Virus record (IMG/VR): IMGVR_UViG_3300025128_000074
Span: 1 to 47,507 of that record
Strand: one strand, 5' to 3'
Length of the DNA stretch: 47,507 nucleotides
Source of the DNA: a virus
The notes under the pieces are model-generated. The model worked only from the letters and a program-made list of their open reading frames with translations. It made no database searches and had not been told where the DNA came from. Position numbers and translations under genes: made by a program. Below, piece after piece: positions 1-47,507 of the stretch; position 1 is the stretch's first letter, and each line of letters starts with the position of its first letter.

Positions 1-1564
1 GTTTTGGCACTTCCACATCCCTCGGCTTCGGCTCCGCCGGGAGCGGAATCTCTACCGGCTTCAAAGTATCCGGCCCCGGCCCGGTCGGCTCGGCTGGCTT
101 TGCCTCGGCTGGTTTCTTTGTCGTGGCTCTGCCGCCTGTGATGTGATCCACAAGCTCCCAGTTGATAGGATGCCCCTCCGTTTCCAGCCTCTGTCTGGTG
201 ATGCTTCCTTCGCGCGCCAAACGGGGGATGCCCAACGCGCTCATCAAGGCAGCACCAATGATTGCGTTCTCGGCTGCTTCCCCCACATCCTCGGCTTGCA
301 TGATGCCCGGCGTTTGCAGCGCCATCAGATAGGCCGTTGTGGCTCCCGTACCACTTACAAATTCAGCCGTCTTGGCAGCTCGCTCCAAGGCGACATTCAT
401 CGATTTGTCCGACATCTTTGGGAGCATCCCTTTTATCGAGGCCACTATTTTGCCCGACTCCATCCGCTCCATCCTGATACCGGCATCGCGGAGCTTCTTC
501 AGCACCACGTTGCTCCCGAATGTCCTGCCGAGTTTGTCCACTATCGGGATTCCAGCCACCATCGCCATCCCCAGCGGGTTGATGTTGCCCTCCTCGTCAA
601 AGCCGATGGCCCCGACAGCAATGCCTTGTTCCGTGCCGTGCGCCCATTTCTGGGCAGAGTCAATACGCTGCTGGGTGGAGGCTGGAATACGCGCTCTCCC
701 AGCCGGATCGCGAAGGGCAGGGCGGCTCATATCGACCCCTTTCGTCTTTAGAGTACCCCTGCCTCCAGCCGCCATCGCACCAATCAAGACAGCAAACTCT
801 CCCGCCATCACCGTTCCCTTCTGCGCCCAGCGCGAGGCCCACGGTTTCTTCTCTACATCCTCCCAGAAGGGAAGGGGAGCGTGGGGATCATTTGCGAAGG
901 TACTTAAATTGTTTGCCTTTTGGCCTTCATCTCCAAACGCCAAGGTCAACAAGTCTGCCACCGCAGCAGAGGCCACCTTGCCACCCTTCTGGACAGGCTC
1001 ACCCACTAACTTGTGGTAAGGCTCAAGCCCCACATCCTTGACGATCGACATCCCCAGACCGCCTATGTTCGCGGCGTGATCCGCTTCCAACTGCGCCAGC
1101 GCCTGCGCTCGTTCCTCCTCCGTCTTGTGGGTTGCGCTATTGAAGATCATCTCCCGATCCGCGTCGTACTTGAGCCGGAACTGCTCGGCCAGCTCCGCCG
1201 TGCGCTTGTACTCGGCATGGCGATCCTCTTTCTGGGCAGGGCGAAACAGCTTGTCCTGCGCGGGATGGAAATAAACCGTCTCGCCGCGGTCTTCTGACAG
1301 GGGTTTCAATTCCCCAGACTTCTTGTTGTCGGCGCGGTCAAAGAAAGGTTTCTTCTTCTGCTCCCAGACTCTCGGACTGCCTATCTTGCCGCCCAGAGGA
1401 ACCATCGTGTCGGATGGCTTCAACCCCTCCACATAAGCCTTGAACTCCTTGTCATCGAGGAAGCCGGGGTCTTTCTTCGCCAACCAAGGAGCCAACTCCT
1501 CATCCGAAAACTCCTTGAAGCCGGGGTCTTGTTCACGAACCCAATCTAGCAGCTTGACCGGCAT
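1..1564 (-). CDS. N-terminal part of a giant polyvalent virion/ejection protein (runs off the window)
   Basis: An uninterrupted minus-strand reading frame of 521 codons begins with ATG at 1562-1564 and is still open at base 1. The ATG overlaps the stop of the preceding gene by one base (TAATG), so translation is probably coupled. The product is mostly helical and hydrophilic, with two small hydrophobic patches near residues 255-270 and 440-455. It ends in a Pro/Glu/Lys-rich linker (from about residue 480). The opening residues resemble the start of very large virion proteins that phages inject with their DNA. The linker composition matches the beginning of the reading frame entering at the other window edge (47507), so on a circular map both could be one protein of at least 3,280 residues. 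The two pieces differ by one base in frame when joined directly. No catalytic motif is visible in this part. Confident as coding; the link to the other end is inference. Confidence 0.85.
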   Translation of the reverse strand, partial: MPVKLLDWVREQDPGFKEFSDEELAPWLAKKDPGFLDDKEFKAYVEGLKPSDTMVPLGGKIGSPRVWEQKKKPFFDRADNKKSGELKPLSEDRGETVYFHPAQDKLFRPAQKEDRHAEYKRTAELAEQFRLKYDADREMIFNSATHKTEEERAQALAQLEADHAANIGGLGMSIVKDVGLEPYHKLVGEPVQKGGKVASAAVADLLTLAFGDEGQKANNLSTFANDPHAPLPFWEDVEKKPWASRWAQKGTVMAGEFAVLIGAMAAGGRGTLKTKGVDMSRPALRDPAGRARIPASTQQRIDSAQKWAHGTEQGIAVGAIGFDEEGNINPLGMAMVAGIPIVDKLGRTFGSNVVLKKLRDAGIRMERMESGKIVASIKGMLPKMSDKSMNVALERAAKTAEFVSGTGATTAYLMALQTPGIMQAEDVGEAAENAIIGAALMSALGIPRLAREGSITRQRLETEGHPINWELVDHITGGRATTKKPAEAKPAEPTGPGPDTLKPVEIPLPAEPKPRDVEVPK

Positions 1565-2808
1565 TATCTTCCTCGATTCATGTCAGCCCGATAAGCGTCC
1601 GCGCTGATGCCTGCACCAAGATTATTACCCTGACGCAGAGGCTGGCCCGTTCTGTTAAAGTCCTCCGGCAGAATTCTGAAACTCCCCAAGTTATCACGCA
1701 TCTTCGCAATCTTATCATCCAGCTTTTCATGCAGTTCCTCATAAGAGTCACCGCCCCAGCCAAAGTATCCTTCAGTTGCCGGAACGTCGTCATCCTTCTT
1801 CAGATTGTTCGTGGCCATGTCAGCCTCCAAATCCGTCTTCTCCTTCATGGCCGACCAGTATGACCTCACCCATGAGCTGACCATCTGCTGCCCGTTACTC
1901 GACAACTCATCAAACGGATTCTTTTCGGCTGAACCCTTGTGGAGCGCCGTGGTTGCGCTTGGGACGACCTTGCCGTCTGCATCAACCACAACTTTAATCT
2001 CGGAGCCGTCCTCTCCCTTCACCGTCTTAATTGACAGATCACCATCGGTGTCCTTGGGATCATCGAGTGGGGTTCCCCCGCTTGAACTTTGCCAATACAT
2101 ACTCTTGCCGGAGGGTGTGCCATCCGGCCTCAAGATTGGTGTCATGGTTCCCGGTACGCCGTAATGCTCTTGCTCCTTCTGCTCCGGCAACAATCTATCC
2201 AGCGCCGACGCTGCCCCTGCCCAATCCATATTGGGATTGGCGTTGGCAGCCTGACTTAACGCATTCATTTTCCTCTGCTCCATTGTTGGCTCCTGCCAGT
2301 TCTCCGAGAACACCCCCAGCCCCAACTGACCGGCCATCTCCTTTTGGGTGGGCTGACTCATCTGGTTAAAAACAGATTTTACCCCGGCAGCAGTATCCGC
2401 GTCCTGATCCATCGCGTGTTGAGAAGCGGCGATACGGGCCGTGGTTGCGCGCTTGGTGAGGAGTTTGTTGCCCATCTCCAGCGCCGCGTTCTGCCCGTTG
2501 TAATGGGCCAGCCGCTCCTCGGCCCCCATGTTCTTGTATCCCTCCTCACCAGCCTCACCATAGACATTCTCATTGGGAAACAACTTGTTGAGCGCAGACA
2601 GCGCCGTGTCGCCTGCCTTGGCCAGCTTGTTGATCTGCTTCTCCTCCTCGTCCTTCTCCTTCAGGGCGTCGGAGATGCTCTTGCTGGCGCTCTCGATCCC
2701 TCTGGCCAACGCTCGCGTGCCGCTGGTTGCCATCTCCATGAACCCCGGCGGTGGCCCTACCGGCCCCGCGTTGCCCTGCCAATAACCATATTTTTGTCCC
2801 TGTGCCAT
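1564..2808 (-). CDS. hypothetical virion-associated protein between portal and giant gene
   Basis: A 414-residue protein that I do not recognise. It has no signal peptide or membrane segment. The N-terminus is Gly/Pro-rich, then a long charged helical stretch (residues about 30-75, rich in Lys, Glu and Asp) suggests a coiled coil. The middle is Gln/Asn/Ala-rich and the last 30 residues are Gly/Asn/Arg-rich and probably disordered. It starts one base after the portal gene stop and its own stop overlaps the start of the giant gene, so these three genes form a translationally linked unit. In short-tailed phages this place between portal and giant internal protein is commonly taken by ejection or internal core proteins, which is the best guess here. 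That role rests on position and composition, not on a motif. Confidence 0.75.
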   Translation of the reverse strand: MAQGQKYGYWQGNAGPVGPPPGFMEMATSGTRALARGIESASKSISDALKEKDEEEKQINKLAKAGDTALSALNKLFPNENVYGEAGEEGYKNMGAEERLAHYNGQNAALEMGNKLLTKRATTARIAASQHAMDQDADTAAGVKSVFNQMSQPTQKEMAGQLGLGVFSENWQEPTMEQRKMNALSQAANANPNMDWAGAASALDRLLPEQKEQEHYGVPGTMTPILRPDGTPSGKSMYWQSSSGGTPLDDPKDTDGDLSIKTVKGEDGSEIKVVVDADGKVVPSATTALHKGSAEKNPFDELSSNGQQMVSSWVRSYWSAMKEKTDLEADMATNNLKKDDDVPATEGYFGWGGDSYEELHEKLDDKIAKMRDNLGSFRILPEDFNRTGQPLRQGNNLGAGISADAYRADMNRGR

Positions 2809-2809
2809 A

Positions 2810-4882
2810 TTATGCTCCTAATCGTCCTATCTGTGCGTTCTGTTGCTGCGTCAGTTGATGCTCATGCTGCTTCATGCGCTTGATGACATTCTCTTGGAAG
2901 GCTGGGTCTTGCTGCATCTTCCGCTGGGCCGTCGGACTCTGTGCCAGCTTCTGCATCTCCTCCAGCCGCAGGCCGTGGGCCTGACCCTGCTTGATGTCCA
3001 CATCCGCCCCGGCGCTGATCTGCGCGAAGGCGGTGCGCTCCTCCTCTATCTCCTGCAAGCTCGCCGCCTCCTGCGGTCGGAGCAGGCGCTCGCCCAGTTG
3101 CGGGTCGATGTGCTCAAACAACACCTCCATCACCGCCGTCCGATCCACCACCGCGTTGACATCGAAGTCGATGGCCACCTTGAGCAGCTCCATCTTCTGT
3201 TTCACCAACTCCATGTCGAGGTTGGCCACGTTGTAATGCACCGATACATCGTACTCGCCTTGTATCTCGTCCCGGCCCACTTGCAGCGGCTCGGCCTGTC
3301 GGCTTCCCACCACGCGGAAATACATTTCATCCGGCATGAACTGTTGGGAGAGCTGAAAACACATCCCCAGCATCTCACCCCAATAATGCAGCCACTTGCC
3401 CACCATGTTCTGCTGCCTCATGCGAGCGTAAAACTGGTTCTCCTTGCCCACGGGCCTCCCAAAGTAGCGATCCGCCATCTCACGGATGTTCAACTCCACC
3501 TCCTTGCTGCCGCTGTCGATCTTGGGCGCGTCAGCGTACTGGTAGTCGTCCGGCCTCATGCGCGGAACCATCACGCCCGGCCCCCACTTGCTCGGTGCGC
3601 GGCCTACCGGGTGCATCAGGGGCGGCATCGTGGCCAGATAGGCCCGATCCACCCGCCCATCCCACTCGGTCTTGATCTGCTTCTGCCACACAGCAGCCAC
3701 CTCGCCGTAGCCCCGGCTGTCATCGAGCCTGCGGCTCAAGTGTTCCCGGCGCATGGACACAAACGGGTACTGGCCGTGCGCGTAGTTGAGCAGTTCCTCC
3801 CGGCCCACAATCTCGTCTCCACGGTCGTTGCTCGTCAGTTGAGGACAGAACACTATGTAATAAATGCCCGGTACTCCGTTTGCATCACAGCGCCGCTCAA
3901 AGGCGTGGACGATCTCGTACAGCTTGCGCGTGTCCAGATCGACCAGACCGGGCCGCTCACCGCGCAACTTGACCTCGCTGCCAAACTCCGCGCCTCCGCT
4001 CATGCCCTTGGCGCGCTCCAGCACCTCCTTCACCCACTTGCCGTCCCAGCCACGATCATCCTCGGCGCTCTTGAGCTGCTCCGCCGTCATGTGCTGCCTC
4101 CAGAACAGGCGACGCGCACTCTGCAAATCCGTCGTGTCCGGCGGGAAAAAGAAATCCTCACCCACACGCAGCGCCGTGAGTTGCGGACGGTTCTTCACCA
4201 CCTCCGGCGCGGTGTAGGTGGCCGCGCCCGTCTCCCTCAAGTCCTTGACCATCCGCTTGGATTCCGACGCCGAAAGCTCGACGCCCAGCAACCCTCTGGA
4301 CAGGCCGATGGCCTCATCCTCCGTCGCCGGGTTGAGAATCAGCTCCGGCAGGCGCGCCTCCATCGAGGACGGCGGCTGCTGCTGCGCCCATTGGGCGATC
4401 GTCTCCATGTCAATCTGGCGGTAGCCGTTGAGCGTTTCCTGCTGCCAGAGGACGCTCATCACCGCCACACCGTTCTCGCAGTAGTAATTGGCCGCTAACT
4501 CGGCTTCGTGGTAGAACTCATCCATCTGGTTGTCCACCATCCAGCGCAGGAGGTTGCTCGCCAGAAACGCCTTCTTGGCGTCGCCGCTCTCGGTCGGCAG
4601 CGCCGTCACCTTCATCTGGCGCAGGCTTGTCATCAGCATATCGACATCCTCCTGCACATAGGAATCCACCAGTGGCACCCGGCTGTCACTCGCCCCGTCA
4701 AACGGAACCACGTTAGACCCGATATTCTTCTTCCACCTCTTGCCGTCGCCGCTCTGGCCAGCCCACTCATTGAAGCGTTCCCGCCGGTTCTCGTCGCGCC
4801 GATCCGTCAGGTTGCTGGTGATGGCCTCATTGTATTCGGCCACCATCTCGCCCAAGTCCAGTTTGTATTCGTTCTCCGCCAT
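2810..4882 (-). CDS. portal protein
   Basis: A protein of about 690 residues, the usual size for portals of P22-like and other large-portal podoviruses. The portal forms the dodecameric ring at the capsid vertex through which DNA is packaged and ejected. The N-terminal third carries the typical pattern in which a VPFDGASDSRVPLVD stretch (about residue 60) is followed by acidic and helical segments, and the C-terminal 80 residues are Gln-rich and helical, fitting a barrel or crown. An upstream in-frame GTG at 4897 would add five residues, but the AGGTGGAG ribosome site lies nine bases before the ATG at 4880-4882, so I chose that start. The gene is far from the terminase (about 20 kb downstream of TerL), after the tail genes, which is unusual order. 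Portal identity is by pattern recognition without alignment. Confidence 0.82.
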   Translation of the reverse strand: MAENEYKLDLGEMVAEYNEAITSNLTDRRDENRRERFNEWAGQSGDGKRWKKNIGSNVVPFDGASDSRVPLVDSYVQEDVDMLMTSLRQMKVTALPTESGDAKKAFLASNLLRWMVDNQMDEFYHEAELAANYYCENGVAVMSVLWQQETLNGYRQIDMETIAQWAQQQPPSSMEARLPELILNPATEDEAIGLSRGLLGVELSASESKRMVKDLRETGAATYTAPEVVKNRPQLTALRVGEDFFFPPDTTDLQSARRLFWRQHMTAEQLKSAEDDRGWDGKWVKEVLERAKGMSGGAEFGSEVKLRGERPGLVDLDTRKLYEIVHAFERRCDANGVPGIYYIVFCPQLTSNDRGDEIVGREELLNYAHGQYPFVSMRREHLSRRLDDSRGYGEVAAVWQKQIKTEWDGRVDRAYLATMPPLMHPVGRAPSKWGPGVMVPRMRPDDYQYADAPKIDSGSKEVELNIREMADRYFGRPVGKENQFYARMRQQNMVGKWLHYWGEMLGMCFQLSQQFMPDEMYFRVVGSRQAEPLQVGRDEIQGEYDVSVHYNVANLDMELVKQKMELLKVAIDFDVNAVVDRTAVMEVLFEHIDPQLGERLLRPQEAASLQEIEEERTAFAQISAGADVDIKQGQAHGLRLEEMQKLAQSPTAQRKMQQDPAFQENVIKRMKQHEHQLTQQQNAQIGRLGA

Positions 4883-4887
4883 AATGT

Positions 4888-5709
4888 TTAACTCCACCTG
4901 CCGCCCTTACCAAAGCCCGGCGCAACCGCAGACCCCACCGCGCTGATGCCAGCGCCCCACAGGGCTGACTTATTTGCTGCCGTCGCCGTACGCGCCGCCA
5001 GTTCTCCCTGATAGTTGCCGCCGTGGATCGCACCCGCATAGCCGCTCTCTGGATTGAACAGTTGCCCCGGCCCCATGCCTTGAGCCTGACCCAGTATCGA
5101 CTGTGACTGCATGGCGTTCTGCGATGAGCGCCCCAGAACAGCCATGAACGGGTCGGCAGTCGTGGCGTGTCGCGTGGCCAGAGCCTGATAGGCGTTCTGT
5201 TGGCGCTGACCCCTTCGGCGCTCGCCGCCCAACTGAAGCTCCGCTGCCTCGTAGGCCGCAGAGCTTGGCCCCATGCCCATGCCTCGCGCCGCCTGTCCAC
5301 CACGGACATTCTGCTGGTACTGCCTCTGCTCCATGCCGGTCAATCGACCACCCGCATCAACCCCCTCCTGCGCCTGCGTCATCATCGTCTTCATCAGCTT
5401 GGCCTTCTGGGGATCCATTTTGTCCAGCGCCGCCATCGCGCGCGGCCCAAGCTGCTCGATGTCCGAGACATCACTCTCGCGCTGGCGCGACTGTATCTGG
5501 CGCAGCGCCGGGTCGATCTGGTTCTGGTACAGATCAAGCATCTGCGGCGTGATCTGATTGGCGATGTCCATCTCCATCTGCGCGTACTGCGGCTGGAACT
5601 TGGATTCCGCCGCAAACAAATCCGGCATCAGGTCTATCTGCGAGCGCAATGTGTCGCGCGTTTCCTTGCCATAATCCCGTGGCTTCGGTGCTTTAACTGT
5701 TGTTCCCAT
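4888..5709 (-). CDS. hypothetical virion protein, helical with Gly/Ala-rich C-terminus
   Basis: A 273-residue protein immediately before the portal gene (5 bases apart). The first 130 residues are helical, Gln/Met/Asp-rich and without membrane segments. Residues about 130-200 are rich in Gln, Arg and Gly. The C-terminal 35 residues are small and moderately hydrophobic (a Gly/Ala/Val pattern). Small Gln- and Ala-rich proteins with a hydrophobic Gly-rich tail are common among phage DNA-transfer or internal virion proteins, and the neighbours (portal, 414-residue protein, giant protein) support a virion role. I see no enzyme motif. Function is inferred from context only. Confidence 0.7.
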   Translation of the reverse strand: MGTTVKAPKPRDYGKETRDTLRSQIDLMPDLFAAESKFQPQYAQMEMDIANQITPQMLDLYQNQIDPALRQIQSRQRESDVSDIEQLGPRAMAALDKMDPQKAKLMKTMMTQAQEGVDAGGRLTGMEQRQYQQNVRGGQAARGMGMGPSSAAYEAAELQLGGERRRGQRQQNAYQALATRHATTADPFMAVLGRSSQNAMQSQSILGQAQGMGPGQLFNPESGYAGAIHGGNYQGELAARTATAANKSALWGAGISAVGSAVAPGFGKGGRWS

Positions 5710-5713
5710 AATA

Positions 5714-6073
5714 TTATCTCCTAAATCGTTTTGTTACCCTGTCGTACTGTTCCCATGTCCATAACTTCATGCTCTCCACACCCTGCTTCTTTCTGTGCCA
5801 AGCCACATACGGCAGCTTAAACGGTGCTACCTCCAGAAACCTCTGGAGAGCGCGCTGCCCTACACCCAGCCACACAAACCACACATCACAAACATCCCTG
5901 TCCCACGCCAGAAACTCGTCAGCCTTGCCCAGATCATCTTTAGGGACAGGACGACCCATAATGAAGCAATCAGAACCACTCCACACATAGCCATGCTGAA
6001 GATGCCAACCGAGTACGCGATTGAAATCATCGCGTCCCGCCCATTCAGCCGCCGTGAAGATTGGATTATTCAC
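5714..6073 (-). CDS. hypothetical protein, aromatic-rich, 119 residues
   Basis: Starts with GTG at 6073, eight bases inside the end of the preceding gene. A GGAGG sequence lies just upstream of this start. The product has many Trp, Tyr and Phe residues (for example WFVWLG near residue 66) and a basic C-terminus ending in RVTKRFRR. There is no signal peptide. Short proteins of this look occur beside internal core genes in T7-like and marine podoviruses and have been discussed as acyltransferase-like, but I cannot point to a catalytic residue and make no functional claim. It belongs to the same coupled string as the 134-residue gene before it and the 273-residue gene after it. Confidence 0.65.
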   Translation of the reverse strand: MNNPIFTAAEWAGRDDFNRVLGWHLQHGYVWSGSDCFIMGRPVPKDDLGKADEFLAWDRDVCDVWFVWLGVGQRALQRFLEVAPFKLPYVAWHRKKQGVESMKLWTWEQYDRVTKRFRR

Positions 6074-6470
6074 CGCCTCCAGATTCCGCCTCTGCCTCCT
6101 CCGCAGCCCTCTCCTCTGCCTCCTTCACGGGGCTACCATCCGCAGCCTCGACCGTGGCGTCCACAGTAATGGCGGGAGCCTCAAAATCGTCAGGCGAAAC
6201 ATTTCGTTTTTTAAACGCCGCAACTTGAGAATCTAGCGATGCGATCCACCCGTTGTCTGCGGCGTATTGGCTGACCAAAGCGTTTGCACCTTCCTTGAAT
6301 TCAGCCACCGTTGGCATTGCGTCCGGCGGGTAACTGTAAGTACCGTCGATGTACGCCGAATTACCCTCACCGTCATCTGCGGTCAGGCCGATCACGACGC
6401 TGCACACGCAGTCTGTGTTGTCGTATTTGCATTGCGGCTCTAGCCGCACACACTTATATGTATTTGCCAT
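6066..6470 (-). CDS. hypothetical small acidic protein
   Basis: A 134-residue soluble protein, strongly acidic at its C-terminus (a Glu/Ala run ending GGGE). The N-terminal 60 residues look beta-rich and hold three Cys between residues 7 and 23 (C7, C14, C21, C23 region). The middle may form one helix. I do not recognise a family. It overlaps the following gene by eight bases. Genes around it include small membrane proteins upstream and virion proteins downstream, so it could be a minor structural protein or a tail-assembly accessory. No evidence separates these options. Confidence 0.6.
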   Translation of the reverse strand: MANTYKCVRLEPQCKYDNTDCVCSVVIGLTADDGEGNSAYIDGTYSYPPDAMPTVAEFKEGANALVSQYAADNGWIASLDSQVAAFKKRNVSPDDFEAPAITVDATVEAADGSPVKEAEERAAEEAEAESGGGE

Positions 6471-6474
6471 AATA

Positions 6475-6759
6475 TTATTTGTTTCGATCCAGCAGCCTTG
6501 GTAATGTTAAGTAATGTGGGCTGATGAAATTGGTTCTAACCATGATAACATTCGTGTAAATTGTGATTGGCGGTGGCTCATAATACTCAATGTCCAGCCC
6601 ACCGAAGCCTGCGTCTATTGTCCGTACATTCTGACAACCCGCACCAACCAACACCCCAAACGCAGCAAGCCACCGTTTGACGGCTGTCTTCACCCTTGCC
6701 CAGAAACTCCGTGGCGTAGGCTTTTTCGGGAACATTGCGTCTGGGTTGTAATCTCTCAT
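6475..6759 (-). CDS. small membrane-associated protein with a weak lipobox-like site
   Basis: A 94-residue protein with a basic N-terminal region, a hydrophobic stretch at about residues 30-41 and a Cys at residue 42 in the context VGAGCQ. This resembles a lipoprotein signal, but position -3 is Gly rather than Leu or another usual residue, so the match is weak. The mature part is Pro/Tyr/Ile-rich. It starts three bases after the stop of a 50-residue membrane protein and follows a BhlA-like gene, so a role in lysis (an outer-membrane spanin subunit) or in membrane anchoring is possible. A much better lipobox protein is encoded at 19174-19368. Confidence 0.55.
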   Translation of the reverse strand: MRDYNPDAMFPKKPTPRSFWARVKTAVKRWLAAFGVLVGAGCQNVRTIDAGFGGLDIEYYEPPPITIYTNVIMVRTNFISPHYLTLPRLLDRNK

Positions 6760-6762
6760 TTA

Positions 6763-6915
6763 TTATTTCTGTTTATTCCAAAGTTCCCTGCACTTCAGTA
6801 CGATGTAAAACAACGTCGCTATGCTAACTGCTATTTTTAATACAAGGTCTATTTCCAGCGCCCAGTTGCCGACCCCAGCAACGGACGCTACAGCCACCTT
6901 TACGTTATCTTCCAT
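6763..6915 (-). CDS. 50-residue single-span membrane protein, holin-like
   Basis: A short frame from ATG at 6913-6915 to TAA at 6763-6765. Its start overlaps the stop of the preceding gene in a TGATG arrangement, and the next gene begins three bases after its stop, which together support real translation. The product begins MEDNVKVAVASVAG and has one hydrophobic segment at about residues 22-40 (LVLKIAVSIATLFYIVL) followed by a basic tail. Size and topology fit a small holin, pinholin or membrane peptide. It lies directly after a BhlA-like gene, so the pair may act together in membrane permeabilisation. Function is inferred from topology and position. Confidence 0.6.
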   Translation of the reverse strand: MEDNVKVAVASVAGVGNWALEIDLVLKIAVSIATLFYIVLKCRELWNKQK

Positions 6916-7199
6916 CATTCTTGTTTCTTTCTTCTTGGCTCAACCCGGTCGCTGATGATGAACAGATCATGGTAATTCCTATGCTGTTCTTTAAGTTCAG
7001 CCAGTTCGATCTTGAGGGAGTTAAGCTCCCCTCGTAGTTCATTAAGCCCATCGATGAGCTTGATGGTGATGTCCTTATGTTCATCCAATGACCCTGTTAA
7101 ATTCGTGAACAGAAAGTTCGTCAGGCGTACCACATAGTAGCTCACCCCAAGGAGTGCCACTACCGATATGCCCTGCTCTAATAGTTTCTCTATTTCCAT
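6915..7199 (-). CDS. BhlA/UviB-like small membrane protein (candidate holin)
   Basis: A 94-residue protein with one N-terminal membrane segment (about residues 11-32) followed by a heptad-like charged helix (about residues 38-75, Leu/Glu/Lys-rich) and a basic tail ending RRKKQE. This is the layout of the BhlA/UviB family of phage holin-like proteins: short periplasmic N-terminus, one span, cytoplasmic coiled coil. An i-spanin-like reading is also possible. Its stop overlaps the start of the 50-residue membrane protein (TGATG). It follows the giant fibre gene by 14 bases, so it is probably expressed with the late genes. Confidence 0.6.
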   Translation of the reverse strand: MEIEKLLEQGISVVALLGVSYYVVRLTNFLFTNLTGSLDEHKDITIKLIDGLNELRGELNSLKIELAELKEQHRNYHDLFIISDRVEPRRKKQE

Positions 7200-7213
7200 C
7201 CATACTTATACGT

Positions 7214-10200
7214 TCATTCCCCCTCCACAATTTCGCTGAAGCTCACCCCAAGGTGCGCCTCGACTGCTGCCACTAATTCCTCCATGCGGATCGTTACGCT
7301 TTTGCCTGTCTTGGTGTTGTTGGACTTATAAACCCACTTGCCATCTTCATGCGACGAGAGCGTGGTGCGATTGCGGTCATCATCCATACACTTCAATTCT
7401 CCACCCTCGGCATAGATGACAGCCTCGTTGCTTGTCTCGTTGCCGATGGCACTTGAGTTTTTAATATGGATCGCCCCGTCCCAAGTCTCCCCCGCATGAG
7501 TCGCACCGTTCACCCGAAGGTTGGTGTTGGTGTTTATGGCTACATCACAAAGGCCCGTAAAACGAGTGTGACCCTCGACAAATAATTTGTATCCAGACGG
7601 GTTGGTGGTTCCGATGCCGCAATTTCCGCTGGAGTCAATCGTCATCCGAACTTCATCGTCCGTTTTGAATTTCAAATAGTCCCCGGTGTTGCTTCCGTAA
7701 ATTCTTGCCTTCGTCCCGCCCCACTCCAACACTTGATCGCCGTCCAGCCGAATCGCCCCACTAAACGTAGCACTAGTACCTGTCAGCGCACCTGTGAATG
7801 AACCCGTGTTGGCGTACAACCCATTCCAACGCAGAGAGGTTGTCCCAAGGTCGTAGCCAAGATTTGATAACGGTGTCGTTGTTCCTGACTGAATGCCGCC
7901 GCTGATAGCCGCATCACCGTCAACATAAGTGTCACCGTTGACATATAGTTTCCAGTTACCGGGGCTGGTTGTTCCGATCCCGACGTTACCTGTTACAAAA
8001 TGAAACTGAGTTCCTTCAAATGCGAGAGGCGCACCAGCACCAGCGTCCGTGACAGAAAATAAATTCATATTCCCACCACGGGTTCCGATTCTTAAATTAT
8101 CATTTGTAGCATCACTAATATCAAGTATAGCATTTGGCGCAGCAGTCCCTATTCCGACATTGCCGTCTCCCTTAATCGTCAGTCGGGGAAGATCACTTGT
8201 ATAGAACTTGAGATGCCCTGTGGTGTTGGCTCCGTTACCCGATATGAAGGAATAATTTCCACTCCAATGAATGTTTTGATCTGTAGTTATATAAAGGTCA
8301 TCAGTAAATGTAGTTTGACCGCTGAATGTGGCGTTACCCGTTGATGCCGCAAGTACAAGTTTTGGGTTAGCCCAATCGTTGCTAACTATAAACCTCATCG
8401 CTCCAGATGAACGGATAGCTAGGTCTGCGTCTGGAGTACTACTAGCCGCAACCTTGGACGAGCTTCCTATTAACCCTGATGAAGTAGAACCGTTTTTGTA
8501 ATGGATATAATCCCTAACTGTTGTTATGCCATTTACGTCAAGGGTTGTTGCTGGCGCAGCAGTCCCTATGCCGACTTCGCCGTGGACGTTAATCTGCAAG
8601 CGTTTCGTTAACGAAGATGTTCCTGTCGCTAAATCTATTGTCGAACCACCTAATTGAATTGGCGTGAATGTGTTAGCAGCATCATTCGCAGCTACTAATT
8701 CCATTTCGGTTCCGTTTGACCTAATCCAAGTGTTTAAATTGGTTCCGTTATTAACATGAAACTTGGCTTCAGGCGCAGCAGTCCCGATGCCGACTTTGCC
8801 GTCTTCGTCCAACACAAACTGAGTTGCCCCACCCGCACCTAAATATAATTTGTCATCATCGTGGTTGTATTCTATACGCCCCTTGTAGGCCGCTGATCCG
8901 CTCGTTCCGTCAGCAAAAGCAATCGCTCCTGTATGGGAAGTTCCAGAGGCTATCGTCATGCCTACATTAGTAGACCCATTTATGACCAAGTTTGAACCAC
9001 TAGCCCAATAGCCTCCCGGCGCGGTTGTCCCGATACCGACTTTGCCGTCATTTTTGAGGACTAGCGCGGCAGTTCCAGTAGTATCAGCAGGCACTCCATC
9101 TTTGGCATTGGAGACAATAAAATTTAGGTCGCCCCAGCCAGTTCCACCATTTCCAATTGACCAGTTACGGGTAGCTGTATTTCCGCTGGTGTCGGTTAGG
9201 TAAATTTTGGCCATACCAGCCCAAGTGTTGGTGTTGCCTTTAATGTCTAGACTAGCCCCCGGCGCAGCAGTCCCGATGCCGACTTTGCCGTCAGATAGAA
9301 TAACAATACCATTGTTAGCGTTACCATTAGTAAATAATTTTAGAGAATGCGCTCCAAGCGTACCAATGGTTGCTAGAGCATTTCCAGCCGCAGCTACCAA
9401 TGATGTTGAGCTTGATTCCGCCCTAAAAATAGCTCCATGTGCATCATTCTGATAAGCATGAACAGTTAAAGCGTTAGCGTTCCAACCAGTACCCGTTGGC
9501 GCAGTAGTCCCGATGCCGACATTGCCGTTAGCATCTATTCTCATCGACTCCCCATCCGTTCCTTGCGAATGGAAAGCTAGATGGCCACCAGAACCAGACT
9601 TACCATAGATCAAAGGAATGTCTGCCCCAGCTGTGCCCCCCCAAGTTAGATTGTATTCGCTCCGTAAATTTAGACTACCGTAAACATCCAGCTTAACCGC
9701 TGGCGCATCAGTCCCGATACCGACATTGCCGTCAGGCTGAATACGCATTCTTTCGTTCCCTAAAGCGTCACCTCCAGTCACACTAGCGTTTACAGCATGG
9801 AAGGTAATGCCAGCGTTATACTTCATCTTAATGGCTCGGTAGCCGTTAGAAGAGGTTGACCTTACCTTCGTTGCGCTTCCATTAACATAAACATTACTTC
9901 CAATAACCAATGAATAGTGGCTGCTCTCCTCGCCTAGCCCACTCCAAGTCCCCCACCTCATATGCTCAACACCCGTTCCGCCTAAATCTAATTTGACTCT
10001 TGGCGAAGTAGTCCCGACGCCAACATTGCCGCCCAGCGGGTTAATAATCAGCGGGTAATATGCGGTTGGATTTGCACTCACATCTTTATGTCGTGTTTGC
10101 ATCCATGCAGTTCCCGATCCAGCGGTGTTAACCCCAGCATCAAGCGTAATATGCGCTCCCTCTAAAGAAAACGCGCCGACTCTGGTGGTAGTCCCCGCAG

Positions 10201-13200
10201 GATCATCTCCACCATAATTTAACTTTAATAATACGTCTGGATCAGTTTCGCCGATGCCGACTTTGCCGTTTGTATCTATAGCAACTTGAGTAGTTCCGCC
10301 ATCGGTAAATTTAAATCCTGCTGAAGCATTAAACCGCAATATAGTTCCTGAAGAGTTGCCCTCTATCATGGCGTTAGAGCCGCCAAACTTAAGACCCCAA
10401 TCCGAGTCCATCAGAATACTACCGCTACTAACGTGCAACTTCTCTGTTGGCGCAGTAGTACCGATGCCGACTTGGCCGTTTTGCTTAAACCTTATTACCT
10501 CCCCGTTTGTATTTATAGTTACGTCATTGGAAGTATCTGATGCCCCCCTCATGGAGCCGTAATTACTATTGTTGCTGTTTCTAAATATTAACCAGTTGCC
10601 ACCTTTTATTTGTATCTTGCCATTAACGTCTAGTTTTTCTCCCGGCGTTTCAGTACCAATACCGACATTTCCCGAATCCAGAACCGTGATCCCCTTTACG
10701 AACCCACCCGTGTTATCTACAATGCCGATCTTCGCCCAGCGTGTATCGTTAGCATCGCTCCTCAATAACTGTATGCCCCCTCCATAGCCTCCGTTCCAAA
10801 TGGTTCTGGTTGTGGCATTGCCAGACATCAAGATGTTACCGTTAACATCCAGTTTTGCATTAGTGTGAGGCGCAGAAGTCCCGATACCGACACTCCCGTC
10901 GCTCAGGATGGTTGCTTTTACAGTACCATTTGTTCCTAAATGCAAGGAACGCGCACCAGTACCTCCTACTACCGTCGCATAGGCTGACGATCCCGAAATG
11001 ACTGCTGTCCCCGAACTTGAATCTCTATAAAAATAACTTGTTCCGCCAGTATTGGATGTTTGGAAACCTGCACGATTAGTTCCTGTGTTAGATTGAACAT
11101 ATACATCTCCAGCAGCCTGCCTTATATCAAGCGCGTAACCCGGCGTAATGTGTCCGATGCCGACTTTGCCATCTTGTTTTATAGTAAATGCCGCATCAGC
11201 ATCATTAGCACTAGCGGGGATAATAAAGAAGTTATCATCGTTGCCGTTGTTCCTTATTTGCCATTTATGAGCAGTCCCTCTATAAAAATCTATACCAATA
11301 TCATTATTACCAGTAGCAGACTCCAACTTAATCATCGCAGAAGCAGGGCTATAAACATGAAATATATTGGTTGGCGCAGTAGTCCCGATACCGACATTAT
11401 CTGCATCTAATATAATTTTCCCGCCTGTCCCGCCAGCAAGAAAAGTGGTGAGCATAAGGTTTGAATTTCGGCTCTCTATTATGTTTGCCCATATACCAGA
11501 ACTCGTTCCTCGTCCAGTAGTAAAAGCAGAGCTTTCAGCTTGTACTATTTTGAATTGTTCAGAAGTGCTTGTACCAGAACGCAGGCTTGCAAGTATTGGG
11601 TTTACCCCTTGGCTTCTTAAAGTTAATAAGGATGATGGCGCAGCAGTCCCGATACCGACTTTGCCGTCACCAAGCACTCGCATCAATTCGCCATTGTCCT
11701 TGTTCCGAACACTCAATGCATAATTTCCAGAATCATCTCCCGCCTTTATAACAACTCCATAACTTCCAGTTGCGTGACTATTCTCAAATTGAGCGGCTAC
11801 ATTGTTGTTAAGGTTGGTTAGTACATTAAGCCGCGTGGCTCCCGGCGAAGTAGTCCCAATGCCGACATTGCCGCCTGTGAAATATGAATCCTCCCAACTA
11901 CTGATATAAACCTTGGTAGTTGTGTACTCTTGCAAAGCCAGAATGCCTCTGCCCCAGTTGTGTCTAATGTCAACAGCATTATACGCGGTGAGCTGTGATC
12001 TTCCGAAAAATTGAGCTATTGTTCCTGCACCATCTGTAGGTTCTAAAACAGTTAGAGGTGCTGTGGGGGCTGTGTGACCGATGCCGACATTGCCGCCTGT
12101 GAAAAATGAGTTTCCGTATGTTCTGAAATTGACTTTTTCAACACCGCCGCTTTTCCCTACAACGAAACCTCCGCTATCTGATGACCCAATTTCAAAGTAG
12201 TCACCAGCATTGTAGTAAGACCTGATTCTGCCAACGACATCTAATTTTTGTCCCGGCGAAGTAGTGCCGATGCCGACTTTTCCGCCATAAGTACTATCAG
12301 TACCTACGAAAAGCGCTGTTGTTGATCCGTCTTGTAAAGAGATACCGCCATCTCCATCGTTCCTGATAAGTGCGCCACCCGACGCTGCCGTGTTAATTCG
12401 CCATTCCCTATAGCCTAGATAATTAGCTGCACCTGTATCAAATAAATATAAATTGCCTGTAACCCTAGCGGTTCCATTTACATGAAGTTTTTGGTCTGGC
12501 GCAGAAGTCCCGATGCCGACATTATTAGTGTCTCCCCGAATGACCAACGCATTAGCCCCCGTCCGTGTTTCCCACTCGAAGCCATAGTAACCGTAAGACC
12601 AAAATCCCTTTTCTAACGCTGCACCATTCCACTTCATCTTGGCATGAAGCGTTTGGCCAGAATCTAATGCAAATACTGCTCCACCAGCTAGGCTGACAGC
12701 ACCGCTAAACGTGGCTAGGTTGGATGCCCCAATTCTGATTGCCGCTGATTGGTTCCTGTAAATCCGCAACTCATCACCAGAGTTCCATATCTCGTGATAG
12801 TTTGTCGTGGATGGAATCCTCAACGATGAGGCTTGAGCGTAGTTCGTACTGACTACATAGTTTGCGTTAACGGTTCCGCTGAATGTGGCTGCTCCTGCCG
12901 TACTAATGGTTAGCTTTCCACCAATGCTCAAAGCGTCATCTGCATTCAGATTAAAATACCACTTGTTTGTTCCCTCCCTTTTAAACCACAACATTGTGGC
13001 AGCGGAGGAAGCGGAAGATGTGTTAGATGTGAGGATGTTGTCATTACTCGTAAACGTACCAGTAGTACCCGTCAGCGCACCGCTAAACGTGGCTGCTCCA
13101 GTTGAGCCATGTATAGTTAACCTGTCTGTGGAGTTAGTCTGTAGCTTTAAGTCTGACGGGCCATCCGTTCGTACTACCCCAGCAGCATTTTTGAATCCGA

Positions 13201-13966
13201 CAATGTTTTGGTTCCAGTAACCATATTGAGTTCCACCAGAAAAAATTGTTACCTGATTGTTTGTTGTGGTGAATTTTCCAGATGAGGCTTCAAGCGCACC
13301 GCCGAATATACCTACCCCCGTAGCCCTAAATGTTCCCGCCACATCCAAGGTGTAGTCAGGCCCGTTGTCTCCTATCCCAACCCGACCCGTAGTGGACAAG
13401 AACAGTTGATTGTAGTTTGCGTTTTTAGCCCGAAACTCAAGGTGTTTGTTGTCGGCATTAGCGGCCCTCGTTATAATAGCTGAGTCATTCCCGCCAGAGT
13501 GGGAGGTTTGTATTTGGTAATTAGTAGTCCCTGCCGTCAGAACCCCACTAAACGTAGCACTTGTACCCGTCAGCGCACCCGTGAGTGTGCCGCCAGTTGC
13601 ATTTATGTTTCCCTCAAATGTCGCTGATCCAGTATCAGACAGAGTTAAGGCTAATGTTGAATCTGCTAAAAATTTTAAATCTTGATTGTTGTAGTTTGGA
13701 TAAATCCCCCAAGTGTTGTCCGTGCCAGAAGTGTTGGTTAGCGTTAGTTTAGAACTAGCATTATCGGCTCCTGTTATTGATAAAGGGCCAGTTAGATCGC
13801 CCCCTGTTTTGCGGAGGAAAGAGTCGGTCAACTCAACATTGCTGCTTCCGTTGCCGACCCAGACCTTGCTATCAACCGTGTTAATACCAAGCTCGCCACT
13901 AGAGAGGTTAGTGGATGGATCAACTCCAGTAGAGTTGGAGTGCTTGATTTTAATCGTGTTGGCCAT
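7214..13966 (-). CDS. very long tail fibre with 22 GIGT repeats
   Basis: A 2,250-residue protein built from repeats. I count 22 copies of a VGIGTTAP-like core followed by a short strand of the KLDV/NG type, spaced about 50-130 residues apart. Between them are many copies of an ATFSGALTG-type strand. The start (MANTIKIKHSNST) is typical of marine and environmental phage fibre proteins and is shared with the next upstream gene. The C-terminal 100 residues contain an ELKCMDDD element and a helical end and may be the trimer tip or receptor-binding part. I see no S74 intramolecular chaperone signature and no enzyme motif. At DNA level the repeats share near-identical blocks of 15-20 bases, which would allow recombination and length change. 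The gene start overlaps the stop of the upstream fibre gene by one base (TAATG). Confidence 0.88.
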   Translation of the reverse strand: MANTIKIKHSNSTGVDPSTNLSSGELGINTVDSKVWVGNGSSNVELTDSFLRKTGGDLTGPLSITGADNASSKLTLTNTSGTDNTWGIYPNYNNQDLKFLADSTLALTLSDTGSATFEGNINATGGTLTGALTGTSATFSGVLTAGTTNYQIQTSHSGGNDSAIITRAANADNKHLEFRAKNANYNQLFLSTTGRVGIGDNGPDYTLDVAGTFRATGVGIFGGALEASSGKFTTTNNQVTIFSGGTQYGYWNQNIVGFKNAAGVVRTDGPSDLKLQTNSTDRLTIHGSTGAATFSGALTGTTGTFTSNDNILTSNTSSASSAATMLWFKREGTNKWYFNLNADDALSIGGKLTISTAGAATFSGTVNANYVVSTNYAQASSLRIPSTTNYHEIWNSGDELRIYRNQSAAIRIGASNLATFSGAVSLAGGAVFALDSGQTLHAKMKWNGAALEKGFWSYGYYGFEWETRTGANALVIRGDTNNVGIGTSAPDQKLHVNGTARVTGNLYLFDTGAANYLGYREWRINTAASGGALIRNDGDGGISLQDGSTTALFVGTDSTYGGKVGIGTTSPGQKLDVVGRIRSYYNAGDYFEIGSSDSGGFVVGKSGGVEKVNFRTYGNSFFTGGNVGIGHTAPTAPLTVLEPTDGAGTIAQFFGRSQLTAYNAVDIRHNWGRGILALQEYTTTKVYISSWEDSYFTGGNVGIGTTSPGATRLNVLTNLNNNVAAQFENSHATGSYGVVIKAGDDSGNYALSVRNKDNGELMRVLGDGKVGIGTAAPSSLLTLRSQGVNPILASLRSGTSTSEQFKIVQAESSAFTTGRGTSSGIWANIIESRNSNLMLTTFLAGGTGGKIILDADNVGIGTTAPTNIFHVYSPASAMIKLESATGNNDIGIDFYRGTAHKWQIRNNGNDDNFFIIPASANDADAAFTIKQDGKVGIGHITPGYALDIRQAAGDVYVQSNTGTNRAGFQTSNTGGTSYFYRDSSSGTAVISGSSAYATVVGGTGARSLHLGTNGTVKATILSDGSVGIGTSAPHTNAKLDVNGNILMSGNATTRTIWNGGYGGGIQLLRSDANDTRWAKIGIVDNTGGFVKGITVLDSGNVGIGTETPGEKLDVNGKIQIKGGNWLIFRNSNNSNYGSMRGASDTSNDVTINTNGEVIRFKQNGQVGIGTTAPTEKLHVSSGSILMDSDWGLKFGGSNAMIEGNSSGTILRFNASAGFKFTDGGTTQVAIDTNGKVGIGETDPDVLLKLNYGGDDPAGTTTRVGAFSLEGAHITLDAGVNTAGSGTAWMQTRHKDVSANPTAYYPLIINPLGGNVGVGTTSPRVKLDLGGTGVEHMRWGTWSGLGEESSHYSLVIGSNVYVNGSATKVRSTSSNGYRAIKMKYNAGITFHAVNASVTGGDALGNERMRIQPDGNVGIGTDAPAVKLDVYGSLNLRSEYNLTWGGTAGADIPLIYGKSGSGGHLAFHSQGTDGESMRIDANGNVGIGTTAPTGTGWNANALTVHAYQNDAHGAIFRAESSSTSLVAAAGNALATIGTLGAHSLKLFTNGNANNGIVILSDGKVGIGTAAPGASLDIKGNTNTWAGMAKIYLTDTSGNTATRNWSIGNGGTGWGDLNFIVSNAKDGVPADTTGTAALVLKNDGKVGIGTTAPGGYWASGSNLVINGSTNVGMTIASGTSHTGAIAFADGTSGSAAYKGRIEYNHDDDKLYLGAGGATQFVLDEDGKVGIGTAAPEAKFHVNNGTNLNTWIRSNGTEMELVAANDAANTFTPIQLGGSTIDLATGTSSLTKRLQINVHGEVGIGTAAPATTLDVNGITTVRDYIHYKNGSTSSGLIGSSSKVAASSTPDADLAIRSSGAMRFIVSNDWANPKLVLAASTGNATFSGQTTFTDDLYITTDQNIHWSGNYSFISGNGANTTGHLKFYTSDLPRLTIKGDGNVGIGTAAPNAILDISDATNDNLRIGTRGGNMNLFSVTDAGAGAPLAFEGTQFHFVTGNVGIGTTSPGNWKLYVNGDTYVDGDAAISGGIQSGTTTPLSNLGYDLGTTSLRWNGLYANTGSFTGALTGTSATFSGAIRLDGDQVLEWGGTKARIYGSNTGDYLKFKTDDEVRMTIDSSGNCGIGTTNPSGYKLFVEGHTRFTGLCDVAINTNTNLRVNGATHAGETWDGAIHIKNSSAIGNETSNEAVIYAEGGELKCMDDDRNRTTLSSHEDGKWVYKSNNTKTGKSVTIRMEELVAAVEAHLGVSFSEIVEGE

Positions 13967-14721
13967 TAGCTCAACGTGCCGCCATCAATTGTTGTGTTTG
14001 CAAACGTAACCCCAAACATATTTGTCTGAGAGTTCGTTTTTTGGGTTGAGCTTAACCCTTGGTTGCTGACATCGATCCGCAAACGGTTGCCCAAGGATGT
14101 GTTTATAGTTGAGCTAAAACTTGCATCGTCACCAAGTGCCGCTGCCAACTCGTTAAGCGTGTCCAATGCAGCCGGAGCAGAATCAATCAACTCACCTAAC
14201 TCGGTTTGCACATAAGCCGTTGTTGCAATCCTAGTGGAGTTGTCGTTTGAACTCGGTGTCGGTGCAGTCGGTGTTCCCGTCAGGTCTGGATCATCAATCA
14301 GCCCGTCAGCATAGGTTTTGTTTACTCCATCTGTGCCAGCAGTCGGAGTTGCAAGGTTTACGATCTTGTTGCTGTTGATACTGACATTGCCTGACGGTGC
14401 GGTAATATCATCCAAGTCAGGCAACCGTGCCGCCGCAACAGTTCCGCTTGATATGTTTGAACCGTTCAGCGAAGTAAGAGCCGCACCATTACCAGTAAAC
14501 ACATTACTGGCACTATTCATGGTCTTTGCCCCCGAAACAATTTGGGTTGTGCCTAGAGTTGTAAAGTAACCCCGTCCACCTACCTCAATGTTTGAAACAG
14601 ATGACCCTTCACCGATCCAGAGAATGTCATCATGCTCGTTGTGCAGCACCTCGCCTCTGGACAGAGTAACCCCTGACATATTGGTGGTGCTTTTCCGTTT
14701 AAGTTGAATCGTGTTTGCCAT
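13966..14721 (-). CDS. tail fibre protein, N-terminal/adaptor-type
   Basis: A 251-residue protein starting MANTIQLKRKST, similar in its first 30 residues to the giant fibre encoded next. It carries two segments common in phage fibre proteins: DLTGTPTAPTPSSNDNST followed by RIATTAYVQ near residues 145-180, and an APAALDTLNELAAALGDD stretch near residues 185-205. The C-terminus ends in an NTTIDGGTLS-like strand seen also in the 71-residue neighbour. It most likely forms trimers in the fibre base or a short fibre. The start overlaps the upstream stop and the stop overlaps the downstream start (both TAATG), so stoichiometry with the neighbouring fibre proteins may be set by coupling. Confidence 0.75.
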   Translation of the reverse strand: MANTIQLKRKSTTNMSGVTLSRGEVLHNEHDDILWIGEGSSVSNIEVGGRGYFTTLGTTQIVSGAKTMNSASNVFTGNGAALTSLNGSNISSGTVAAARLPDLDDITAPSGNVSINSNKIVNLATPTAGTDGVNKTYADGLIDDPDLTGTPTAPTPSSNDNSTRIATTAYVQTELGELIDSAPAALDTLNELAAALGDDASFSSTINTSLGNRLRIDVSNQGLSSTQKTNSQTNMFGVTFANTTIDGGTLS

Positions 14722-14936
14722 TAGACAAGTCCTCCATCCATTGTTTTATTTGTTAAAGTCTGTGTGTTCACATCTGTTGTGACCACTTCCCAACTGCTAC
14801 CAGCCGAGACATTAAAATCTCCATCGTAAGCAACCCCGCCAGCAACAGCAGAGGGTAAGTCGTTTTCAAGTTTCATATTCTTAATATTCGCTCCCGTCTG
14901 GAAGTCGTGTGTTACATATATCTTTTTAGATGCCAT
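14721..14936 (-). CDS. short fibre-associated protein
   Basis: A 71-residue protein beginning MASKKIYVTHDFQ and ending TLTNKTMDGGLV, a strand pattern found at the ends of fibre repeat modules. It is too short to be a complete fibre. It is held by one-base TAATG overlaps on both sides, so it is translated together with the two flanking fibre genes. It may be a fibre chaperone or a linker subunit, or a remnant of a longer fibre gene that was split. Nothing in the sequence chooses between these. Confidence 0.6.
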   Translation of the reverse strand: MASKKIYVTHDFQTGANIKNMKLENDLPSAVAGGVAYDGDFNVSAGSSWEVVTTDVNTQTLTNKTMDGGLV

Positions 14937-15652
14937 TACTTCGCCACTATTCTCGTTGAGATGCCTCGGTCACTAACATCCACCGATACATTGCTCGTTG
15001 AAGCTGTCACTTCTGCGTCGATCATCTCGTAAGTCCCAGCACTAACAACCTTGAAGACCGTGACATCGGGGATGTACCCAAATGTATGTGAAAACTCGGC
15101 AGGGTAGTTGCTGGTGTTAGGAACGAACTCAATGACCTTTGGGGCAGAGCTTGTGGTTGTTGTTTGGTCACCGTTGGTTGTGGTCGTTGCTTGATCTGGG
15201 TAAACGTGATTGTCTACGTTTGTATAATAAGCAGCGTTTTGGCTGTTTAGCAGAGTCGCATCATCGGCATTGGTTGCCTGATCTGCCGTCTCGGCCTTGA
15301 GGTTGCCGCTGCTGTCCCTTTGGGGGATTGCGTTTGAGCCGGTGCCGACCGGCACTTCAACCGGCGTGGTCGCGCCGCCGACGAGGGTCTTGCCCTTCTT
15401 CAAGTCGGAGCGCTTGAGCGCCTCCTCGTTCCTGTTGAAATATTCACCAGCCTTTGCCAGCGCGCGTTCCGTGATCTCGTCAAGATTCTTGAGGCGCAGC
15501 TTGCCGTCCTCCGCCAGATTGGCATCGCCGCTGATGGTGACGGGCGCGTATTTGCCATCGGCCTGCGCCACCATGAGCTGACCCACCTGGGCGGGAGCAA
15601 TCTTGGCCGGGCTGATCTTGGCAGCGCTGCTAATCTTTGCGTCAGTAATCAT
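14936..15652 (-). CDS. tail fibre/adhesin-like protein
   Basis: A 238-residue protein from ATG at 15650-15652, which overlaps the stop of the previous gene in TGATG. An in-frame start further upstream (15703) would lie well inside that gene, so I prefer 15652. The N-terminal part has Ala/Lys/Ile strands of the kind DAKISSAAKISPAKI. The middle holds a short charged helix (about residues 75-105), and residues about 125-180 are Asn/Thr/Asp-rich. The C-terminal 70 residues form a beta-rich domain ending SDRGISTRIVAK. The layout fits an accessory fibre or spike protein. No enzyme signature is visible. Confidence 0.65.
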   Translation of the reverse strand: MITDAKISSAAKISPAKIAPAQVGQLMVAQADGKYAPVTISGDANLAEDGKLRLKNLDEITERALAKAGEYFNRNEEALKRSDLKKGKTLVGGATTPVEVPVGTGSNAIPQRDSSGNLKAETADQATNADDATLLNSQNAAYYTNVDNHVYPDQATTTTNGDQTTTTSSAPKVIEFVPNTSNYPAEFSHTFGYIPDVTVFKVVSAGTYEMIDAEVTASTSNVSVDVSDRGISTRIVAK

Positions 15653-16797
15653 CAATAGAACCAGAGCTGGATGACAGTTGGGTTTATCGGGGTGTAGAAC
15701 CATCTGTTTGTGCCGTCGTCGTGATTTTGGTAAAACGTCACCTTCACATCCCGGTTGGCATCGATGGTTCCATTGTTTGCCGCTGGGACATCGGGGTTTG
15801 CTGCCGCGTTGTGTATTCCCGTTACAGCCATATAAATATCATTATGTTCGAACCAACCAAAACCCATGCACTTAACCGTATCTCCTGTTTCATAAATCCC
15901 GGCAGAAATACGAAATTCGTGATCGAGCACACCGGCCTCTCCGCTCCGAGTTATTTGCTCAACCCCGCTGCTCATCATGATTGTATAATTAGAAGCGACC
16001 AGCGCGCCGCCAGAATTATTATAGGCTCCGCCGGTTTGGCGGGCATAAATGAAAGCCTTCGGCATACACGGGTGCGCGCCGAACTTGAGCCGCGATCCCT
16101 CTGCATCGGCGTAGATGACCTGATTGGCTGCCGTCGGCTGGAGCGCCGCCACTTTTCCCTTGTACCCGTTAACCGTTATGGCGGGGTCGATGTCGATCAC
16201 TCCACCCCAGAAGTCGCTGGTGCTCTCCGCGATACCGCCGTCCGCCGCGATGCCGCCGCCCGGCGCGAACTTGCTGATGGTCACCCCGTAGTTTGAAAGC
16301 TCATTGTTGCCGACCGAATCATTGGCCATCATGGCCTTGACCACCGCGTCGTCCTTGATGGTCAGCGCGAAGTCATCGTCGCCCTGCGCTGTCACCTCCA
16401 CGGAGGAACCGGCGGAGAGCGCCTTGCTCTTGAGATCGTAAGTGCCTGTCCATGCCCCCTCCGAGACGGTTCCCGCCCCGATCAGAAACTGGTTGACCTT
16501 CCCGGCATACAGCTCGCCGTACTGTTTCTCGGTCGAGGTGAGGCCGCTCACCAGAATAACACCCTTGCCGTCGTCGTTGCCACCCTCGCCCGTGATCGCG
16601 GCCAAGCCCATCTTGGCGGCGGTGATGGAGGAGTCGGCGATGTTTGTTCCCGATACACTGTTGGCGGCGAGATCGTCCGACCCGACAGCGCCGCTGATGG
16701 CCACGCTGGGCTTGGCGGCGCTCCGCAGTTTCGCGAGTGTCACGGCTTCGTTGGCCGGGAACAGTTCGTTTGGTTGTACTGTGATTGATAATGGCAT
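15652..16797 (-). CDS. tail fibre protein
   Basis: A 381-residue protein following the nozzle gene with a one-base gap after its stop. The first 70 residues contain repeats of the SDDLAANSVSGTNIADSSITAAKM type, a pattern common in virion fibre and tail-spike stalks where ladders of short strands form a trimeric stalk. The middle (about residues 90-240) repeats similar units with more Asp and Gly. The C-terminal 130 residues look like a compact beta-sandwich with several Trp, Tyr and Cys residues and may be the head or receptor-binding domain. It shares its general composition with the three other fibre genes downstream. Confidence 0.7.
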   Translation of the reverse strand: MPLSITVQPNELFPANEAVTLAKLRSAAKPSVAISGAVGSDDLAANSVSGTNIADSSITAAKMGLAAITGEGGNDDGKGVILVSGLTSTEKQYGELYAGKVNQFLIGAGTVSEGAWTGTYDLKSKALSAGSSVEVTAQGDDDFALTIKDDAVVKAMMANDSVGNNELSNYGVTISKFAPGGGIAADGGIAESTSDFWGGVIDIDPAITVNGYKGKVAALQPTAANQVIYADAEGSRLKFGAHPCMPKAFIYARQTGGAYNNSGGALVASNYTIMMSSGVEQITRSGEAGVLDHEFRISAGIYETGDTVKCMGFGWFEHNDIYMAVTGIHNAAANPDVPAANNGTIDANRDVKVTFYQNHDDGTNRWFYTPINPTVIQLWFY

Positions 16798-16798
16798 C

Positions 16799-19174
16799 CT
16801 ATATCTCCTTGTTTAAGTTCATCCTGTCCTGCAAGCCGTCCACCAAGATCGAGTTGATCTTCAGACTGCCCTGCGTGTTTCTCACATCGATCTGAACATA
16901 ACGCCCGTCCGCCTTGAGCCGCACCTTGTTCTGTGATTCCTGATGCAGATCAGGAAACACGCCCGGCCCGTCAGCGTTGTTGCTGGAAAGCCAGAGCGAA
17001 TCGCTGTCAGAAAGCACGACAGAGTAGTCCTGCCGATATTTGGTTGAGAAATCCTGATTGACGTTGGAGCCTACATAGTCGGCCTGATAGAACGGCTTGT
17101 CGTACTTTGTGCGGTCAAAGGTGATCGGCCCCTTGACAGTCTCCGTCTCCTCTGCGCCGTCCACGGTGGCGCGCATGGTGAAGCTGGGGTTTAGGCTCTG
17201 CGTGCAGACGCGCGCCGCGTGCCAATGTTTGCGCTCCATGTTCTTGAGGTTGTAGCCCCGGCTGACGAGCTTGTCCTCGATGCCATAGTTGGTGAGCGTG
17301 CCGTCGGCGTTGAGTGTCTGATCCACCAGCCCCCCAAACTCCTCGTCGTCGTAAAGGTTGATGGTGTTGTTCTCGTCCAGAAAACAGAGGCGCTTGCGCC
17401 CGGCGATCTTGGGCTGGATGAACTCCTTGACCTTGAACGGCGCGGTGGCGCTGCCCTGATCCAGCCCGGCCCACGCGCCATTGAGAAAGTCGTAACAGAC
17501 GATCACGTTCAGAGAATCCGACCCATCTATGGGCAGCGCGCAATAGAATTTATTCTGGTTGTAGGCGCTGACGGCCTTGTGGGCCGCGTTCCAGTTGATG
17601 CGGTCGATGATCGGCTGGATTGGCTTGCTCACCGGCTCATCCACGCCCTGCACCGCGCCGCTCTGGGTGATGCCGAGGCTGCAAATGCCGCGCTTGTCGG
17701 AGAGAAACCACACATCCCGGCCCACGCTCGCAATGCTCTTGGCGGCGAAACAGCCGTAGGCGTTGGTCATTTCGTCCAGAACAATGTCGGTGAGATTGCC
17801 GTAGATGTTCCGCACCATGTAGATCGAGTTGGACTTGAAACAGATCACGGTGGAGGCGTCGAACTTGTGCAGCGCCACCAGCTTGTCCTCGGAGCCTTGG
17901 TTGATTCTGAAGTTAGACAGAACCGGCTGGTACCGCGTGACATTGAGGTAGTCGCTGGCAGCCACTAGGTCACGACTATGTGGTATTAACAGCCGGTTCT
18001 GAAAGTAGATCCCATTGTCCGCGTTGGGGATCGTGTCCGTGCCGTCGAAGTCGTTGTCCTCGATGGTCAGGTCGGTGTCATCCTGCGTGACAGAGACAAA
18101 GCCCTTGGCCAGATCGCCCATCACCATTGGAGACTGTTCAGCGCCCCGAAACATCACCATCTGGTTGAACGCCTGCACGAAGGTCACATTCCGATCCACG
18201 CTGGCCAGCCCCGGCAGCTTGAAAGTCAGGAACCCCTCGCTGGTGGCGTATATCCCGTCGCTGGTGGCGACGATGACATATTCCTCGTTGTTGGGATCGT
18301 TGAACACGCCAGCGCCGTAAACGGTGCTGAACGGGAAGATTCTGGAACCCAAATCCGTCCAGCTCGATGACACGCCCCAAGTCTCCGCTCCATTAACAAG
18401 GGAGTAGCTTGCCGCCGGATGAGTGTGGGTGGCCACGTTTGTCCGCTTAAAGTAGGGGCCGATGTGCGGGTTGGACGCCGGGCCGGTGTTGCTGTTCAAC
18501 TGCACTTGGGCCGGTTCTGAAAGTTTCACATCCTTGACCGACCCAACAAAATCGGCGGACGCCTGCAAGTGGATTGTGTCCTCGGGATCAGATGTCGTCA
18601 GCACTACGTTATGGGTTCCGTTCCCAGAGACGGGCGAAATCCCGTTGTCAGCATTTCCAAGGAACGGTTCCAAGGTTCCAGCGGAATAATCCAGAATGGT
18701 GAAAGTGACCTTGTACGAATGACCCGCCGCCGTGTCGATCGCGTGGGTTAAATTTGAAAGGGCGGATTGAGTGCCGTCAGATGTTGCCTTGTTGTTGGCC
18801 TCGTCAATGTCCCACCCGTCGCCCTTTGTCCAACCGCCGGGATCGGCCTCGAAATTGTACCCGGCGTCGAAATCAAACCCGTCGCTGACGATGGCCGTCG
18901 TGAAGGTCTGGTTTGGCGATGTGCCGGTTATGCTGGTGGCCTTGCGTCCGCTGTACCTTACAATGTCATTCTCGGCGTAGGTCTTGTTCTCGTAGTCAGC
19001 CTTGGAGAGATTACTCCAGTTCAGCTTGACGAGGCCGGGGCGGGTGCTGGCGACACCATTCTTGAAACGCTTGTTGATCGCCTCGGCAACATGACCCGGC
19101 TCAAGCAGCGCAGGATCGAGGTTCATATTGACCCCCAGAAATCCCTGATCCCCGTCTGTGATGTATTCTGGCAT
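16799..19174 (-). CDS. tail nozzle / tail tubular protein B-like, with inserted carbohydrate-binding-like domain
   Basis: A 791-residue protein starting MPEYITDGDQGFLGVNMNLDP, the usual opening of beta-propeller-like nozzle or stabilisation proteins of short-tailed phages (functional counterparts of T7 gp12 and P22 gp10). Repeated strands of the VIVATSDGIYATSE and VWFLSDKRGICSL kind between residues about 280 and 620 fit propeller blades. Between about residues 95 and 220 there is a Gly/Asp/Asn-rich insertion (FEADPGGWTKGDGWDID onward) that looks like a jelly-roll carbohydrate-binding module. The gene starts in a TGATG overlap with the lipoprotein gene. It probably forms the distal tail tube and attaches the fibres encoded just downstream. 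Confidence 0.75.
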   Translation of the reverse strand: MPEYITDGDQGFLGVNMNLDPALLEPGHVAEAINKRFKNGVASTRPGLVKLNWSNLSKADYENKTYAENDIVRYSGRKATSITGTSPNQTFTTAIVSDGFDFDAGYNFEADPGGWTKGDGWDIDEANNKATSDGTQSALSNLTHAIDTAAGHSYKVTFTILDYSAGTLEPFLGNADNGISPVSGNGTHNVVLTTSDPEDTIHLQASADFVGSVKDVKLSEPAQVQLNSNTGPASNPHIGPYFKRTNVATHTHPAASYSLVNGAETWGVSSSWTDLGSRIFPFSTVYGAGVFNDPNNEEYVIVATSDGIYATSEGFLTFKLPGLASVDRNVTFVQAFNQMVMFRGAEQSPMVMGDLAKGFVSVTQDDTDLTIEDNDFDGTDTIPNADNGIYFQNRLLIPHSRDLVAASDYLNVTRYQPVLSNFRINQGSEDKLVALHKFDASTVICFKSNSIYMVRNIYGNLTDIVLDEMTNAYGCFAAKSIASVGRDVWFLSDKRGICSLGITQSGAVQGVDEPVSKPIQPIIDRINWNAAHKAVSAYNQNKFYCALPIDGSDSLNVIVCYDFLNGAWAGLDQGSATAPFKVKEFIQPKIAGRKRLCFLDENNTINLYDDEEFGGLVDQTLNADGTLTNYGIEDKLVSRGYNLKNMERKHWHAARVCTQSLNPSFTMRATVDGAEETETVKGPITFDRTKYDKPFYQADYVGSNVNQDFSTKYRQDYSVVLSDSDSLWLSSNNADGPGVFPDLHQESQNKVRLKADGRYVQIDVRNTQGSLKINSILVDGLQDRMNLNKEI

Positions 19175-19368
19175 CAGCGCCGCTCCAGTTCATACTCATA
19201 CTCCGCCAGCTTCTTGAGAACGTCCGTCGTGAATTGTGGTGCTGCCGTCGCTGCCGCTTGAAACTGCGGATGTTCCAGCATCTTCTCCACTCCATTCAAC
19301 TGAACGTGCTGACACCCCGCTGTTAGCAGCGGAAACAGCAGCATCAATGGCATCAGCCTTACTCTCAT
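19174..19368 (-). CDS. small lipoprotein, candidate outer-membrane spanin (Rz1-like)
   Basis: A 64-residue protein from ATG at 19366-19368 (a longer frame reaches back to 19443). Residues 1-19 form a classical lipoprotein signal: basic start MRVR, hydrophobic core, then the lipobox LTAGC with the modified Cys at 19. The mature part is about 46 residues and ends in a charged helix. The gene lies almost entirely inside another reading frame (19196-19477) on the same strand, the nested layout known from Rz/Rz1 pairs, and it follows a holin-like gene. It would sit in the outer membrane and bridge to an inner-membrane partner during lysis. Its stop overlaps the start of the nozzle gene (TGATG). 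The lipobox is seen; the spanin role is inferred. Confidence 0.6.
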   Translation of the reverse strand: MRVRLMPLMLLFPLLTAGCQHVQLNGVEKMLEHPQFQAAATAAPQFTTDVLKKLAEYEYELERR

Positions 19369-19477
19369 AGCGCTCACGGGCATTCTTCTCCTTAATTGCG
19401 GAGTTGAGCCTTTCCAAAAATTTTGCCAGCGCCGGAAAAGCATTTATCAAGGTCGCAATAGCCTTGATGACCCCCAT
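19196..19477 (-). CDS. small protein with amphipathic N-terminus, candidate inner spanin partner
   Basis: A 93-residue frame whose ATG directly follows the TAA of the holin-like gene. The first 25 residues (MGVIKAIATLINAFPALAKF) are hydrophobic to amphipathic, followed by a charged helix (about residues 25-55) that could form a coiled coil. The C-terminal 40 residues are Ser/Gly-rich and of low complexity, probably because this part of the DNA also encodes the lipoprotein in another frame. Position, size and topology fit an i-spanin (Rz-like), but the hydrophobic segment is short and weak for a true membrane anchor. An alternative is a soluble tail accessory protein. Confidence 0.5.
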   Translation of the reverse strand: MGVIKAIATLINAFPALAKFLERLNSAIKEKNARERYESKADAIDAAVSAANSGVSARSVEWSGEDAGTSAVSSGSDGSTTIHDGRSQEAGGV

Positions 19478-19720
19478 TTACCCCCCCTTTTTCTTTGACC
19501 CCTTGGCTAGTTTCACCGACGACTCGGCGCTGATTGCCGCCGAAGCGGCGGCGTCAGCCGAGTCCTTTGTCTTGGCCATAGAATGACGAAGGAAGATGGC
19601 CAAAATGGCCGTCACGCCGATCTGTAATCCTTCTGCGAGGGTGGCGTCACCCGTGCATACCGCAGCGATGGCTCCCACCAAGGAAACCACCGATGCCCAA
19701 ACCGTTTTGCTCTGTTTCAT
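19478..19720 (-). CDS. holin-like small membrane protein
   Basis: An 80-residue protein from ATG at 19718-19720. The reading frame is open further upstream (to 19801), but that part overlaps the preceding gene, so the internal ATG five bases after that stop is the sensible start. It has two hydrophobic segments: about residues 7-20 (WASVVSLVGAIAAV) and 28-45 (LQIGVTAILAIFLRH), joined by a short polar turn, then an Ala/Ser/Lys-rich basic tail ending KGSKKKGG. Two spans and a basic C-terminal tail are the class II holin layout. It precedes the nested spanin-like pair, which supports a lysis role. No endolysin is adjacent. Confidence 0.6.
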   Translation of the reverse strand: MKQSKTVWASVVSLVGAIAAVCTGDATLAEGLQIGVTAILAIFLRHSMAKTKDSADAAASAAISAESSVKLAKGSKKKGG

Positions 19721-19724
19721 GATG

Positions 19725-19940
19725 CTATACTGTCTCTTTATTTTGTTTGTCGCGCGTCTCCGGCATGATGATTTCCGGTATTTCTGAGTTATTTTCAGCA
19801 CCCTTCTCTGAAAGGTGATCGAACAACTCCTGCGCTGCCTTCAGACATCGTTCGTGCAATTCTGCATTAACACCTGACTGCCGCGTGATCTGGTACAGAA
19901 ACTGCACCCCTTCTTTTAGTTTATCGTTGTTTGCTGCCAT
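19725..19940 (-). CDS. hypothetical small helical protein
   Basis: A 71-residue soluble protein between the head-tail adaptor gene (8 bases upstream) and the holin-like gene (4 bases downstream). It has two predicted helices (about residues 5-25 and 27-45) and an acidic to polar tail. I do not recognise a family. Small helical proteins at this place are common in podovirus late operons and may be tail-assembly chaperones or lysis regulators. There is no motif to decide. Confidence 0.6.
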   Translation of the reverse strand: MAANNDKLKEGVQFLYQITRQSGVNAELHERCLKAAQELFDHLSEKGAENNSEIPEIIMPETRDKQNKETV

Positions 19941-19948
19941 GACAAAAA

Positions 19949-20953
19949 CTACCTCTGTAAAACCTTAAATTCCTTCTGCTGCTGTTCCTGACGCTCCACC
20001 CGATCAAGCAGCTCCATGAGTGCGCGCTCCGAATATTGTTCCTGAGCTAAAGCCAGTTGTTCCTTCTCGTCGGTTTGAAGCATACTCGACGCAGCGCCGT
20101 GAGCGATGTAAGCGGAGAAGTCGCGGGGGATTTGAATTAAATCCCACGGAGCGCCGCTGTCCTTGGGATCATTGCTACCACTTGCCGTGTGATCGCTAGT
20201 TGCCTTGTACAAATCGAACTCCGCGCCGGTCGCCGGGAAGCGCACTACATCGTTTGTATCGTAGTCTGATCCCGTCGCCCAGGTGGTGAAGAACAGGCTC
20301 GGCAACTGCTGGCGGTATTCCACATAAACAATGTTCGGGCCACTGATAACTTGGACGCCGTTTTCGCTCTGGTAGAAGGCTTGCGGTGCTGCCTTGTTGT
20401 TCGTGCGCGGATTGTAGTCCCATACTTCCAATACATCTCCGATTTTGTTTTCCCCGGTCTGTTCCCAAGCGACATATTTGTCCAGCTCGGTCAGCACGCC
20501 CCAGTTGCTGCCCAAGTTAGCGCCAGCGGTGTGCGCGGTGTGGCAGGCGTAATAAAGTCCATCCACATCATACAGAACAGTATCCCCCACGGCGTAGGTG
20601 GTCCCGCTCACCCATGAGTCGGCGGAATAGCTCTGCTTGGACTCGGCCCAATGTGCGGTGCTGGTGGGGGCGTTGCCCTGCGTGGTTTTGAGGGTCTGGT
20701 AATATTTCTTCTCACTCGGATAATAGACCTCATATCCGGCGTCGTAGTTGAGGGCGGCGGCGTAGAGCGGACGGAAGTAGCGTTTCTCGATGCGCTTGAT
20801 GTCCGGCCAATCGTAGTATTCCCAGATTTGCTTGAAGCGCTGGTCGATGTAGACCATGAGCAGATCGCTGTCATCGTTGCTCAACTCGCTGTAGACGCGC
20901 TGCGCCAAAGCACAGGTTCGCTTTAGCAGATCAGAGTAGCTGGTTATTTCCAC
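19949..20953 (-). CDS. head-tail adaptor (tail tubular protein A-like) with three chitin-binding-type modules
   Basis: A 334-residue protein starting with GTG at 20953. The helical ends (residues 1-65 and 275-334) resemble the head-tail adaptor of short-tailed phages that docks under the portal. Three modules with the spacing of carbohydrate-binding ChtBD3/CBM5-12-type units are inserted between them: about residues 66-106 (aromatic YYQTLKTTQGNAP and HW), 110-155 (WVSGTTYAVGDTVLY, then WGVL) and 223-275 (WATGSDYDTNDVV, LYKATSDHTA, then W). Each has the aromatic-Gly-Asp strand followed by LYxA and a closing Trp. Such modules on a neck protein could decorate the virion surface and bind glycans. 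Adaptor identity rests on context and the helical ends; the module call rests on the three-fold motif. Confidence 0.65.
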   Translation of the reverse strand: MEITSYSDLLKRTCALAQRVYSELSNDDSDLLMVYIDQRFKQIWEYYDWPDIKRIEKRYFRPLYAAALNYDAGYEVYYPSEKKYYQTLKTTQGNAPTSTAHWAESKQSYSADSWVSGTTYAVGDTVLYDVDGLYYACHTAHTAGANLGSNWGVLTELDKYVAWEQTGENKIGDVLEVWDYNPRTNNKAAPQAFYQSENGVQVISGPNIVYVEYRQQLPSLFFTTWATGSDYDTNDVVRFPATGAEFDLYKATSDHTASGSNDPKDSGAPWDLIQIPRDFSAYIAHGAASSMLQTDEKEQLALAQEQYSERALMELLDRVERQEQQQKEFKVLQR

Positions 20954-21258
20954 GGTCTTGCCTCCGGGTTGTCCTTGATAAATTTTTTAACATTGGCGTC
21001 GTCCTCCCAGAAATGGGGATCGACTTGCATCCAGCGAAAGTAGGTTCTGGCGGGAACCACGCACTCCTGCTCCAGCTCGGAGCCTGCGCGGCGCTGGTAA
21101 TTCTTGTAGCGACTGAAAATCTTCTGTGCATCGCCACGGTACTTGGCTTTTTCCGCAGCTATGTAATTGGCGTACAACTTCGGATCACGAAAAGCACGGG
21201 CAGCGGAGGCGCCATCGCGCCCCCGCCCCCCGAACTTGGGTATGAGTATGTCAGCCAC
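20944..21258 (-). CDS. hypothetical basic neck/head protein
   Basis: A protein of about 104 residues. I place the start at the GTG (21256-21258) that overlaps the TAG stop of the preceding gene, because the longer frame to 21378 would overlap that gene by 120 bases. It is basic and helical with several aromatic residues (RTYFRWMQVDPHFW near residue 75). It lies between the candidate head decoration protein and the head-tail adaptor, so a head-completion or neck role is plausible. No family is recognised. It ends ten bases inside the start of the adaptor gene. Confidence 0.6.
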   Translation of the reverse strand: MADILIPKFGGRGRDGASAARAFRDPKLYANYIAAEKAKYRGDAQKIFSRYKNYQRRAGSELEQECVVPARTYFRWMQVDPHFWEDDANVKKFIKDNPEARPWK

Positions 21259-21752
21259 TACGACTGGTCGTATCCAAGATCGTCGCTTTGAACGATCCTC
21301 ATGAATATCGATATTTGCCCAGTATTTGTGGTAGTGTCGAAGTTTGCCACGCCAGAACCAGCGGTCGTGATCGTGCAATCAACAACCGTCGAGGAACTAA
21401 CAACGACAGGCAGATTGGTTGCGCCAGAACCACCAACAGGCCCGATAAGAGTCCCATTGATTCCTGTTGCAGCCTTAACGGTCGTCGCATCAACCCAATG
21501 ATTAGGATCAACAGAACCAGCTCCGTTCAGTTTGTCATGCCCCACTTCAGCTTTTAGGGTTGCACCGGCAGTCCCAGCGATCCCCTCATCCACACGAATG
21601 ACAACGAACGGATCAACCACCGCGCCTGTCAATGTGATTAAGGGAAACGATAAGGTCTGCACCGCACCCACCAGCTCCTTGCCTTCGATCACGAACTGAT
21701 CCGTGAACCCACTACCGGCCCTCTCCTGATTAGTTAAACGATAATGTCTCAT
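21258..21752 (-). CDS. candidate head decoration/fibre protein
   Basis: A 164-residue protein rich in Gly, Thr, Val and Ala with short strands, beginning MRHYRLTNQERAGSG. It directly follows the major capsid protein gene (20 bases). A small beta-rich protein at this place is usually a capsid decoration or head fibre protein. The protein also has a region near residues 45-75 of the type found in virion beta-sandwich domains. There is no sequence motif that proves the role. Its stop overlaps the GTG start of the next gene (TAGTG). Confidence 0.55.
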   Translation of the reverse strand: MRHYRLTNQERAGSGFTDQFVIEGKELVGAVQTLSFPLITLTGAVVDPFVVIRVDEGIAGTAGATLKAEVGHDKLNGAGSVDPNHWVDATTVKAATGINGTLIGPVGGSGATNLPVVVSSSTVVDCTITTAGSGVANFDTTTNTGQISIFMRIVQSDDLGYDQS

Positions 21753-21772
21753 TACGTTATTATCCTTTCTGG

Positions 21773-22819
21773 TTAGGAAGTTGCAGATTTGGAAGCGTAA
21801 CGAAAACGCGCCAATCCCTTCGGGTTCTTTACGCAGAGACTGTATATCGTCTTCGCGTAACCTCGTTTGCCTGCGCCCTCGTCGTCCAGATTATGAACGG
21901 TGAGGGGCATCATGTACTGAAGCTCCAGCAGGGAGAGATCGAGCAACAGTCCGGCATCGCTGTCGAACGTGCCAGCCGCGCCCTCATTGGCATCCGCAGC
22001 GTTGTCCCAGTTAAGGAACACGGACGGCAGGACGTTGATCCGACCGAACGAGCTGTTGAACACCTTGACCTCCAGATTGATGGTCTTGGTGGCCGCATTG
22101 TCGTTGATCGTGTAACGCTCCCGACCGCCAGTACCCTCCATGCGGGTGAACAGATCAATCTGCTCGACCACATCCGGCGAAAAGACACCCATGTAGGATT
22201 TCTTGGCCGAGTGAGTCTCAAAGAGGCTCTGCAACACACCGTTGAGGTCAGACTCCTTCAAGTTACTGCCACCCGATACCCCCAAGTAGTCTTGAGCCGC
22301 AGGCGTGCGGTACTCGACAGGAATGTCACTCGGAGCGCTGTTAGCGGTTCCTCGCAGCCAGCGATGCAGGCCGCGCGTCTTCCATTGGTCTGTCCCGTTG
22401 CCAGCCTGCTTTTCGTTGTCCGAGCAGATCGTGGCCTCGATGTCGCGCTTCATTTCGCGAAGCGTTTTCATCTTGGCATACTGATACTCGTCGCTGACTG
22501 CGGCGGTATCCACCAACTGCTGAACATCGGTCACGCCAAAGTCGCGTGATTGGATTTGGATATGATTTCCAAAACGCTGACGCTTGGTGGCTTTGTTTGA
22601 GAACGATGTGATGTCTCTGCCCTCTGGTTGACCGCCGATCTGCGGTTTATCCAGCTCATCTGCTAGAACCTCTGTGGAGGTTCCCCGTGGTCCCGGCCCC
22701 TTGCGGATGGCCGAGACGACTGGAGTCTGTTCAGGCTCCAGTATAGTTAATACGTCTCGCAAGTCCTCCCTATTGCCACCAACGGTGGAGGGAGAAGAAT
22801 AGCTGTTTGCACTAGCCAT
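21773..22819 (-). CDS. major capsid protein, SU10/DUF5309 type
   Basis: A 348-residue protein with the opening typical of the SU10-type major capsid proteins (HK97 fold): a Ser/Asn-rich tip, then REDLRDVLTILEPEQTPVV near residues 17-36. This is followed by an E-loop-like segment with the RFGNHIQIQSRDFGVTDVQQ pattern near residues 80-100 and a long helix. The C-terminal domain includes INVLPSVFLNW and LQYMMPLTVHNLDD stretches that fit the axial domain. It forms the icosahedral shell. It lies after an acidic scaffold gene (16 bases apart), the usual order. No separate maturation protease is recognised nearby, so head maturation may not need one. Confidence 0.85.
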   Translation of the reverse strand: MASANSYSSPSTVGGNREDLRDVLTILEPEQTPVVSAIRKGPGPRGTSTEVLADELDKPQIGGQPEGRDITSFSNKATKRQRFGNHIQIQSRDFGVTDVQQLVDTAAVSDEYQYAKMKTLREMKRDIEATICSDNEKQAGNGTDQWKTRGLHRWLRGTANSAPSDIPVEYRTPAAQDYLGVSGGSNLKESDLNGVLQSLFETHSAKKSYMGVFSPDVVEQIDLFTRMEGTGGRERYTINDNAATKTINLEVKVFNSSFGRINVLPSVFLNWDNAADANEGAAGTFDSDAGLLLDLSLLELQYMMPLTVHNLDDEGAGKRGYAKTIYSLCVKNPKGLARFRYASKSATS

Positions 22820-22835
22820 GGTATTTAATCTCTAT

Positions 22836-23891
22836 TTAGGTTGTCGCCTGCGCGTGCGCTAGGCGGTTTTTTGCTATGAGCATTTGAGCATAGGCATCGC
22901 TCGATCCGTTGGACTCGGCCACGGCCTTCTCGGCTGCGGTCAGGTCAGCTTGCAGATTTACGTTCTTGGCAGGGGCCGGTGCGGAGGAGGGGGAAGGAAC
23001 GCTTGTCGGAGTTGAGGAAGCCTCAACCTTCTTGGATTGCGGTTTGCCGGATGGTTGGAGCATTTTATCGTACTCCTGATAGCCAAGCCGGAAAACGCTC
23101 ACCAACTGTTTCCAGTTGGGGAACCGCTTGAGTTCCGGCATCTGCCGCACGACTTCCATGTTTTCTTGGTAAGCCTTGCTGCTTGGTTCACTCCATTCGG
23201 GAAACTGATCCCCGACTAACTGTTCATAACGAGTGTGATTCTCCAGATACTGTTCCCGCGCCGGGATGTGTATTTCCAACATATCCTCGGCGTTGTCATG
23301 TATCCGTTGAGTCTCCTCGGCGGAATACTCGCGCTCCGTCCCATCTCCGAAGGTGAATGTACCCCCGTCGGTGTTTCGGCTTGCCCAGCGCCTCCAATCC
23401 CGAAACTGCTTCCGTCGTTCGGACAGCTCGCCCTTGCTGACAACATCAGCTAGGGGATCACCAGCCAGCAGCGTTTCCGTGCCGGCCTTCTCGATCTGTT
23501 CCTGCAACTTAACCTTCTCGGCATTGAGCGACTCGACTGATTGCTCGATCTCCCGCGCCCTTTCCTCTGCTGCCTTGGCCCGTGCCGCGTAACTGCTGAT
23601 CCGTTTGTCGATTTTGGCTTGCGCCTTGTCGCTGATCCCAGCGTCGGCCTCGTCAGGGACGGATTGCTCCGGCTCATCTGTGGCTGGCTCTGGTTCATCA
23701 GCCGGATCGGCTGGCTCCTCTGGCTCGGTCGGTGCTTCCGTTGAAGGTGGCTCATCCGCGCCCTCAACAGGTTTCTGCTCCTGTGGGTCTATATCCTGAT
23801 TCAACAAATCCCCCAGACCCTCAAAGGAGATGTTATCCGCGACGGGAGTTTCCTCGGCGGTCGCTGCGCTTTCTATTACTTGTGCTTCCAT
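22836..23891 (-). CDS. capsid scaffolding protein
   Basis: A 351-residue, highly acidic protein. Residues about 25-85 are a low-complexity Pro/Glu/Asp/Ala region. Residues about 88-140 form a coiled coil (SDKAQAKIDKRISSY, then AEERAREIEQSVESL). The C-terminal third has a Ser/Pro-rich hinge (about residue 290-310) and a final helix. Acidic, coiled-coil proteins directly before the capsid gene are scaffolds that guide shell assembly and then leave. The ATG has an A-rich leader without a clear ribosome site. The gene starts a new transcription block: a terminator sits 59 bases upstream. Confidence 0.75.
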   Translation of the reverse strand: MEAQVIESAATAEETPVADNISFEGLGDLLNQDIDPQEQKPVEGADEPPSTEAPTEPEEPADPADEPEPATDEPEQSVPDEADAGISDKAQAKIDKRISSYAARAKAAEERAREIEQSVESLNAEKVKLQEQIEKAGTETLLAGDPLADVVSKGELSERRKQFRDWRRWASRNTDGGTFTFGDGTEREYSAEETQRIHDNAEDMLEIHIPAREQYLENHTRYEQLVGDQFPEWSEPSSKAYQENMEVVRQMPELKRFPNWKQLVSVFRLGYQEYDKMLQPSGKPQSKKVEASSTPTSVPSPSSAPAPAKNVNLQADLTAAEKAVAESNGSSDAYAQMLIAKNRLAHAQATT

Positions 23892-23949
23892 GCTTTTTTA
23901 CCTGCAAGACGGTTAACAGCGGTTGATTTTTTGGCGGGTCAACCAACGG

Positions 23950-23982
23950 AAAAACCCGCGTAAGGAACAAGCCTTACACGGG
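23950..23982 (-). terminator. rho-independent terminator before the capsid operon
   Basis: On the minus strand an 11-pair stem (CCCGTGTAAGG pairing with CCTTACGCGGG, one mismatch) with a six-base loop is followed directly by five T. It would end transcripts coming from the terminase block before the scaffold and capsid genes. The next gene must then use a promoter between here and 23892, or read-through. Confidence 0.8.
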
Positions 23983-23992
23983 CGAAGTCACA

Positions 23993-24008
23993 ACCGGCGA
24001 GAGCCGGT
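23993..24008. repeat. GNRA-type tetraloop hairpin
   Basis: ACCGGC and GCCGGT form a perfect six-base-pair stem around the loop GAGA. It lies between the terminator (23950-23982) and the four TTAAG repeats (24013-24047). It may add to termination or protect an RNA end. Nothing else is visible. Confidence 0.5.
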
Positions 24009-24012
24009 ATAG

Positions 24013-24047
24013 TTAAGATGGGTTAAGAAGCGTTAAGATCGATTAAG
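24013..24047. repeat. four TTAAG elements at exact 10-bp spacing
   Basis: TTAAG occurs at 24013, 24023, 24033 and 24043, exactly one helical turn apart, so all copies face the same side of the DNA. The bases between the copies differ, so the array is not a simple tandem duplication. The element matches the half-sites of inverted repeats at the early divergent promoter, the second RHH gene and the integrase promoter. It may be an operator for an RHH protein controlling the capsid operon. Seen directly; the function is inferred. Confidence 0.6.
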
Positions 24048-24057
24048 GTGAGCGGAA

Positions 24058-24306
24058 TTAGGTATCATTATGTTTGCGATAATCGGCCAGATGTTCTCCA
24101 AGTTCCCGGTACGCATCCATCTTGCCCACATGATAGGCAAGCTGACCGTGATCCGAGATCACAGAATCATTGCCCGCCGAGTACGCTTGGCCCTGCTGGA
24201 ATTCGGTTATTAAGTCCAACAACGCATCAAATCGGTGGTCGCCTGCCAGCGCCGCCACATCCGCGTCCCTATCTTTACTGTTTTCGTAGTTCTTCATGTC
24301 CTTCAA
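24058..24306 (-). CDS. hypothetical protein, 82 residues
   Basis: A small soluble, acidic and His-rich protein (for example DHGQLAYHVGKMDAYRELGEHLADYRKH near the end, helical). Met codons at 24306 and 24297 are possible starts; both overlap the end of the HTH gene. Small proteins of this size are often found between terminase and head genes and are of unknown function. It ends directly before the TTAAG repeats. Confidence 0.6.
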   Translation of the reverse strand: MKDMKNYENSKDRDADVAALAGDHRFDALLDLITEFQQGQAYSAGNDSVISDHGQLAYHVGKMDAYRELGEHLADYRKHNDT

Positions 24307-24481
24307 GATTTAGAAATTTCCTGACGCTCTCACGCTTGTAGAGCGGATGCCGCTTCCCCACCACATTGACCACCTCCAGCTCGCCGGACTTGACCAGCTC
24401 GGAAAGCATGGGCTTGGTCATCCCGGTGATTTTAGAGACGAGATACGGCTTGAGCAGGAGAGGGAGATCGTTGAATTTCAT
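24275..24481 (-). CDS. small winged-helix/excisionase-like DNA-binding protein
   Basis: A 68-residue protein with a helix-turn-helix typical of MerR/excisionase-type proteins: LVSKITGMTKPMLSELVKSGEL at about residues 14-36, then a wing with VVGKRHPLYKRESVRKFL. It may be a recombination directionality factor (excisionase) or a small repressor. It lies just downstream of three different short repeat arrays (24486-24646), which are candidate binding sites. It lies far from the integrase, so an excisionase role would be in trans. The family call rests on the HTH pattern. Confidence 0.65.
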   Translation of the reverse strand: MKFNDLPLLLKPYLVSKITGMTKPMLSELVKSGELEVVNVVGKRHPLYKRESVRKFLNLEGHEELRKQ

Positions 24482-24485
24482 AAGC

Positions 24486-24519
24486 GTCAGTAAGAGTCAG
24501 CAAACGTCATTTACCGTCA
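24486..24519. repeat. four GTCA elements at exact 10-bp spacing
   Basis: GTCA occurs at 24486, 24496, 24506 and 24516, each separated by exactly one helical turn, directly upstream of the HTH gene start on the minus strand. The last copy is part of the palindrome GTCATGAC. The arrangement suggests a cooperative binding site on one face of the helix. Seen directly; the protein that binds is unknown. Confidence 0.55.
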
Positions 24520-24602
24520 TGACCATTTTTTAACGTGTTTTTCTGCTGAAATAGTCAAAAAGGTTAATGAATTAGGTTTTTTGTTATGGTCGTGACCATT
24601 TT
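24516..24602. repeat. direct repeat GTCRTGACCATTTT, 73 bp apart
   Basis: GTCATGACCATTTT (24516-24529) and GTCGTGACCATTTT (24589-24602) match at 13 of 14 bases and lie seven helical turns apart. The second copy is inside a larger inverted repeat, ATGGTC-GT-GACCAT (24586-24599). The stretch between is AT-rich. This looks like a pair of operators that could loop, upstream of the HTH gene. Confidence 0.55.
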
Positions 24603-24605
24603 GTT

Positions 24606-24646
24606 GTGCAGTAGTGCAGTAGTGCAGAGGTGTAGTTGCAGGTGCA
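24606..24646. repeat. degenerate 8-bp tandem repeat GTGCAGTA
   Basis: GTGCA-type units begin at 24606, 24614, 24622 and 24630 (8-bp period; the fourth is GTGTA), with a further GTGCA at 24642. The array lies just downstream of the TerL stop on the minus strand. Short arrays beside terminase genes are sometimes packaging (pac/cos) sites, but nothing proves that here. Confidence 0.5.
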
Positions 24647-24657
24647 GCGTCTCGTAC

Positions 24658-26370
24658 TCATAAGTCAAAATCCGAATATCGGGCCGAGCGTCCGAACGAG
24701 CCGACCGGCGATGCACCCCCGGTGGCCTGCATCACCTGATCGTCCACATAGAGAATGCCGCGCTTAAACAGATACCGATCTGGATCGACCACATCCTTGA
24801 GCGCCCCGCGCAACCCGTCCAGCCCGGTATATTCCGAGTAGGCGTAGATGCTCTGCTTGCAATCGCTGGAGACAAAGAACCGTGGGCTGTTCATGGCGCT
24901 GACCGGCTGCGTGTCGTCGTAGTCGAACATATCGTTGATGACCGTGATCCCGTCCTCGATGTCGCCGCCCGGCCCGGCGTACCAGATGTAGGCAGGGCCA
25001 ACCACATTGCCCTCCATGTCGGTCTGCTCCTCCTCCATCATGGAGATGATGCTCTGGCCCTGCTTCACATTGGGAACTTCAGCGCCCCCGCCGCGCGGAT
25101 CGATCACGCGCTCAAAGATTTCCTCGTCGCCCTCCAGCTCGGCCAGCAGGCGCTTGTAGGAGAGGATTGACATCCCCAGCGGGGTCTGGGCTGGCCCCGG
25201 CTTGCCGTCCGGCTTGTCGCCCGGCAGCGCCCATTCGCCGTACTGGCTCTGATCCGGCCACTCACGGTAGAGCCAAACCCTGTCCTGATCGTCTATGATA
25301 TACCATTTGATGAACCAATTTTTTGTCCCGCCGGGGTCGCAGGCCACCCACCGTGTTCCCTTGGTCGGGATGTCCTTGGGATCGACCACATGAACCTTCT
25401 CGTTGAACTTGGGGAACGCCTTGCCCTCCAGCCGCTCGGCCCAGCCATAGGCGCGAATCTTGATTTCCTCCGACGATTTGCCCTCCAGCATCTTGACGAT
25501 GTTCCCGTAGCCGCCGAACGGGTTCCAGATGGAGTGAAAACAGATCACGCGCGCGTTGCTCTGCCGGGGCTGAAGGATGTACGGCATCTCGCCGGGCGGA
25601 CAGCCCGGCACATGAACCCGGTTCTGATCCAGTAGCGGGGCAGGGCGGGATTCCAGAACCTTGGCCCCGGCAATGTACTCCTTGACCGTCATGCTGTAGC
25701 CCTTGACCGGCGTGAAGGAGATGATGAGTTTGCCGGAGCGAGTGGCGATACGGAAGCGGAGCGTCTTGACCAGCTCGTAGCCGATCAGCTCGTCGGCCCA
25801 TATCAAGTCAAGCTCGCCCCCCTCAAACACGCCCTCCTGCATGGAGTAATTAAGGAAGCGGCAACGGGAGCCGTTGGGGAGAATGAAGACCTGATCGGCA
25901 AAACCGCCTTTGTCTGTCCAGCGAACATTGGTGGTTTGTCCCTGCTTTCCAATGTCGCGCCACTCGGTAGGGAGGTAGCGACGAACAACAGGTTGCTGCA
26001 TCTCGATGGAACTCGGCAATGTCGAGTGCAGACACCACACATTTCGGCGGTCTTCAGCGACCATAGTCTCCACGGCTGCCCGCGCCGCAAAATCGGTCTT
26101 GGAGGCTCGATTGCCTCCCAGAATCAAAATTTCATCACATTCCTCCAGCAAGCGGTAGGCGTCCTTCCACGGATCGAGCACAATCCCGCTTCGCAGAGGA
26201 TCGGTCTGCGCCTTGTGGATGATCTTCTCGCGGCGCTGAAGAACCTCCATCGCCACGGGCAACCCCTTGGATTGCGCGATAATGGCGATCTCCTCCGGCG
26301 TTATTTCAGGTATCGCCGGGAACGGAGTCTGCTTGAACCCCTTGAATTGTGGTTCTGGATTCGACTTCAA
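24658..26370 (-). CDS. terL: terminase large subunit
   Basis: A 570-residue protein: ATPase and nuclease that packages DNA into the procapsid through the portal. The Walker A-like motif is GGNRASKT (residues 85-92), an accepted variant of the terminase GGNRxGKT. Walker B is LIWADE (189-194) with catalytic Glu. The coupling motif is SFTP (about 218-221) and the RNase H-like nuclease begins at ACDPGG (343-348, Asp 345). The start is TTG at 26370 with AGGAA eight bases upstream; there is no upstream ATG, and the next Met is 40 residues in. It overlaps the end of the small subunit gene by 65 bases. The length fits families that pair with SU10-like capsids. Confidence 0.92.
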   Translation of the reverse strand: MKSNPEPQFKGFKQTPFPAIPEITPEEIAIIAQSKGLPVAMEVLQRREKIIHKAQTDPLRSGIVLDPWKDAYRLLEECDEILILGGNRASKTDFAARAAVETMVAEDRRNVWCLHSTLPSSIEMQQPVVRRYLPTEWRDIGKQGQTTNVRWTDKGGFADQVFILPNGSRCRFLNYSMQEGVFEGGELDLIWADELIGYELVKTLRFRIATRSGKLIISFTPVKGYSMTVKEYIAGAKVLESRPAPLLDQNRVHVPGCPPGEMPYILQPRQSNARVICFHSIWNPFGGYGNIVKMLEGKSSEEIKIRAYGWAERLEGKAFPKFNEKVHVVDPKDIPTKGTRWVACDPGGTKNWFIKWYIIDDQDRVWLYREWPDQSQYGEWALPGDKPDGKPGPAQTPLGMSILSYKRLLAELEGDEEIFERVIDPRGGGAEVPNVKQGQSIISMMEEEQTDMEGNVVGPAYIWYAGPGGDIEDGITVINDMFDYDDTQPVSAMNSPRFFVSSDCKQSIYAYSEYTGLDGLRGALKDVVDPDRYLFKRGILYVDDQVMQATGGASPVGSFGRSARYSDFDL

Positions 26371-26950
26371 TTGCTGTTTCCTTTTCCTTTAATAATTTTT
26401 TGCCCTCCTCGACCAGAGCCAGTACATCCTGCGCTAACTCCTTGCTGTTGTCCTTGTAGCTGTGTTCCACCCGGCTGGTTGCCTTGCCCAAGAGCACAAA
26501 GAGTTTATCTGCACTAATGCCCATGTTCATGTAGGCATCCTTCATGGTGGATGACCCAGACTCCAAATGCTCTTGAACCACCTCGGCTGAAAGCATGACA
26601 TTGTACTTCAAAGCTCCCGCCAAGCGGTTCTCAAAGGAGGCGATCCGGCCATCGTCCTCGGCGCGCTGAATCAAGGCTTGGATGGAGTTTCTGCTAATAT
26701 GGTAGACCTTTGCAATCGCACTAGCCGACCAGCCATCGACGATGTGCATCAGGATCGTTTCCACCAGCTCCTTGCGGCGCTCCAGTATCTTTCCGCTAAA
26801 CTTCCCCGGCTTGGACTCGTAGGCTTCTACCAGTTCTCGGGCAGAGGCAAACTCCTCGCCCGAAAACAGTTCACTCTGCACGGAGGAAGGCAGGAGAGGC
26901 GCGGTAGCTGGGTTATTCTGTTTTTTTAGGTTTTCCTGCTTTTGACCCAT
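26306..26950 (-). CDS. terS: terminase small subunit (probable)
   Basis: A 214-residue protein with a helix-turn-helix in the middle (residues about 62-95: ILMHIVDGWSASAIAKVYHISRNSIQALIQ) and a helical C-terminus. Terminase small subunits recognise the packaging site with an HTH and form a ring that feeds DNA to the large subunit. The gene directly precedes and overlaps terL. The HTH is more central than in many small subunits because of a 55-residue polar N-terminal extension. A transcription regulator is the other option, but position favours TerS. Confidence 0.75.
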   Translation of the reverse strand: MGQKQENLKKQNNPATAPLLPSSVQSELFSGEEFASARELVEAYESKPGKFSGKILERRKELVETILMHIVDGWSASAIAKVYHISRNSIQALIQRAEDDGRIASFENRLAGALKYNVMLSAEVVQEHLESGSSTMKDAYMNMGISADKLFVLLGKATSRVEHSYKDNSKELAQDVLALVEEGKKLLKEKETAIEVESRTTIQGVQADSVPGDT

Positions 26951-27119
26951 AATTGTAACCGCTATTAAGGCCGGGATCAGTCATCCCCTGTCTCGCCCAA
27001 AAGCGTGCCGCGCCCCTGTCTACAGCCTCCTTCAACCCCGAAACATCATCTAACGACAACCCGGCCTCCTCCACCATTTCGGGATTTAGAGGATTTTTCC
27101 CGTCCATTGATTTGCTCAA
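26913..27119 (-). CDS. hypothetical small protein, TTG start
   Basis: A 68-residue polar protein. The start is probably TTG at 27119, which overlaps the SSB stop (TTGA) and has GAGGAG nine bases upstream. An ATG at 27107 has no ribosome site. It contains a short helix (about residues 22-42) and a basic tail (KAGKPKKTE), and overlaps the start of terS by 38 bases. The family is unknown. Confidence 0.55.
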   Translation of the reverse strand: MSKSMDGKNPLNPEMVEEAGLSLDDVSGLKEAVDRGAARFWARQGMTDPGLNSGYNYGSKAGKPKKTE

Positions 27120-27469
27120 TACGGTGTCTCCTCGGTGGTGGGTGAGGGAGTCTCAAGGCTTTCGTTCTTGGGCGCGCCGAAGTTTACAAAGCCCCAGCCA
27201 GCCACGTTGAGCTGGAACTCCTTGACTGTGCCGCCGGAACTATCGTACTCGTTCGGCTCCAGCCTGCCCCAAACAGAGATCGGTTTTCCCTGCTTGAAGT
27301 ACCCGTGAATGCGCTCGCCCAGCGTTCCCCAGGCATTGCACTTCATCCAGAGCGGCTCACGATCCTTGCCTCTGTCCACCGCTATGGAAAACCCGCAAAC
27401 CTGTGAGCTTCCAGCCTGCCGCATTTCGGGATCGCGCGACAATCTTCCCTGTCCTATCCAATGGTTCAT
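27116..27469 (-). CDS. ssb: single-stranded DNA-binding protein
   Basis: A 117-residue protein with an OB-fold pattern of SSB type: NHWIGQGRLSRDPEMR at the start, FSIAVDRG (about 27-34), WMKCNAWGTLGERIHGYFKQGKPISVWGRLE (about 41-71) and a strand with VKEFQLNVAGWGFV. The C-terminus is acidic and ends ETPY rather than the bacterial DDIPF tip. It protects single-stranded DNA during replication. It lies between a nucleotide-metabolism-like gene and the packaging genes. Confidence 0.88.
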   Translation of the reverse strand: MNHWIGQGRLSRDPEMRQAGSSQVCGFSIAVDRGKDREPLWMKCNAWGTLGERIHGYFKQGKPISVWGRLEPNEYDSSGGTVKEFQLNVAGWGFVNFGAPKNESLETPSPTTEETPY

Positions 27470-27473
27470 AATC

Positions 27474-28517
27474 TTATTTCCAGTAGCCCCTTGTTACCAA
27501 AATCCCAATCATGCCCAGATTGGCGCTATCCAAGAAGGAATCCTCGATCGACTCGTTTTCGGGCGGCAGATCATCCTTCTCCCGCTTCTGGATCAGGTTC
27601 TGCAAGCGGCAGGCTTTATCAATGAGACGGCAAGCCAACCCCGCGTTCCCGACCATGCTGATGTTGGCGCTGCCGTAGTCCCGCTGCTTTCTGTCGAACA
27701 ACTCGATGCACTCCAAAGCAACCATGATAAACTCCTTGCCCATTTCAGTCTGGACGTCCAGATGAGCAACTATCGCATCCAGCAGATCGAAGCCGACCGT
27801 GAGGTCGGATTTTACGCCATTTTGCTCCTCGGCGGGGAAGGGAGCAGCGCCGTTTTCCTCCGATTGATACGGGAGAGTGACATCCCTGTCGGAATACCCG
27901 GCAAACTCCTCCAGCTCGGCCAGCAGGGCCGGATTGTTGACGACATCCAAGATGGCCTGCGCCTTGCGCTTACCAAACGTAATAATCATCCCATCGTCGT
28001 TGTACAGCACAACCGTTGGGTGGTTCTTGCCATTGCGAGAGTTGAAGCTGGTATGCTTCATCCTAGTGCCTCCAGCAGCCCCAAAGCGGTTCTCCTGCTC
28101 TTGTGTGAGTTTAATTGTTTGGCCGTAATTGAGGTTTTTATCGCTGGTCTTCTCTTTAAGCGGTTCGCTTTTCGTTCCATTAACCCCGACGTTAGATTCT
28201 GCGGCTTCGTGAAGCCATTTCAACTTGGCTGGCCCCATGTTTGGCATCCCAAGCACACCCCCCAATCGGTGTACGCCCAGCCACTCTCTTAATTGTTTTT
28301 TGTTTTTAACCGGGATTTTGGTGAGAAAAGAGGTCAGCGACCCGGCCAACTGGGCAGGGACTTCCAACTCCTCCCGAAAAACCTTCTTCCAGTATTTTCC
28401 AACTTGGGTGTTGTTCCGTTTAGTGGACGATTTTTTATTCTCCGCATAGGCCGCGCTGCGGGGAGACGTCTTCACTTTTTTACCTGTTAGAATATCAACG
28501 TGTGTATTATCTGCCAT
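27474..28517 (-). CDS. multidomain protein with HhH-like, GKRKAQAI and MazG/DUF1599-like domains
   Basis: A 347-residue protein of three recognisable parts. Residues about 73-105 look like a helix-hairpin-helix (LGVHRLGGVLGMPNMGPAKL). Residues 166-208 form a small domain with FGKRKAQAILDVV and LEEFAGY that recurs as a free protein at 34111-34386. Residues about 268-347 match the MazG-like DUF1599/nucleotide-modification-associated pattern (KQRDYGSANISMVG, LIDKACRLQNLI, then SIEDSFLDSANLGMIG). The last domain suggests nucleotide hydrolysis or binding, often linked to modified or protected DNA. The domain fusion is unusual. The linkers are polar and low in complexity. The middle domain is unknown. 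Confidence 0.7.
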   Translation of the reverse strand: MADNTHVDILTGKKVKTSPRSAAYAENKKSSTKRNNTQVGKYWKKVFREELEVPAQLAGSLTSFLTKIPVKNKKQLREWLGVHRLGGVLGMPNMGPAKLKWLHEAAESNVGVNGTKSEPLKEKTSDKNLNYGQTIKLTQEQENRFGAAGGTRMKHTSFNSRNGKNHPTVVLYNDDGMIITFGKRKAQAILDVVNNPALLAELEEFAGYSDRDVTLPYQSEENGAAPFPAEEQNGVKSDLTVGFDLLDAIVAHLDVQTEMGKEFIMVALECIELFDRKQRDYGSANISMVGNAGLACRLIDKACRLQNLIQKREKDDLPPENESIEDSFLDSANLGMIGILVTRGYWK

Positions 28518-28533
28518 TTTATCTTCCTTTCAC

Positions 28534-28755
28534 TTAATCCAACATATTTGCCCACGCGCTTTTCTTCATTATGTCCTCGGTATTTTTCTCCGCCCGTGAT
28601 CGCGCCCTTTTTATCTGCGAATCCGTAAACATATACGGCGTTTCGTTATCCCCATTACTGTCCTCCAGAAACACGAAGTTGTAATGAGAGTTTGCTCCAA
28701 ATTTCCGGCTTTTATTTTCAACCCGGAAAACCCTGCCATTTGTTACTTTAGCCAT
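28534..28755 (-). CDS. hypothetical small basic protein
   Basis: A 73-residue protein from ATG at 28753-28755, five bases after the stop of the preceding gene (the longer frame to 28899 overlaps that gene). It begins MAKVTNGRVFRVENKSRK and has a beta-rich N-terminal half, then a charged helix (about residues 45-70). It may be a nucleic-acid-binding protein by its charge, but no motif is seen. Confidence 0.6.
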   Translation of the reverse strand: MAKVTNGRVFRVENKSRKFGANSHYNFVFLEDSNGDNETPYMFTDSQIKRARSRAEKNTEDIMKKSAWANMLD

Positions 28756-28759
28756 TGTT

Positions 28760-28963
28760 TTATTTCTCCTTTGGAAGCGGCGGGATTTCCATCCAGTAGG
28801 AAACATCCTCGCTTTCCAAAAATCCACCGCCGACAATGTGGAACCCACCCAGATCACTGCTGAACTCCCCGATCCAATGCAAAGAGGGCGGCAACCCACC
28901 GGCCTCCCTCACCAGCACCTCCGAGCCATTGGAAGGCTCTTGATCCTTTATTTTAACCCACAT
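28760..28963 (-). CDS. DUF551-like small protein
   Basis: A 67-residue protein from ATG at 28961-28963. It begins MWVKIKDQEPSNGSEVLV and ends YWMEIPPLPKEK, the outline of DUF551-type phage proteins (W-x-K/S-x-x-D-x-x-P-x-x-G-x-x-VLV near the start and W-x-x-xPxLP at the end). The role of this family is not known. A longer frame to 29002 would be read through the operator repeats, so the internal ATG is preferred. It is the first gene behind the inverted repeats at 28973-29034. Confidence 0.65.
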   Translation of the reverse strand: MWVKIKDQEPSNGSEVLVREAGGLPPSLHWIGEFSSDLGGFHIVGGGFLESEDVSYWMEIPPLPKEK

Positions 28964-28972
28964 TTCGCATTC

Positions 28973-29034
28973 TGTGACGTTGTGACGTTTTGGAAACGTC
29001 ACAAACGGGATTGTGACGTTTTGAAACGTTACAA
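28973..29034. promoter_or_regulatory. operator region: two long inverted repeats with core TGTGACGTTT
   Basis: Two inverted repeats stand 31 bp (three helical turns) apart: TTGTGACGTTT-3-AAACGTCACAA at 28980-29004 (perfect 11-base arms) and TTGTGACGTTT-2-AAACGTTACAA at 29011-29034 (10 of 11). A half site TGTGACGTT at 28973 joins the first. They lie 10-71 bases before the start of the DUF551-like gene and form a classic dimer-operator layout. The cognate repressor is not known; small HTH or RHH proteins of this phage are candidates. Confidence 0.7.
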
Positions 29035-29044
29035 AAGTTCCAGC

Positions 29045-29074
29045 CCCGGCGGGACATGATTAAAACCCGCCGGG
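29045..29074. terminator. GC hairpin between two transcription units
   Basis: CCCGGCGGG and CCCGCCGGG form a perfect nine-pair stem around a 12-base AT-rich loop. No T run follows closely in either direction, so it may be a weak or factor-dependent terminator. It lies between the end of the replication genes and the operator at 28973-29034. Confidence 0.45.
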
Positions 29075-29167
29075 ACTGCGGCCACCCCATGACAACACGG
29101 GGAACACGAATGAGAGCTGCCCAGCCCCCTTGCACATCAGCGGCAAGGTTATTCATGTTGCCTAAAT

Positions 29168-29395
29168 TCACACTTCCTCCCATCCGTAGCCGTTCCACTT
29201 TTTCTCCCCTTGACCACACCAGTTACGGTGTACCGGCTTCGGGTGAACCTTATATCTGATTATATACTTCAAAGGGTGTGGCCTTGGGTTTAGCCGTTCC
29301 CACTTCTCGGTTTCGCTGATAGCGAGAGATGTCCAGCACTCTTGCATTTCAACGGAAACGCTAAATAAGGCTCGCATACCCCAATCGACATTCAT
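29168..29395 (-). CDS. hypothetical small protein coupled to DnaB
   Basis: A 75-residue, Trp-rich protein (Trp at 5, 21, 32, 58, 66 and 71). Its ATG overlaps the TGA of the helicase gene (ATGA), which supports translation. The C-terminal half is basic with a WCGQGEKKWNGYGWEE end. It has the look of small Trp/Gly-rich phage accessory proteins, but no family is recognised. It may be a helicase partner by position only. Confidence 0.55.
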   Translation of the reverse strand: MNVDWGMRALFSVSVEMQECWTSLAISETEKWERLNPRPHPLKYIIRYKVHPKPVHRNWCGQGEKKWNGYGWEEV

Positions 29396-30831
29396 GTTGC
29401 CAAATCCTTCTCCTTCAGTTTCCCCTTCTCTATAAGCATCATCTCCAGTACGTCAGGGGTGAAATCCGAAAATGTCATGGACGATGTGTGGAACAGGAGG
29501 TGGCAATCACCGACCGGGCCGTTTCGCTGCTTGGTGATGTACAGATCACGCCTTAAAACCGCCTTGTCCCAACCATCCTTCGCATTGGCTCCGATCCCTG
29601 CTGCTTCCCATTCTTCTGCCACCTTGTCATTTTTTGGCCTAGCATCGTGGAGCATCATAATTGCGTCGGCATCCTGCTCCAGTTGGCCCGTTTCCCTTAA
29701 ATCCGTCATCTTGGGAGCAGAGCGAGAATCCCGCTCCGACTCCCTGTTCATCTGGGCCAGCGCCAGCACCGGCACATTCAGCTCCTTGGCCAGTTGCTTG
29801 ATCCCCATTGAAACCTTGGCCACCTCGTTCTCTCTGGAGGCATACTTGCCCTCCCCGGCAACCAGTTGAACATAATCGATCACAACCAGATCGATGTCGT
29901 GCATGGACTTCATCCTTCTGGCCTTGGCACGGATGTCGGTGATCGTCCCGTTGCCGTCATCGATGTGGATTCCTTTGCCCGATAACTCCGCTACAGCTTG
30001 AGATATGGGAGGCAGATTCTTTTTCTCCAGAAAGCCGGTGCGGTATTTTTGGTAGTCACCCCTGCACCGGGAGAAGATCAGGCGCTTGACCAGCTCCAGA
30101 GAACTCATCTCAAGTGAAAATACGCCTACGGAACCGCCATTCATGGCTACATTCTCGACGATGTTCATCCCGATCGAGGTCTTGCCCATGCCGGGACGAC
30201 CAGCCAGCACGATCATCTCCGTCGGATGCAATCCGCCGGTCATTTTGTCTATATATTTGAACCCGGTTGAAATTCCCGTGATCCGTCCTTCGCCGTACTT
30301 GTAGTTGTCCATCTCAACGGCAAACTTGTGCAATTGCTCGTCCAGAGACGGGTTTTCGCCGCCACGGTTTTTCAGGTTTGCATCCAGCAGCGCCACCTCG
30401 GCCCGATCCACAATCTGCGATATTCCGCCGTGATCCGTCGGCGTCTTCAGCTCGGCAATAATTCCGTTGCAGACTCGGATCGTCTGGCGGCGCTGCATCT
30501 GTTCCCAGACTTCACGAAGATAATACTCCGCCAATCCCGCCGTCACCGCAGCGTCTTCCAGTTCTATCAGGTACTCTATAAAATCGGTATTTGGCTCGGC
30601 CTTTTTTAGCTCAATATTGAGAGTCCTAACATCGATGGCATCCCCATCCGTGTACATTTTGCACAAGGAATTGAAAATCAGCTTGTGTCGGTAGTCGTAA
30701 AACGATTTTTCGGGCGTATCCGTTCCCAAGCGGTCAATGACCATGCTCATCGCAGCGGCTGGATCGGCTATGCAGCAGCCCAGTAGCCCTTTTTCCGCTT
30801 CAAGTGAGTGTAAAGTCTCTAGTTCCTTCAT
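29392..30831 (-). CDS. dnaB: replicative DNA helicase, DnaB type
   Basis: A 479-residue hexameric helicase that unwinds DNA at the replication fork. The N-terminal domain (about residues 1-150) has the DnaB helical fold pattern (LHSLEAEKGLLGCCIADP near the start). The RecA-like ATPase follows, with Walker A GRPGMGKT (211-218), Walker B VVIDYVQL (316-323), and the later motif LAQMNRESE (about 357-365). Its ATG overlaps the stop of the initiator gene (ATGA), so the two are coupled. A 12-15 residue loop after the Walker B region and an acidic C-terminus are typical. It presumably is loaded by the upstream initiator protein. Confidence 0.93.
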   Translation of the reverse strand: MKELETLHSLEAEKGLLGCCIADPAAAMSMVIDRLGTDTPEKSFYDYRHKLIFNSLCKMYTDGDAIDVRTLNIELKKAEPNTDFIEYLIELEDAAVTAGLAEYYLREVWEQMQRRQTIRVCNGIIAELKTPTDHGGISQIVDRAEVALLDANLKNRGGENPSLDEQLHKFAVEMDNYKYGEGRITGISTGFKYIDKMTGGLHPTEMIVLAGRPGMGKTSIGMNIVENVAMNGGSVGVFSLEMSSLELVKRLIFSRCRGDYQKYRTGFLEKKNLPPISQAVAELSGKGIHIDDGNGTITDIRAKARRMKSMHDIDLVVIDYVQLVAGEGKYASRENEVAKVSMGIKQLAKELNVPVLALAQMNRESERDSRSAPKMTDLRETGQLEQDADAIMMLHDARPKNDKVAEEWEAAGIGANAKDGWDKAVLRRDLYITKQRNGPVGDCHLLFHTSSMTFSDFTPDVLEMMLIEKGKLKEKDLAT

Positions 30832-31598
30832 TTTTTTCTCCCAATTTCATTCAATACTTGATTTCTCTCCTTCAACAGCTCCTTGTAATCCTTAATCTCA
30901 TCTGGGGTTCCCTTCACATCCGTCTTGGGGTTTCCGTCGTGTTCCTTGAGCAAAAGCACCAAGGCGTCGTAGCGCTGCCTTTTTTCGTAGGTGGATTCCG
31001 GCTTGGATAAATCCGGCGCGGTTTTTCGCTGCGTTTTGTTAAACCAAGACTGGCATTCAGAAATCATGTGTTTGAGTTGGCTCCCAAATGGCCTGATCTT
31101 GCCGTTGGGGTAAAGGAAGTGGCCTTTGCGGATACACTCCTCATACCACTCACCAGCCCAGACGGGCGGGATCGCTGCTCCCATATTCACCCTTTCAAGG
31201 AATAATTCTTTCTCTATGATAAGAGTATTAGGATTAGTATTAGGATTACTATATAGGGGATTCTCTATTTGAGAATCATCTTTCTCTATTTGAGAATCAT
31301 CTTTCTCTATTTGAGAATGATTCCCTATTTGAGAATCTAAATTAAGTATGTAGGATATTTGACCGTAATCGCTGGTACAGGGGGATATTAACTTTTTACC
31401 TTTTAACGATGTTAGAGCTTTGTAGAAGCAGGATTGGCTCAAGCTGGAGAACTTCATCAGGGTTTCTTTTTTTGCATATACCATGTTGGGTTTGCCTTTC
31501 TCCTCTTTAACCAGCGCTGCCATTGCCACCAGCAACAGCTTTGTTCTTGGGTTGTCGATCTGCTCGTTGAGTGCCAGCCATGTCAGAGGTTTCCCCAT
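30828..31598 (-). CDS. replication initiator-like protein with iteron-bearing linker
   Basis: A 256-residue protein. Residues 1-85 form a winged-helix pattern typical of phage replication proteins (PRTKLLLVAMAALV, then LMKFSSLSQSCFYKALTSLKGKKLI). A hydrophilic linker (residues about 90-125) carries the repeated unit DSQIEKD and an NPNTNPNT stretch. The C-terminal domain is helical with WFNKT and a charged tail and may contact the helicase. It precedes dnaB and overlaps it by 4 bases. The linker DNA contains 21-bp iterons (31265-31336), as in lambda where the origin lies within the O gene. Role as an origin-binding initiator or helicase loader is inferred from fold pattern, position and iterons. 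Confidence 0.7.
   Translation of the reverse strand: MGKPLTWLALNEQIDNPRTKLLLVAMAALVKEEKGKPNMVYAKKETLMKFSSLSQSCFYKALTSLKGKKLISPCTSDYGQISYILNLDSQIGNHSQIEKDDSQIEKDDSQIENPLYSNPNTNPNTLIIEKELFLERVNMGAAIPPVWAGEWYEECIRKGHFLYPNGKIRPFGSQLKHMISECQSWFNKTQRKTAPDLSKPESTYEKRQRYDALVLLLKEHDGNPKTDVKGTPDEIKDYKELLKERNQVLNEIGRKK
31225..31336. other. candidate replication origin: iterons plus AT-rich repeats inside the initiator gene
   Basis: CTATTTGAGAAT occurs at 31265, 31286, 31307 and 31325 (spacings 21, 21 and 18 bp). Each of the first three copies contains the inverted repeat TTCTC-5-GAGAA. Beside them lie two copies of GTATTAGGATTA (31225-31248) and the AT-rich ACTATATA, a likely unwinding region. The amino-acid repeat it encodes is hydrophilic and probably serves as a linker, so the DNA repeat could be the selected feature. 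The position within a winged-helix initiator gene mirrors lambda ori in gene O. Confidence 0.65.
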
Positions 31599-31782
31599 AC
31601 GGTTTAATCCATGTACCCTTGTTCATCTTTAAGAGCCACAACTGGCCCTGTGGATCGACCAAGGCCACTCTGGCTGGTTGGCCAGCTCGCTCGATCTTGA
31701 CCCAATCCCAGCGAAACTTTTTCCGCTTGTGGTTGACCCTTTCCACAATCTTCTGAAACTCGATTTTGATCCATTCGTTCAC
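31507..31782 (-). CDS. hypothetical basic protein, GTG start
   Basis: A 91-residue protein. I place the start at the GTG (31780-31782) that overlaps the TGA of the preceding gene (GTGA). It has a basic helix (KIVERVNHKRKKFRW, about residues 10-24), then a small beta-rich part (RVALVDPQGQLWLLKMNKG). The last 30 residues overlap the initiator gene in another frame and are polar. No family is recognised. Location between HTH regulator and initiator suggests a replication accessory role. Confidence 0.55.
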   Translation of the reverse strand: MNEWIKIEFQKIVERVNHKRKKFRWDWVKIERAGQPARVALVDPQGQLWLLKMNKGTWIKPYGETSDMAGTQRADRQPKNKAVAGGNGSAG

Positions 31783-32222
31783 CACTTGCCGGGCCACCGT
31801 GGGCAGCGCCGATTGAGCGCCCACCCAGCTCCATCCTTCACCACGGAAAGCTCCATGCGCTCTCCCCGATAATCGATGACCCTGAAATTCTTATTGTCCT
31901 TAACCCTCACCCAAACCTCCTCACCGCTTTTTTTTTCAGCCAACACAATTTTTGAGTTTGGGAAATTGTGCCTTTTGACCCACACGGTGATCTCGTCGGC
32001 CTCTGACGGCTCGCTCACGGCGTTTTTTTCTTTTTTTGGTATATCCACCCCAATCAACTTTGTAAGGCGATCCACGCCAGCGGTGGTGAACACAATCGAG
32101 CGGCCATTTTTTTTCCAATCCTCGTTTTTTACTAAATCGATTTCACGATGAGAACGGAGTACATCTCGGCTGACACCCAATCGATGAGCCAACTCCTCCT
32201 CTGAAATCAGTTCATCGCTCAT
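31779..32222 (-). CDS. HTH DNA-binding protein
   Basis: A 147-residue protein. The first 55 residues contain a helix-turn-helix (SEEELAHRLGVSRDVLRSHR), then a lysine-rich wing, as in MerR-like or phage regulatory proteins that use plain DNA recognition without ligand domains. The rest is basic with beta strands (VWVRVKDNKNFRVIDYRGERMEL). It may be a transcription regulator or a replication factor. It follows another small frame through ATGA and overlaps the next gene, so it belongs to the same early message as the initiator and helicase. Confidence 0.6.
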   Translation of the reverse strand: MSDELISEEELAHRLGVSRDVLRSHREIDLVKNEDWKKNGRSIVFTTAGVDRLTKLIGVDIPKKEKNAVSEPSEADEITVWVKRHNFPNSKIVLAEKKSGEEVWVRVKDNKNFRVIDYRGERMELSVVKDGAGWALNRRCPRWPGKW

Positions 32223-32443
32223 AGTCCCATTTGTGACATTTTCTGTAAGTAACTATCCATGTCGTGAAAGGCCCGGCGGCGTTTCGCGCGATCCCCCCCC
32301 CCGCCTGCGCGGTTTCGCGCCCGGCGGCGCGTGCGCTCTCTCTGTTTGTCGCGCGCTGGGCGCTCTCTGCGGTCGAAATTGGCACGGAATTGGCACAAAT
32401 TGGTAGAAATACGCTTGTTTGTTAGGGTTTTGGCTCTCTGCAT
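32219..32443 (-). CDS. possible small arginine-rich protein
   Basis: A 74-residue frame, very rich in Arg (RERTRRRARNRAGGGGDRAKRRRAF), ending in an ATGA overlap with the HTH gene. The overlap supports it, but the composition comes from a GC-rich stretch with a run of about ten C (near 32286-32296), where sequencing errors are common. It could equally be a leader region of the early message. Low confidence. Confidence 0.3.
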   Translation of the reverse strand: MQRAKTLTNKRISTNLCQFRANFDRRERPARDKQRERTRRRARNRAGGGGDRAKRRRAFHDMDSYLQKMSQMGL

Positions 32444-32505
32444 CTCGATTGATAGTCTAATGGTCGTCGGTGGCGCTGGTTCTGGCTCTGTTGCTATTTG
32501 TTTGT

Positions 32506-32760
32506 TTATTTGTGGCCCGAAACCGATTGCGGCGCTGTCTCTCTTCTTTTATGTGCTCTATCTGCTGCCAGCCGCTCGGCGATCATGCGGTTCATGCTCC
32601 GGCTGCTGATCTTGTTCTGACGCGGACCCCCAAGCGGCAAGCGCTCCAGCTCTCCCGATGCCATCCGCTCGCGGACAGTCGTCAGGGAGAGGTTAAGCAG
32701 CTTGGCGGCTTGTCGGGCGCTGTACAGTCCTGCGGGGATGTATTCGGTTAGCCTTGCCAT
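32506..32760 (-). CDS. excisionase/MerR-like HTH protein
   Basis: An 84-residue protein from ATG at 32758-32760 (the longer frame reaches 32790). A helix-turn-helix of the excisionase type is at residues about 13-38 (SARQAAKLLNLSLTTVRERMASG), followed by a wing with LPLGGPRQNKISSRS. The C-terminus is basic and polar. It could be the excisionase that directs integrase to excise the prophage, or a regulator. Two other small DNA-binding candidates exist (24275-24481 and 31779-32222), so the assignment is open. It overlaps the preceding short gene. Confidence 0.6.
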   Translation of the reverse strand: MARLTEYIPAGLYSARQAAKLLNLSLTTVRERMASGELERLPLGGPRQNKISSRSMNRMIAERLAADRAHKRRETAPQSVSGHK

Positions 32761-32875
32761 CTCTAATTTGCTCAAAGTGTTTAACGCCATCGGCGTCGGG
32801 CTTCATTTCATAGCCCAAACGCGAAAAAAGGCGCCGGGCTGCTTCTGTCTCTGCGAGCTTTTGAGCTGTTGTCAT
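32693..32875 (-). CDS. hypothetical small protein coupled to the RHH gene
   Basis: A 60-residue protein whose ATG (32873-32875) overlaps the TGA of the RHH gene. The first 45 residues form a plausible charged helix and a short strand (TEAARRLFSRLGYEMKP). The last 20 residues lie over the HTH gene in another frame. Unknown function. The coupling to the RHH gene suggests an antitoxin-like or repressor partner arrangement, but no toxin fold is recognised. Confidence 0.45.
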   Translation of the reverse strand: MTTAQKLAETEAARRLFSRLGYEMKPDADGVKHFEQIRDGKANRIHPRRTVQRPTSRQAA

Positions 32876-33072
32876 GCGTTTTGGGCAATGTTTACGGGGT
32901 TGCCTGTGTTGTTTGCCCTGGTGGTTGTCCGGCTGCGCTTCAAGCGCGTGCGGATGTAGGCGCTCACCGTCCGGTCCGCCTTCGCGGCTTCCCTCTTTAG
33001 CCGCTCCAAATCCTCCTGATCGATCGAAAAAGTGACGGTGATCTTTCTCTGCTTCTCTGCTGTCGCTGCCAT
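32872..33072 (-). CDS. ribbon-helix-helix (CopG/Arc-like) repressor
   Basis: A 66-residue protein. Residues about 9-45 fit a ribbon-helix-helix: strand KITVTFSI, helix DQEDLERLKREAAKAD, turn, then RTVSAYIRTRLKRS. These proteins bind DNA as dimers with the strand in the major groove and often recognise short half-sites arrayed at 10-bp intervals. It is the first gene of the leftward early transcript and faces the rightward operon across a 136-bp region with a strong promoter and the TTAAG operator. It is a candidate master regulator of the lysis-lysogeny choice in this phage, as no CI-like repressor is visible. Autoregulation is likely. Confidence 0.75.
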   Translation of the reverse strand: MAATAEKQRKITVTFSIDQEDLERLKREAAKADRTVSAYIRTRLKRSRTTTRANNTGNPVNIAQNA

Positions 33073-33085
33073 GTCTGGGAGGACA

Positions 33086-33112
33086 ATTAAAAGCGAAAAA
33101 AAGTGAAGTCAA
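33086..33112 (-). promoter_or_regulatory. probable leftward promoter of the RHH gene
   Basis: On the minus strand TTGACT (33107-33112) is followed 15 bases on by TTTAAT (33086-33091). The start point would be only about 7-10 bases from the ATG at 33072, and no ribosome site is visible, so the message may be nearly leaderless. The spacing is shorter than the usual 17. Confidence 0.4.
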
Positions 33113-33143
33113 TAAAAACTATGTAGAAAATATTGAAAAAGTA

Positions 33144-33171
33144 TTGACAGTTTAAGTAGTTCGCTTAATAA
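33144..33171 (+). promoter_or_regulatory. strong rightward early promoter
   Basis: TTGACA at 33144-33149 matches the sigma-70 -35 consensus exactly. TAATAA at 33166-33171 lies 16 bases on. Transcription would start near 33178 and read the rightward operon beginning at 33209. The TTAAG operator (33152-33168) fills the spacer, so a bound repressor would block RNA polymerase directly. Confidence 0.65.
33152..33168. promoter_or_regulatory. TTAAG-type operator in the divergent promoter
   Basis: The 17-base sequence TTAAGTAGTTCGCTTAA has inverted TTAAG/CTTAA arms around a seven-base centre. It lies between the -35 and -10 elements of the rightward promoter and matches the reverse complement of the sequence at 38654-38670 at 16 of 17 positions. 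The direction of the central seven bases is conserved, so it is more than a chance palindrome. Likely bound by a phage RHH protein. Confidence 0.65.
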
Positions 33172-33208
33172 GGGGGCGGCAACATGGTGTTGCCAACTTG
33201 CAAAAAAC

Positions 33209-33664
33209 ATGAAATACGCAATAAAAACAGGCCCATGCGATGCGGCGCAGCTCTTTCAAGCTCGCGCGCACGCTACGGGGGGAAGCGAAATCTTTTACCA
33301 TCATTCGATGTTAAAAAGTTTCAACTACACGCAGGGCGTCAAGATCACCAAGGACATGGCGCGAGCCGATTGGCTGGTGGATTTGATCGCCATCACAGTC
33401 GTTCCGCACCTCCGCAAGCGCTCCGCCGGGTTCATCGGTGGCGATGTCTTCAAGGTCATTCTTGATGTGGATCGCTGGCCGGCACCGGGCGCGCCTGCCG
33501 CAGTGCTTCAAGTCATGGATCGGAACGCCATCCACCCGGCAGGCTGGGGGTCGTGGGACATCGAGTCATGCGATCACCCGATTGGAAAGTGGGAATTCCT
33601 ACTAGGCCGCACAATGCTCGGACAGCGAGCCGTTGAAATGCTTTGGCTACCAAACGAGGACTAA
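33209..33664 (+). CDS. DUF6876-like protein, first gene of the rightward operon
   Basis: A 151-residue soluble protein. It has a FYHHSMLKSFNYTQGVKI stretch near residues 29-46, then ADWLVDLIAI, and a C-terminal half with FKVILDVD, LQVMDRN and HPIGKWEFLLGR. This layout (short Tyr-His motif, TxGV, a hydrophobic WLLD helix and a final W-x-F/L) resembles DUF6876, a family known from phages and mobile elements with no known role. The first gene behind the strong early promoter is a place where takeover or anti-defence genes are often found, but no mechanism is visible. Confidence 0.6.
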   Translation: MKYAIKTGPCDAAQLFQARAHATGGSEIFYHHSMLKSFNYTQGVKITKDMARADWLVDLIAITVVPHLRKRSAGFIGGDVFKVILDVDRWPAPGAPAAVLQVMDRNAIHPAGWGSWDIESCDHPIGKWEFLLGRTMLGQRAVEMLWLPNED

Positions 33665-33667
33665 ACC

Positions 33668-34060
33668 ATGAGCGGATTAAAACTACCACGGACAACCATC
33701 GAAAAATGCAGCGTACGCGGCTGGAAGATGGAGACGCTCACCGACGCTTGGACAATCTCAACTTATCGGATTGCAGGCGGCACGATCCACAGCGCAGCGC
33801 GCGCGCACAACGGGATCACATACACCCACGGAGTCGGCGGAAAAATTACCGGCTACTGCGTGGAGTCGGATTGTGATTGCGAGGTGATCCAGCTCGGCAA
33901 AGAAAAAGCGCGCTGCACGCGCTCCACAATCGAGCGCAAACACGCTGAAGCGCGCACGGAGCTGGATCGGATCATGCACCAGCGCGAGCAGGCAGGAATT
34001 GACCGCGCAGAGGCAGCAGCCGAGCGCGCAGAATCCAGACGCCAAGGAGCCACCGCATAG
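33668..34060 (+). CDS. hypothetical protein with Cys-rich motif and charged helical tail
   Basis: A 130-residue protein with a GAGG ribosome site before the ATG. The first 75 residues are beta-rich and contain four Cys, of which three lie close together in GYCVESDCDCEV (about residues 63-74). The C-terminal 45 residues are an Arg/Glu/Ala-rich helix. The Cys cluster could bind metal. Unknown family. It follows the previous gene by three bases and is followed by a strong hairpin. Confidence 0.6.
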   Translation: MSGLKLPRTTIEKCSVRGWKMETLTDAWTISTYRIAGGTIHSAARAHNGITYTHGVGGKITGYCVESDCDCEVIQLGKEKARCTRSTIERKHAEARTELDRIMHQREQAGIDRAEAAAERAESRRQGATA

Positions 34061-34061
34061 C

Positions 34062-34097
34062 AACCCAGCCGGGCGGGGTAATTCCCGCCCGGCGCAA
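34062..34097 (+). repeat. intergenic 36-bp hairpin element, copy 1
   Basis: Identical over 36 bases to the element at 34588-34623. GCCGGGCGGG and CCCGCCCGGC form a perfect ten-pair stem around the loop GTAATT. It is not followed by a T run, so it may be an RNA-stability or processing element rather than a full terminator. It lies just before the two-gene cassette 34111-34586. Confidence 0.7.
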
Positions 34098-34110
34098 CTT
34101 AAAAAAAACA

Positions 34111-34386
34111 ATGATAAAAATAATAAAAAGCCAATGTATAAAACGCGGCACGGTTCACGCCACGATTGAGATCCACCGTGACGGCTACAAGGCAATCGCC
34201 TTTGGCAAACGCAAAGCGCAGGCCATCATCGAGGCGATCAGGGACAAGGACGCACTCGCGGCGCTGGAGGAGTTTAGCGGCTACGCACAGGCGGACAGAG
34301 AGAGCGCCACACACGCCGCAGAGGCGGCAGACCGGGCCAAGTATAACGACGGTTGGAAAGCCCAAGGAAAGGAGGCCACAGCATGA
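34111..34386 (+). CDS. free GKRKAQAI-domain protein (paralogue of part of 27474-28517)
   Basis: A 91-residue protein. Residues about 13-57 share the pattern HATIEIHRDGYKAIAFGKRKAQAI and LEEFSGY with residues 166-208 of the multidomain protein encoded at 27474-28517. The rest is an Ala/Glu/Lys-rich helical tail. The leader before the ATG is A-rich without a clear ribosome site. The two proteins share a small alpha/beta unit with the invariant FGKRKAQAI segment; the unit is not known to me. They may bind the same partner or nucleic acid. Stop and next start overlap by 4 bases. Confidence 0.65.
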   Translation: MIKIIKSQCIKRGTVHATIEIHRDGYKAIAFGKRKAQAIIEAIRDKDALAALEEFSGYAQADRESATHAAEAADRAKYNDGWKAQGKEATA

Positions 34387-34586
34387 ACAACGCAGAGCGA
34401 GAGCAGTGGGTCAACAACGACGAAGGGTTGTACCGCTGGCGCAACCGCGAGGGCGGGACCATGCGCGATTTCTTGAAGCGCAACCGCCTAACAATTGACG
34501 CCCACATAGCGACGGCGACGGGCCGGATCGACGTGGAAAAGTGCCTCGCGCGGGAGTATTACCCGGCGAGCAGGATCAACATCTAA
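34383..34586 (+). CDS. hypothetical small basic protein
   Basis: A 67-residue protein from ATG at 34383, which overlaps the TGA of the previous gene (ATGA). It begins MNNAEREQWVNNDEGLYRWRN and has helical, Arg-rich segments. There is no motif. With its neighbour it makes a two-gene unit set between the two identical hairpins. Confidence 0.55.
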   Translation: MNNAEREQWVNNDEGLYRWRNREGGTMRDFLKRNRLTIDAHIATATGRIDVEKCLAREYYPASRINI

Positions 34587-34587
34587 A

Positions 34588-34623
34588 AACCCAGCCGGGC
34601 GGGGTAATTCCCGCCCGGCGCAA
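34588..34623 (+). repeat. intergenic 36-bp hairpin element, copy 2
   Basis: An exact copy of the element at 34062-34097, 526 bases away. Read on the minus strand, five T follow the stem after four bases, so it could stop antisense transcripts. The two copies could recombine and delete the two genes between them. Confidence 0.7.
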
Positions 34624-34635
34624 TCACTAAAAACA

Positions 34636-35397
34636 ATGGACAAAGAAACAAGAGAAACCAAAGACAACACATACAACCGCCACGAGACAATCATCACGGC
34701 GCAGAACAGCCAAGGCGACTACGTTAAGGACGCCACGCACGGAAGACCAGAGCTGCCAGAAAACGGCGAGCTGTACCACTACAGCGTGGCCATTCAGAGC
34801 TGGCGAAACGAGAAACCACCGTGCGGTCGCTCACAGGACTGTCACTTTGACGTTCAAGACGATCACACGGTATTCACATACGACGAGGCGGTGAAGGTGG
34901 CCGAGGAACTCGAAACCAAGTGGTGCGGCCCTCGCCTCCTCGATCTGGACGACGCGCAGGGGTCGTTTGCGATGTCAATACCGTCTCCCGCCGACTTCGT
35001 GGGATTCGCCACCTACACAATCACGACGATCATGCAGGGAACACGCGCCGACAACGGCTACCCGATGATCCTGAAACGGCTGGCGGAGTGCGGCTGGGGA
35101 TCAGAGCCGGAGCTGTTCCAGTTTGTCGGCATCACCGCAGCGGTCGCTCACGGCGCGCTGACAGTCCGCGAGGACTACGACGACACCATCGAGAGGGGAA
35201 TCTATTTAGACATCGTTTTCGACTACGCAGAGCGGTTCTGCGAGTGGTTGGAGGAGTGGACAGCGAACCAGCTTGATCCTTGGAACGCGCGGGAGATCGA
35301 CATCCGCAACTTGATGCACAGCGCCGTGGATCAAATGCGGAAGATGGACGACCTTGAAGACAAAATGTTGAGCACCCCAAAGGAGGCAACAGCATGA
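34636..35397 (+). CDS. hypothetical protein, 253 residues
   Basis: The largest protein of the rightward operon. It is acidic and mainly helical. The first 65 residues are polar with a short Cys pair (C63/C69 area, PPCGRSQDCHF). Residues about 110-230 have alternating helices rich in Asp, Glu and Tyr (for example DDTIERGIYLDIVFDYAERF). Highly acidic early phage proteins are sometimes DNA mimics or anti-defence inhibitors; that is only a possibility. No ribosome site is visible before the ATG. It overlaps the next gene by 4 bases. Confidence 0.55.
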   Translation: MDKETRETKDNTYNRHETIITAQNSQGDYVKDATHGRPELPENGELYHYSVAIQSWRNEKPPCGRSQDCHFDVQDDHTVFTYDEAVKVAEELETKWCGPRLLDLDDAQGSFAMSIPSPADFVGFATYTITTIMQGTRADNGYPMILKRLAECGWGSEPELFQFVGITAAVAHGALTVREDYDDTIERGIYLDIVFDYAERFCEWLEEWTANQLDPWNAREIDIRNLMHSAVDQMRKMDDLEDKMLSTPKEATA

Positions 35398-35630
35398 GCA
35401 ACAACAAGAACCGCTGGCTCATCAGCGACATTTGCGTAATGGTAGCGGTGGGACTTTGTTCCCACCGCGACCACTCGGACACGACGATCAGGACACTCAT
35501 CAACGACATGATCGACACACGCGAGAAGGACGGCCACATGAAAGTCCCAACCAACTACAGCCAAGAGCGCGCCGTGGCCAAGGTCAAGAGCCACCTAAAG
35601 AGCTGGAAAAGACTGGAGGCCCACCGATGA
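35394..35630 (+). CDS. hypothetical small protein
   Basis: A 78-residue protein starting in an ATGA overlap. It has a short hydrophobic stretch (SDICVMVAVGL, about residues 11-21), then a His/Asp-rich segment and a basic C-terminal helix (VAKVKSHLKSWKRLEAHR). The family is unknown. The basic tail suggests nucleic-acid contact. It is linked by ATGA overlaps to both neighbours. Confidence 0.55.
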   Translation: MSNNKNRWLISDICVMVAVGLCSHRDHSDTTIRTLINDMIDTREKDGHMKVPTNYSQERAVAKVKSHLKSWKRLEAHR

Positions 35631-35818
35631 GCTTCATAAATAGAAAAGAAACCCGCACCCGCATCCTTGGCTCCGAGAGGGCCAAGGTTGCGGGGTTGAC
35701 GCGCGTCAGCGACGCCTACCTAAACCGCCTTGAATCGGAGTACATCAACATGGTTGACGCCCATGTCAAACGACACCCAAGCAAGGGCAAAACCTTTCAA
35801 CCCTACAACATAATATGA
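35627..35818 (+). CDS. possible minimal histone-fold protein
   Basis: A 63-residue basic protein. Residues 20-62 follow the order of a single histone fold as in short bacterial histones: a short first helix, then VAGLTRVSDAYL (RVS at 26-28, entering the long middle helix), a helix of about 23 residues (LNRLESEYINMVDAHVKRH), then the loop GKT (54-56) and FQP before the third helix. The same order (RVS, a helix, GRKT/GKT, x-x-P) marks archaeal and bacterial histones. The third helix is truncated (ends at residue 63), so the fold would be minimal. It starts and ends in ATGA overlaps. A short helical protein of another kind is the main alternative. Confidence 0.45.
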   Translation: MSFINRKETRTRILGSERAKVAGLTRVSDAYLNRLESEYINMVDAHVKRHPSKGKTFQPYNII

Positions 35819-36213
35819 TTTACCGTTTAATCGAATTGGAGTGCCTACAGAGGGCGCTAGACAAGTACGAGGCCATCGCAGAGACTTTCTTCGATGTACC
35901 CAAGCCCATGCCGCCGCTCCACCGAAAGGGCGGCGTGAACATGGAAGGCGAACACAACTACGGGCCGGAAATGTTCCAGAGCTGCGCCACCTACTGGGCC
36001 GAGCTGCTGGGCCAGTACAACGACAGCAGCGAACTGCTTAATCAATGGAAGGACGAAGACGGCTGGCACGCGGAGATCAGGAGCTTCGGCTTTGTCATCC
36101 GCGTCACTTGCAGGGCGAAGGAAGGACAGGGCCACATGGTCAGCCTTTGGAAGACCGACGGCGACGAGCCGCAACTAATCATACAGGACGAGCCAGAGGA
36201 GGAAATCGAATGA
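35815..36213 (+). CDS. hypothetical acidic protein
   Basis: A 132-residue protein starting in an ATGA overlap. An internal in-frame ATG at 35941 (MEGEHNYGPEMF) also has a plausible upstream sequence, so two products are possible. The C-terminus is strongly acidic (DEPEEEIE). The middle has beta strands (WHAEIRSFGFVIRVTCRAKEG). No known motif is seen. It overlaps the next gene by 4 bases. Confidence 0.55.
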   Translation: MIYRLIELECLQRALDKYEAIAETFFDVPKPMPPLHRKGGVNMEGEHNYGPEMFQSCATYWAELLGQYNDSSELLNQWKDEDGWHAEIRSFGFVIRVTCRAKEGQGHMVSLWKTDGDEPQLIIQDEPEEEIE

Positions 36214-36428
36214 GCAAGAACAACGGCCACCACGCCGTCTCCGGCGACCCGATGATCCAGCATTTCAGCCACTTCACAGAGGACGGCGCGGAGGATCAGT
36301 GGATCGCCTTCACTCTCAACGACGACGGCAAGGTCAGCAAGAGCCTCCCTGTCAGCGCTGACGCCACGACGTTGTTTGCTTACGGCCTCCGCCAAGTCGC
36401 GAGGTACATCTACGACGATGCCAAATAA
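36210..36428 (+). CDS. hypothetical small protein
   Basis: A 72-residue protein from ATG at 36210 in an ATGA overlap. It is polar to acidic (HFTEDGAEDQWIAFTLNDDGKVSKS) with a helical end (LFAYGLRQVARYIYDDAK). There is no recognised family. It ends 11 bases inside a very short membrane-protein gene (36418-36531). Confidence 0.5.
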   Translation: MSKNNGHHAVSGDPMIQHFSHFTEDGAEDQWIAFTLNDDGKVSKSLPVSADATTLFAYGLRQVARYIYDDAK

Positions 36429-36531
36429 ACTGCCCCCACACGCAATAATCGCCGCCGCCCTTTGGATAACAGGGGCGGCGGCTTTCGTTGTCGTCGTGAT
36501 CGCGCTCATTGTGAAGGTGAATAACCTGTGA
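36418..36531 (+). CDS. 37-residue single-span membrane peptide
   Basis: A short frame starting 11 bases before the end of the previous gene. The product begins MPNKLPPHAIIAAALW and has one strongly hydrophobic segment at about residues 9-32 (AAAFVVVVIALIV near the end), then KVNNL. The length and composition are those of small phage membrane peptides such as superinfection-exclusion or holin-like proteins. It is the last frame of the coupled string. Coding is inferred from the overlap and hydrophobic pattern. Confidence 0.45.
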   Translation: MPNKLPPHAIIAAALWITGAAAFVVVVIALIVKVNNL

Positions 36532-36560
36532 GCAGAAACTAATAACAATTGATTGATTTA

Positions 36561-36573
36561 CTTAATAGTTAAG
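36561..36573. promoter_or_regulatory. CTTAA-3-TTAAG inverted repeat before the second RHH gene
   Basis: CTTAATAGTTAAG has the same half-sites as the two 17-base operators, but in the opposite order and with a three-base centre. It lies 33-45 bases before the ATG of the RHH-like gene at 36606. A TTGATT at 36549 may be a -35 element. Suggests feedback by an RHH protein. Confidence 0.5.
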
Positions 36574-36605
36574 CATTACAAACGCCGTAGCCCGGCATCA
36601 TATAG

Positions 36606-36857
36606 ATGGCAAAGCGCAAAAATAAAACACCAGATGGTAAGACTCTTGTCACCATCTATTTAGACAAAGAGGAACTCTTGATGTACAAAAAAAGAGCAGT
36701 TGAACACGGACTAACCCTGTCCCGCTACTTCGCGCATTTGGCGCGGAGGGAGGCGCTGGGAGAGAACAAAGACCTGCGCCTGTACACCGAGACGGACTCT
36801 CTGAAGGTAAAGTTAAGGGAGTCCATCCAGAAGTCGGACAAACTATTCAAACGATAA
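36606..36857 (+). CDS. second ribbon-helix-helix-like protein
   Basis: An 83-residue protein. After a basic start (MAKRKNKTPDGK) residues about 13-48 show a strand TLVTIYLD, a helix KEELLMYKKRAVEHG, a turn, and LTLSRYFAHLARREAL, the RHH pattern. The last 30 residues are a charged helix. It could act as a repressor or as an antirepressor that forms mixed dimers with the leftward RHH protein. The gene follows the inverted repeat at 36561-36573 and lies at the end of the rightward operon. Confidence 0.6.
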   Translation: MAKRKNKTPDGKTLVTIYLDKEELLMYKKRAVEHGLTLSRYFAHLARREALGENKDLRLYTETDSLKVKLRESIQKSDKLFKR

Positions 36858-36865
36858 AAAAATAA

Positions 36866-37201
36866 ATGAAAGACGAGATCGACGGCATGACAAGGGGCGT
36901 CGTGACGGTTCTTGAGAACCAGATCGACGCCGAAACCAACATCCAAAGCAATTGTCGCTACATTAAAATCGTTACCACAATCTGCTGTATAACCACCCTA
37001 TCCTCGCTCGCCTGCGGGTTCTTTTGGCACGCGCGAGTGCAGGAACTGGCCAAGGAACACGCCGAGTCGGTTTATCTAAAAACAGTGATCGCTGGACTTG
37101 AAGCAGAAGTTGATATTACCAAATGGCTTTGTCAACGATGTCAACCACAGATGCACGATTGGCTCCTCCAAACCGGGCAAACGCCGATGGTGAAAAATTA
37201 A
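36866..37201 (+). CDS. membrane protein with one span
   Basis: A 111-residue protein with a hydrophilic N-terminus (about 33 residues), one hydrophobic span (about residues 34-54, including VTTICCITTLSSLACGFFW), and a C-terminal part with a charged helix and a CQRCQP pair of Cys. The leader is A/T-rich without a ribosome site. It could be a superinfection-exclusion or lysogenic conversion protein; nothing else supports that. A terminator-like hairpin follows directly. Confidence 0.55.
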   Translation: MKDEIDGMTRGVVTVLENQIDAETNIQSNCRYIKIVTTICCITTLSSLACGFFWHARVQELAKEHAESVYLKTVIAGLEAEVDITKWLCQRCQPQMHDWLLQTGQTPMVKN

Positions 37202-37224
37202 GGCCGGGGAATTGCGCCCCGACC
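37202..37224. terminator. hairpin between convergent genes
   Basis: An eight-pair stem (GGCCGGGG with CCCCGACC, one mismatch) around the loop AATTGCG. Rightward it is followed by CCTTTGC and leftward by TTAATTTTTC. It can serve as a terminator for the rightward operon and the integrase gene, stronger in the leftward direction. Confidence 0.55.
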
Positions 37225-37247
37225 TTTGCAAGTGCTGTCGCTGGAGC

Positions 37248-38534
37248 TTATGAGGCTTCAGCGGCAGTTTGCGTTTTAGAGCCGTAGTCGTACATGACCG
37301 GCTTGGGCGTGGAGGGCATGACGTAGCGCTTTGTCGTCTTAATGTCTCGGTGACCCAGCGCATTCATCACATCGATCGTGTTGTTGAACTGATTGACCCG
37401 CGTCGCGAATATCTTCCGCAGCTCATGTGCCTTCTGGCGGCGCGTCCAGCCGTGGGTTTTCATATATTTACCAAGAGCAGTAAAACCTCTGCAAGCGGTC
37501 TTGCCCTCATTCCGATCCCCAAAATAACCCTTGTCGCCCGGCACGATATGACCCGGCCCCTGCTGGCCCTTTGGAACCACAAAGTCGTCACCGCCCATCG
37601 GCCAGCCGCGCTTGAGCGCTTCACGCTGCAAGTCGGCCTTCAGCTCCTCCGGCACGGCGATCCGACGCTCGGACTTGCCCTTCGTCATGTGATCCGACTC
37701 AATTCTCGTCACGATGTAAAGCTGGCCATCCTCCACGATGAACCAGCCCCAGCGCATCGCCAAAACCTCACCCTTCCTCAACCCGGCATAGCTGCACAAT
37801 TTGAAACAGAACCAAGTGCGTGGTGTGGACACCAGCAGTGAGTCGGCGTTGGCCCAGATCGCATCAACGACCTTCTCATCAGGGAGCGTGTATTTCTCCT
37901 TCGACAGAACCGGCATCAACGGAGTCTCTTTCAAATCCTTGAGCGCCGGGATATTCAAGCCAGCATAAATCTTCTTCTTAACCGTCTTGCGGCTGAACAC
38001 GCCGCGCGCGCACCGCAGCCTGTTGTTGATCGTCTCATGCACCGAGTCCTTGGCCTTCATGTCATTTTTAACAGGCTTCAGCATGGCGCTCATCCACTTA
38101 TTTATCGTCTTCGCGTTCAGCACCGAGAGGGGCAGCGCGTGAATCTGCGCGACCTTCTCCGGCGTCGCCGTCTCGTCAGGTGACAGGATGCCCGTCCCAA
38201 CCCCCGCGATCTTGTAAAGGCCGGAGAGGTAGCCCGACAGAGTTGTATCCGCGAGCGGCAGCAACTCCTGATTTGCTTTGAGCACAGCCACGACCTGACC
38301 GATCGTCGCCCAGTTCCCGCTCGCCGCCTTCGTCTCGGTGACGGCCTCCCACTTGCCAGCCAGCGCCGCCTCAAAGACCGGGTTAGCCAACTTCTCCGCC
38401 TCCTCCTGATTAGAGACGCCCAGCGCCTGACGGATGCGCTCCCCGTTGAACATCATGTTGATCGACCAGTTCTTTCCCCGGCGACGGAGAGTGATCGAGT
38501 GTCCCTTGTGCTTGTAGATATGCTTGTTTTTCAT
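37248..38534 (-). CDS. int: tyrosine-type integrase
   Basis: A 428-residue site-specific recombinase that inserts the phage genome into the host chromosome. The N-terminal part (about residues 1-70) is an arm-type DNA-binding domain with basic strands (KGHSITLRRRGKNWSI). A core-binding domain follows, and the catalytic domain carries Arg 253 in GLRKGEV, a beta-hairpin Lys near 285-287, His-x-x-Arg 370-373 in HELRKIF, His 395 in LGHRDIK and the nucleophile Tyr 404 in RYVMP. All catalytic residues are present. The gene reads toward a bidirectional hairpin and its start side faces the tRNA fragment and the repeat cluster at 38543-38850. It presumably integrates into a tRNA-Thr gene. Confidence 0.92.
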   Translation of the reverse strand: MKNKHIYKHKGHSITLRRRGKNWSINMMFNGERIRQALGVSNQEEAEKLANPVFEAALAGKWEAVTETKAASGNWATIGQVVAVLKANQELLPLADTTLSGYLSGLYKIAGVGTGILSPDETATPEKVAQIHALPLSVLNAKTINKWMSAMLKPVKNDMKAKDSVHETINNRLRCARGVFSRKTVKKKIYAGLNIPALKDLKETPLMPVLSKEKYTLPDEKVVDAIWANADSLLVSTPRTWFCFKLCSYAGLRKGEVLAMRWGWFIVEDGQLYIVTRIESDHMTKGKSERRIAVPEELKADLQREALKRGWPMGGDDFVVPKGQQGPGHIVPGDKGYFGDRNEGKTACRGFTALGKYMKTHGWTRRQKAHELRKIFATRVNQFNNTIDVMNALGHRDIKTTKRYVMPSTPKPVMYDYGSKTQTAAEAS

Positions 38535-38542
38535 GTTTTTTA

Positions 38543-38565
38543 GTGTGTCACTTTTGTGTCAATTT
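38543..38565. repeat. integrase arm-like repeat, copy 1
   Basis: GTGTGTCACTTTTGTGTCAA plus three bases matches 38828-38850 at 20 of 23 positions in the same direction. The two copies lie 285 bases apart on either side of the tRNA fragment. GTGTCA-type cores also occur at 38638 and 38897. This is the usual layout of tyrosine integrase arm-type sites. Confidence 0.55.
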
Positions 38566-38616
38566 CGAGGGCGATGGAGTGTTCTTTCTGGTTCTTACTA
38601 CATCGCTTCTGAAGAG

Positions 38617-38645
38617 AAACTACATAGCTGGAATCTGAGTGTCAA
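38617..38645 (-). promoter_or_regulatory. probable integrase promoter
   Basis: On the minus strand TTGACA (38640-38645) is followed 17 bases on by TAGTTT (38617-38622), a weak -10. Transcription would begin about 75 bases before the integrase ATG. The TTAAG operator (38654-38670) lies nine bases upstream of the -35 element. Confidence 0.4.
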
Positions 38646-38653
38646 GGGTTAAT

Positions 38654-38670
38654 TTAAGCGAATTACTTAA
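38654..38670. promoter_or_regulatory. TTAAG-type operator near the integrase promoter
   Basis: TTAAGCGAATTACTTAA is the reverse complement of the early-promoter operator (33152-33168) except for one base. It lies just upstream of the likely integrase promoter. Together with the sites at 24013, 33152 and 36561 it suggests a common regulator. Confidence 0.6.
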
Positions 38671-38672
38671 GG

Positions 38673-38703
38673 AAAAAGCCCAATGTTAAAATAAACATTA
38701 GGC
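38673..38703 (-). terminator. rho-independent terminator between late genes and integrase
   Basis: On the minus strand a ten-pair stem (GCCTAATGTT with AACATTGGGC, one mismatch) around TATTTT is followed by five T. It would stop the leftward late transcript that ends with the 74-residue gene before it reads into the integrase gene. Confidence 0.75.
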
Positions 38704-38721
38704 ATTGAAGGTAAAAAAGAA

Positions 38722-38771
38722 TGGAGCCAGTTGTCGGACTCGAACCGACGACCGTTCGATTACAAATCAAA
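38722..38771 (-). other. attP candidate: 3' half of a tRNA-Thr (UGU) gene
   Basis: Read on the minus strand this is the anticodon arm (anticodon TGT), variable loop, T-arm (GTCGG-TTCGAGT-CCGAC) and acceptor strand AACTGGC-T with an encoded CCA. The anticodon stem can pair (TTTGA with TCGAA, one G-T pair). The 5' half is missing: no GCCAGTT partner occurs upstream. Integrative phages carry such 3' halves so that the host tRNA is restored on integration. C2-G71 and G1-C72 implied by the 3' strand fit tRNA-Thr. Adjacent integrase supports the attP call. Confidence 0.8.
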
Positions 38772-38827
38772 TTCTACGATTTGAGAAACTCAATGAAACC
38801 GGGGCCGTATCGAATTAAATGCAAATT

Positions 38828-38850
38828 GTGTGTCACATTTGTGCCAATCT
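38828..38850. repeat. integrase arm-like repeat, copy 2
   Basis: GTGTGTCACATTTGTGCCAA plus three bases; second copy of the repeat at 38543-38565 (20 of 23 identical), on the far side of the tRNA fragment. Two TTTTGTCAG units follow within 30 bases. Confidence 0.55.
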
Positions 38851-38907
38851 GAAGGGTTTTGTCAGTTTTGTCAGTTTCGCGGGTGAAGACCGGGGCGTGT
38901 CAATACT

Positions 38908-38948
38908 TTTGCAGTCGATGTAGTCTGTTAGACTAGGTATGCTGCAAA
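38908..38948. repeat. 41-bp symmetric double inverted repeat
   Basis: The order is TTTGCAG, six bases, TAGTCT-GTT-AGACTA, six bases, CTGCAAA. Inner arms (six bases) and outer arms (seven bases) are both perfect and the two spacers are equal in length, so the whole is a nested, exactly symmetric dyad. The rest of the non-coding stretch 38535-39006 holds the sites listed above and no gene. The dyad may be a tetramer-binding operator or a recombination site. Confidence 0.65.
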
Positions 38949-39006
38949 GTTGTGGATATATTTACCGTAAAACAGGACGAAAATATCTATCGATTTATGT
39001 TGACTT

Positions 39007-39231
39007 CTAGTCACGCTCCAGAAAGAGGGGGGTCTGGGGGCCGACATATCCGCCGACTACATTGAACTCAAAGAAGTCGCTGGCCTCGTCCCGGCTCATG
39101 CCGTCCCGCCGCATTAGAATTTCGAGGCATTTGTAATAATCGTAGACGGCTACCCATGTCGCGCCCTGACGGGCTTGGCCCAGATAAGCATCCTCAAAGC
39201 CGTCGGCTAACAGGACGCCTTCCTCGATCAT
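39007..39231 (-). CDS. small conserved-looking phage protein behind the giant gene
   Basis: A 74-residue acidic protein starting in an ATGA overlap with the giant gene. It contains DGFEDAYLGQARQG, then VAVYDYYKCLEILMRRDGMSRDEA and FFEFNVVGGYVGPQTPLF, a pattern I associate with a family of short phage and prophage proteins of unknown function. It is the last gene of the late transcript, 304 bases before the terminator. No motif suggests an activity. Confidence 0.7.
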   Translation of the reverse strand: MIEEGVLLADGFEDAYLGQARQGATWVAVYDYYKCLEILMRRDGMSRDEASDFFEFNVVGGYVGPQTPLFLERD

Positions 39232-42200
39232 TTCTTGAAGTCCTCGGCCAGCGTGTCCAGCTCCCGGCGAGCCGCCGCCCGGCCCACCTCCGTCTCGGCC
39301 TGATCGACTTGTTGCTCCGCCGCATTGAACAGAGAGATGAACGGCATAAGCTCTAAATATCGCTCGTTCTGCTGCTCCGTCCGGCCTCCCATGATGGCAG
39401 GGCCACCCTCCATGTAGCCCTCGCCTTTCGGCGCGCCGATCGATTGCAGGACATGATATTCCCGGTGCAGGTCGCGAACCGGCTCGCTGAACTCCAGAAA
39501 CAGCTCATCCCGGCGCTCCTGCTCCCGACCCTTGGCCTTGCGCTGGATTTCACGATAACCAAAGTCGCTGATCTTAACGAACCGATTCATGGGGCCACCA
39601 AATGTGCGGATTTTACCCTCGATGCCGTCCATAGAGTCGGCGTCATATCTGAACCAATCCTGCAAGCCGGTTTGCCCAAACGACCAGATAAACATATCGT
39701 CCAAGCCCCTCAAGCCGCCAGCGCTGAACTCACGACTGGGGACGACAGAGCGATCACCAAAGCCGTCCTTGGGGTTGCGTTGGAAAGCGTACTCCGTCCA
39801 GCCGTGCAGGAGTGTCAGAACCGGGTTGAATCCCGGCAGTTGATCCCCCCCAAATTCCAATCCCGTCGCCGCGCTGCTCATTGCCTCGACAGGATCGCCA
39901 TTCTCCATCGCCTCCGCCGCGCCCCGCGACATGATGTACATGAGGCCAGAGATCAAACGACTCGTCTCGTCCTTGGGGATGCGGAGATACGCGACTTTCT
40001 TGCCAAAATCAGAAGTCTCATCCGCCACAAGGCCAATCGGCACGACGTTGTAGTTGGCCATGTCGTAGTCGCTCACACCGTCAAACAGCTCCTTGAGATA
40101 TGACCCCAAAAGACCGGCGGCAGCAGCCCCCATCATCATGGCCCACATCCCATCCCCAGACGAAAATCTCATCCACCAGCCTGATCTTGTCTTGGGATCG
40201 GTGGCCTTCTCGTAATCCGACTTCCATCCTTTAAGGAACACATTCCAGAACGGCACGATCGCTCGCGCCACCTTGATGGCTGATCCTTTCTTGTAGACAT
40301 TGGGCGTGCCAACGAAGTTTCTGATCTCGATTGAGAAATCCTTGGGCGACACGCCTCTCTCCTTGAAGACCACGCCAGCCGCGAGCTTCGGCAGGGATTC
40401 ACCGACCTGCCCAGAAAACTCCAGCCATTTGAATGCTTTCTTAAATCCGCGGACGATCTTCCGATGATCCGCGTCCTTGGGCAGCATATTGTAGCGCTGG
40501 AGCATATCCTCGTAATAGCCCTGACCAGCAATCTCGCCAGAGTGCATGGTGGAAACCGCGGAAAGTTCAATGTCGCTGATGGCGTAATTCTCCATCAACT
40601 CGGTCACAAGGGGATCATTCCTGCCCAACGACCGCCGGAAAGCTGGCGCAAGCGCCTTGACATACGCCTTGCCCAATTTGATCGAACCCACATTCAGATT
40701 GCGGCGCGTGCGGCTGAAATCCCGCTTCAAGTTGGACGCTTGGAAGGCTATATTGTAGGTAATCCAGAACGGGTAAAAGCCAGTACGAAACATGGCATCC
40801 AGAGGCCGAAGTGCCTTCTCCAAATCCCCAGCCGTTTTGTTCTCAAAGCCCGACGCGATATGCTCCTCGACCTCATAGAACTTGGGCCGCCCATTGTCCA
40901 ACACCATCAAGTGACCAAAGCCGGGCGCGGGACGCTTGGTGACGACGGTCTGGCCCTCTGCGTTACGTCGCGTCGGGGCCAGCGTGATCTCGGTTGGGAA
41001 ATGCTTCTTCATCAGGTCGATGAAGCTATTCTTGGACTTCTGGATGGCGATCAGGTGGTTTACGCTAAAGAGCTTGATGATCGTCGCTGTCATCGGGTTG
41101 GCGATGTCTCGGAGCGTGCCGATCTGCTCCTTGATACCCGCCGGGATGTAGGTTTCCAGATAGTCCAGAACCGCGAACGTGGCATAGAAATCCTTGTTAG
41201 GCAGAATCTTCTCCACAAAGGTGCGCTGGTTGTACGCACCGACCTTCACCGCCTCCCTCACAATCTCAAAGTTGATCTCATGGAACGCCTTGGCGGCGCG
41301 CTCCATGATGGTCATGCGGTCAAAGCCCATCAGCAGGCGCATATTGAGAAGCTGCTGCTGGGCGCTTACCGGCTCCAGACCCATCGGGTTGGCCAGCCCA
41401 GAGCGCTCGTTGACGATCCGCTGGAGCATCAGGTATTCCCCGAACTGGTTGGTGTCGATCTTAAACTCGTCCAGCTCGTTGACGACCTTGCGGTGAATGA
41501 GCTTCATCATCCGCCGGTTGCGATTGTCCACCAGAGACTCCTGCTCAAAGAAATTGCGGGGATCACGATTCGGTGGGACATCGGCCCCGTTGCGAATAGC
41601 CTCCTTAACTTTCTGCACAGCGGCGTAGCGAGCGTCATCAAACGCCTGCATGACATCGAGCATATACCCCTTCCAGCTCCTGCGCCGCAGCTCGGCCTCC
41701 TCCAGCTTGCGTGCGAGGATTGCATCGCCCTTCTCAAACGCCTCCGCAGTTTTGGATGAGCGCGCCTTCGCCACGCTGAACTGGCCGTTATTAAGGAACT
41801 GCTGCAACCCAAAGAACGCCTCCTTCACCTCCGGCTTGGCGTCGATGTAGTTCCAGAACATCTGGTAGAAATGCGGCGAGTGTTCCTGCAAAAGACCCGG
41901 TGAATTGAGCATCACCGACAGTGCATCGGCGTACAGCTCCTTGCTCGACTCCCGGTACTTGATGTAGTGCGGGGAAACCTCCTCCTTGTTGTACGGATGC
42001 CAGAACTCGGACAGATCGATCAGCTCCTGCGCGATCACATCCGCTTCGGCCAGCCCACGGCTCTTGATGGCCTTCTCCACCAGCTCGGCGTAGCGCTTCT
42101 TCACCCTCTCCTGCCAGCGCTTCATATCCGCTGGCTGACCAGAGGGGCGCGAACCGTTCTCCCGCTCGGCCTGACGCCGCAGAGCCGCCCGGTCGCCCCT

Positions 42201-45200
42201 GTTCAAGCCCTCACCACCGGGTTTTATGGGAAAAGTCTTCTTCAAGAATCCCGTCAAAGAGGCCAGCCGTCCCAGAATGTTGCCCCGCTTCAAGTGCTGG
42301 TCTGGGATGTAGTCAGCCAGATGACCAATCTCATGGGCCAGCACCTTGGCGGCGGTGACAGGATCGAGGAAGATCGAGCGATCCAGATGGATTTCAATCC
42401 CGCGCGGCCCGTACCTGAAAAAGCCAGCCGTCCCACCGCGCAGCTTCCGCGTCTTGGGCAGCTCACCCACCAGCTCCTTGGCCAGAGCCACCAGCTCCGG
42501 CAGCATCACCGGGCTGATGTGATCCATACCACCCAGCTCCATCTTGACGACCTCTGGCACGCCACCCTTCTTGATTGGCGCAGCAGAGAAAGTTATTTTA
42601 GGCGTCGGCCTGTCCTCCACCATCAAGCTGGCCTGCTCGCGCGGCTGGCCAAACCACTTATCGTTTGCAGGCAACCCCAAGGAAGCTCGGCGGCTGGTTG
42701 GGGTGGCTCCGCCGGTAATCACATCGGCAAGCACGCCTGCCTCGATGAGCGTGTCCAGCAGATTGGCCTTCTCCGGCGAGAGAGAACCCTTGAAGTAGGC
42801 TACACCTTGAGCCGCACCAGCCTGCTGCGCCTCCCGGCGGATCGAGGCCACCAGCTCGTCCAGAGGAGTGGAGAGATTCAGCTCGGCAAGCGTTCGCACA
42901 TGGCCGGTGGTCGTCGTGTACATGAGCGACACATGGCCTTCACCGTGCATGATGTTCTGCCCAACCGCAGCCACATCCCTCACCACATCCGCACCAATTG
43001 GCTGGGCAATCTCCGGCCCTAAAAGTGGATCTACCTCCGGCCCAGCCGTCTCGATAATCTTACCATCCCACTTGCCCTCCCAATCCATAACCGCCGCCTT
43101 GCGGTGATCGATTGTCACCGCGCCGTTGAACAAAGGTTTAAGGAACGGATGAGATACCAGGGCGCGAGTTGTTTCCCCGTCCTTGATGCTGGGCTTGGGA
43201 TCGCCAGAGGGATGATTATGCACCATGTAGAACCCGTCCGCGCCGTGGGCCTTGAACGAGTTGATGAGCGACTCAAGGGAGGCCGCGCCCGGCGGCAGCG
43301 CCGCCACGCTGGTTGGCATCCGGCTGGTCACACTCTGCACGGACACCACCTTGCCCTCCTTCATCAGCACCCAGCGGTAGGTTTCGATTGAAGGGTTGCG
43401 GAACACTTGGAACACCTCCGCAGCGTGGTTGATGCTCTTGATTTGTCGCCCGGCAATCTCCAAGCCGCGCGGCGAGCTGATGTCCTGCCTGACTTGCCGG
43501 GCAATCACCCGCTGCGGGGATGGCGCTGTCCTGTCCAGCGGCGCTGGCTCCTTCACGACCGGGTTGGTGCCGACGCCCACCGCAGCCTCCAGCGCGTCAA
43601 AGTCCACTTGCGCCTCCGACTTGTACCTGACCGGGGGCGCCTGACTGACACGGCCCACTTCCGTATCCGCAATCTCTCCCTTCACCGACGCACCCAGCAG
43701 CTTCAGCTTGGCCATGATGATGCCGCTGTTCCATTGGTCGAGCTGGTGGCCGGAGTGAAGGATGTGCATCTCCGACTTGCTGGCTGTCATCAGGCGGTTC
43801 ACACGACCGGCCATCTGCACAAACTCCAGAGCGGAGAAGGGTGGGGTGATGACGATCACCGAGCGCGGCGCGTCTCCATAGAGATCATCCAGACTGACGC
43901 CTGTGCCACCCGTCTCCGGCGTAGCCAGCACCACCTTGTGAATGCCCTCTTGAAATTTCTCAATGGTGTCCTGCTTGGCCATCCTCGCGGACTCGTTTGC
44001 CGCTGAACCAAACAGCCTGCCCACTTCGCCGGGCATATCCTTGTTCAAGCTCTGGAATATCGTTTCCAGCCCGTTGTCCAGCCCCCATCGGCCCACGTTC
44101 ACCCGCTGCGCGAACACCACCACCTGACGCCCCTGCGCCACCGTGTCCTTGGTGATCTTTATTGCTTGAACAGCCTTCACGCTTTCCAGCGCCTGACGGC
44201 CAGCCATCATCACCAGCCGCTTCACCGCGCCTGCTGGCCAGCCTTTGCTGCCGTATTCCTCTGCGGCCATTTGCATGATCTTTTCAACCGTCGCAGTCTG
44301 GTCAGCGGACAGTTGGATGGTTCGGAAATCTATCTCGATATTGTCGAGCGGAACCTCATGTTTAACCGCCAGCCCGGCGCGGGTTATATTGTCAAACATC
44401 CGCTCAAGGTTTCGTTCTATCTGGTCAAACGTAACCTCCTCTCCCGTTTTGGGGTCAACGGCTGGCGTGAACGTCACACGGGTTTCGCCGTTGACGATTG
44501 TCTCGTTCTTTACAAGACCCACCGCGAGCAGGGCCAGCTCTGGGGAAATTCTGTCGCCTGCACGATTCACCAGAATCGAATTCATATAATAAATGCCGTG
44601 CGGCTTATCCAACGGTGTGGCGGTGGCAAACACGACATGATCCGCGGACTCGGCCAGCTTCCGGCCACGGTGAGCTTGAATGGAGGAGCCTTGGTTGCGG
44701 AGATTGTGGGCCTCGTCAAAGATCACCGTCTGCCAGCCCTTTGGCTTGACCACCCCGCGCGCGACGTCGGTGTAAGTGGCCAGCAAAATCTCCTGCCCCG
44801 GCTTGATCTCGCCGCCCCGGTAGCGCCACAACTCCACCCCCAACATCGCAGAGTCACGCGCAAAGGCGTCGTTGATGATGCCGTCACTCTCGGTGACGAT
44901 CAGAACCGGCTGGAGAGGGGGTTGAGGGATGGCTCCCTCGATTGAAACGCCCGGCTCATCCATAAGGCCCAGCGAGCGGCGCACCTCCTTGGCCTTGGCG
45001 ATCGCTGCCGCCGCGATGGAGATTTCCACCATCGTCTTGCCTGCGCCAGTACCGCTGAAGATGGCAAAGTCCTTGCCTTGTGTCAGCGCGTCAAAGGCCC
45101 GGTTAACCTCCTCGATCTGGTGGGGGCGCAGGATTTTCGCCTGCTTGGGGATCAGCTTGGCGACGTGGTTGGGCTTGTTGGCCCGGTTGGGGGCAAGGTG

Positions 45201-47507
45201 TTTCCTTGCGGAGATGATTTGCTTGGGAGGTCGAGCAGGGGGCTTTCCAGTCCGCCGCTTCGCTCCGGGTGGGTCAAGAAGCCCGCCAAGCTGAAGCTGT
45301 CGATCTCCACGGATGACCTTTTCGTTTGGTCTTGGTTTTGGTTCTTTGCTGAGTTTTGCATTGTTCTCTATGTTTTCAAAACCGGGGAACCAATCTGGAA
45401 ACTTGTCCAGATTGTCCACCTTCACGGGATAATCCCCATCGAACAGGGTAAAGCCCGGCCCGTCGGAGAACATATCCTGCTGGGTAGTCAGGTCGGAGGC
45501 AATATCCTTTTTGTCCGTCTTCTTGAGTGAATCCTTGAGCTTGGCATCCGCTTTCTTCTCATTCTCAAGCGCCAACTTGGAGTCAACCAAGAGCTGCGCG
45601 TTGTCGAAGGAGAAGAATTCCTGCCCCAACTCCTCCTCGATCATCCGCATCTCCGTGACCTCCTTCTGCGTCAGCTTGATGCCTCGGTTCTCCTTCTTCC
45701 GTAGTTTATTCCAGCGCACAACCAGCGGGTTCGGTGTGACCTTGTAACGCGACGGATCATTCGGATCACGGACGATGTAATCCGGCCCAAGCCGGGACTC
45801 AATAAAGTCCCTTACAATCTCAAGGACACTCTGCTCTTGAAACAAATCCAGCGCGTTGGGGTCGTGATTGGAGATATGCTTGTAGACATCCCCAAAGAAC
45901 TCCTCAAATTCAGCCACGGTGTCCGTCATGCTGACACGGCCACCCGCCGTGAACCTGACCTCCTGCGCCAGCGCCGCCGCCATGCTCCGCGCGAGCTTCA
46001 GCTCCGCCGATTCATTCGCCTGCCCCTGCTTAAAGAACTTGTCGAAGACCTTCGTAACTGGGTCCCGACCCTTGGCCTCCTTGTGCAGACTCACAATGCC
46101 ATTGACCATCTCCGACAGGGCGTCGGCCAGCGCCGTCTCCCCCTTGGCGCGCAGCTTCAAGGCCATCGGGATCGATCCCCCGATCAGACCCTCCTTGTAG
46201 ACCGCCGGAAGTTTAGGCTCGTTGTAGGCTCTGGTGAGTGCCGGGTTCTGGAACGCGCCCTGCGCCAGCAAATGCTTTAAGTAACCATCGAAGCGCGCGC
46301 CATCCTCCACGATCGCGCGGCGCGTGTTGAAGTCGATCCCGTGTTCCCCGATCTGCTTGGTGAACCACGCCTGCTGCTCCTTTAGCGTCTCCTTGGCAGC
46401 AAGATTCGCCAAGGCATCAGGAGAGACTTGCCCAGCGTCGTTAATAGCCATGACATCTGTCTGCTCGACCAACCCCTCTGACGGGTTAAGCAGATCGACA
46501 ACTGTATTAGCGTTTTCAACCGACTCCGCCTGCGCCAAATCGTGGGCAGGCAGCAGTCGTACAAGCAGATGGTCATCAGTAGGGCGCGAAGATAATCCAA
46601 AGTGACCCGCCATCTCGTTCTGGACTGTCCCGAACTTGGCGAGCTGGTCGGCGTCGAGCCGCTGGATGCTCTGGAATCTTCCGTTGCCACCTAATACGCG
46701 AAATACCCCATCCGTACCCTGACTGACCATCACCGGGCCATCCCCGGCGCTGGGGCCAAGCGAGGTGTACGCATAAGGTTCCCAATTCTGGGCCATCCGA
46801 AGCACTTTCTCCTTCTCGGACGGCAGCTCGGAGTAATCTCTGGTGTTTCGCAGCGGATTGTAAAGCTCGTTCTTCGCGAACCCATCCCCCACATGGCTGG
46901 GCTGAATCTCCGATGTGGGAACCCAAGCATAAACAGAATCCTGACGGCTCTCCTTGCTCCCCATCACAAAGGAATCATTGCCCTTGTGAACATTGGGATT
47001 GCTGACAGGCAGGAACGTGTCGCCTGTCGAGGGCGGCTCACCCTCCGCCAGAGGCTCGGCCTCGCCCAGCGCCTCCCTCAATTCACGCTTCAGCTCAACG
47101 TATCGCTTATCGTGCAGCGTCCACTCGGACATGGCCGTGTCCCATTCTGGATCAGTTGTCTCCTTTGCCTGAACAATTTCATTCGCCTTGGCCCTGTTCA
47201 TGTGAACATCAACCATGTTAGTGACAATCGCCATGATTTCTGGATCGTTCCCGGCCAGCTCATTGATCTCATCCTCAAGTTTGTTGAGCGTCTGATTGTC
47301 AATCTTCGGATCGGCCAGATCGCTAATTCTCCAGCCAATTTGTCCTGAAACTGGAATCGTTTCTACAGCCGGAGCTTCTGGCGTCGGCTCCAGCTCCCGC
47401 CCTGGTGGTGGTTCCGCTGGAGGCTCCGGCTTTGGCTCTGCTGGCGGCTCTGGCTTTGGCGCGGCGGGTGGCTCCGGCGCTGGCTCTGGTGGTTTGGGCG
47501 GTGGTGG
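39228..47507 (-). CDS. giant polyvalent protein: SF2 helicase, RadC/JAMM-like and HExxH protease-like domains
   Basis: The frame is open to the window edge: 91 codons precede the first Met (47232-47234), beginning with a Pro/Glu-rich linker, so that Met is probably not the real start. Numbering from it (2,668 residues): a helicase at about 700-1170 with Walker A GTGAGKT (728-734), DEAH (840-843), TATP (871-874) and QMAGRVNR (1140-1147); a RadC/JAMM-like motif HNHPSGDPKPS (1339-1349); a metalloprotease-like HEIGH (1634-1638) with a candidate third ligand in SKELYAD (1764-1770). The last 500 residues contain a hydrophobic helix (2360-2386) and resemble a domain (LPD38-like) of polyvalent proteins. 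Such proteins are thought to be packaged and injected to act early against host defences. The combination is seen; the role is inferred. Confidence 0.88.
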   Translation of the reverse strand, partial: PPPPKPPEPAPEPPAAPKPEPPAEPKPEPPAEPPPGRELEPTPEAPAVETIPVSGQIGWRISDLADPKIDNQTLNKLEDEINELAGNDPEIMAIVTNMVDVHMNRAKANEIVQAKETTDPEWDTAMSEWTLHDKRYVELKRELREALGEAEPLAEGEPPSTGDTFLPVSNPNVHKGNDSFVMGSKESRQDSVYAWVPTSEIQPSHVGDGFAKNELYNPLRNTRDYSELPSEKEKVLRMAQNWEPYAYTSLGPSAGDGPVMVSQGTDGVFRVLGGNGRFQSIQRLDADQLAKFGTVQNEMAGHFGLSSRPTDDHLLVRLLPAHDLAQAESVENANTVVDLLNPSEGLVEQTDVMAINDAGQVSPDALANLAAKETLKEQQAWFTKQIGEHGIDFNTRRAIVEDGARFDGYLKHLLAQGAFQNPALTRAYNEPKLPAVYKEGLIGGSIPMALKLRAKGETALADALSEMVNGIVSLHKEAKGRDPVTKVFDKFFKQGQANESAELKLARSMAAALAQEVRFTAGGRVSMTDTVAEFEEFFGDVYKHISNHDPNALDLFQEQSVLEIVRDFIESRLGPDYIVRDPNDPSRYKVTPNPLVVRWNKLRKKENRGIKLTQKEVTEMRMIEEELGQEFFSFDNAQLLVDSKLALENEKKADAKLKDSLKKTDKKDIASDLTTQQDMFSDGPGFTLFDGDYPVKVDNLDKFPDWFPGFENIENNAKLSKEPKPRPNEKVIRGDRQLQLGGLLDPPGAKRRTGKPPARPPKQIISARKHLAPNRANKPNHVAKLIPKQAKILRPHQIEEVNRAFDALTQGKDFAIFSGTGAGKTMVEISIAAAAIAKAKEVRRSLGLMDEPGVSIEGAIPQPPLQPVLIVTESDGIINDAFARDSAMLGVELWRYRGGEIKPGQEILLATYTDVARGVVKPKGWQTVIFDEAHNLRNQGSSIQAHRGRKLAESADHVVFATATPLDKPHGIYYMNSILVNRAGDRISPELALLAVGLVKNETIVNGETRVTFTPAVDPKTGEEVTFDQIERNLERMFDNITRAGLAVKHEVPLDNIEIDFRTIQLSADQTATVEKIMQMAAEEYGSKGWPAGAVKRLVMMAGRQALESVKAVQAIKITKDTVAQGRQVVVFAQRVNVGRWGLDNGLETIFQSLNKDMPGEVGRLFGSAANESARMAKQDTIEKFQEGIHKVVLATPETGGTGVSLDDLYGDAPRSVIVITPPFSALEFVQMAGRVNRLMTASKSEMHILHSGHQLDQWNSGIIMAKLKLLGASVKGEIADTEVGRVSQAPPVRYKSEAQVDFDALEAAVGVGTNPVVKEPAPLDRTAPSPQRVIARQVRQDISSPRGLEIAGRQIKSINHAAEVFQVFRNPSIETYRWVLMKEGKVVSVQSVTSRMPTSVAALPPGAASLESLINSFKAHGADGFYMVHNHPSGDPKPSIKDGETTRALVSHPFLKPLFNGAVTIDHRKAAVMDWEGKWDGKIIETAGPEVDPLLGPEIAQPIGADVVRDVAAVGQNIMHGEGHVSLMYTTTTGHVRTLAELNLSTPLDELVASIRREAQQAGAAQGVAYFKGSLSPEKANLLDTLIEAGVLADVITGGATPTSRRASLGLPANDKWFGQPREQASLMVEDRPTPKITFSAAPIKKGGVPEVVKMELGGMDHISPVMLPELVALAKELVGELPKTRKLRGGTAGFFRYGPRGIEIHLDRSIFLDPVTAAKVLAHEIGHLADYIPDQHLKRGNILGRLASLTGFLKKTFPIKPGGEGLNRGDRAALRRQAERENGSRPSGQPADMKRWQERVKKRYAELVEKAIKSRGLAEADVIAQELIDLSEFWHPYNKEEVSPHYIKYRESSKELYADALSVMLNSPGLLQEHSPHFYQMFWNYIDAKPEVKEAFFGLQQFLNNGQFSVAKARSSKTAEAFEKGDAILARKLEEAELRRRSWKGYMLDVMQAFDDARYAAVQKVKEAIRNGADVPPNRDPRNFFEQESLVDNRNRRMMKLIHRKVVNELDEFKIDTNQFGEYLMLQRIVNERSGLANPMGLEPVSAQQQLLNMRLLMGFDRMTIMERAAKAFHEINFEIVREAVKVGAYNQRTFVEKILPNKDFYATFAVLDYLETYIPAGIKEQIGTLRDIANPMTATIIKLFSVNHLIAIQKSKNSFIDLMKKHFPTEITLAPTRRNAEGQTVVTKRPAPGFGHLMVLDNGRPKFYEVEEHIASGFENKTAGDLEKALRPLDAMFRTGFYPFWITYNIAFQASNLKRDFSRTRRNLNVGSIKLGKAYVKALAPAFRRSLGRNDPLVTELMENYAISDIELSAVSTMHSGEIAGQGYYEDMLQRYNMLPKDADHRKIVRGFKKAFKWLEFSGQVGESLPKLAAGVVFKERGVSPKDFSIEIRNFVGTPNVYKKGSAIKVARAIVPFWNVFLKGWKSDYEKATDPKTRSGWWMRFSSGDGMWAMMMGAAAAGLLGSYLKELFDGVSDYDMANYNVVPIGLVADETSDFGKKVAYLRIPKDETSRLISGLMYIMSRGAAEAMENGDPVEAMSSAATGLEFGGDQLPGFNPVLTLLHGWTEYAFQRNPKDGFGDRSVVPSREFSAGGLRGLDDMFIWSFGQTGLQDWFRYDADSMDGIEGKIRTFGGPMNRFVKISDFGYREIQRKAKGREQERRDELFLEFSEPVRDLHREYHVLQSIGAPKGEGYMEGGPAIMGGRTEQQNERYLELMPFISLFNAAEQQVDQAETEVGRAAARRELDTLAEDFKK

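Follow-up and report, generated by a model that had tools for sequence, protein, structure and literature searches.

A candidate early accessory operon of an uncultured temperate phage, adjacent to its integrase gene and carrying a DUF6876 gene

The uncultured temperate virus IMGVR_UViG_3300025128_000074, whose 47,507-nt record is referred to here as the window, carries twelve short plus-strand genes at positions 33209-37201. We consider it probable that these genes serve a temperate tailed phage as an early accessory operon, repressed in the lysogen and similar in plan to the pL operon of lambda. An early, repressor-controlled accessory role is supported at sequence level because of the place of the genes between control region and integrase, the presence of an operator, the turnover of genes among relatives and the lack of any structural match. 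The locus appears to be of an ordinary kind, with one useful lead, the DUF6876 gene g1, on how this phage may pass host defences.

Results

The twelve genes (g1-g12) occupy 96.2% of the segment. Plus-strand coverage by ATG-initiated open reading frames of at least 60 aa reaches 92.8%; among 200 dinucleotide-Markov random sequences it averaged 38.3% and never exceeded 73.4%. AT skew in the window is positive mainly at 33-37 kb and by far strongest there. A preliminary description of this DNA had proposed about a dozen short genes, five of them ATGA-joined, and exact ATGA overlaps were indeed confirmed at the junctions g3/g4, g5/g6, g6/g7, g7/g8 and g8/g9, while g9 and g10 overlap by 11 nt. It had also described many genes as lacking ribosome sites and having A-rich leaders. 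Shine-Dalgarno sequences are absent from g1, g3, g5, g8, g11 and g12, mainly genes that follow gaps, and a clear A-rich leader is confined to g1, g3, g5 and g12; however, strong, GGAGG-type sites lie inside the upstream gene for g4, g6, g7 and g9, four of the five genes coupled by ATGA.

Replication and regulator genes run leftwards from 33072, back-to-back with the operon. Rather than facing the replication genes, as first proposed, the operon diverges from them and converges on a tyrosine integrase gene (37248-38534, minus strand; Phage_integrase E 1.6e-13, 51.2 bits against a cut-off of 27.1; phrog_1 E 6e-29). The genes for DnaB, TerL, the major head protein, the tail fibres and the integrase all point leftwards, and a protein of more than 2,700 aa with helicase and RadC domains is encoded just past the integrase gene. 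An attP-like 3' half of a tRNA-Thr(TGT) gene lies at 38722-38770 (minus strand); no whole tRNA gene was found in the window. For comparison we used three related uncultured phages (G1, G2 and L019) and two otherwise unrelated phage contigs (L045 and L020); the attP-like sequence is identical in G1.

The promoter assigned to the operon combines a perfect -35 element, TTGACA (33144-33149, plus strand), with a weak -10 element, TAATAA, at about 33166-33171. TTGACA is retained in G2 and L019, where the -10 elements read TAGAAT and TAAAGT. The spacer is occupied by a 17-bp inverted repeat, the putative operator TTAAGTAGTTCGCTTAA (33152-33168, plus strand). There is no second exact copy of this 17-mer; its sole near-copy, identical at 16/17 positions, is found upstream of the integrase promoter (38654-38670, minus strand), where G1 carries TTAAGTAATTTACTTAA. 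Diverged repeats take the spacer position in the relatives, CTATGTAGTTCACATAG in G2 with 6/8 palindrome pairs and TTATTTAGTTCACATAA in L019 with weaker pairing. Of the strong repressible promoter of the preliminary description, the operator leaves a repressible-looking one; its strength was not borne out, given the poor -10 element and the absence of this promoter from the list of a consensus promoter scan.

A second shared element, CTATGTAG, lies between the divergent promoters (33119-33126, plus strand) and again over the -10 element of the integrase promoter (38620-38627); the window holds five such sites against 0.65 expected. G2 retains its half site AAAAACTATGTA; at this position L019 carries CAATAAAAACTACATAGTTTTTATTG, a perfect palindrome of 26 bp. 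The leftward promoter consists of a -35-like TTGACT (33107-33112, minus strand), with TTGAC at the same place in G2, and a -10-like TAATTG (33084-33089). It would serve rhhM (32872-33072, minus strand), which encodes a 66-aa ribbon-helix-helix (RHH; CopG/Arc-like) protein with homologues in G2 and L019. RhhM scores 22.1 bits against the RHH_1 profile (cut-off 20.5) and matches PHROGs repressor families at E 0.002-0.006. Its beta-strand changes together with the operator, reading ITVTFS in this phage, VMVSFS in G2 and QMVSFS in L019. Repressor-style regulation of the operon is thus supported by the sequence, and RhhM is most likely the protein that binds the operator, a part that g11 or an unseen protein could play instead. 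Operon and integrase would be co-regulated, because the repressor would bind both operator copies.

Across g1-g11, pS exceeds pN in pairwise comparisons with the relatives, with dN/dS of 0.13-0.57 where computable, a pattern indicating that the homologues in related uncultured phages are under purifying selection. The first gene, g1 (33209-33664, plus strand; 151 aa), is followed by g2 (33668-34060; 130 aa; 64% identity in G2, 34% in L019; dN/dS 0.46-0.51), g3 (34111-34386; 91 aa; 43% and 53%) and g4 (34383-34586; 67 aa; 59% and 53%), likewise on the plus strand. The C-terminal third of g4 is unlike that of every relative; a g4 relative in the unrelated contig L045 is 62% identical to the copy of this phage and 85% to that of L019. 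The plus-strand gene g5 (34636-35397; 253 aa) has a homologue of about 31% identity in L019, and G2 has two other genes in its place. Next on the plus strand is g6 (35394-35630; 78 aa; 51% in G2, 40% in L019), which in both of these relatives lies between g3 and g4.

The gene-set skeleton is thus kept among G1, G2 and L019, with one gene moved and others gained or lost, and g4 and g7 recur in the otherwise unrelated L045 and L020, respectively. Rearrangement boundaries lie close to a conserved GC hairpin, GCCGGGCGGGGTAATTCCCGCCCGGC, present in two identical plus-strand copies (34068-34093 and 34594-34619; 0.02 expected), the first of which (folding z -4.1) stands at the corresponding junction in G2 and L019 as well. 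The hairpins were rejected as plus-strand terminators, since in the window no U-run follows them on that strand. A terminator-like tail was seen at the second copy only, on the minus strand only. Turnover was higher in the operon than in the rest of the genome, but not significantly so (shared genes 23/30 vs 63/70, Fisher p 0.11). We regard it as very improbable that small open reading frames have simply accumulated neutrally in a relaxed region that happens to be open and has little function. Such a process would account for gain and loss between relatives and for the many proteins lacking known domains, but pS lies well above pN for g1-g11, and gene order, hairpins and operator are conserved.

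Searches for close relatives among sequenced phages (megablast; tblastn for g1 and g7) returned none, plasmid relatives of g4, g5 and g8 were not found, and contig scans with g7 and integrase alignments gave no match for the host. Against Pfam, PHROGs and NCBIfam, the operon proteins matched no family of known function, and none that is structural or anti-defence. Clear matches to structural families, one of the findings set beforehand as counting against the preliminary description, did not appear, and a structural role was rejected. Ten operon proteins were also scanned with PADLOC, which models defence and not anti-defence; no model matched, and known defence systems were likewise discarded.

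The hint of a DUF6876-like protein proved correct: g1 is a true DUF6876 member, scoring 32.1 bits against PF21781 (E 1.3e-7), above the curated cut-off of 27. Its homologues in G2 (74% identity) and L019 (45%) score 28.8 and 36.1 bits, the latter aligning to profile positions 11-114 of 117. Using tblastn with the protein of this phage or that of Pseudanabaena, we found 0 matches in 50,697 phage records, and DUF6876 is present in 94 plasmid records. Genes for ArdA, ArdC or ArdC-like zincins lie within 5 kb of it in 5/17 plasmid contexts read, representing four lineages; no such gene is annotated across 245 kb taken from elsewhere on the five plasmids concerned, a partly biased control as these plasmids had already been chosen as positive. 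The other twelve contexts contain no named anti-restriction gene, nor did Pfam reveal one among ten neighbours without a name. Further plasmid neighbours include SSB, RepA, ParB and RadC, and on Acetobacter plasmids helicase, ParB, DUF3085, zincin and TOPRIM genes share the stretch. The predicted structure of g1 is poor (pLDDT 58.6) and has no PDB match, and a literature search returned no paper naming DUF6876. The proximity to ArdA and ArdC is suggestive, a lead and not proof, and makes an anti-defence role of g1 plausible. From the proposed store of host-takeover or anti-defence functions this indirect case for g1 is what stands; no operon protein matches an anti-defence family.

The most conserved operon gene is g7 (35627-35818, plus strand; 63 aa), with 86, 86, 71 and 67% identity in four phages. 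It had been called histone-like. Alpha3 histones are recognised by a short alpha1, an alpha2 shortened by 4-5 residues, an alpha3 of 3-4 residues and an RKTxxxD motif. The predicted model of g7 has helices at residues 6-15, 17-22 and 29-49 and a C-terminus of low confidence. The resemblance is limited to secondary structure and motif. The C-terminal KGKTFQPYN lacks the motif aspartate, and searches of Pfam, the PDB and viral structures gave no match. Mimicry of Cas9 was also considered for g7; the best PDB profile match, to Cas9 residues 75-124 (E 0.1), was taken as chance.

These data bear on a DNA-transaction module, in which g1, g7 and their neighbours would bind or package phage DNA or aid replication and recombination instead of opposing host defence, with g7 a minimal bacterial-type (alpha3) histone. 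The SSB, RepA, ParB and RadC genes beside plasmid DUF6876 fit this idea, as do the predicted short alpha1, 21-residue alpha2 and near-absent alpha3 of g7 and its C-terminal end, which resembles the RKTxxxD motif (PMC11390915). We nonetheless judge it improbable in view of the missing aspartate, the absence of fold matches for g7 and the poor, unmatched model of g1.

Downstream, and likewise on the plus strand, lie g8 (35815-36213; 132 aa; 66% in G1, dN/dS 0.42), g9 (36210-36428; 72 aa; 59% in G1, 41% in L019) and g10 (36418-36531; 55% and 49%), a 37-aa single-span membrane microprotein judging by its hydrophobic stretch. Before g11 there is a gap of 74 nt that contains a separate inverted repeat, CTTAATAGTTAAG (36561-36573, plus strand), a candidate second promoter or operator, so that the cluster probably consists of two units, g1-g10 and g11-g12. 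The plus-strand gene g11 (36606-36857; 83 aa; 64% in G1, 58% in L019) had been labelled RHH-like; a weak resemblance to a NikA-like profile exists (E 0.0015), but its score of 19 bits falls short of the cut-off of 27. Finally, g12 (36866-37201, plus strand; 111 aa) has one apparent membrane span. Its slot in G1 and L019 holds a membrane protein of different sequence, and at 16% identity homology to the G1 gene is unsupported.

The genes, or at least g10-g12, might instead be morons expressed in the lysogen that exclude other phages, as in the defence hotspots of P2/P4-like prophages; prophages are known to harbour such anti-phage hotspots (PMC9122126). Their position at the prophage end beside the integrase, the membrane proteins g10 and g12 and the separate candidate promoter before g11 speak for such cargo. 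We consider it unlikely, as the operator that the main promoter has in common with the integrase gene argues against constitutive expression and PADLOC found no match. Moreover, a moron usually has a promoter and a terminator to itself and comprises one gene or a few, in contrast to the ten coupled genes seen here.

Discussion

For the favoured reading, a lysogen-repressed early operon, we infer the following course. The operon, running from the divergent control region towards attP and the integrase, would be silent in the lysogen, where a small RHH repressor, most likely RhhM, would bind the 17-bp repeat in its promoter and the near-copy before the integrase promoter. Once the phage infects or is induced, some ten small proteins would be made from a short polycistronic mRNA ahead of late-gene expression, several of them through coupled re-initiation. 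These proteins may target the host or shield DNA as it enters, with g1 probably having an establishment or anti-restriction type function common to plasmids. The second RHH-like protein g11 and the membrane protein g12 would form a sub-unit with its own promoter, and genes may be exchanged as cassettes at repeated junctions.

A bolder extension, which we regard as possible though doubtful, is that DUF6876 represents a new anti-restriction or DNA-establishment family of plasmids and temperate phages, and the operon a phage anti-defence island that exchanges cassettes at junctions marked by a hairpin or an ATGA overlap. If so, g2, g4, g7 and g8 would be further new anti-defence families. Most early phage genes lack a known function; through this locus, one of them is linked with a family carried on plasmids and testable in laboratory strains. 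Instead of a dozen equal unknowns there are now ranked candidates, g1 first, followed by the two genes also seen in unrelated phages, g4 and g7. How such operons may swap genes is suggested, in turn, by the conserved hairpins and the repeats at junctions.

Among known systems, the alpha3 bacterial-dimer histones (HBb/Bd0055; PMC11390915) resemble g7 in length, in its predicted helix pattern and truncated third helix and in a KT near the C-terminus, and differ from it in having the motif aspartate and in sharing no detectable sequence or fold match with it. Polyvalent proteins and DarB-type anti-restriction (PMC5512222) have parallels in the helicase-RadC protein of this phage and by the gene mix of the Acetobacter plasmids, whereas the operon genes are small, single-domain and apart from that large protein. 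Anti-defence islands of plasmid leading regions (PMC11541004) are likewise clusters of small mixed genes, which there are the first expressed on entry, and DUF6876 itself occurs on plasmids, sometimes beside ArdA, ArdC/zincin or SSB; the present cluster belongs to a phage and has no known anti-defence gene inside. Compared to the lambda pL operon, the integrase lies on the opposite strand, the candidate repressor is of RHH and not CI-type HTH class, no homologue of N, Gam, Exo or Bet was seen and the gene products are unrelated. The plan itself is alike: many small non-structural genes diverge from the replication operon and run towards attP and the integrase, under an operator that belongs to the immunity-like region, lies in the promoter and, as read from sequence, is shared with another lysogeny promoter.

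Organization and genome setting of the operon

Twelve short plus-strand genes (g1-g12) cover 96% of positions 33209-37201, in line with the dozen or so of the preliminary description, and the five ATGA overlaps reported there are all exact; a sixth junction overlaps by 11 nt. Open reading frames cover 93% of the region, compared to a mean of 38% in random sequence of equal dinucleotide make-up. Coding was checked against two related phages from one metagenome (G001 and G002) and a more distant phage, L019. Synonymous change exceeded amino-acid change in g1-g11, and the counterpart of g12 in the relatives is positional only. Coding of the operon genes is thereby confirmed at the level of sequence comparison. 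The A-rich leaders lacking ribosome sites that had been ascribed to many genes were found for g1 and the post-gap genes g3, g5 and g12, but not for most ATGA-coupled genes: four of these five (g4, g6, g7 and g9) have a strong Shine-Dalgarno within the preceding gene, and only g8 has none.

The 33.2-37.2 kb region is the sole long plus-strand coding region found in the window, a single IMG/VR virus record 47,507 nt long, and a window-wide skew analysis showed strong positive AT skew confined to it. DnaB helicase, SSB, large terminase, major head protein, tail fibres and a tyrosine integrase (37248-38534) are encoded on the minus strand. The operon, described earlier as facing the replication genes, in fact diverges from them and points towards the integrase. 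Adjoining the integrase is the attP-like 3' half of a tRNA-Thr(TGT) (38722-38770, minus strand), identical in G001; such a half beside an integrase is the usual mark of attP, and no whole tRNA gene was found in the window. Taken together, the integrase, the virion and replication genes and this tRNA half identify the window, by sequence, as a temperate tailed phage. Genome-contig searches with g7 and integrase alignments did not find its host.

The L019 integrase is 47% identical and lies beside a different, apparently whole tRNA (L019 5931-6000). Also adjoining the window integrase is the gene for a polyvalent-type protein of >2,700 aa with ResIII/DEAD helicase and RadC domains (39228-47507, minus strand), which probably continues at 1-1564; matches to G001 show that the window is circularly permuted, with this gene spanning its ends. 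Four 21-nt iterons (31253-31341), each an inverted repeat ATTCTC-TATTT-GAGAAT, lie within a replication-initiator-like gene (30828-31598, minus strand). The corresponding position in G002 has an array that matches except for its arms, which have altered together (AGTCCG-TATTT-CGGACT). The array may represent a lambda-O-like origin in which the initiator sites coevolve.

Promoter, operator and candidate repressor

A strong repressible promoter had been proposed for the operon. A perfect TTGACA and an inverted-repeat site in the spacer agree with this, whereas the -10 is weak. The spacer contains TTAAGTAGTTCGCTTAA. A single near-copy, differing at one position, occurs in the window, immediately before the integrase promoter; a similar site precedes the integrase in G001. 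At the same spacer position the operon promoter of G002 carries CTATGTAGTTCACATAG and that of L019 TTATTTAGTTCACATAA, an imperfect repeat. The arms covary between the window and G002, and arms altering together are expected of a dimeric repressor site. Divergent from the operon is rhhM (32872-33072, minus strand), an RHH protein confirmed by profile search, in which the difference in the DNA-reading strand between the window and G002/L019 parallels that in the operator. This covariation, across three sequences, is suggestive only and points to rhhM as a candidate operon repressor. A second element, CTAYRTAG, is located between the divergent promoters and also over the integrase -10. The 74 nt that separate g10 from g11 contain a further inverted repeat, and g11-g12 may form a separate unit.

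Hairpins, junction repeats and gene exchange

A 26-nt GC hairpin occurs twice, 3' of g2 (34068-34093) and 3' of g4 (34594-34619), with 0.02 copies expected. Its folding is strong (z about -4), and G002 and L019 retain the hairpin at the corresponding junctions even with neighbouring proteins down to 34-64% identity to the window. A role as plus-strand terminator was rejected for the window because no U-run follows the hairpin; it may serve in processing, affect mRNA stability or block antisense transcription.

Gene order in G002 is new gene-g1-g2-hairpin-g3-g6-g4-hairpin-two new genes-g7-g8, in L019 g1-g2-hairpin-g3-hairpin-g6-g4-hairpin-new-g5-n3-g7-new-g9-g10-g11-membrane gene, and in G001 g7-new-g8-new-g9-g10-g11-membrane gene. 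The extra first gene of G002 (L018 3281-3583), between promoter and DUF6876, encodes a cysteine-rich, zinc-ribbon-like protein of 100 aa. In the window, g6 is shifted to 3' of g5, and the end of g4 is replaced just before the second hairpin. The g3/g4 and g5/g6 junctions have a 24-nt repeat in common (92%), so the junction repeats may be exchange points.

Phage contig L045, which is otherwise unrelated, carries a relative of g4 (85% to the L019 copy), and a second unrelated contig, L020, carries one of g7. A small gene (L020 2825-3276; L045 1609-2069; 56% identical to each other) adjoins g7 in L020 and g4 in L045, and the two contigs have no further operon gene in common. Their presence in unrelated contigs indicates that g4, g7 and this neighbour travel as small-gene pairs. 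Gene turnover showed no statistically significant difference between the operon and the rest of the genome.

Operon proteins and comparison with known systems

The membrane microprotein g10 and the DUF6876 protein g1 could be assigned. By tblastn, DUF6876 had 0 matches in 50,697 phage records and matched 94 plasmid records. ArdA, ArdC/ArdC-like or zincin genes lie within 5 kb of it in 5 of the 17 plasmid contexts read (four lineages); the others held SSB, RepA, ParB or nothing named. No ArdA, ArdC or zincin genes were annotated in 245 kb of control DNA from the same five plasmids. As these plasmids had been chosen as positive and 12 contexts were negative, the association with anti-restriction genes serves as a lead. 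ArdA and ArdC are anti-restriction proteins (PMC5512222), and the leading regions of plasmids carry clusters of anti-defence genes (PMC11541004). Of the anti-defence store suggested in the preliminary description, the reading is reasonable but unproven for g1 and unsupported either way for g2-g12.

The best PDB sequence matches of the g7 profile (35627-35818) were Cas9 residues 75-124 (E 0.1), probably a chance resemblance, and a structure search gave no fold match. The predicted helices of the protein resemble the alpha3 histone pattern, but the aspartate of the histone motif is absent (PMC11390915). As a whole, the locus is best read as a temperate-phage early accessory operon under repression, a well-formed example of a familiar type.
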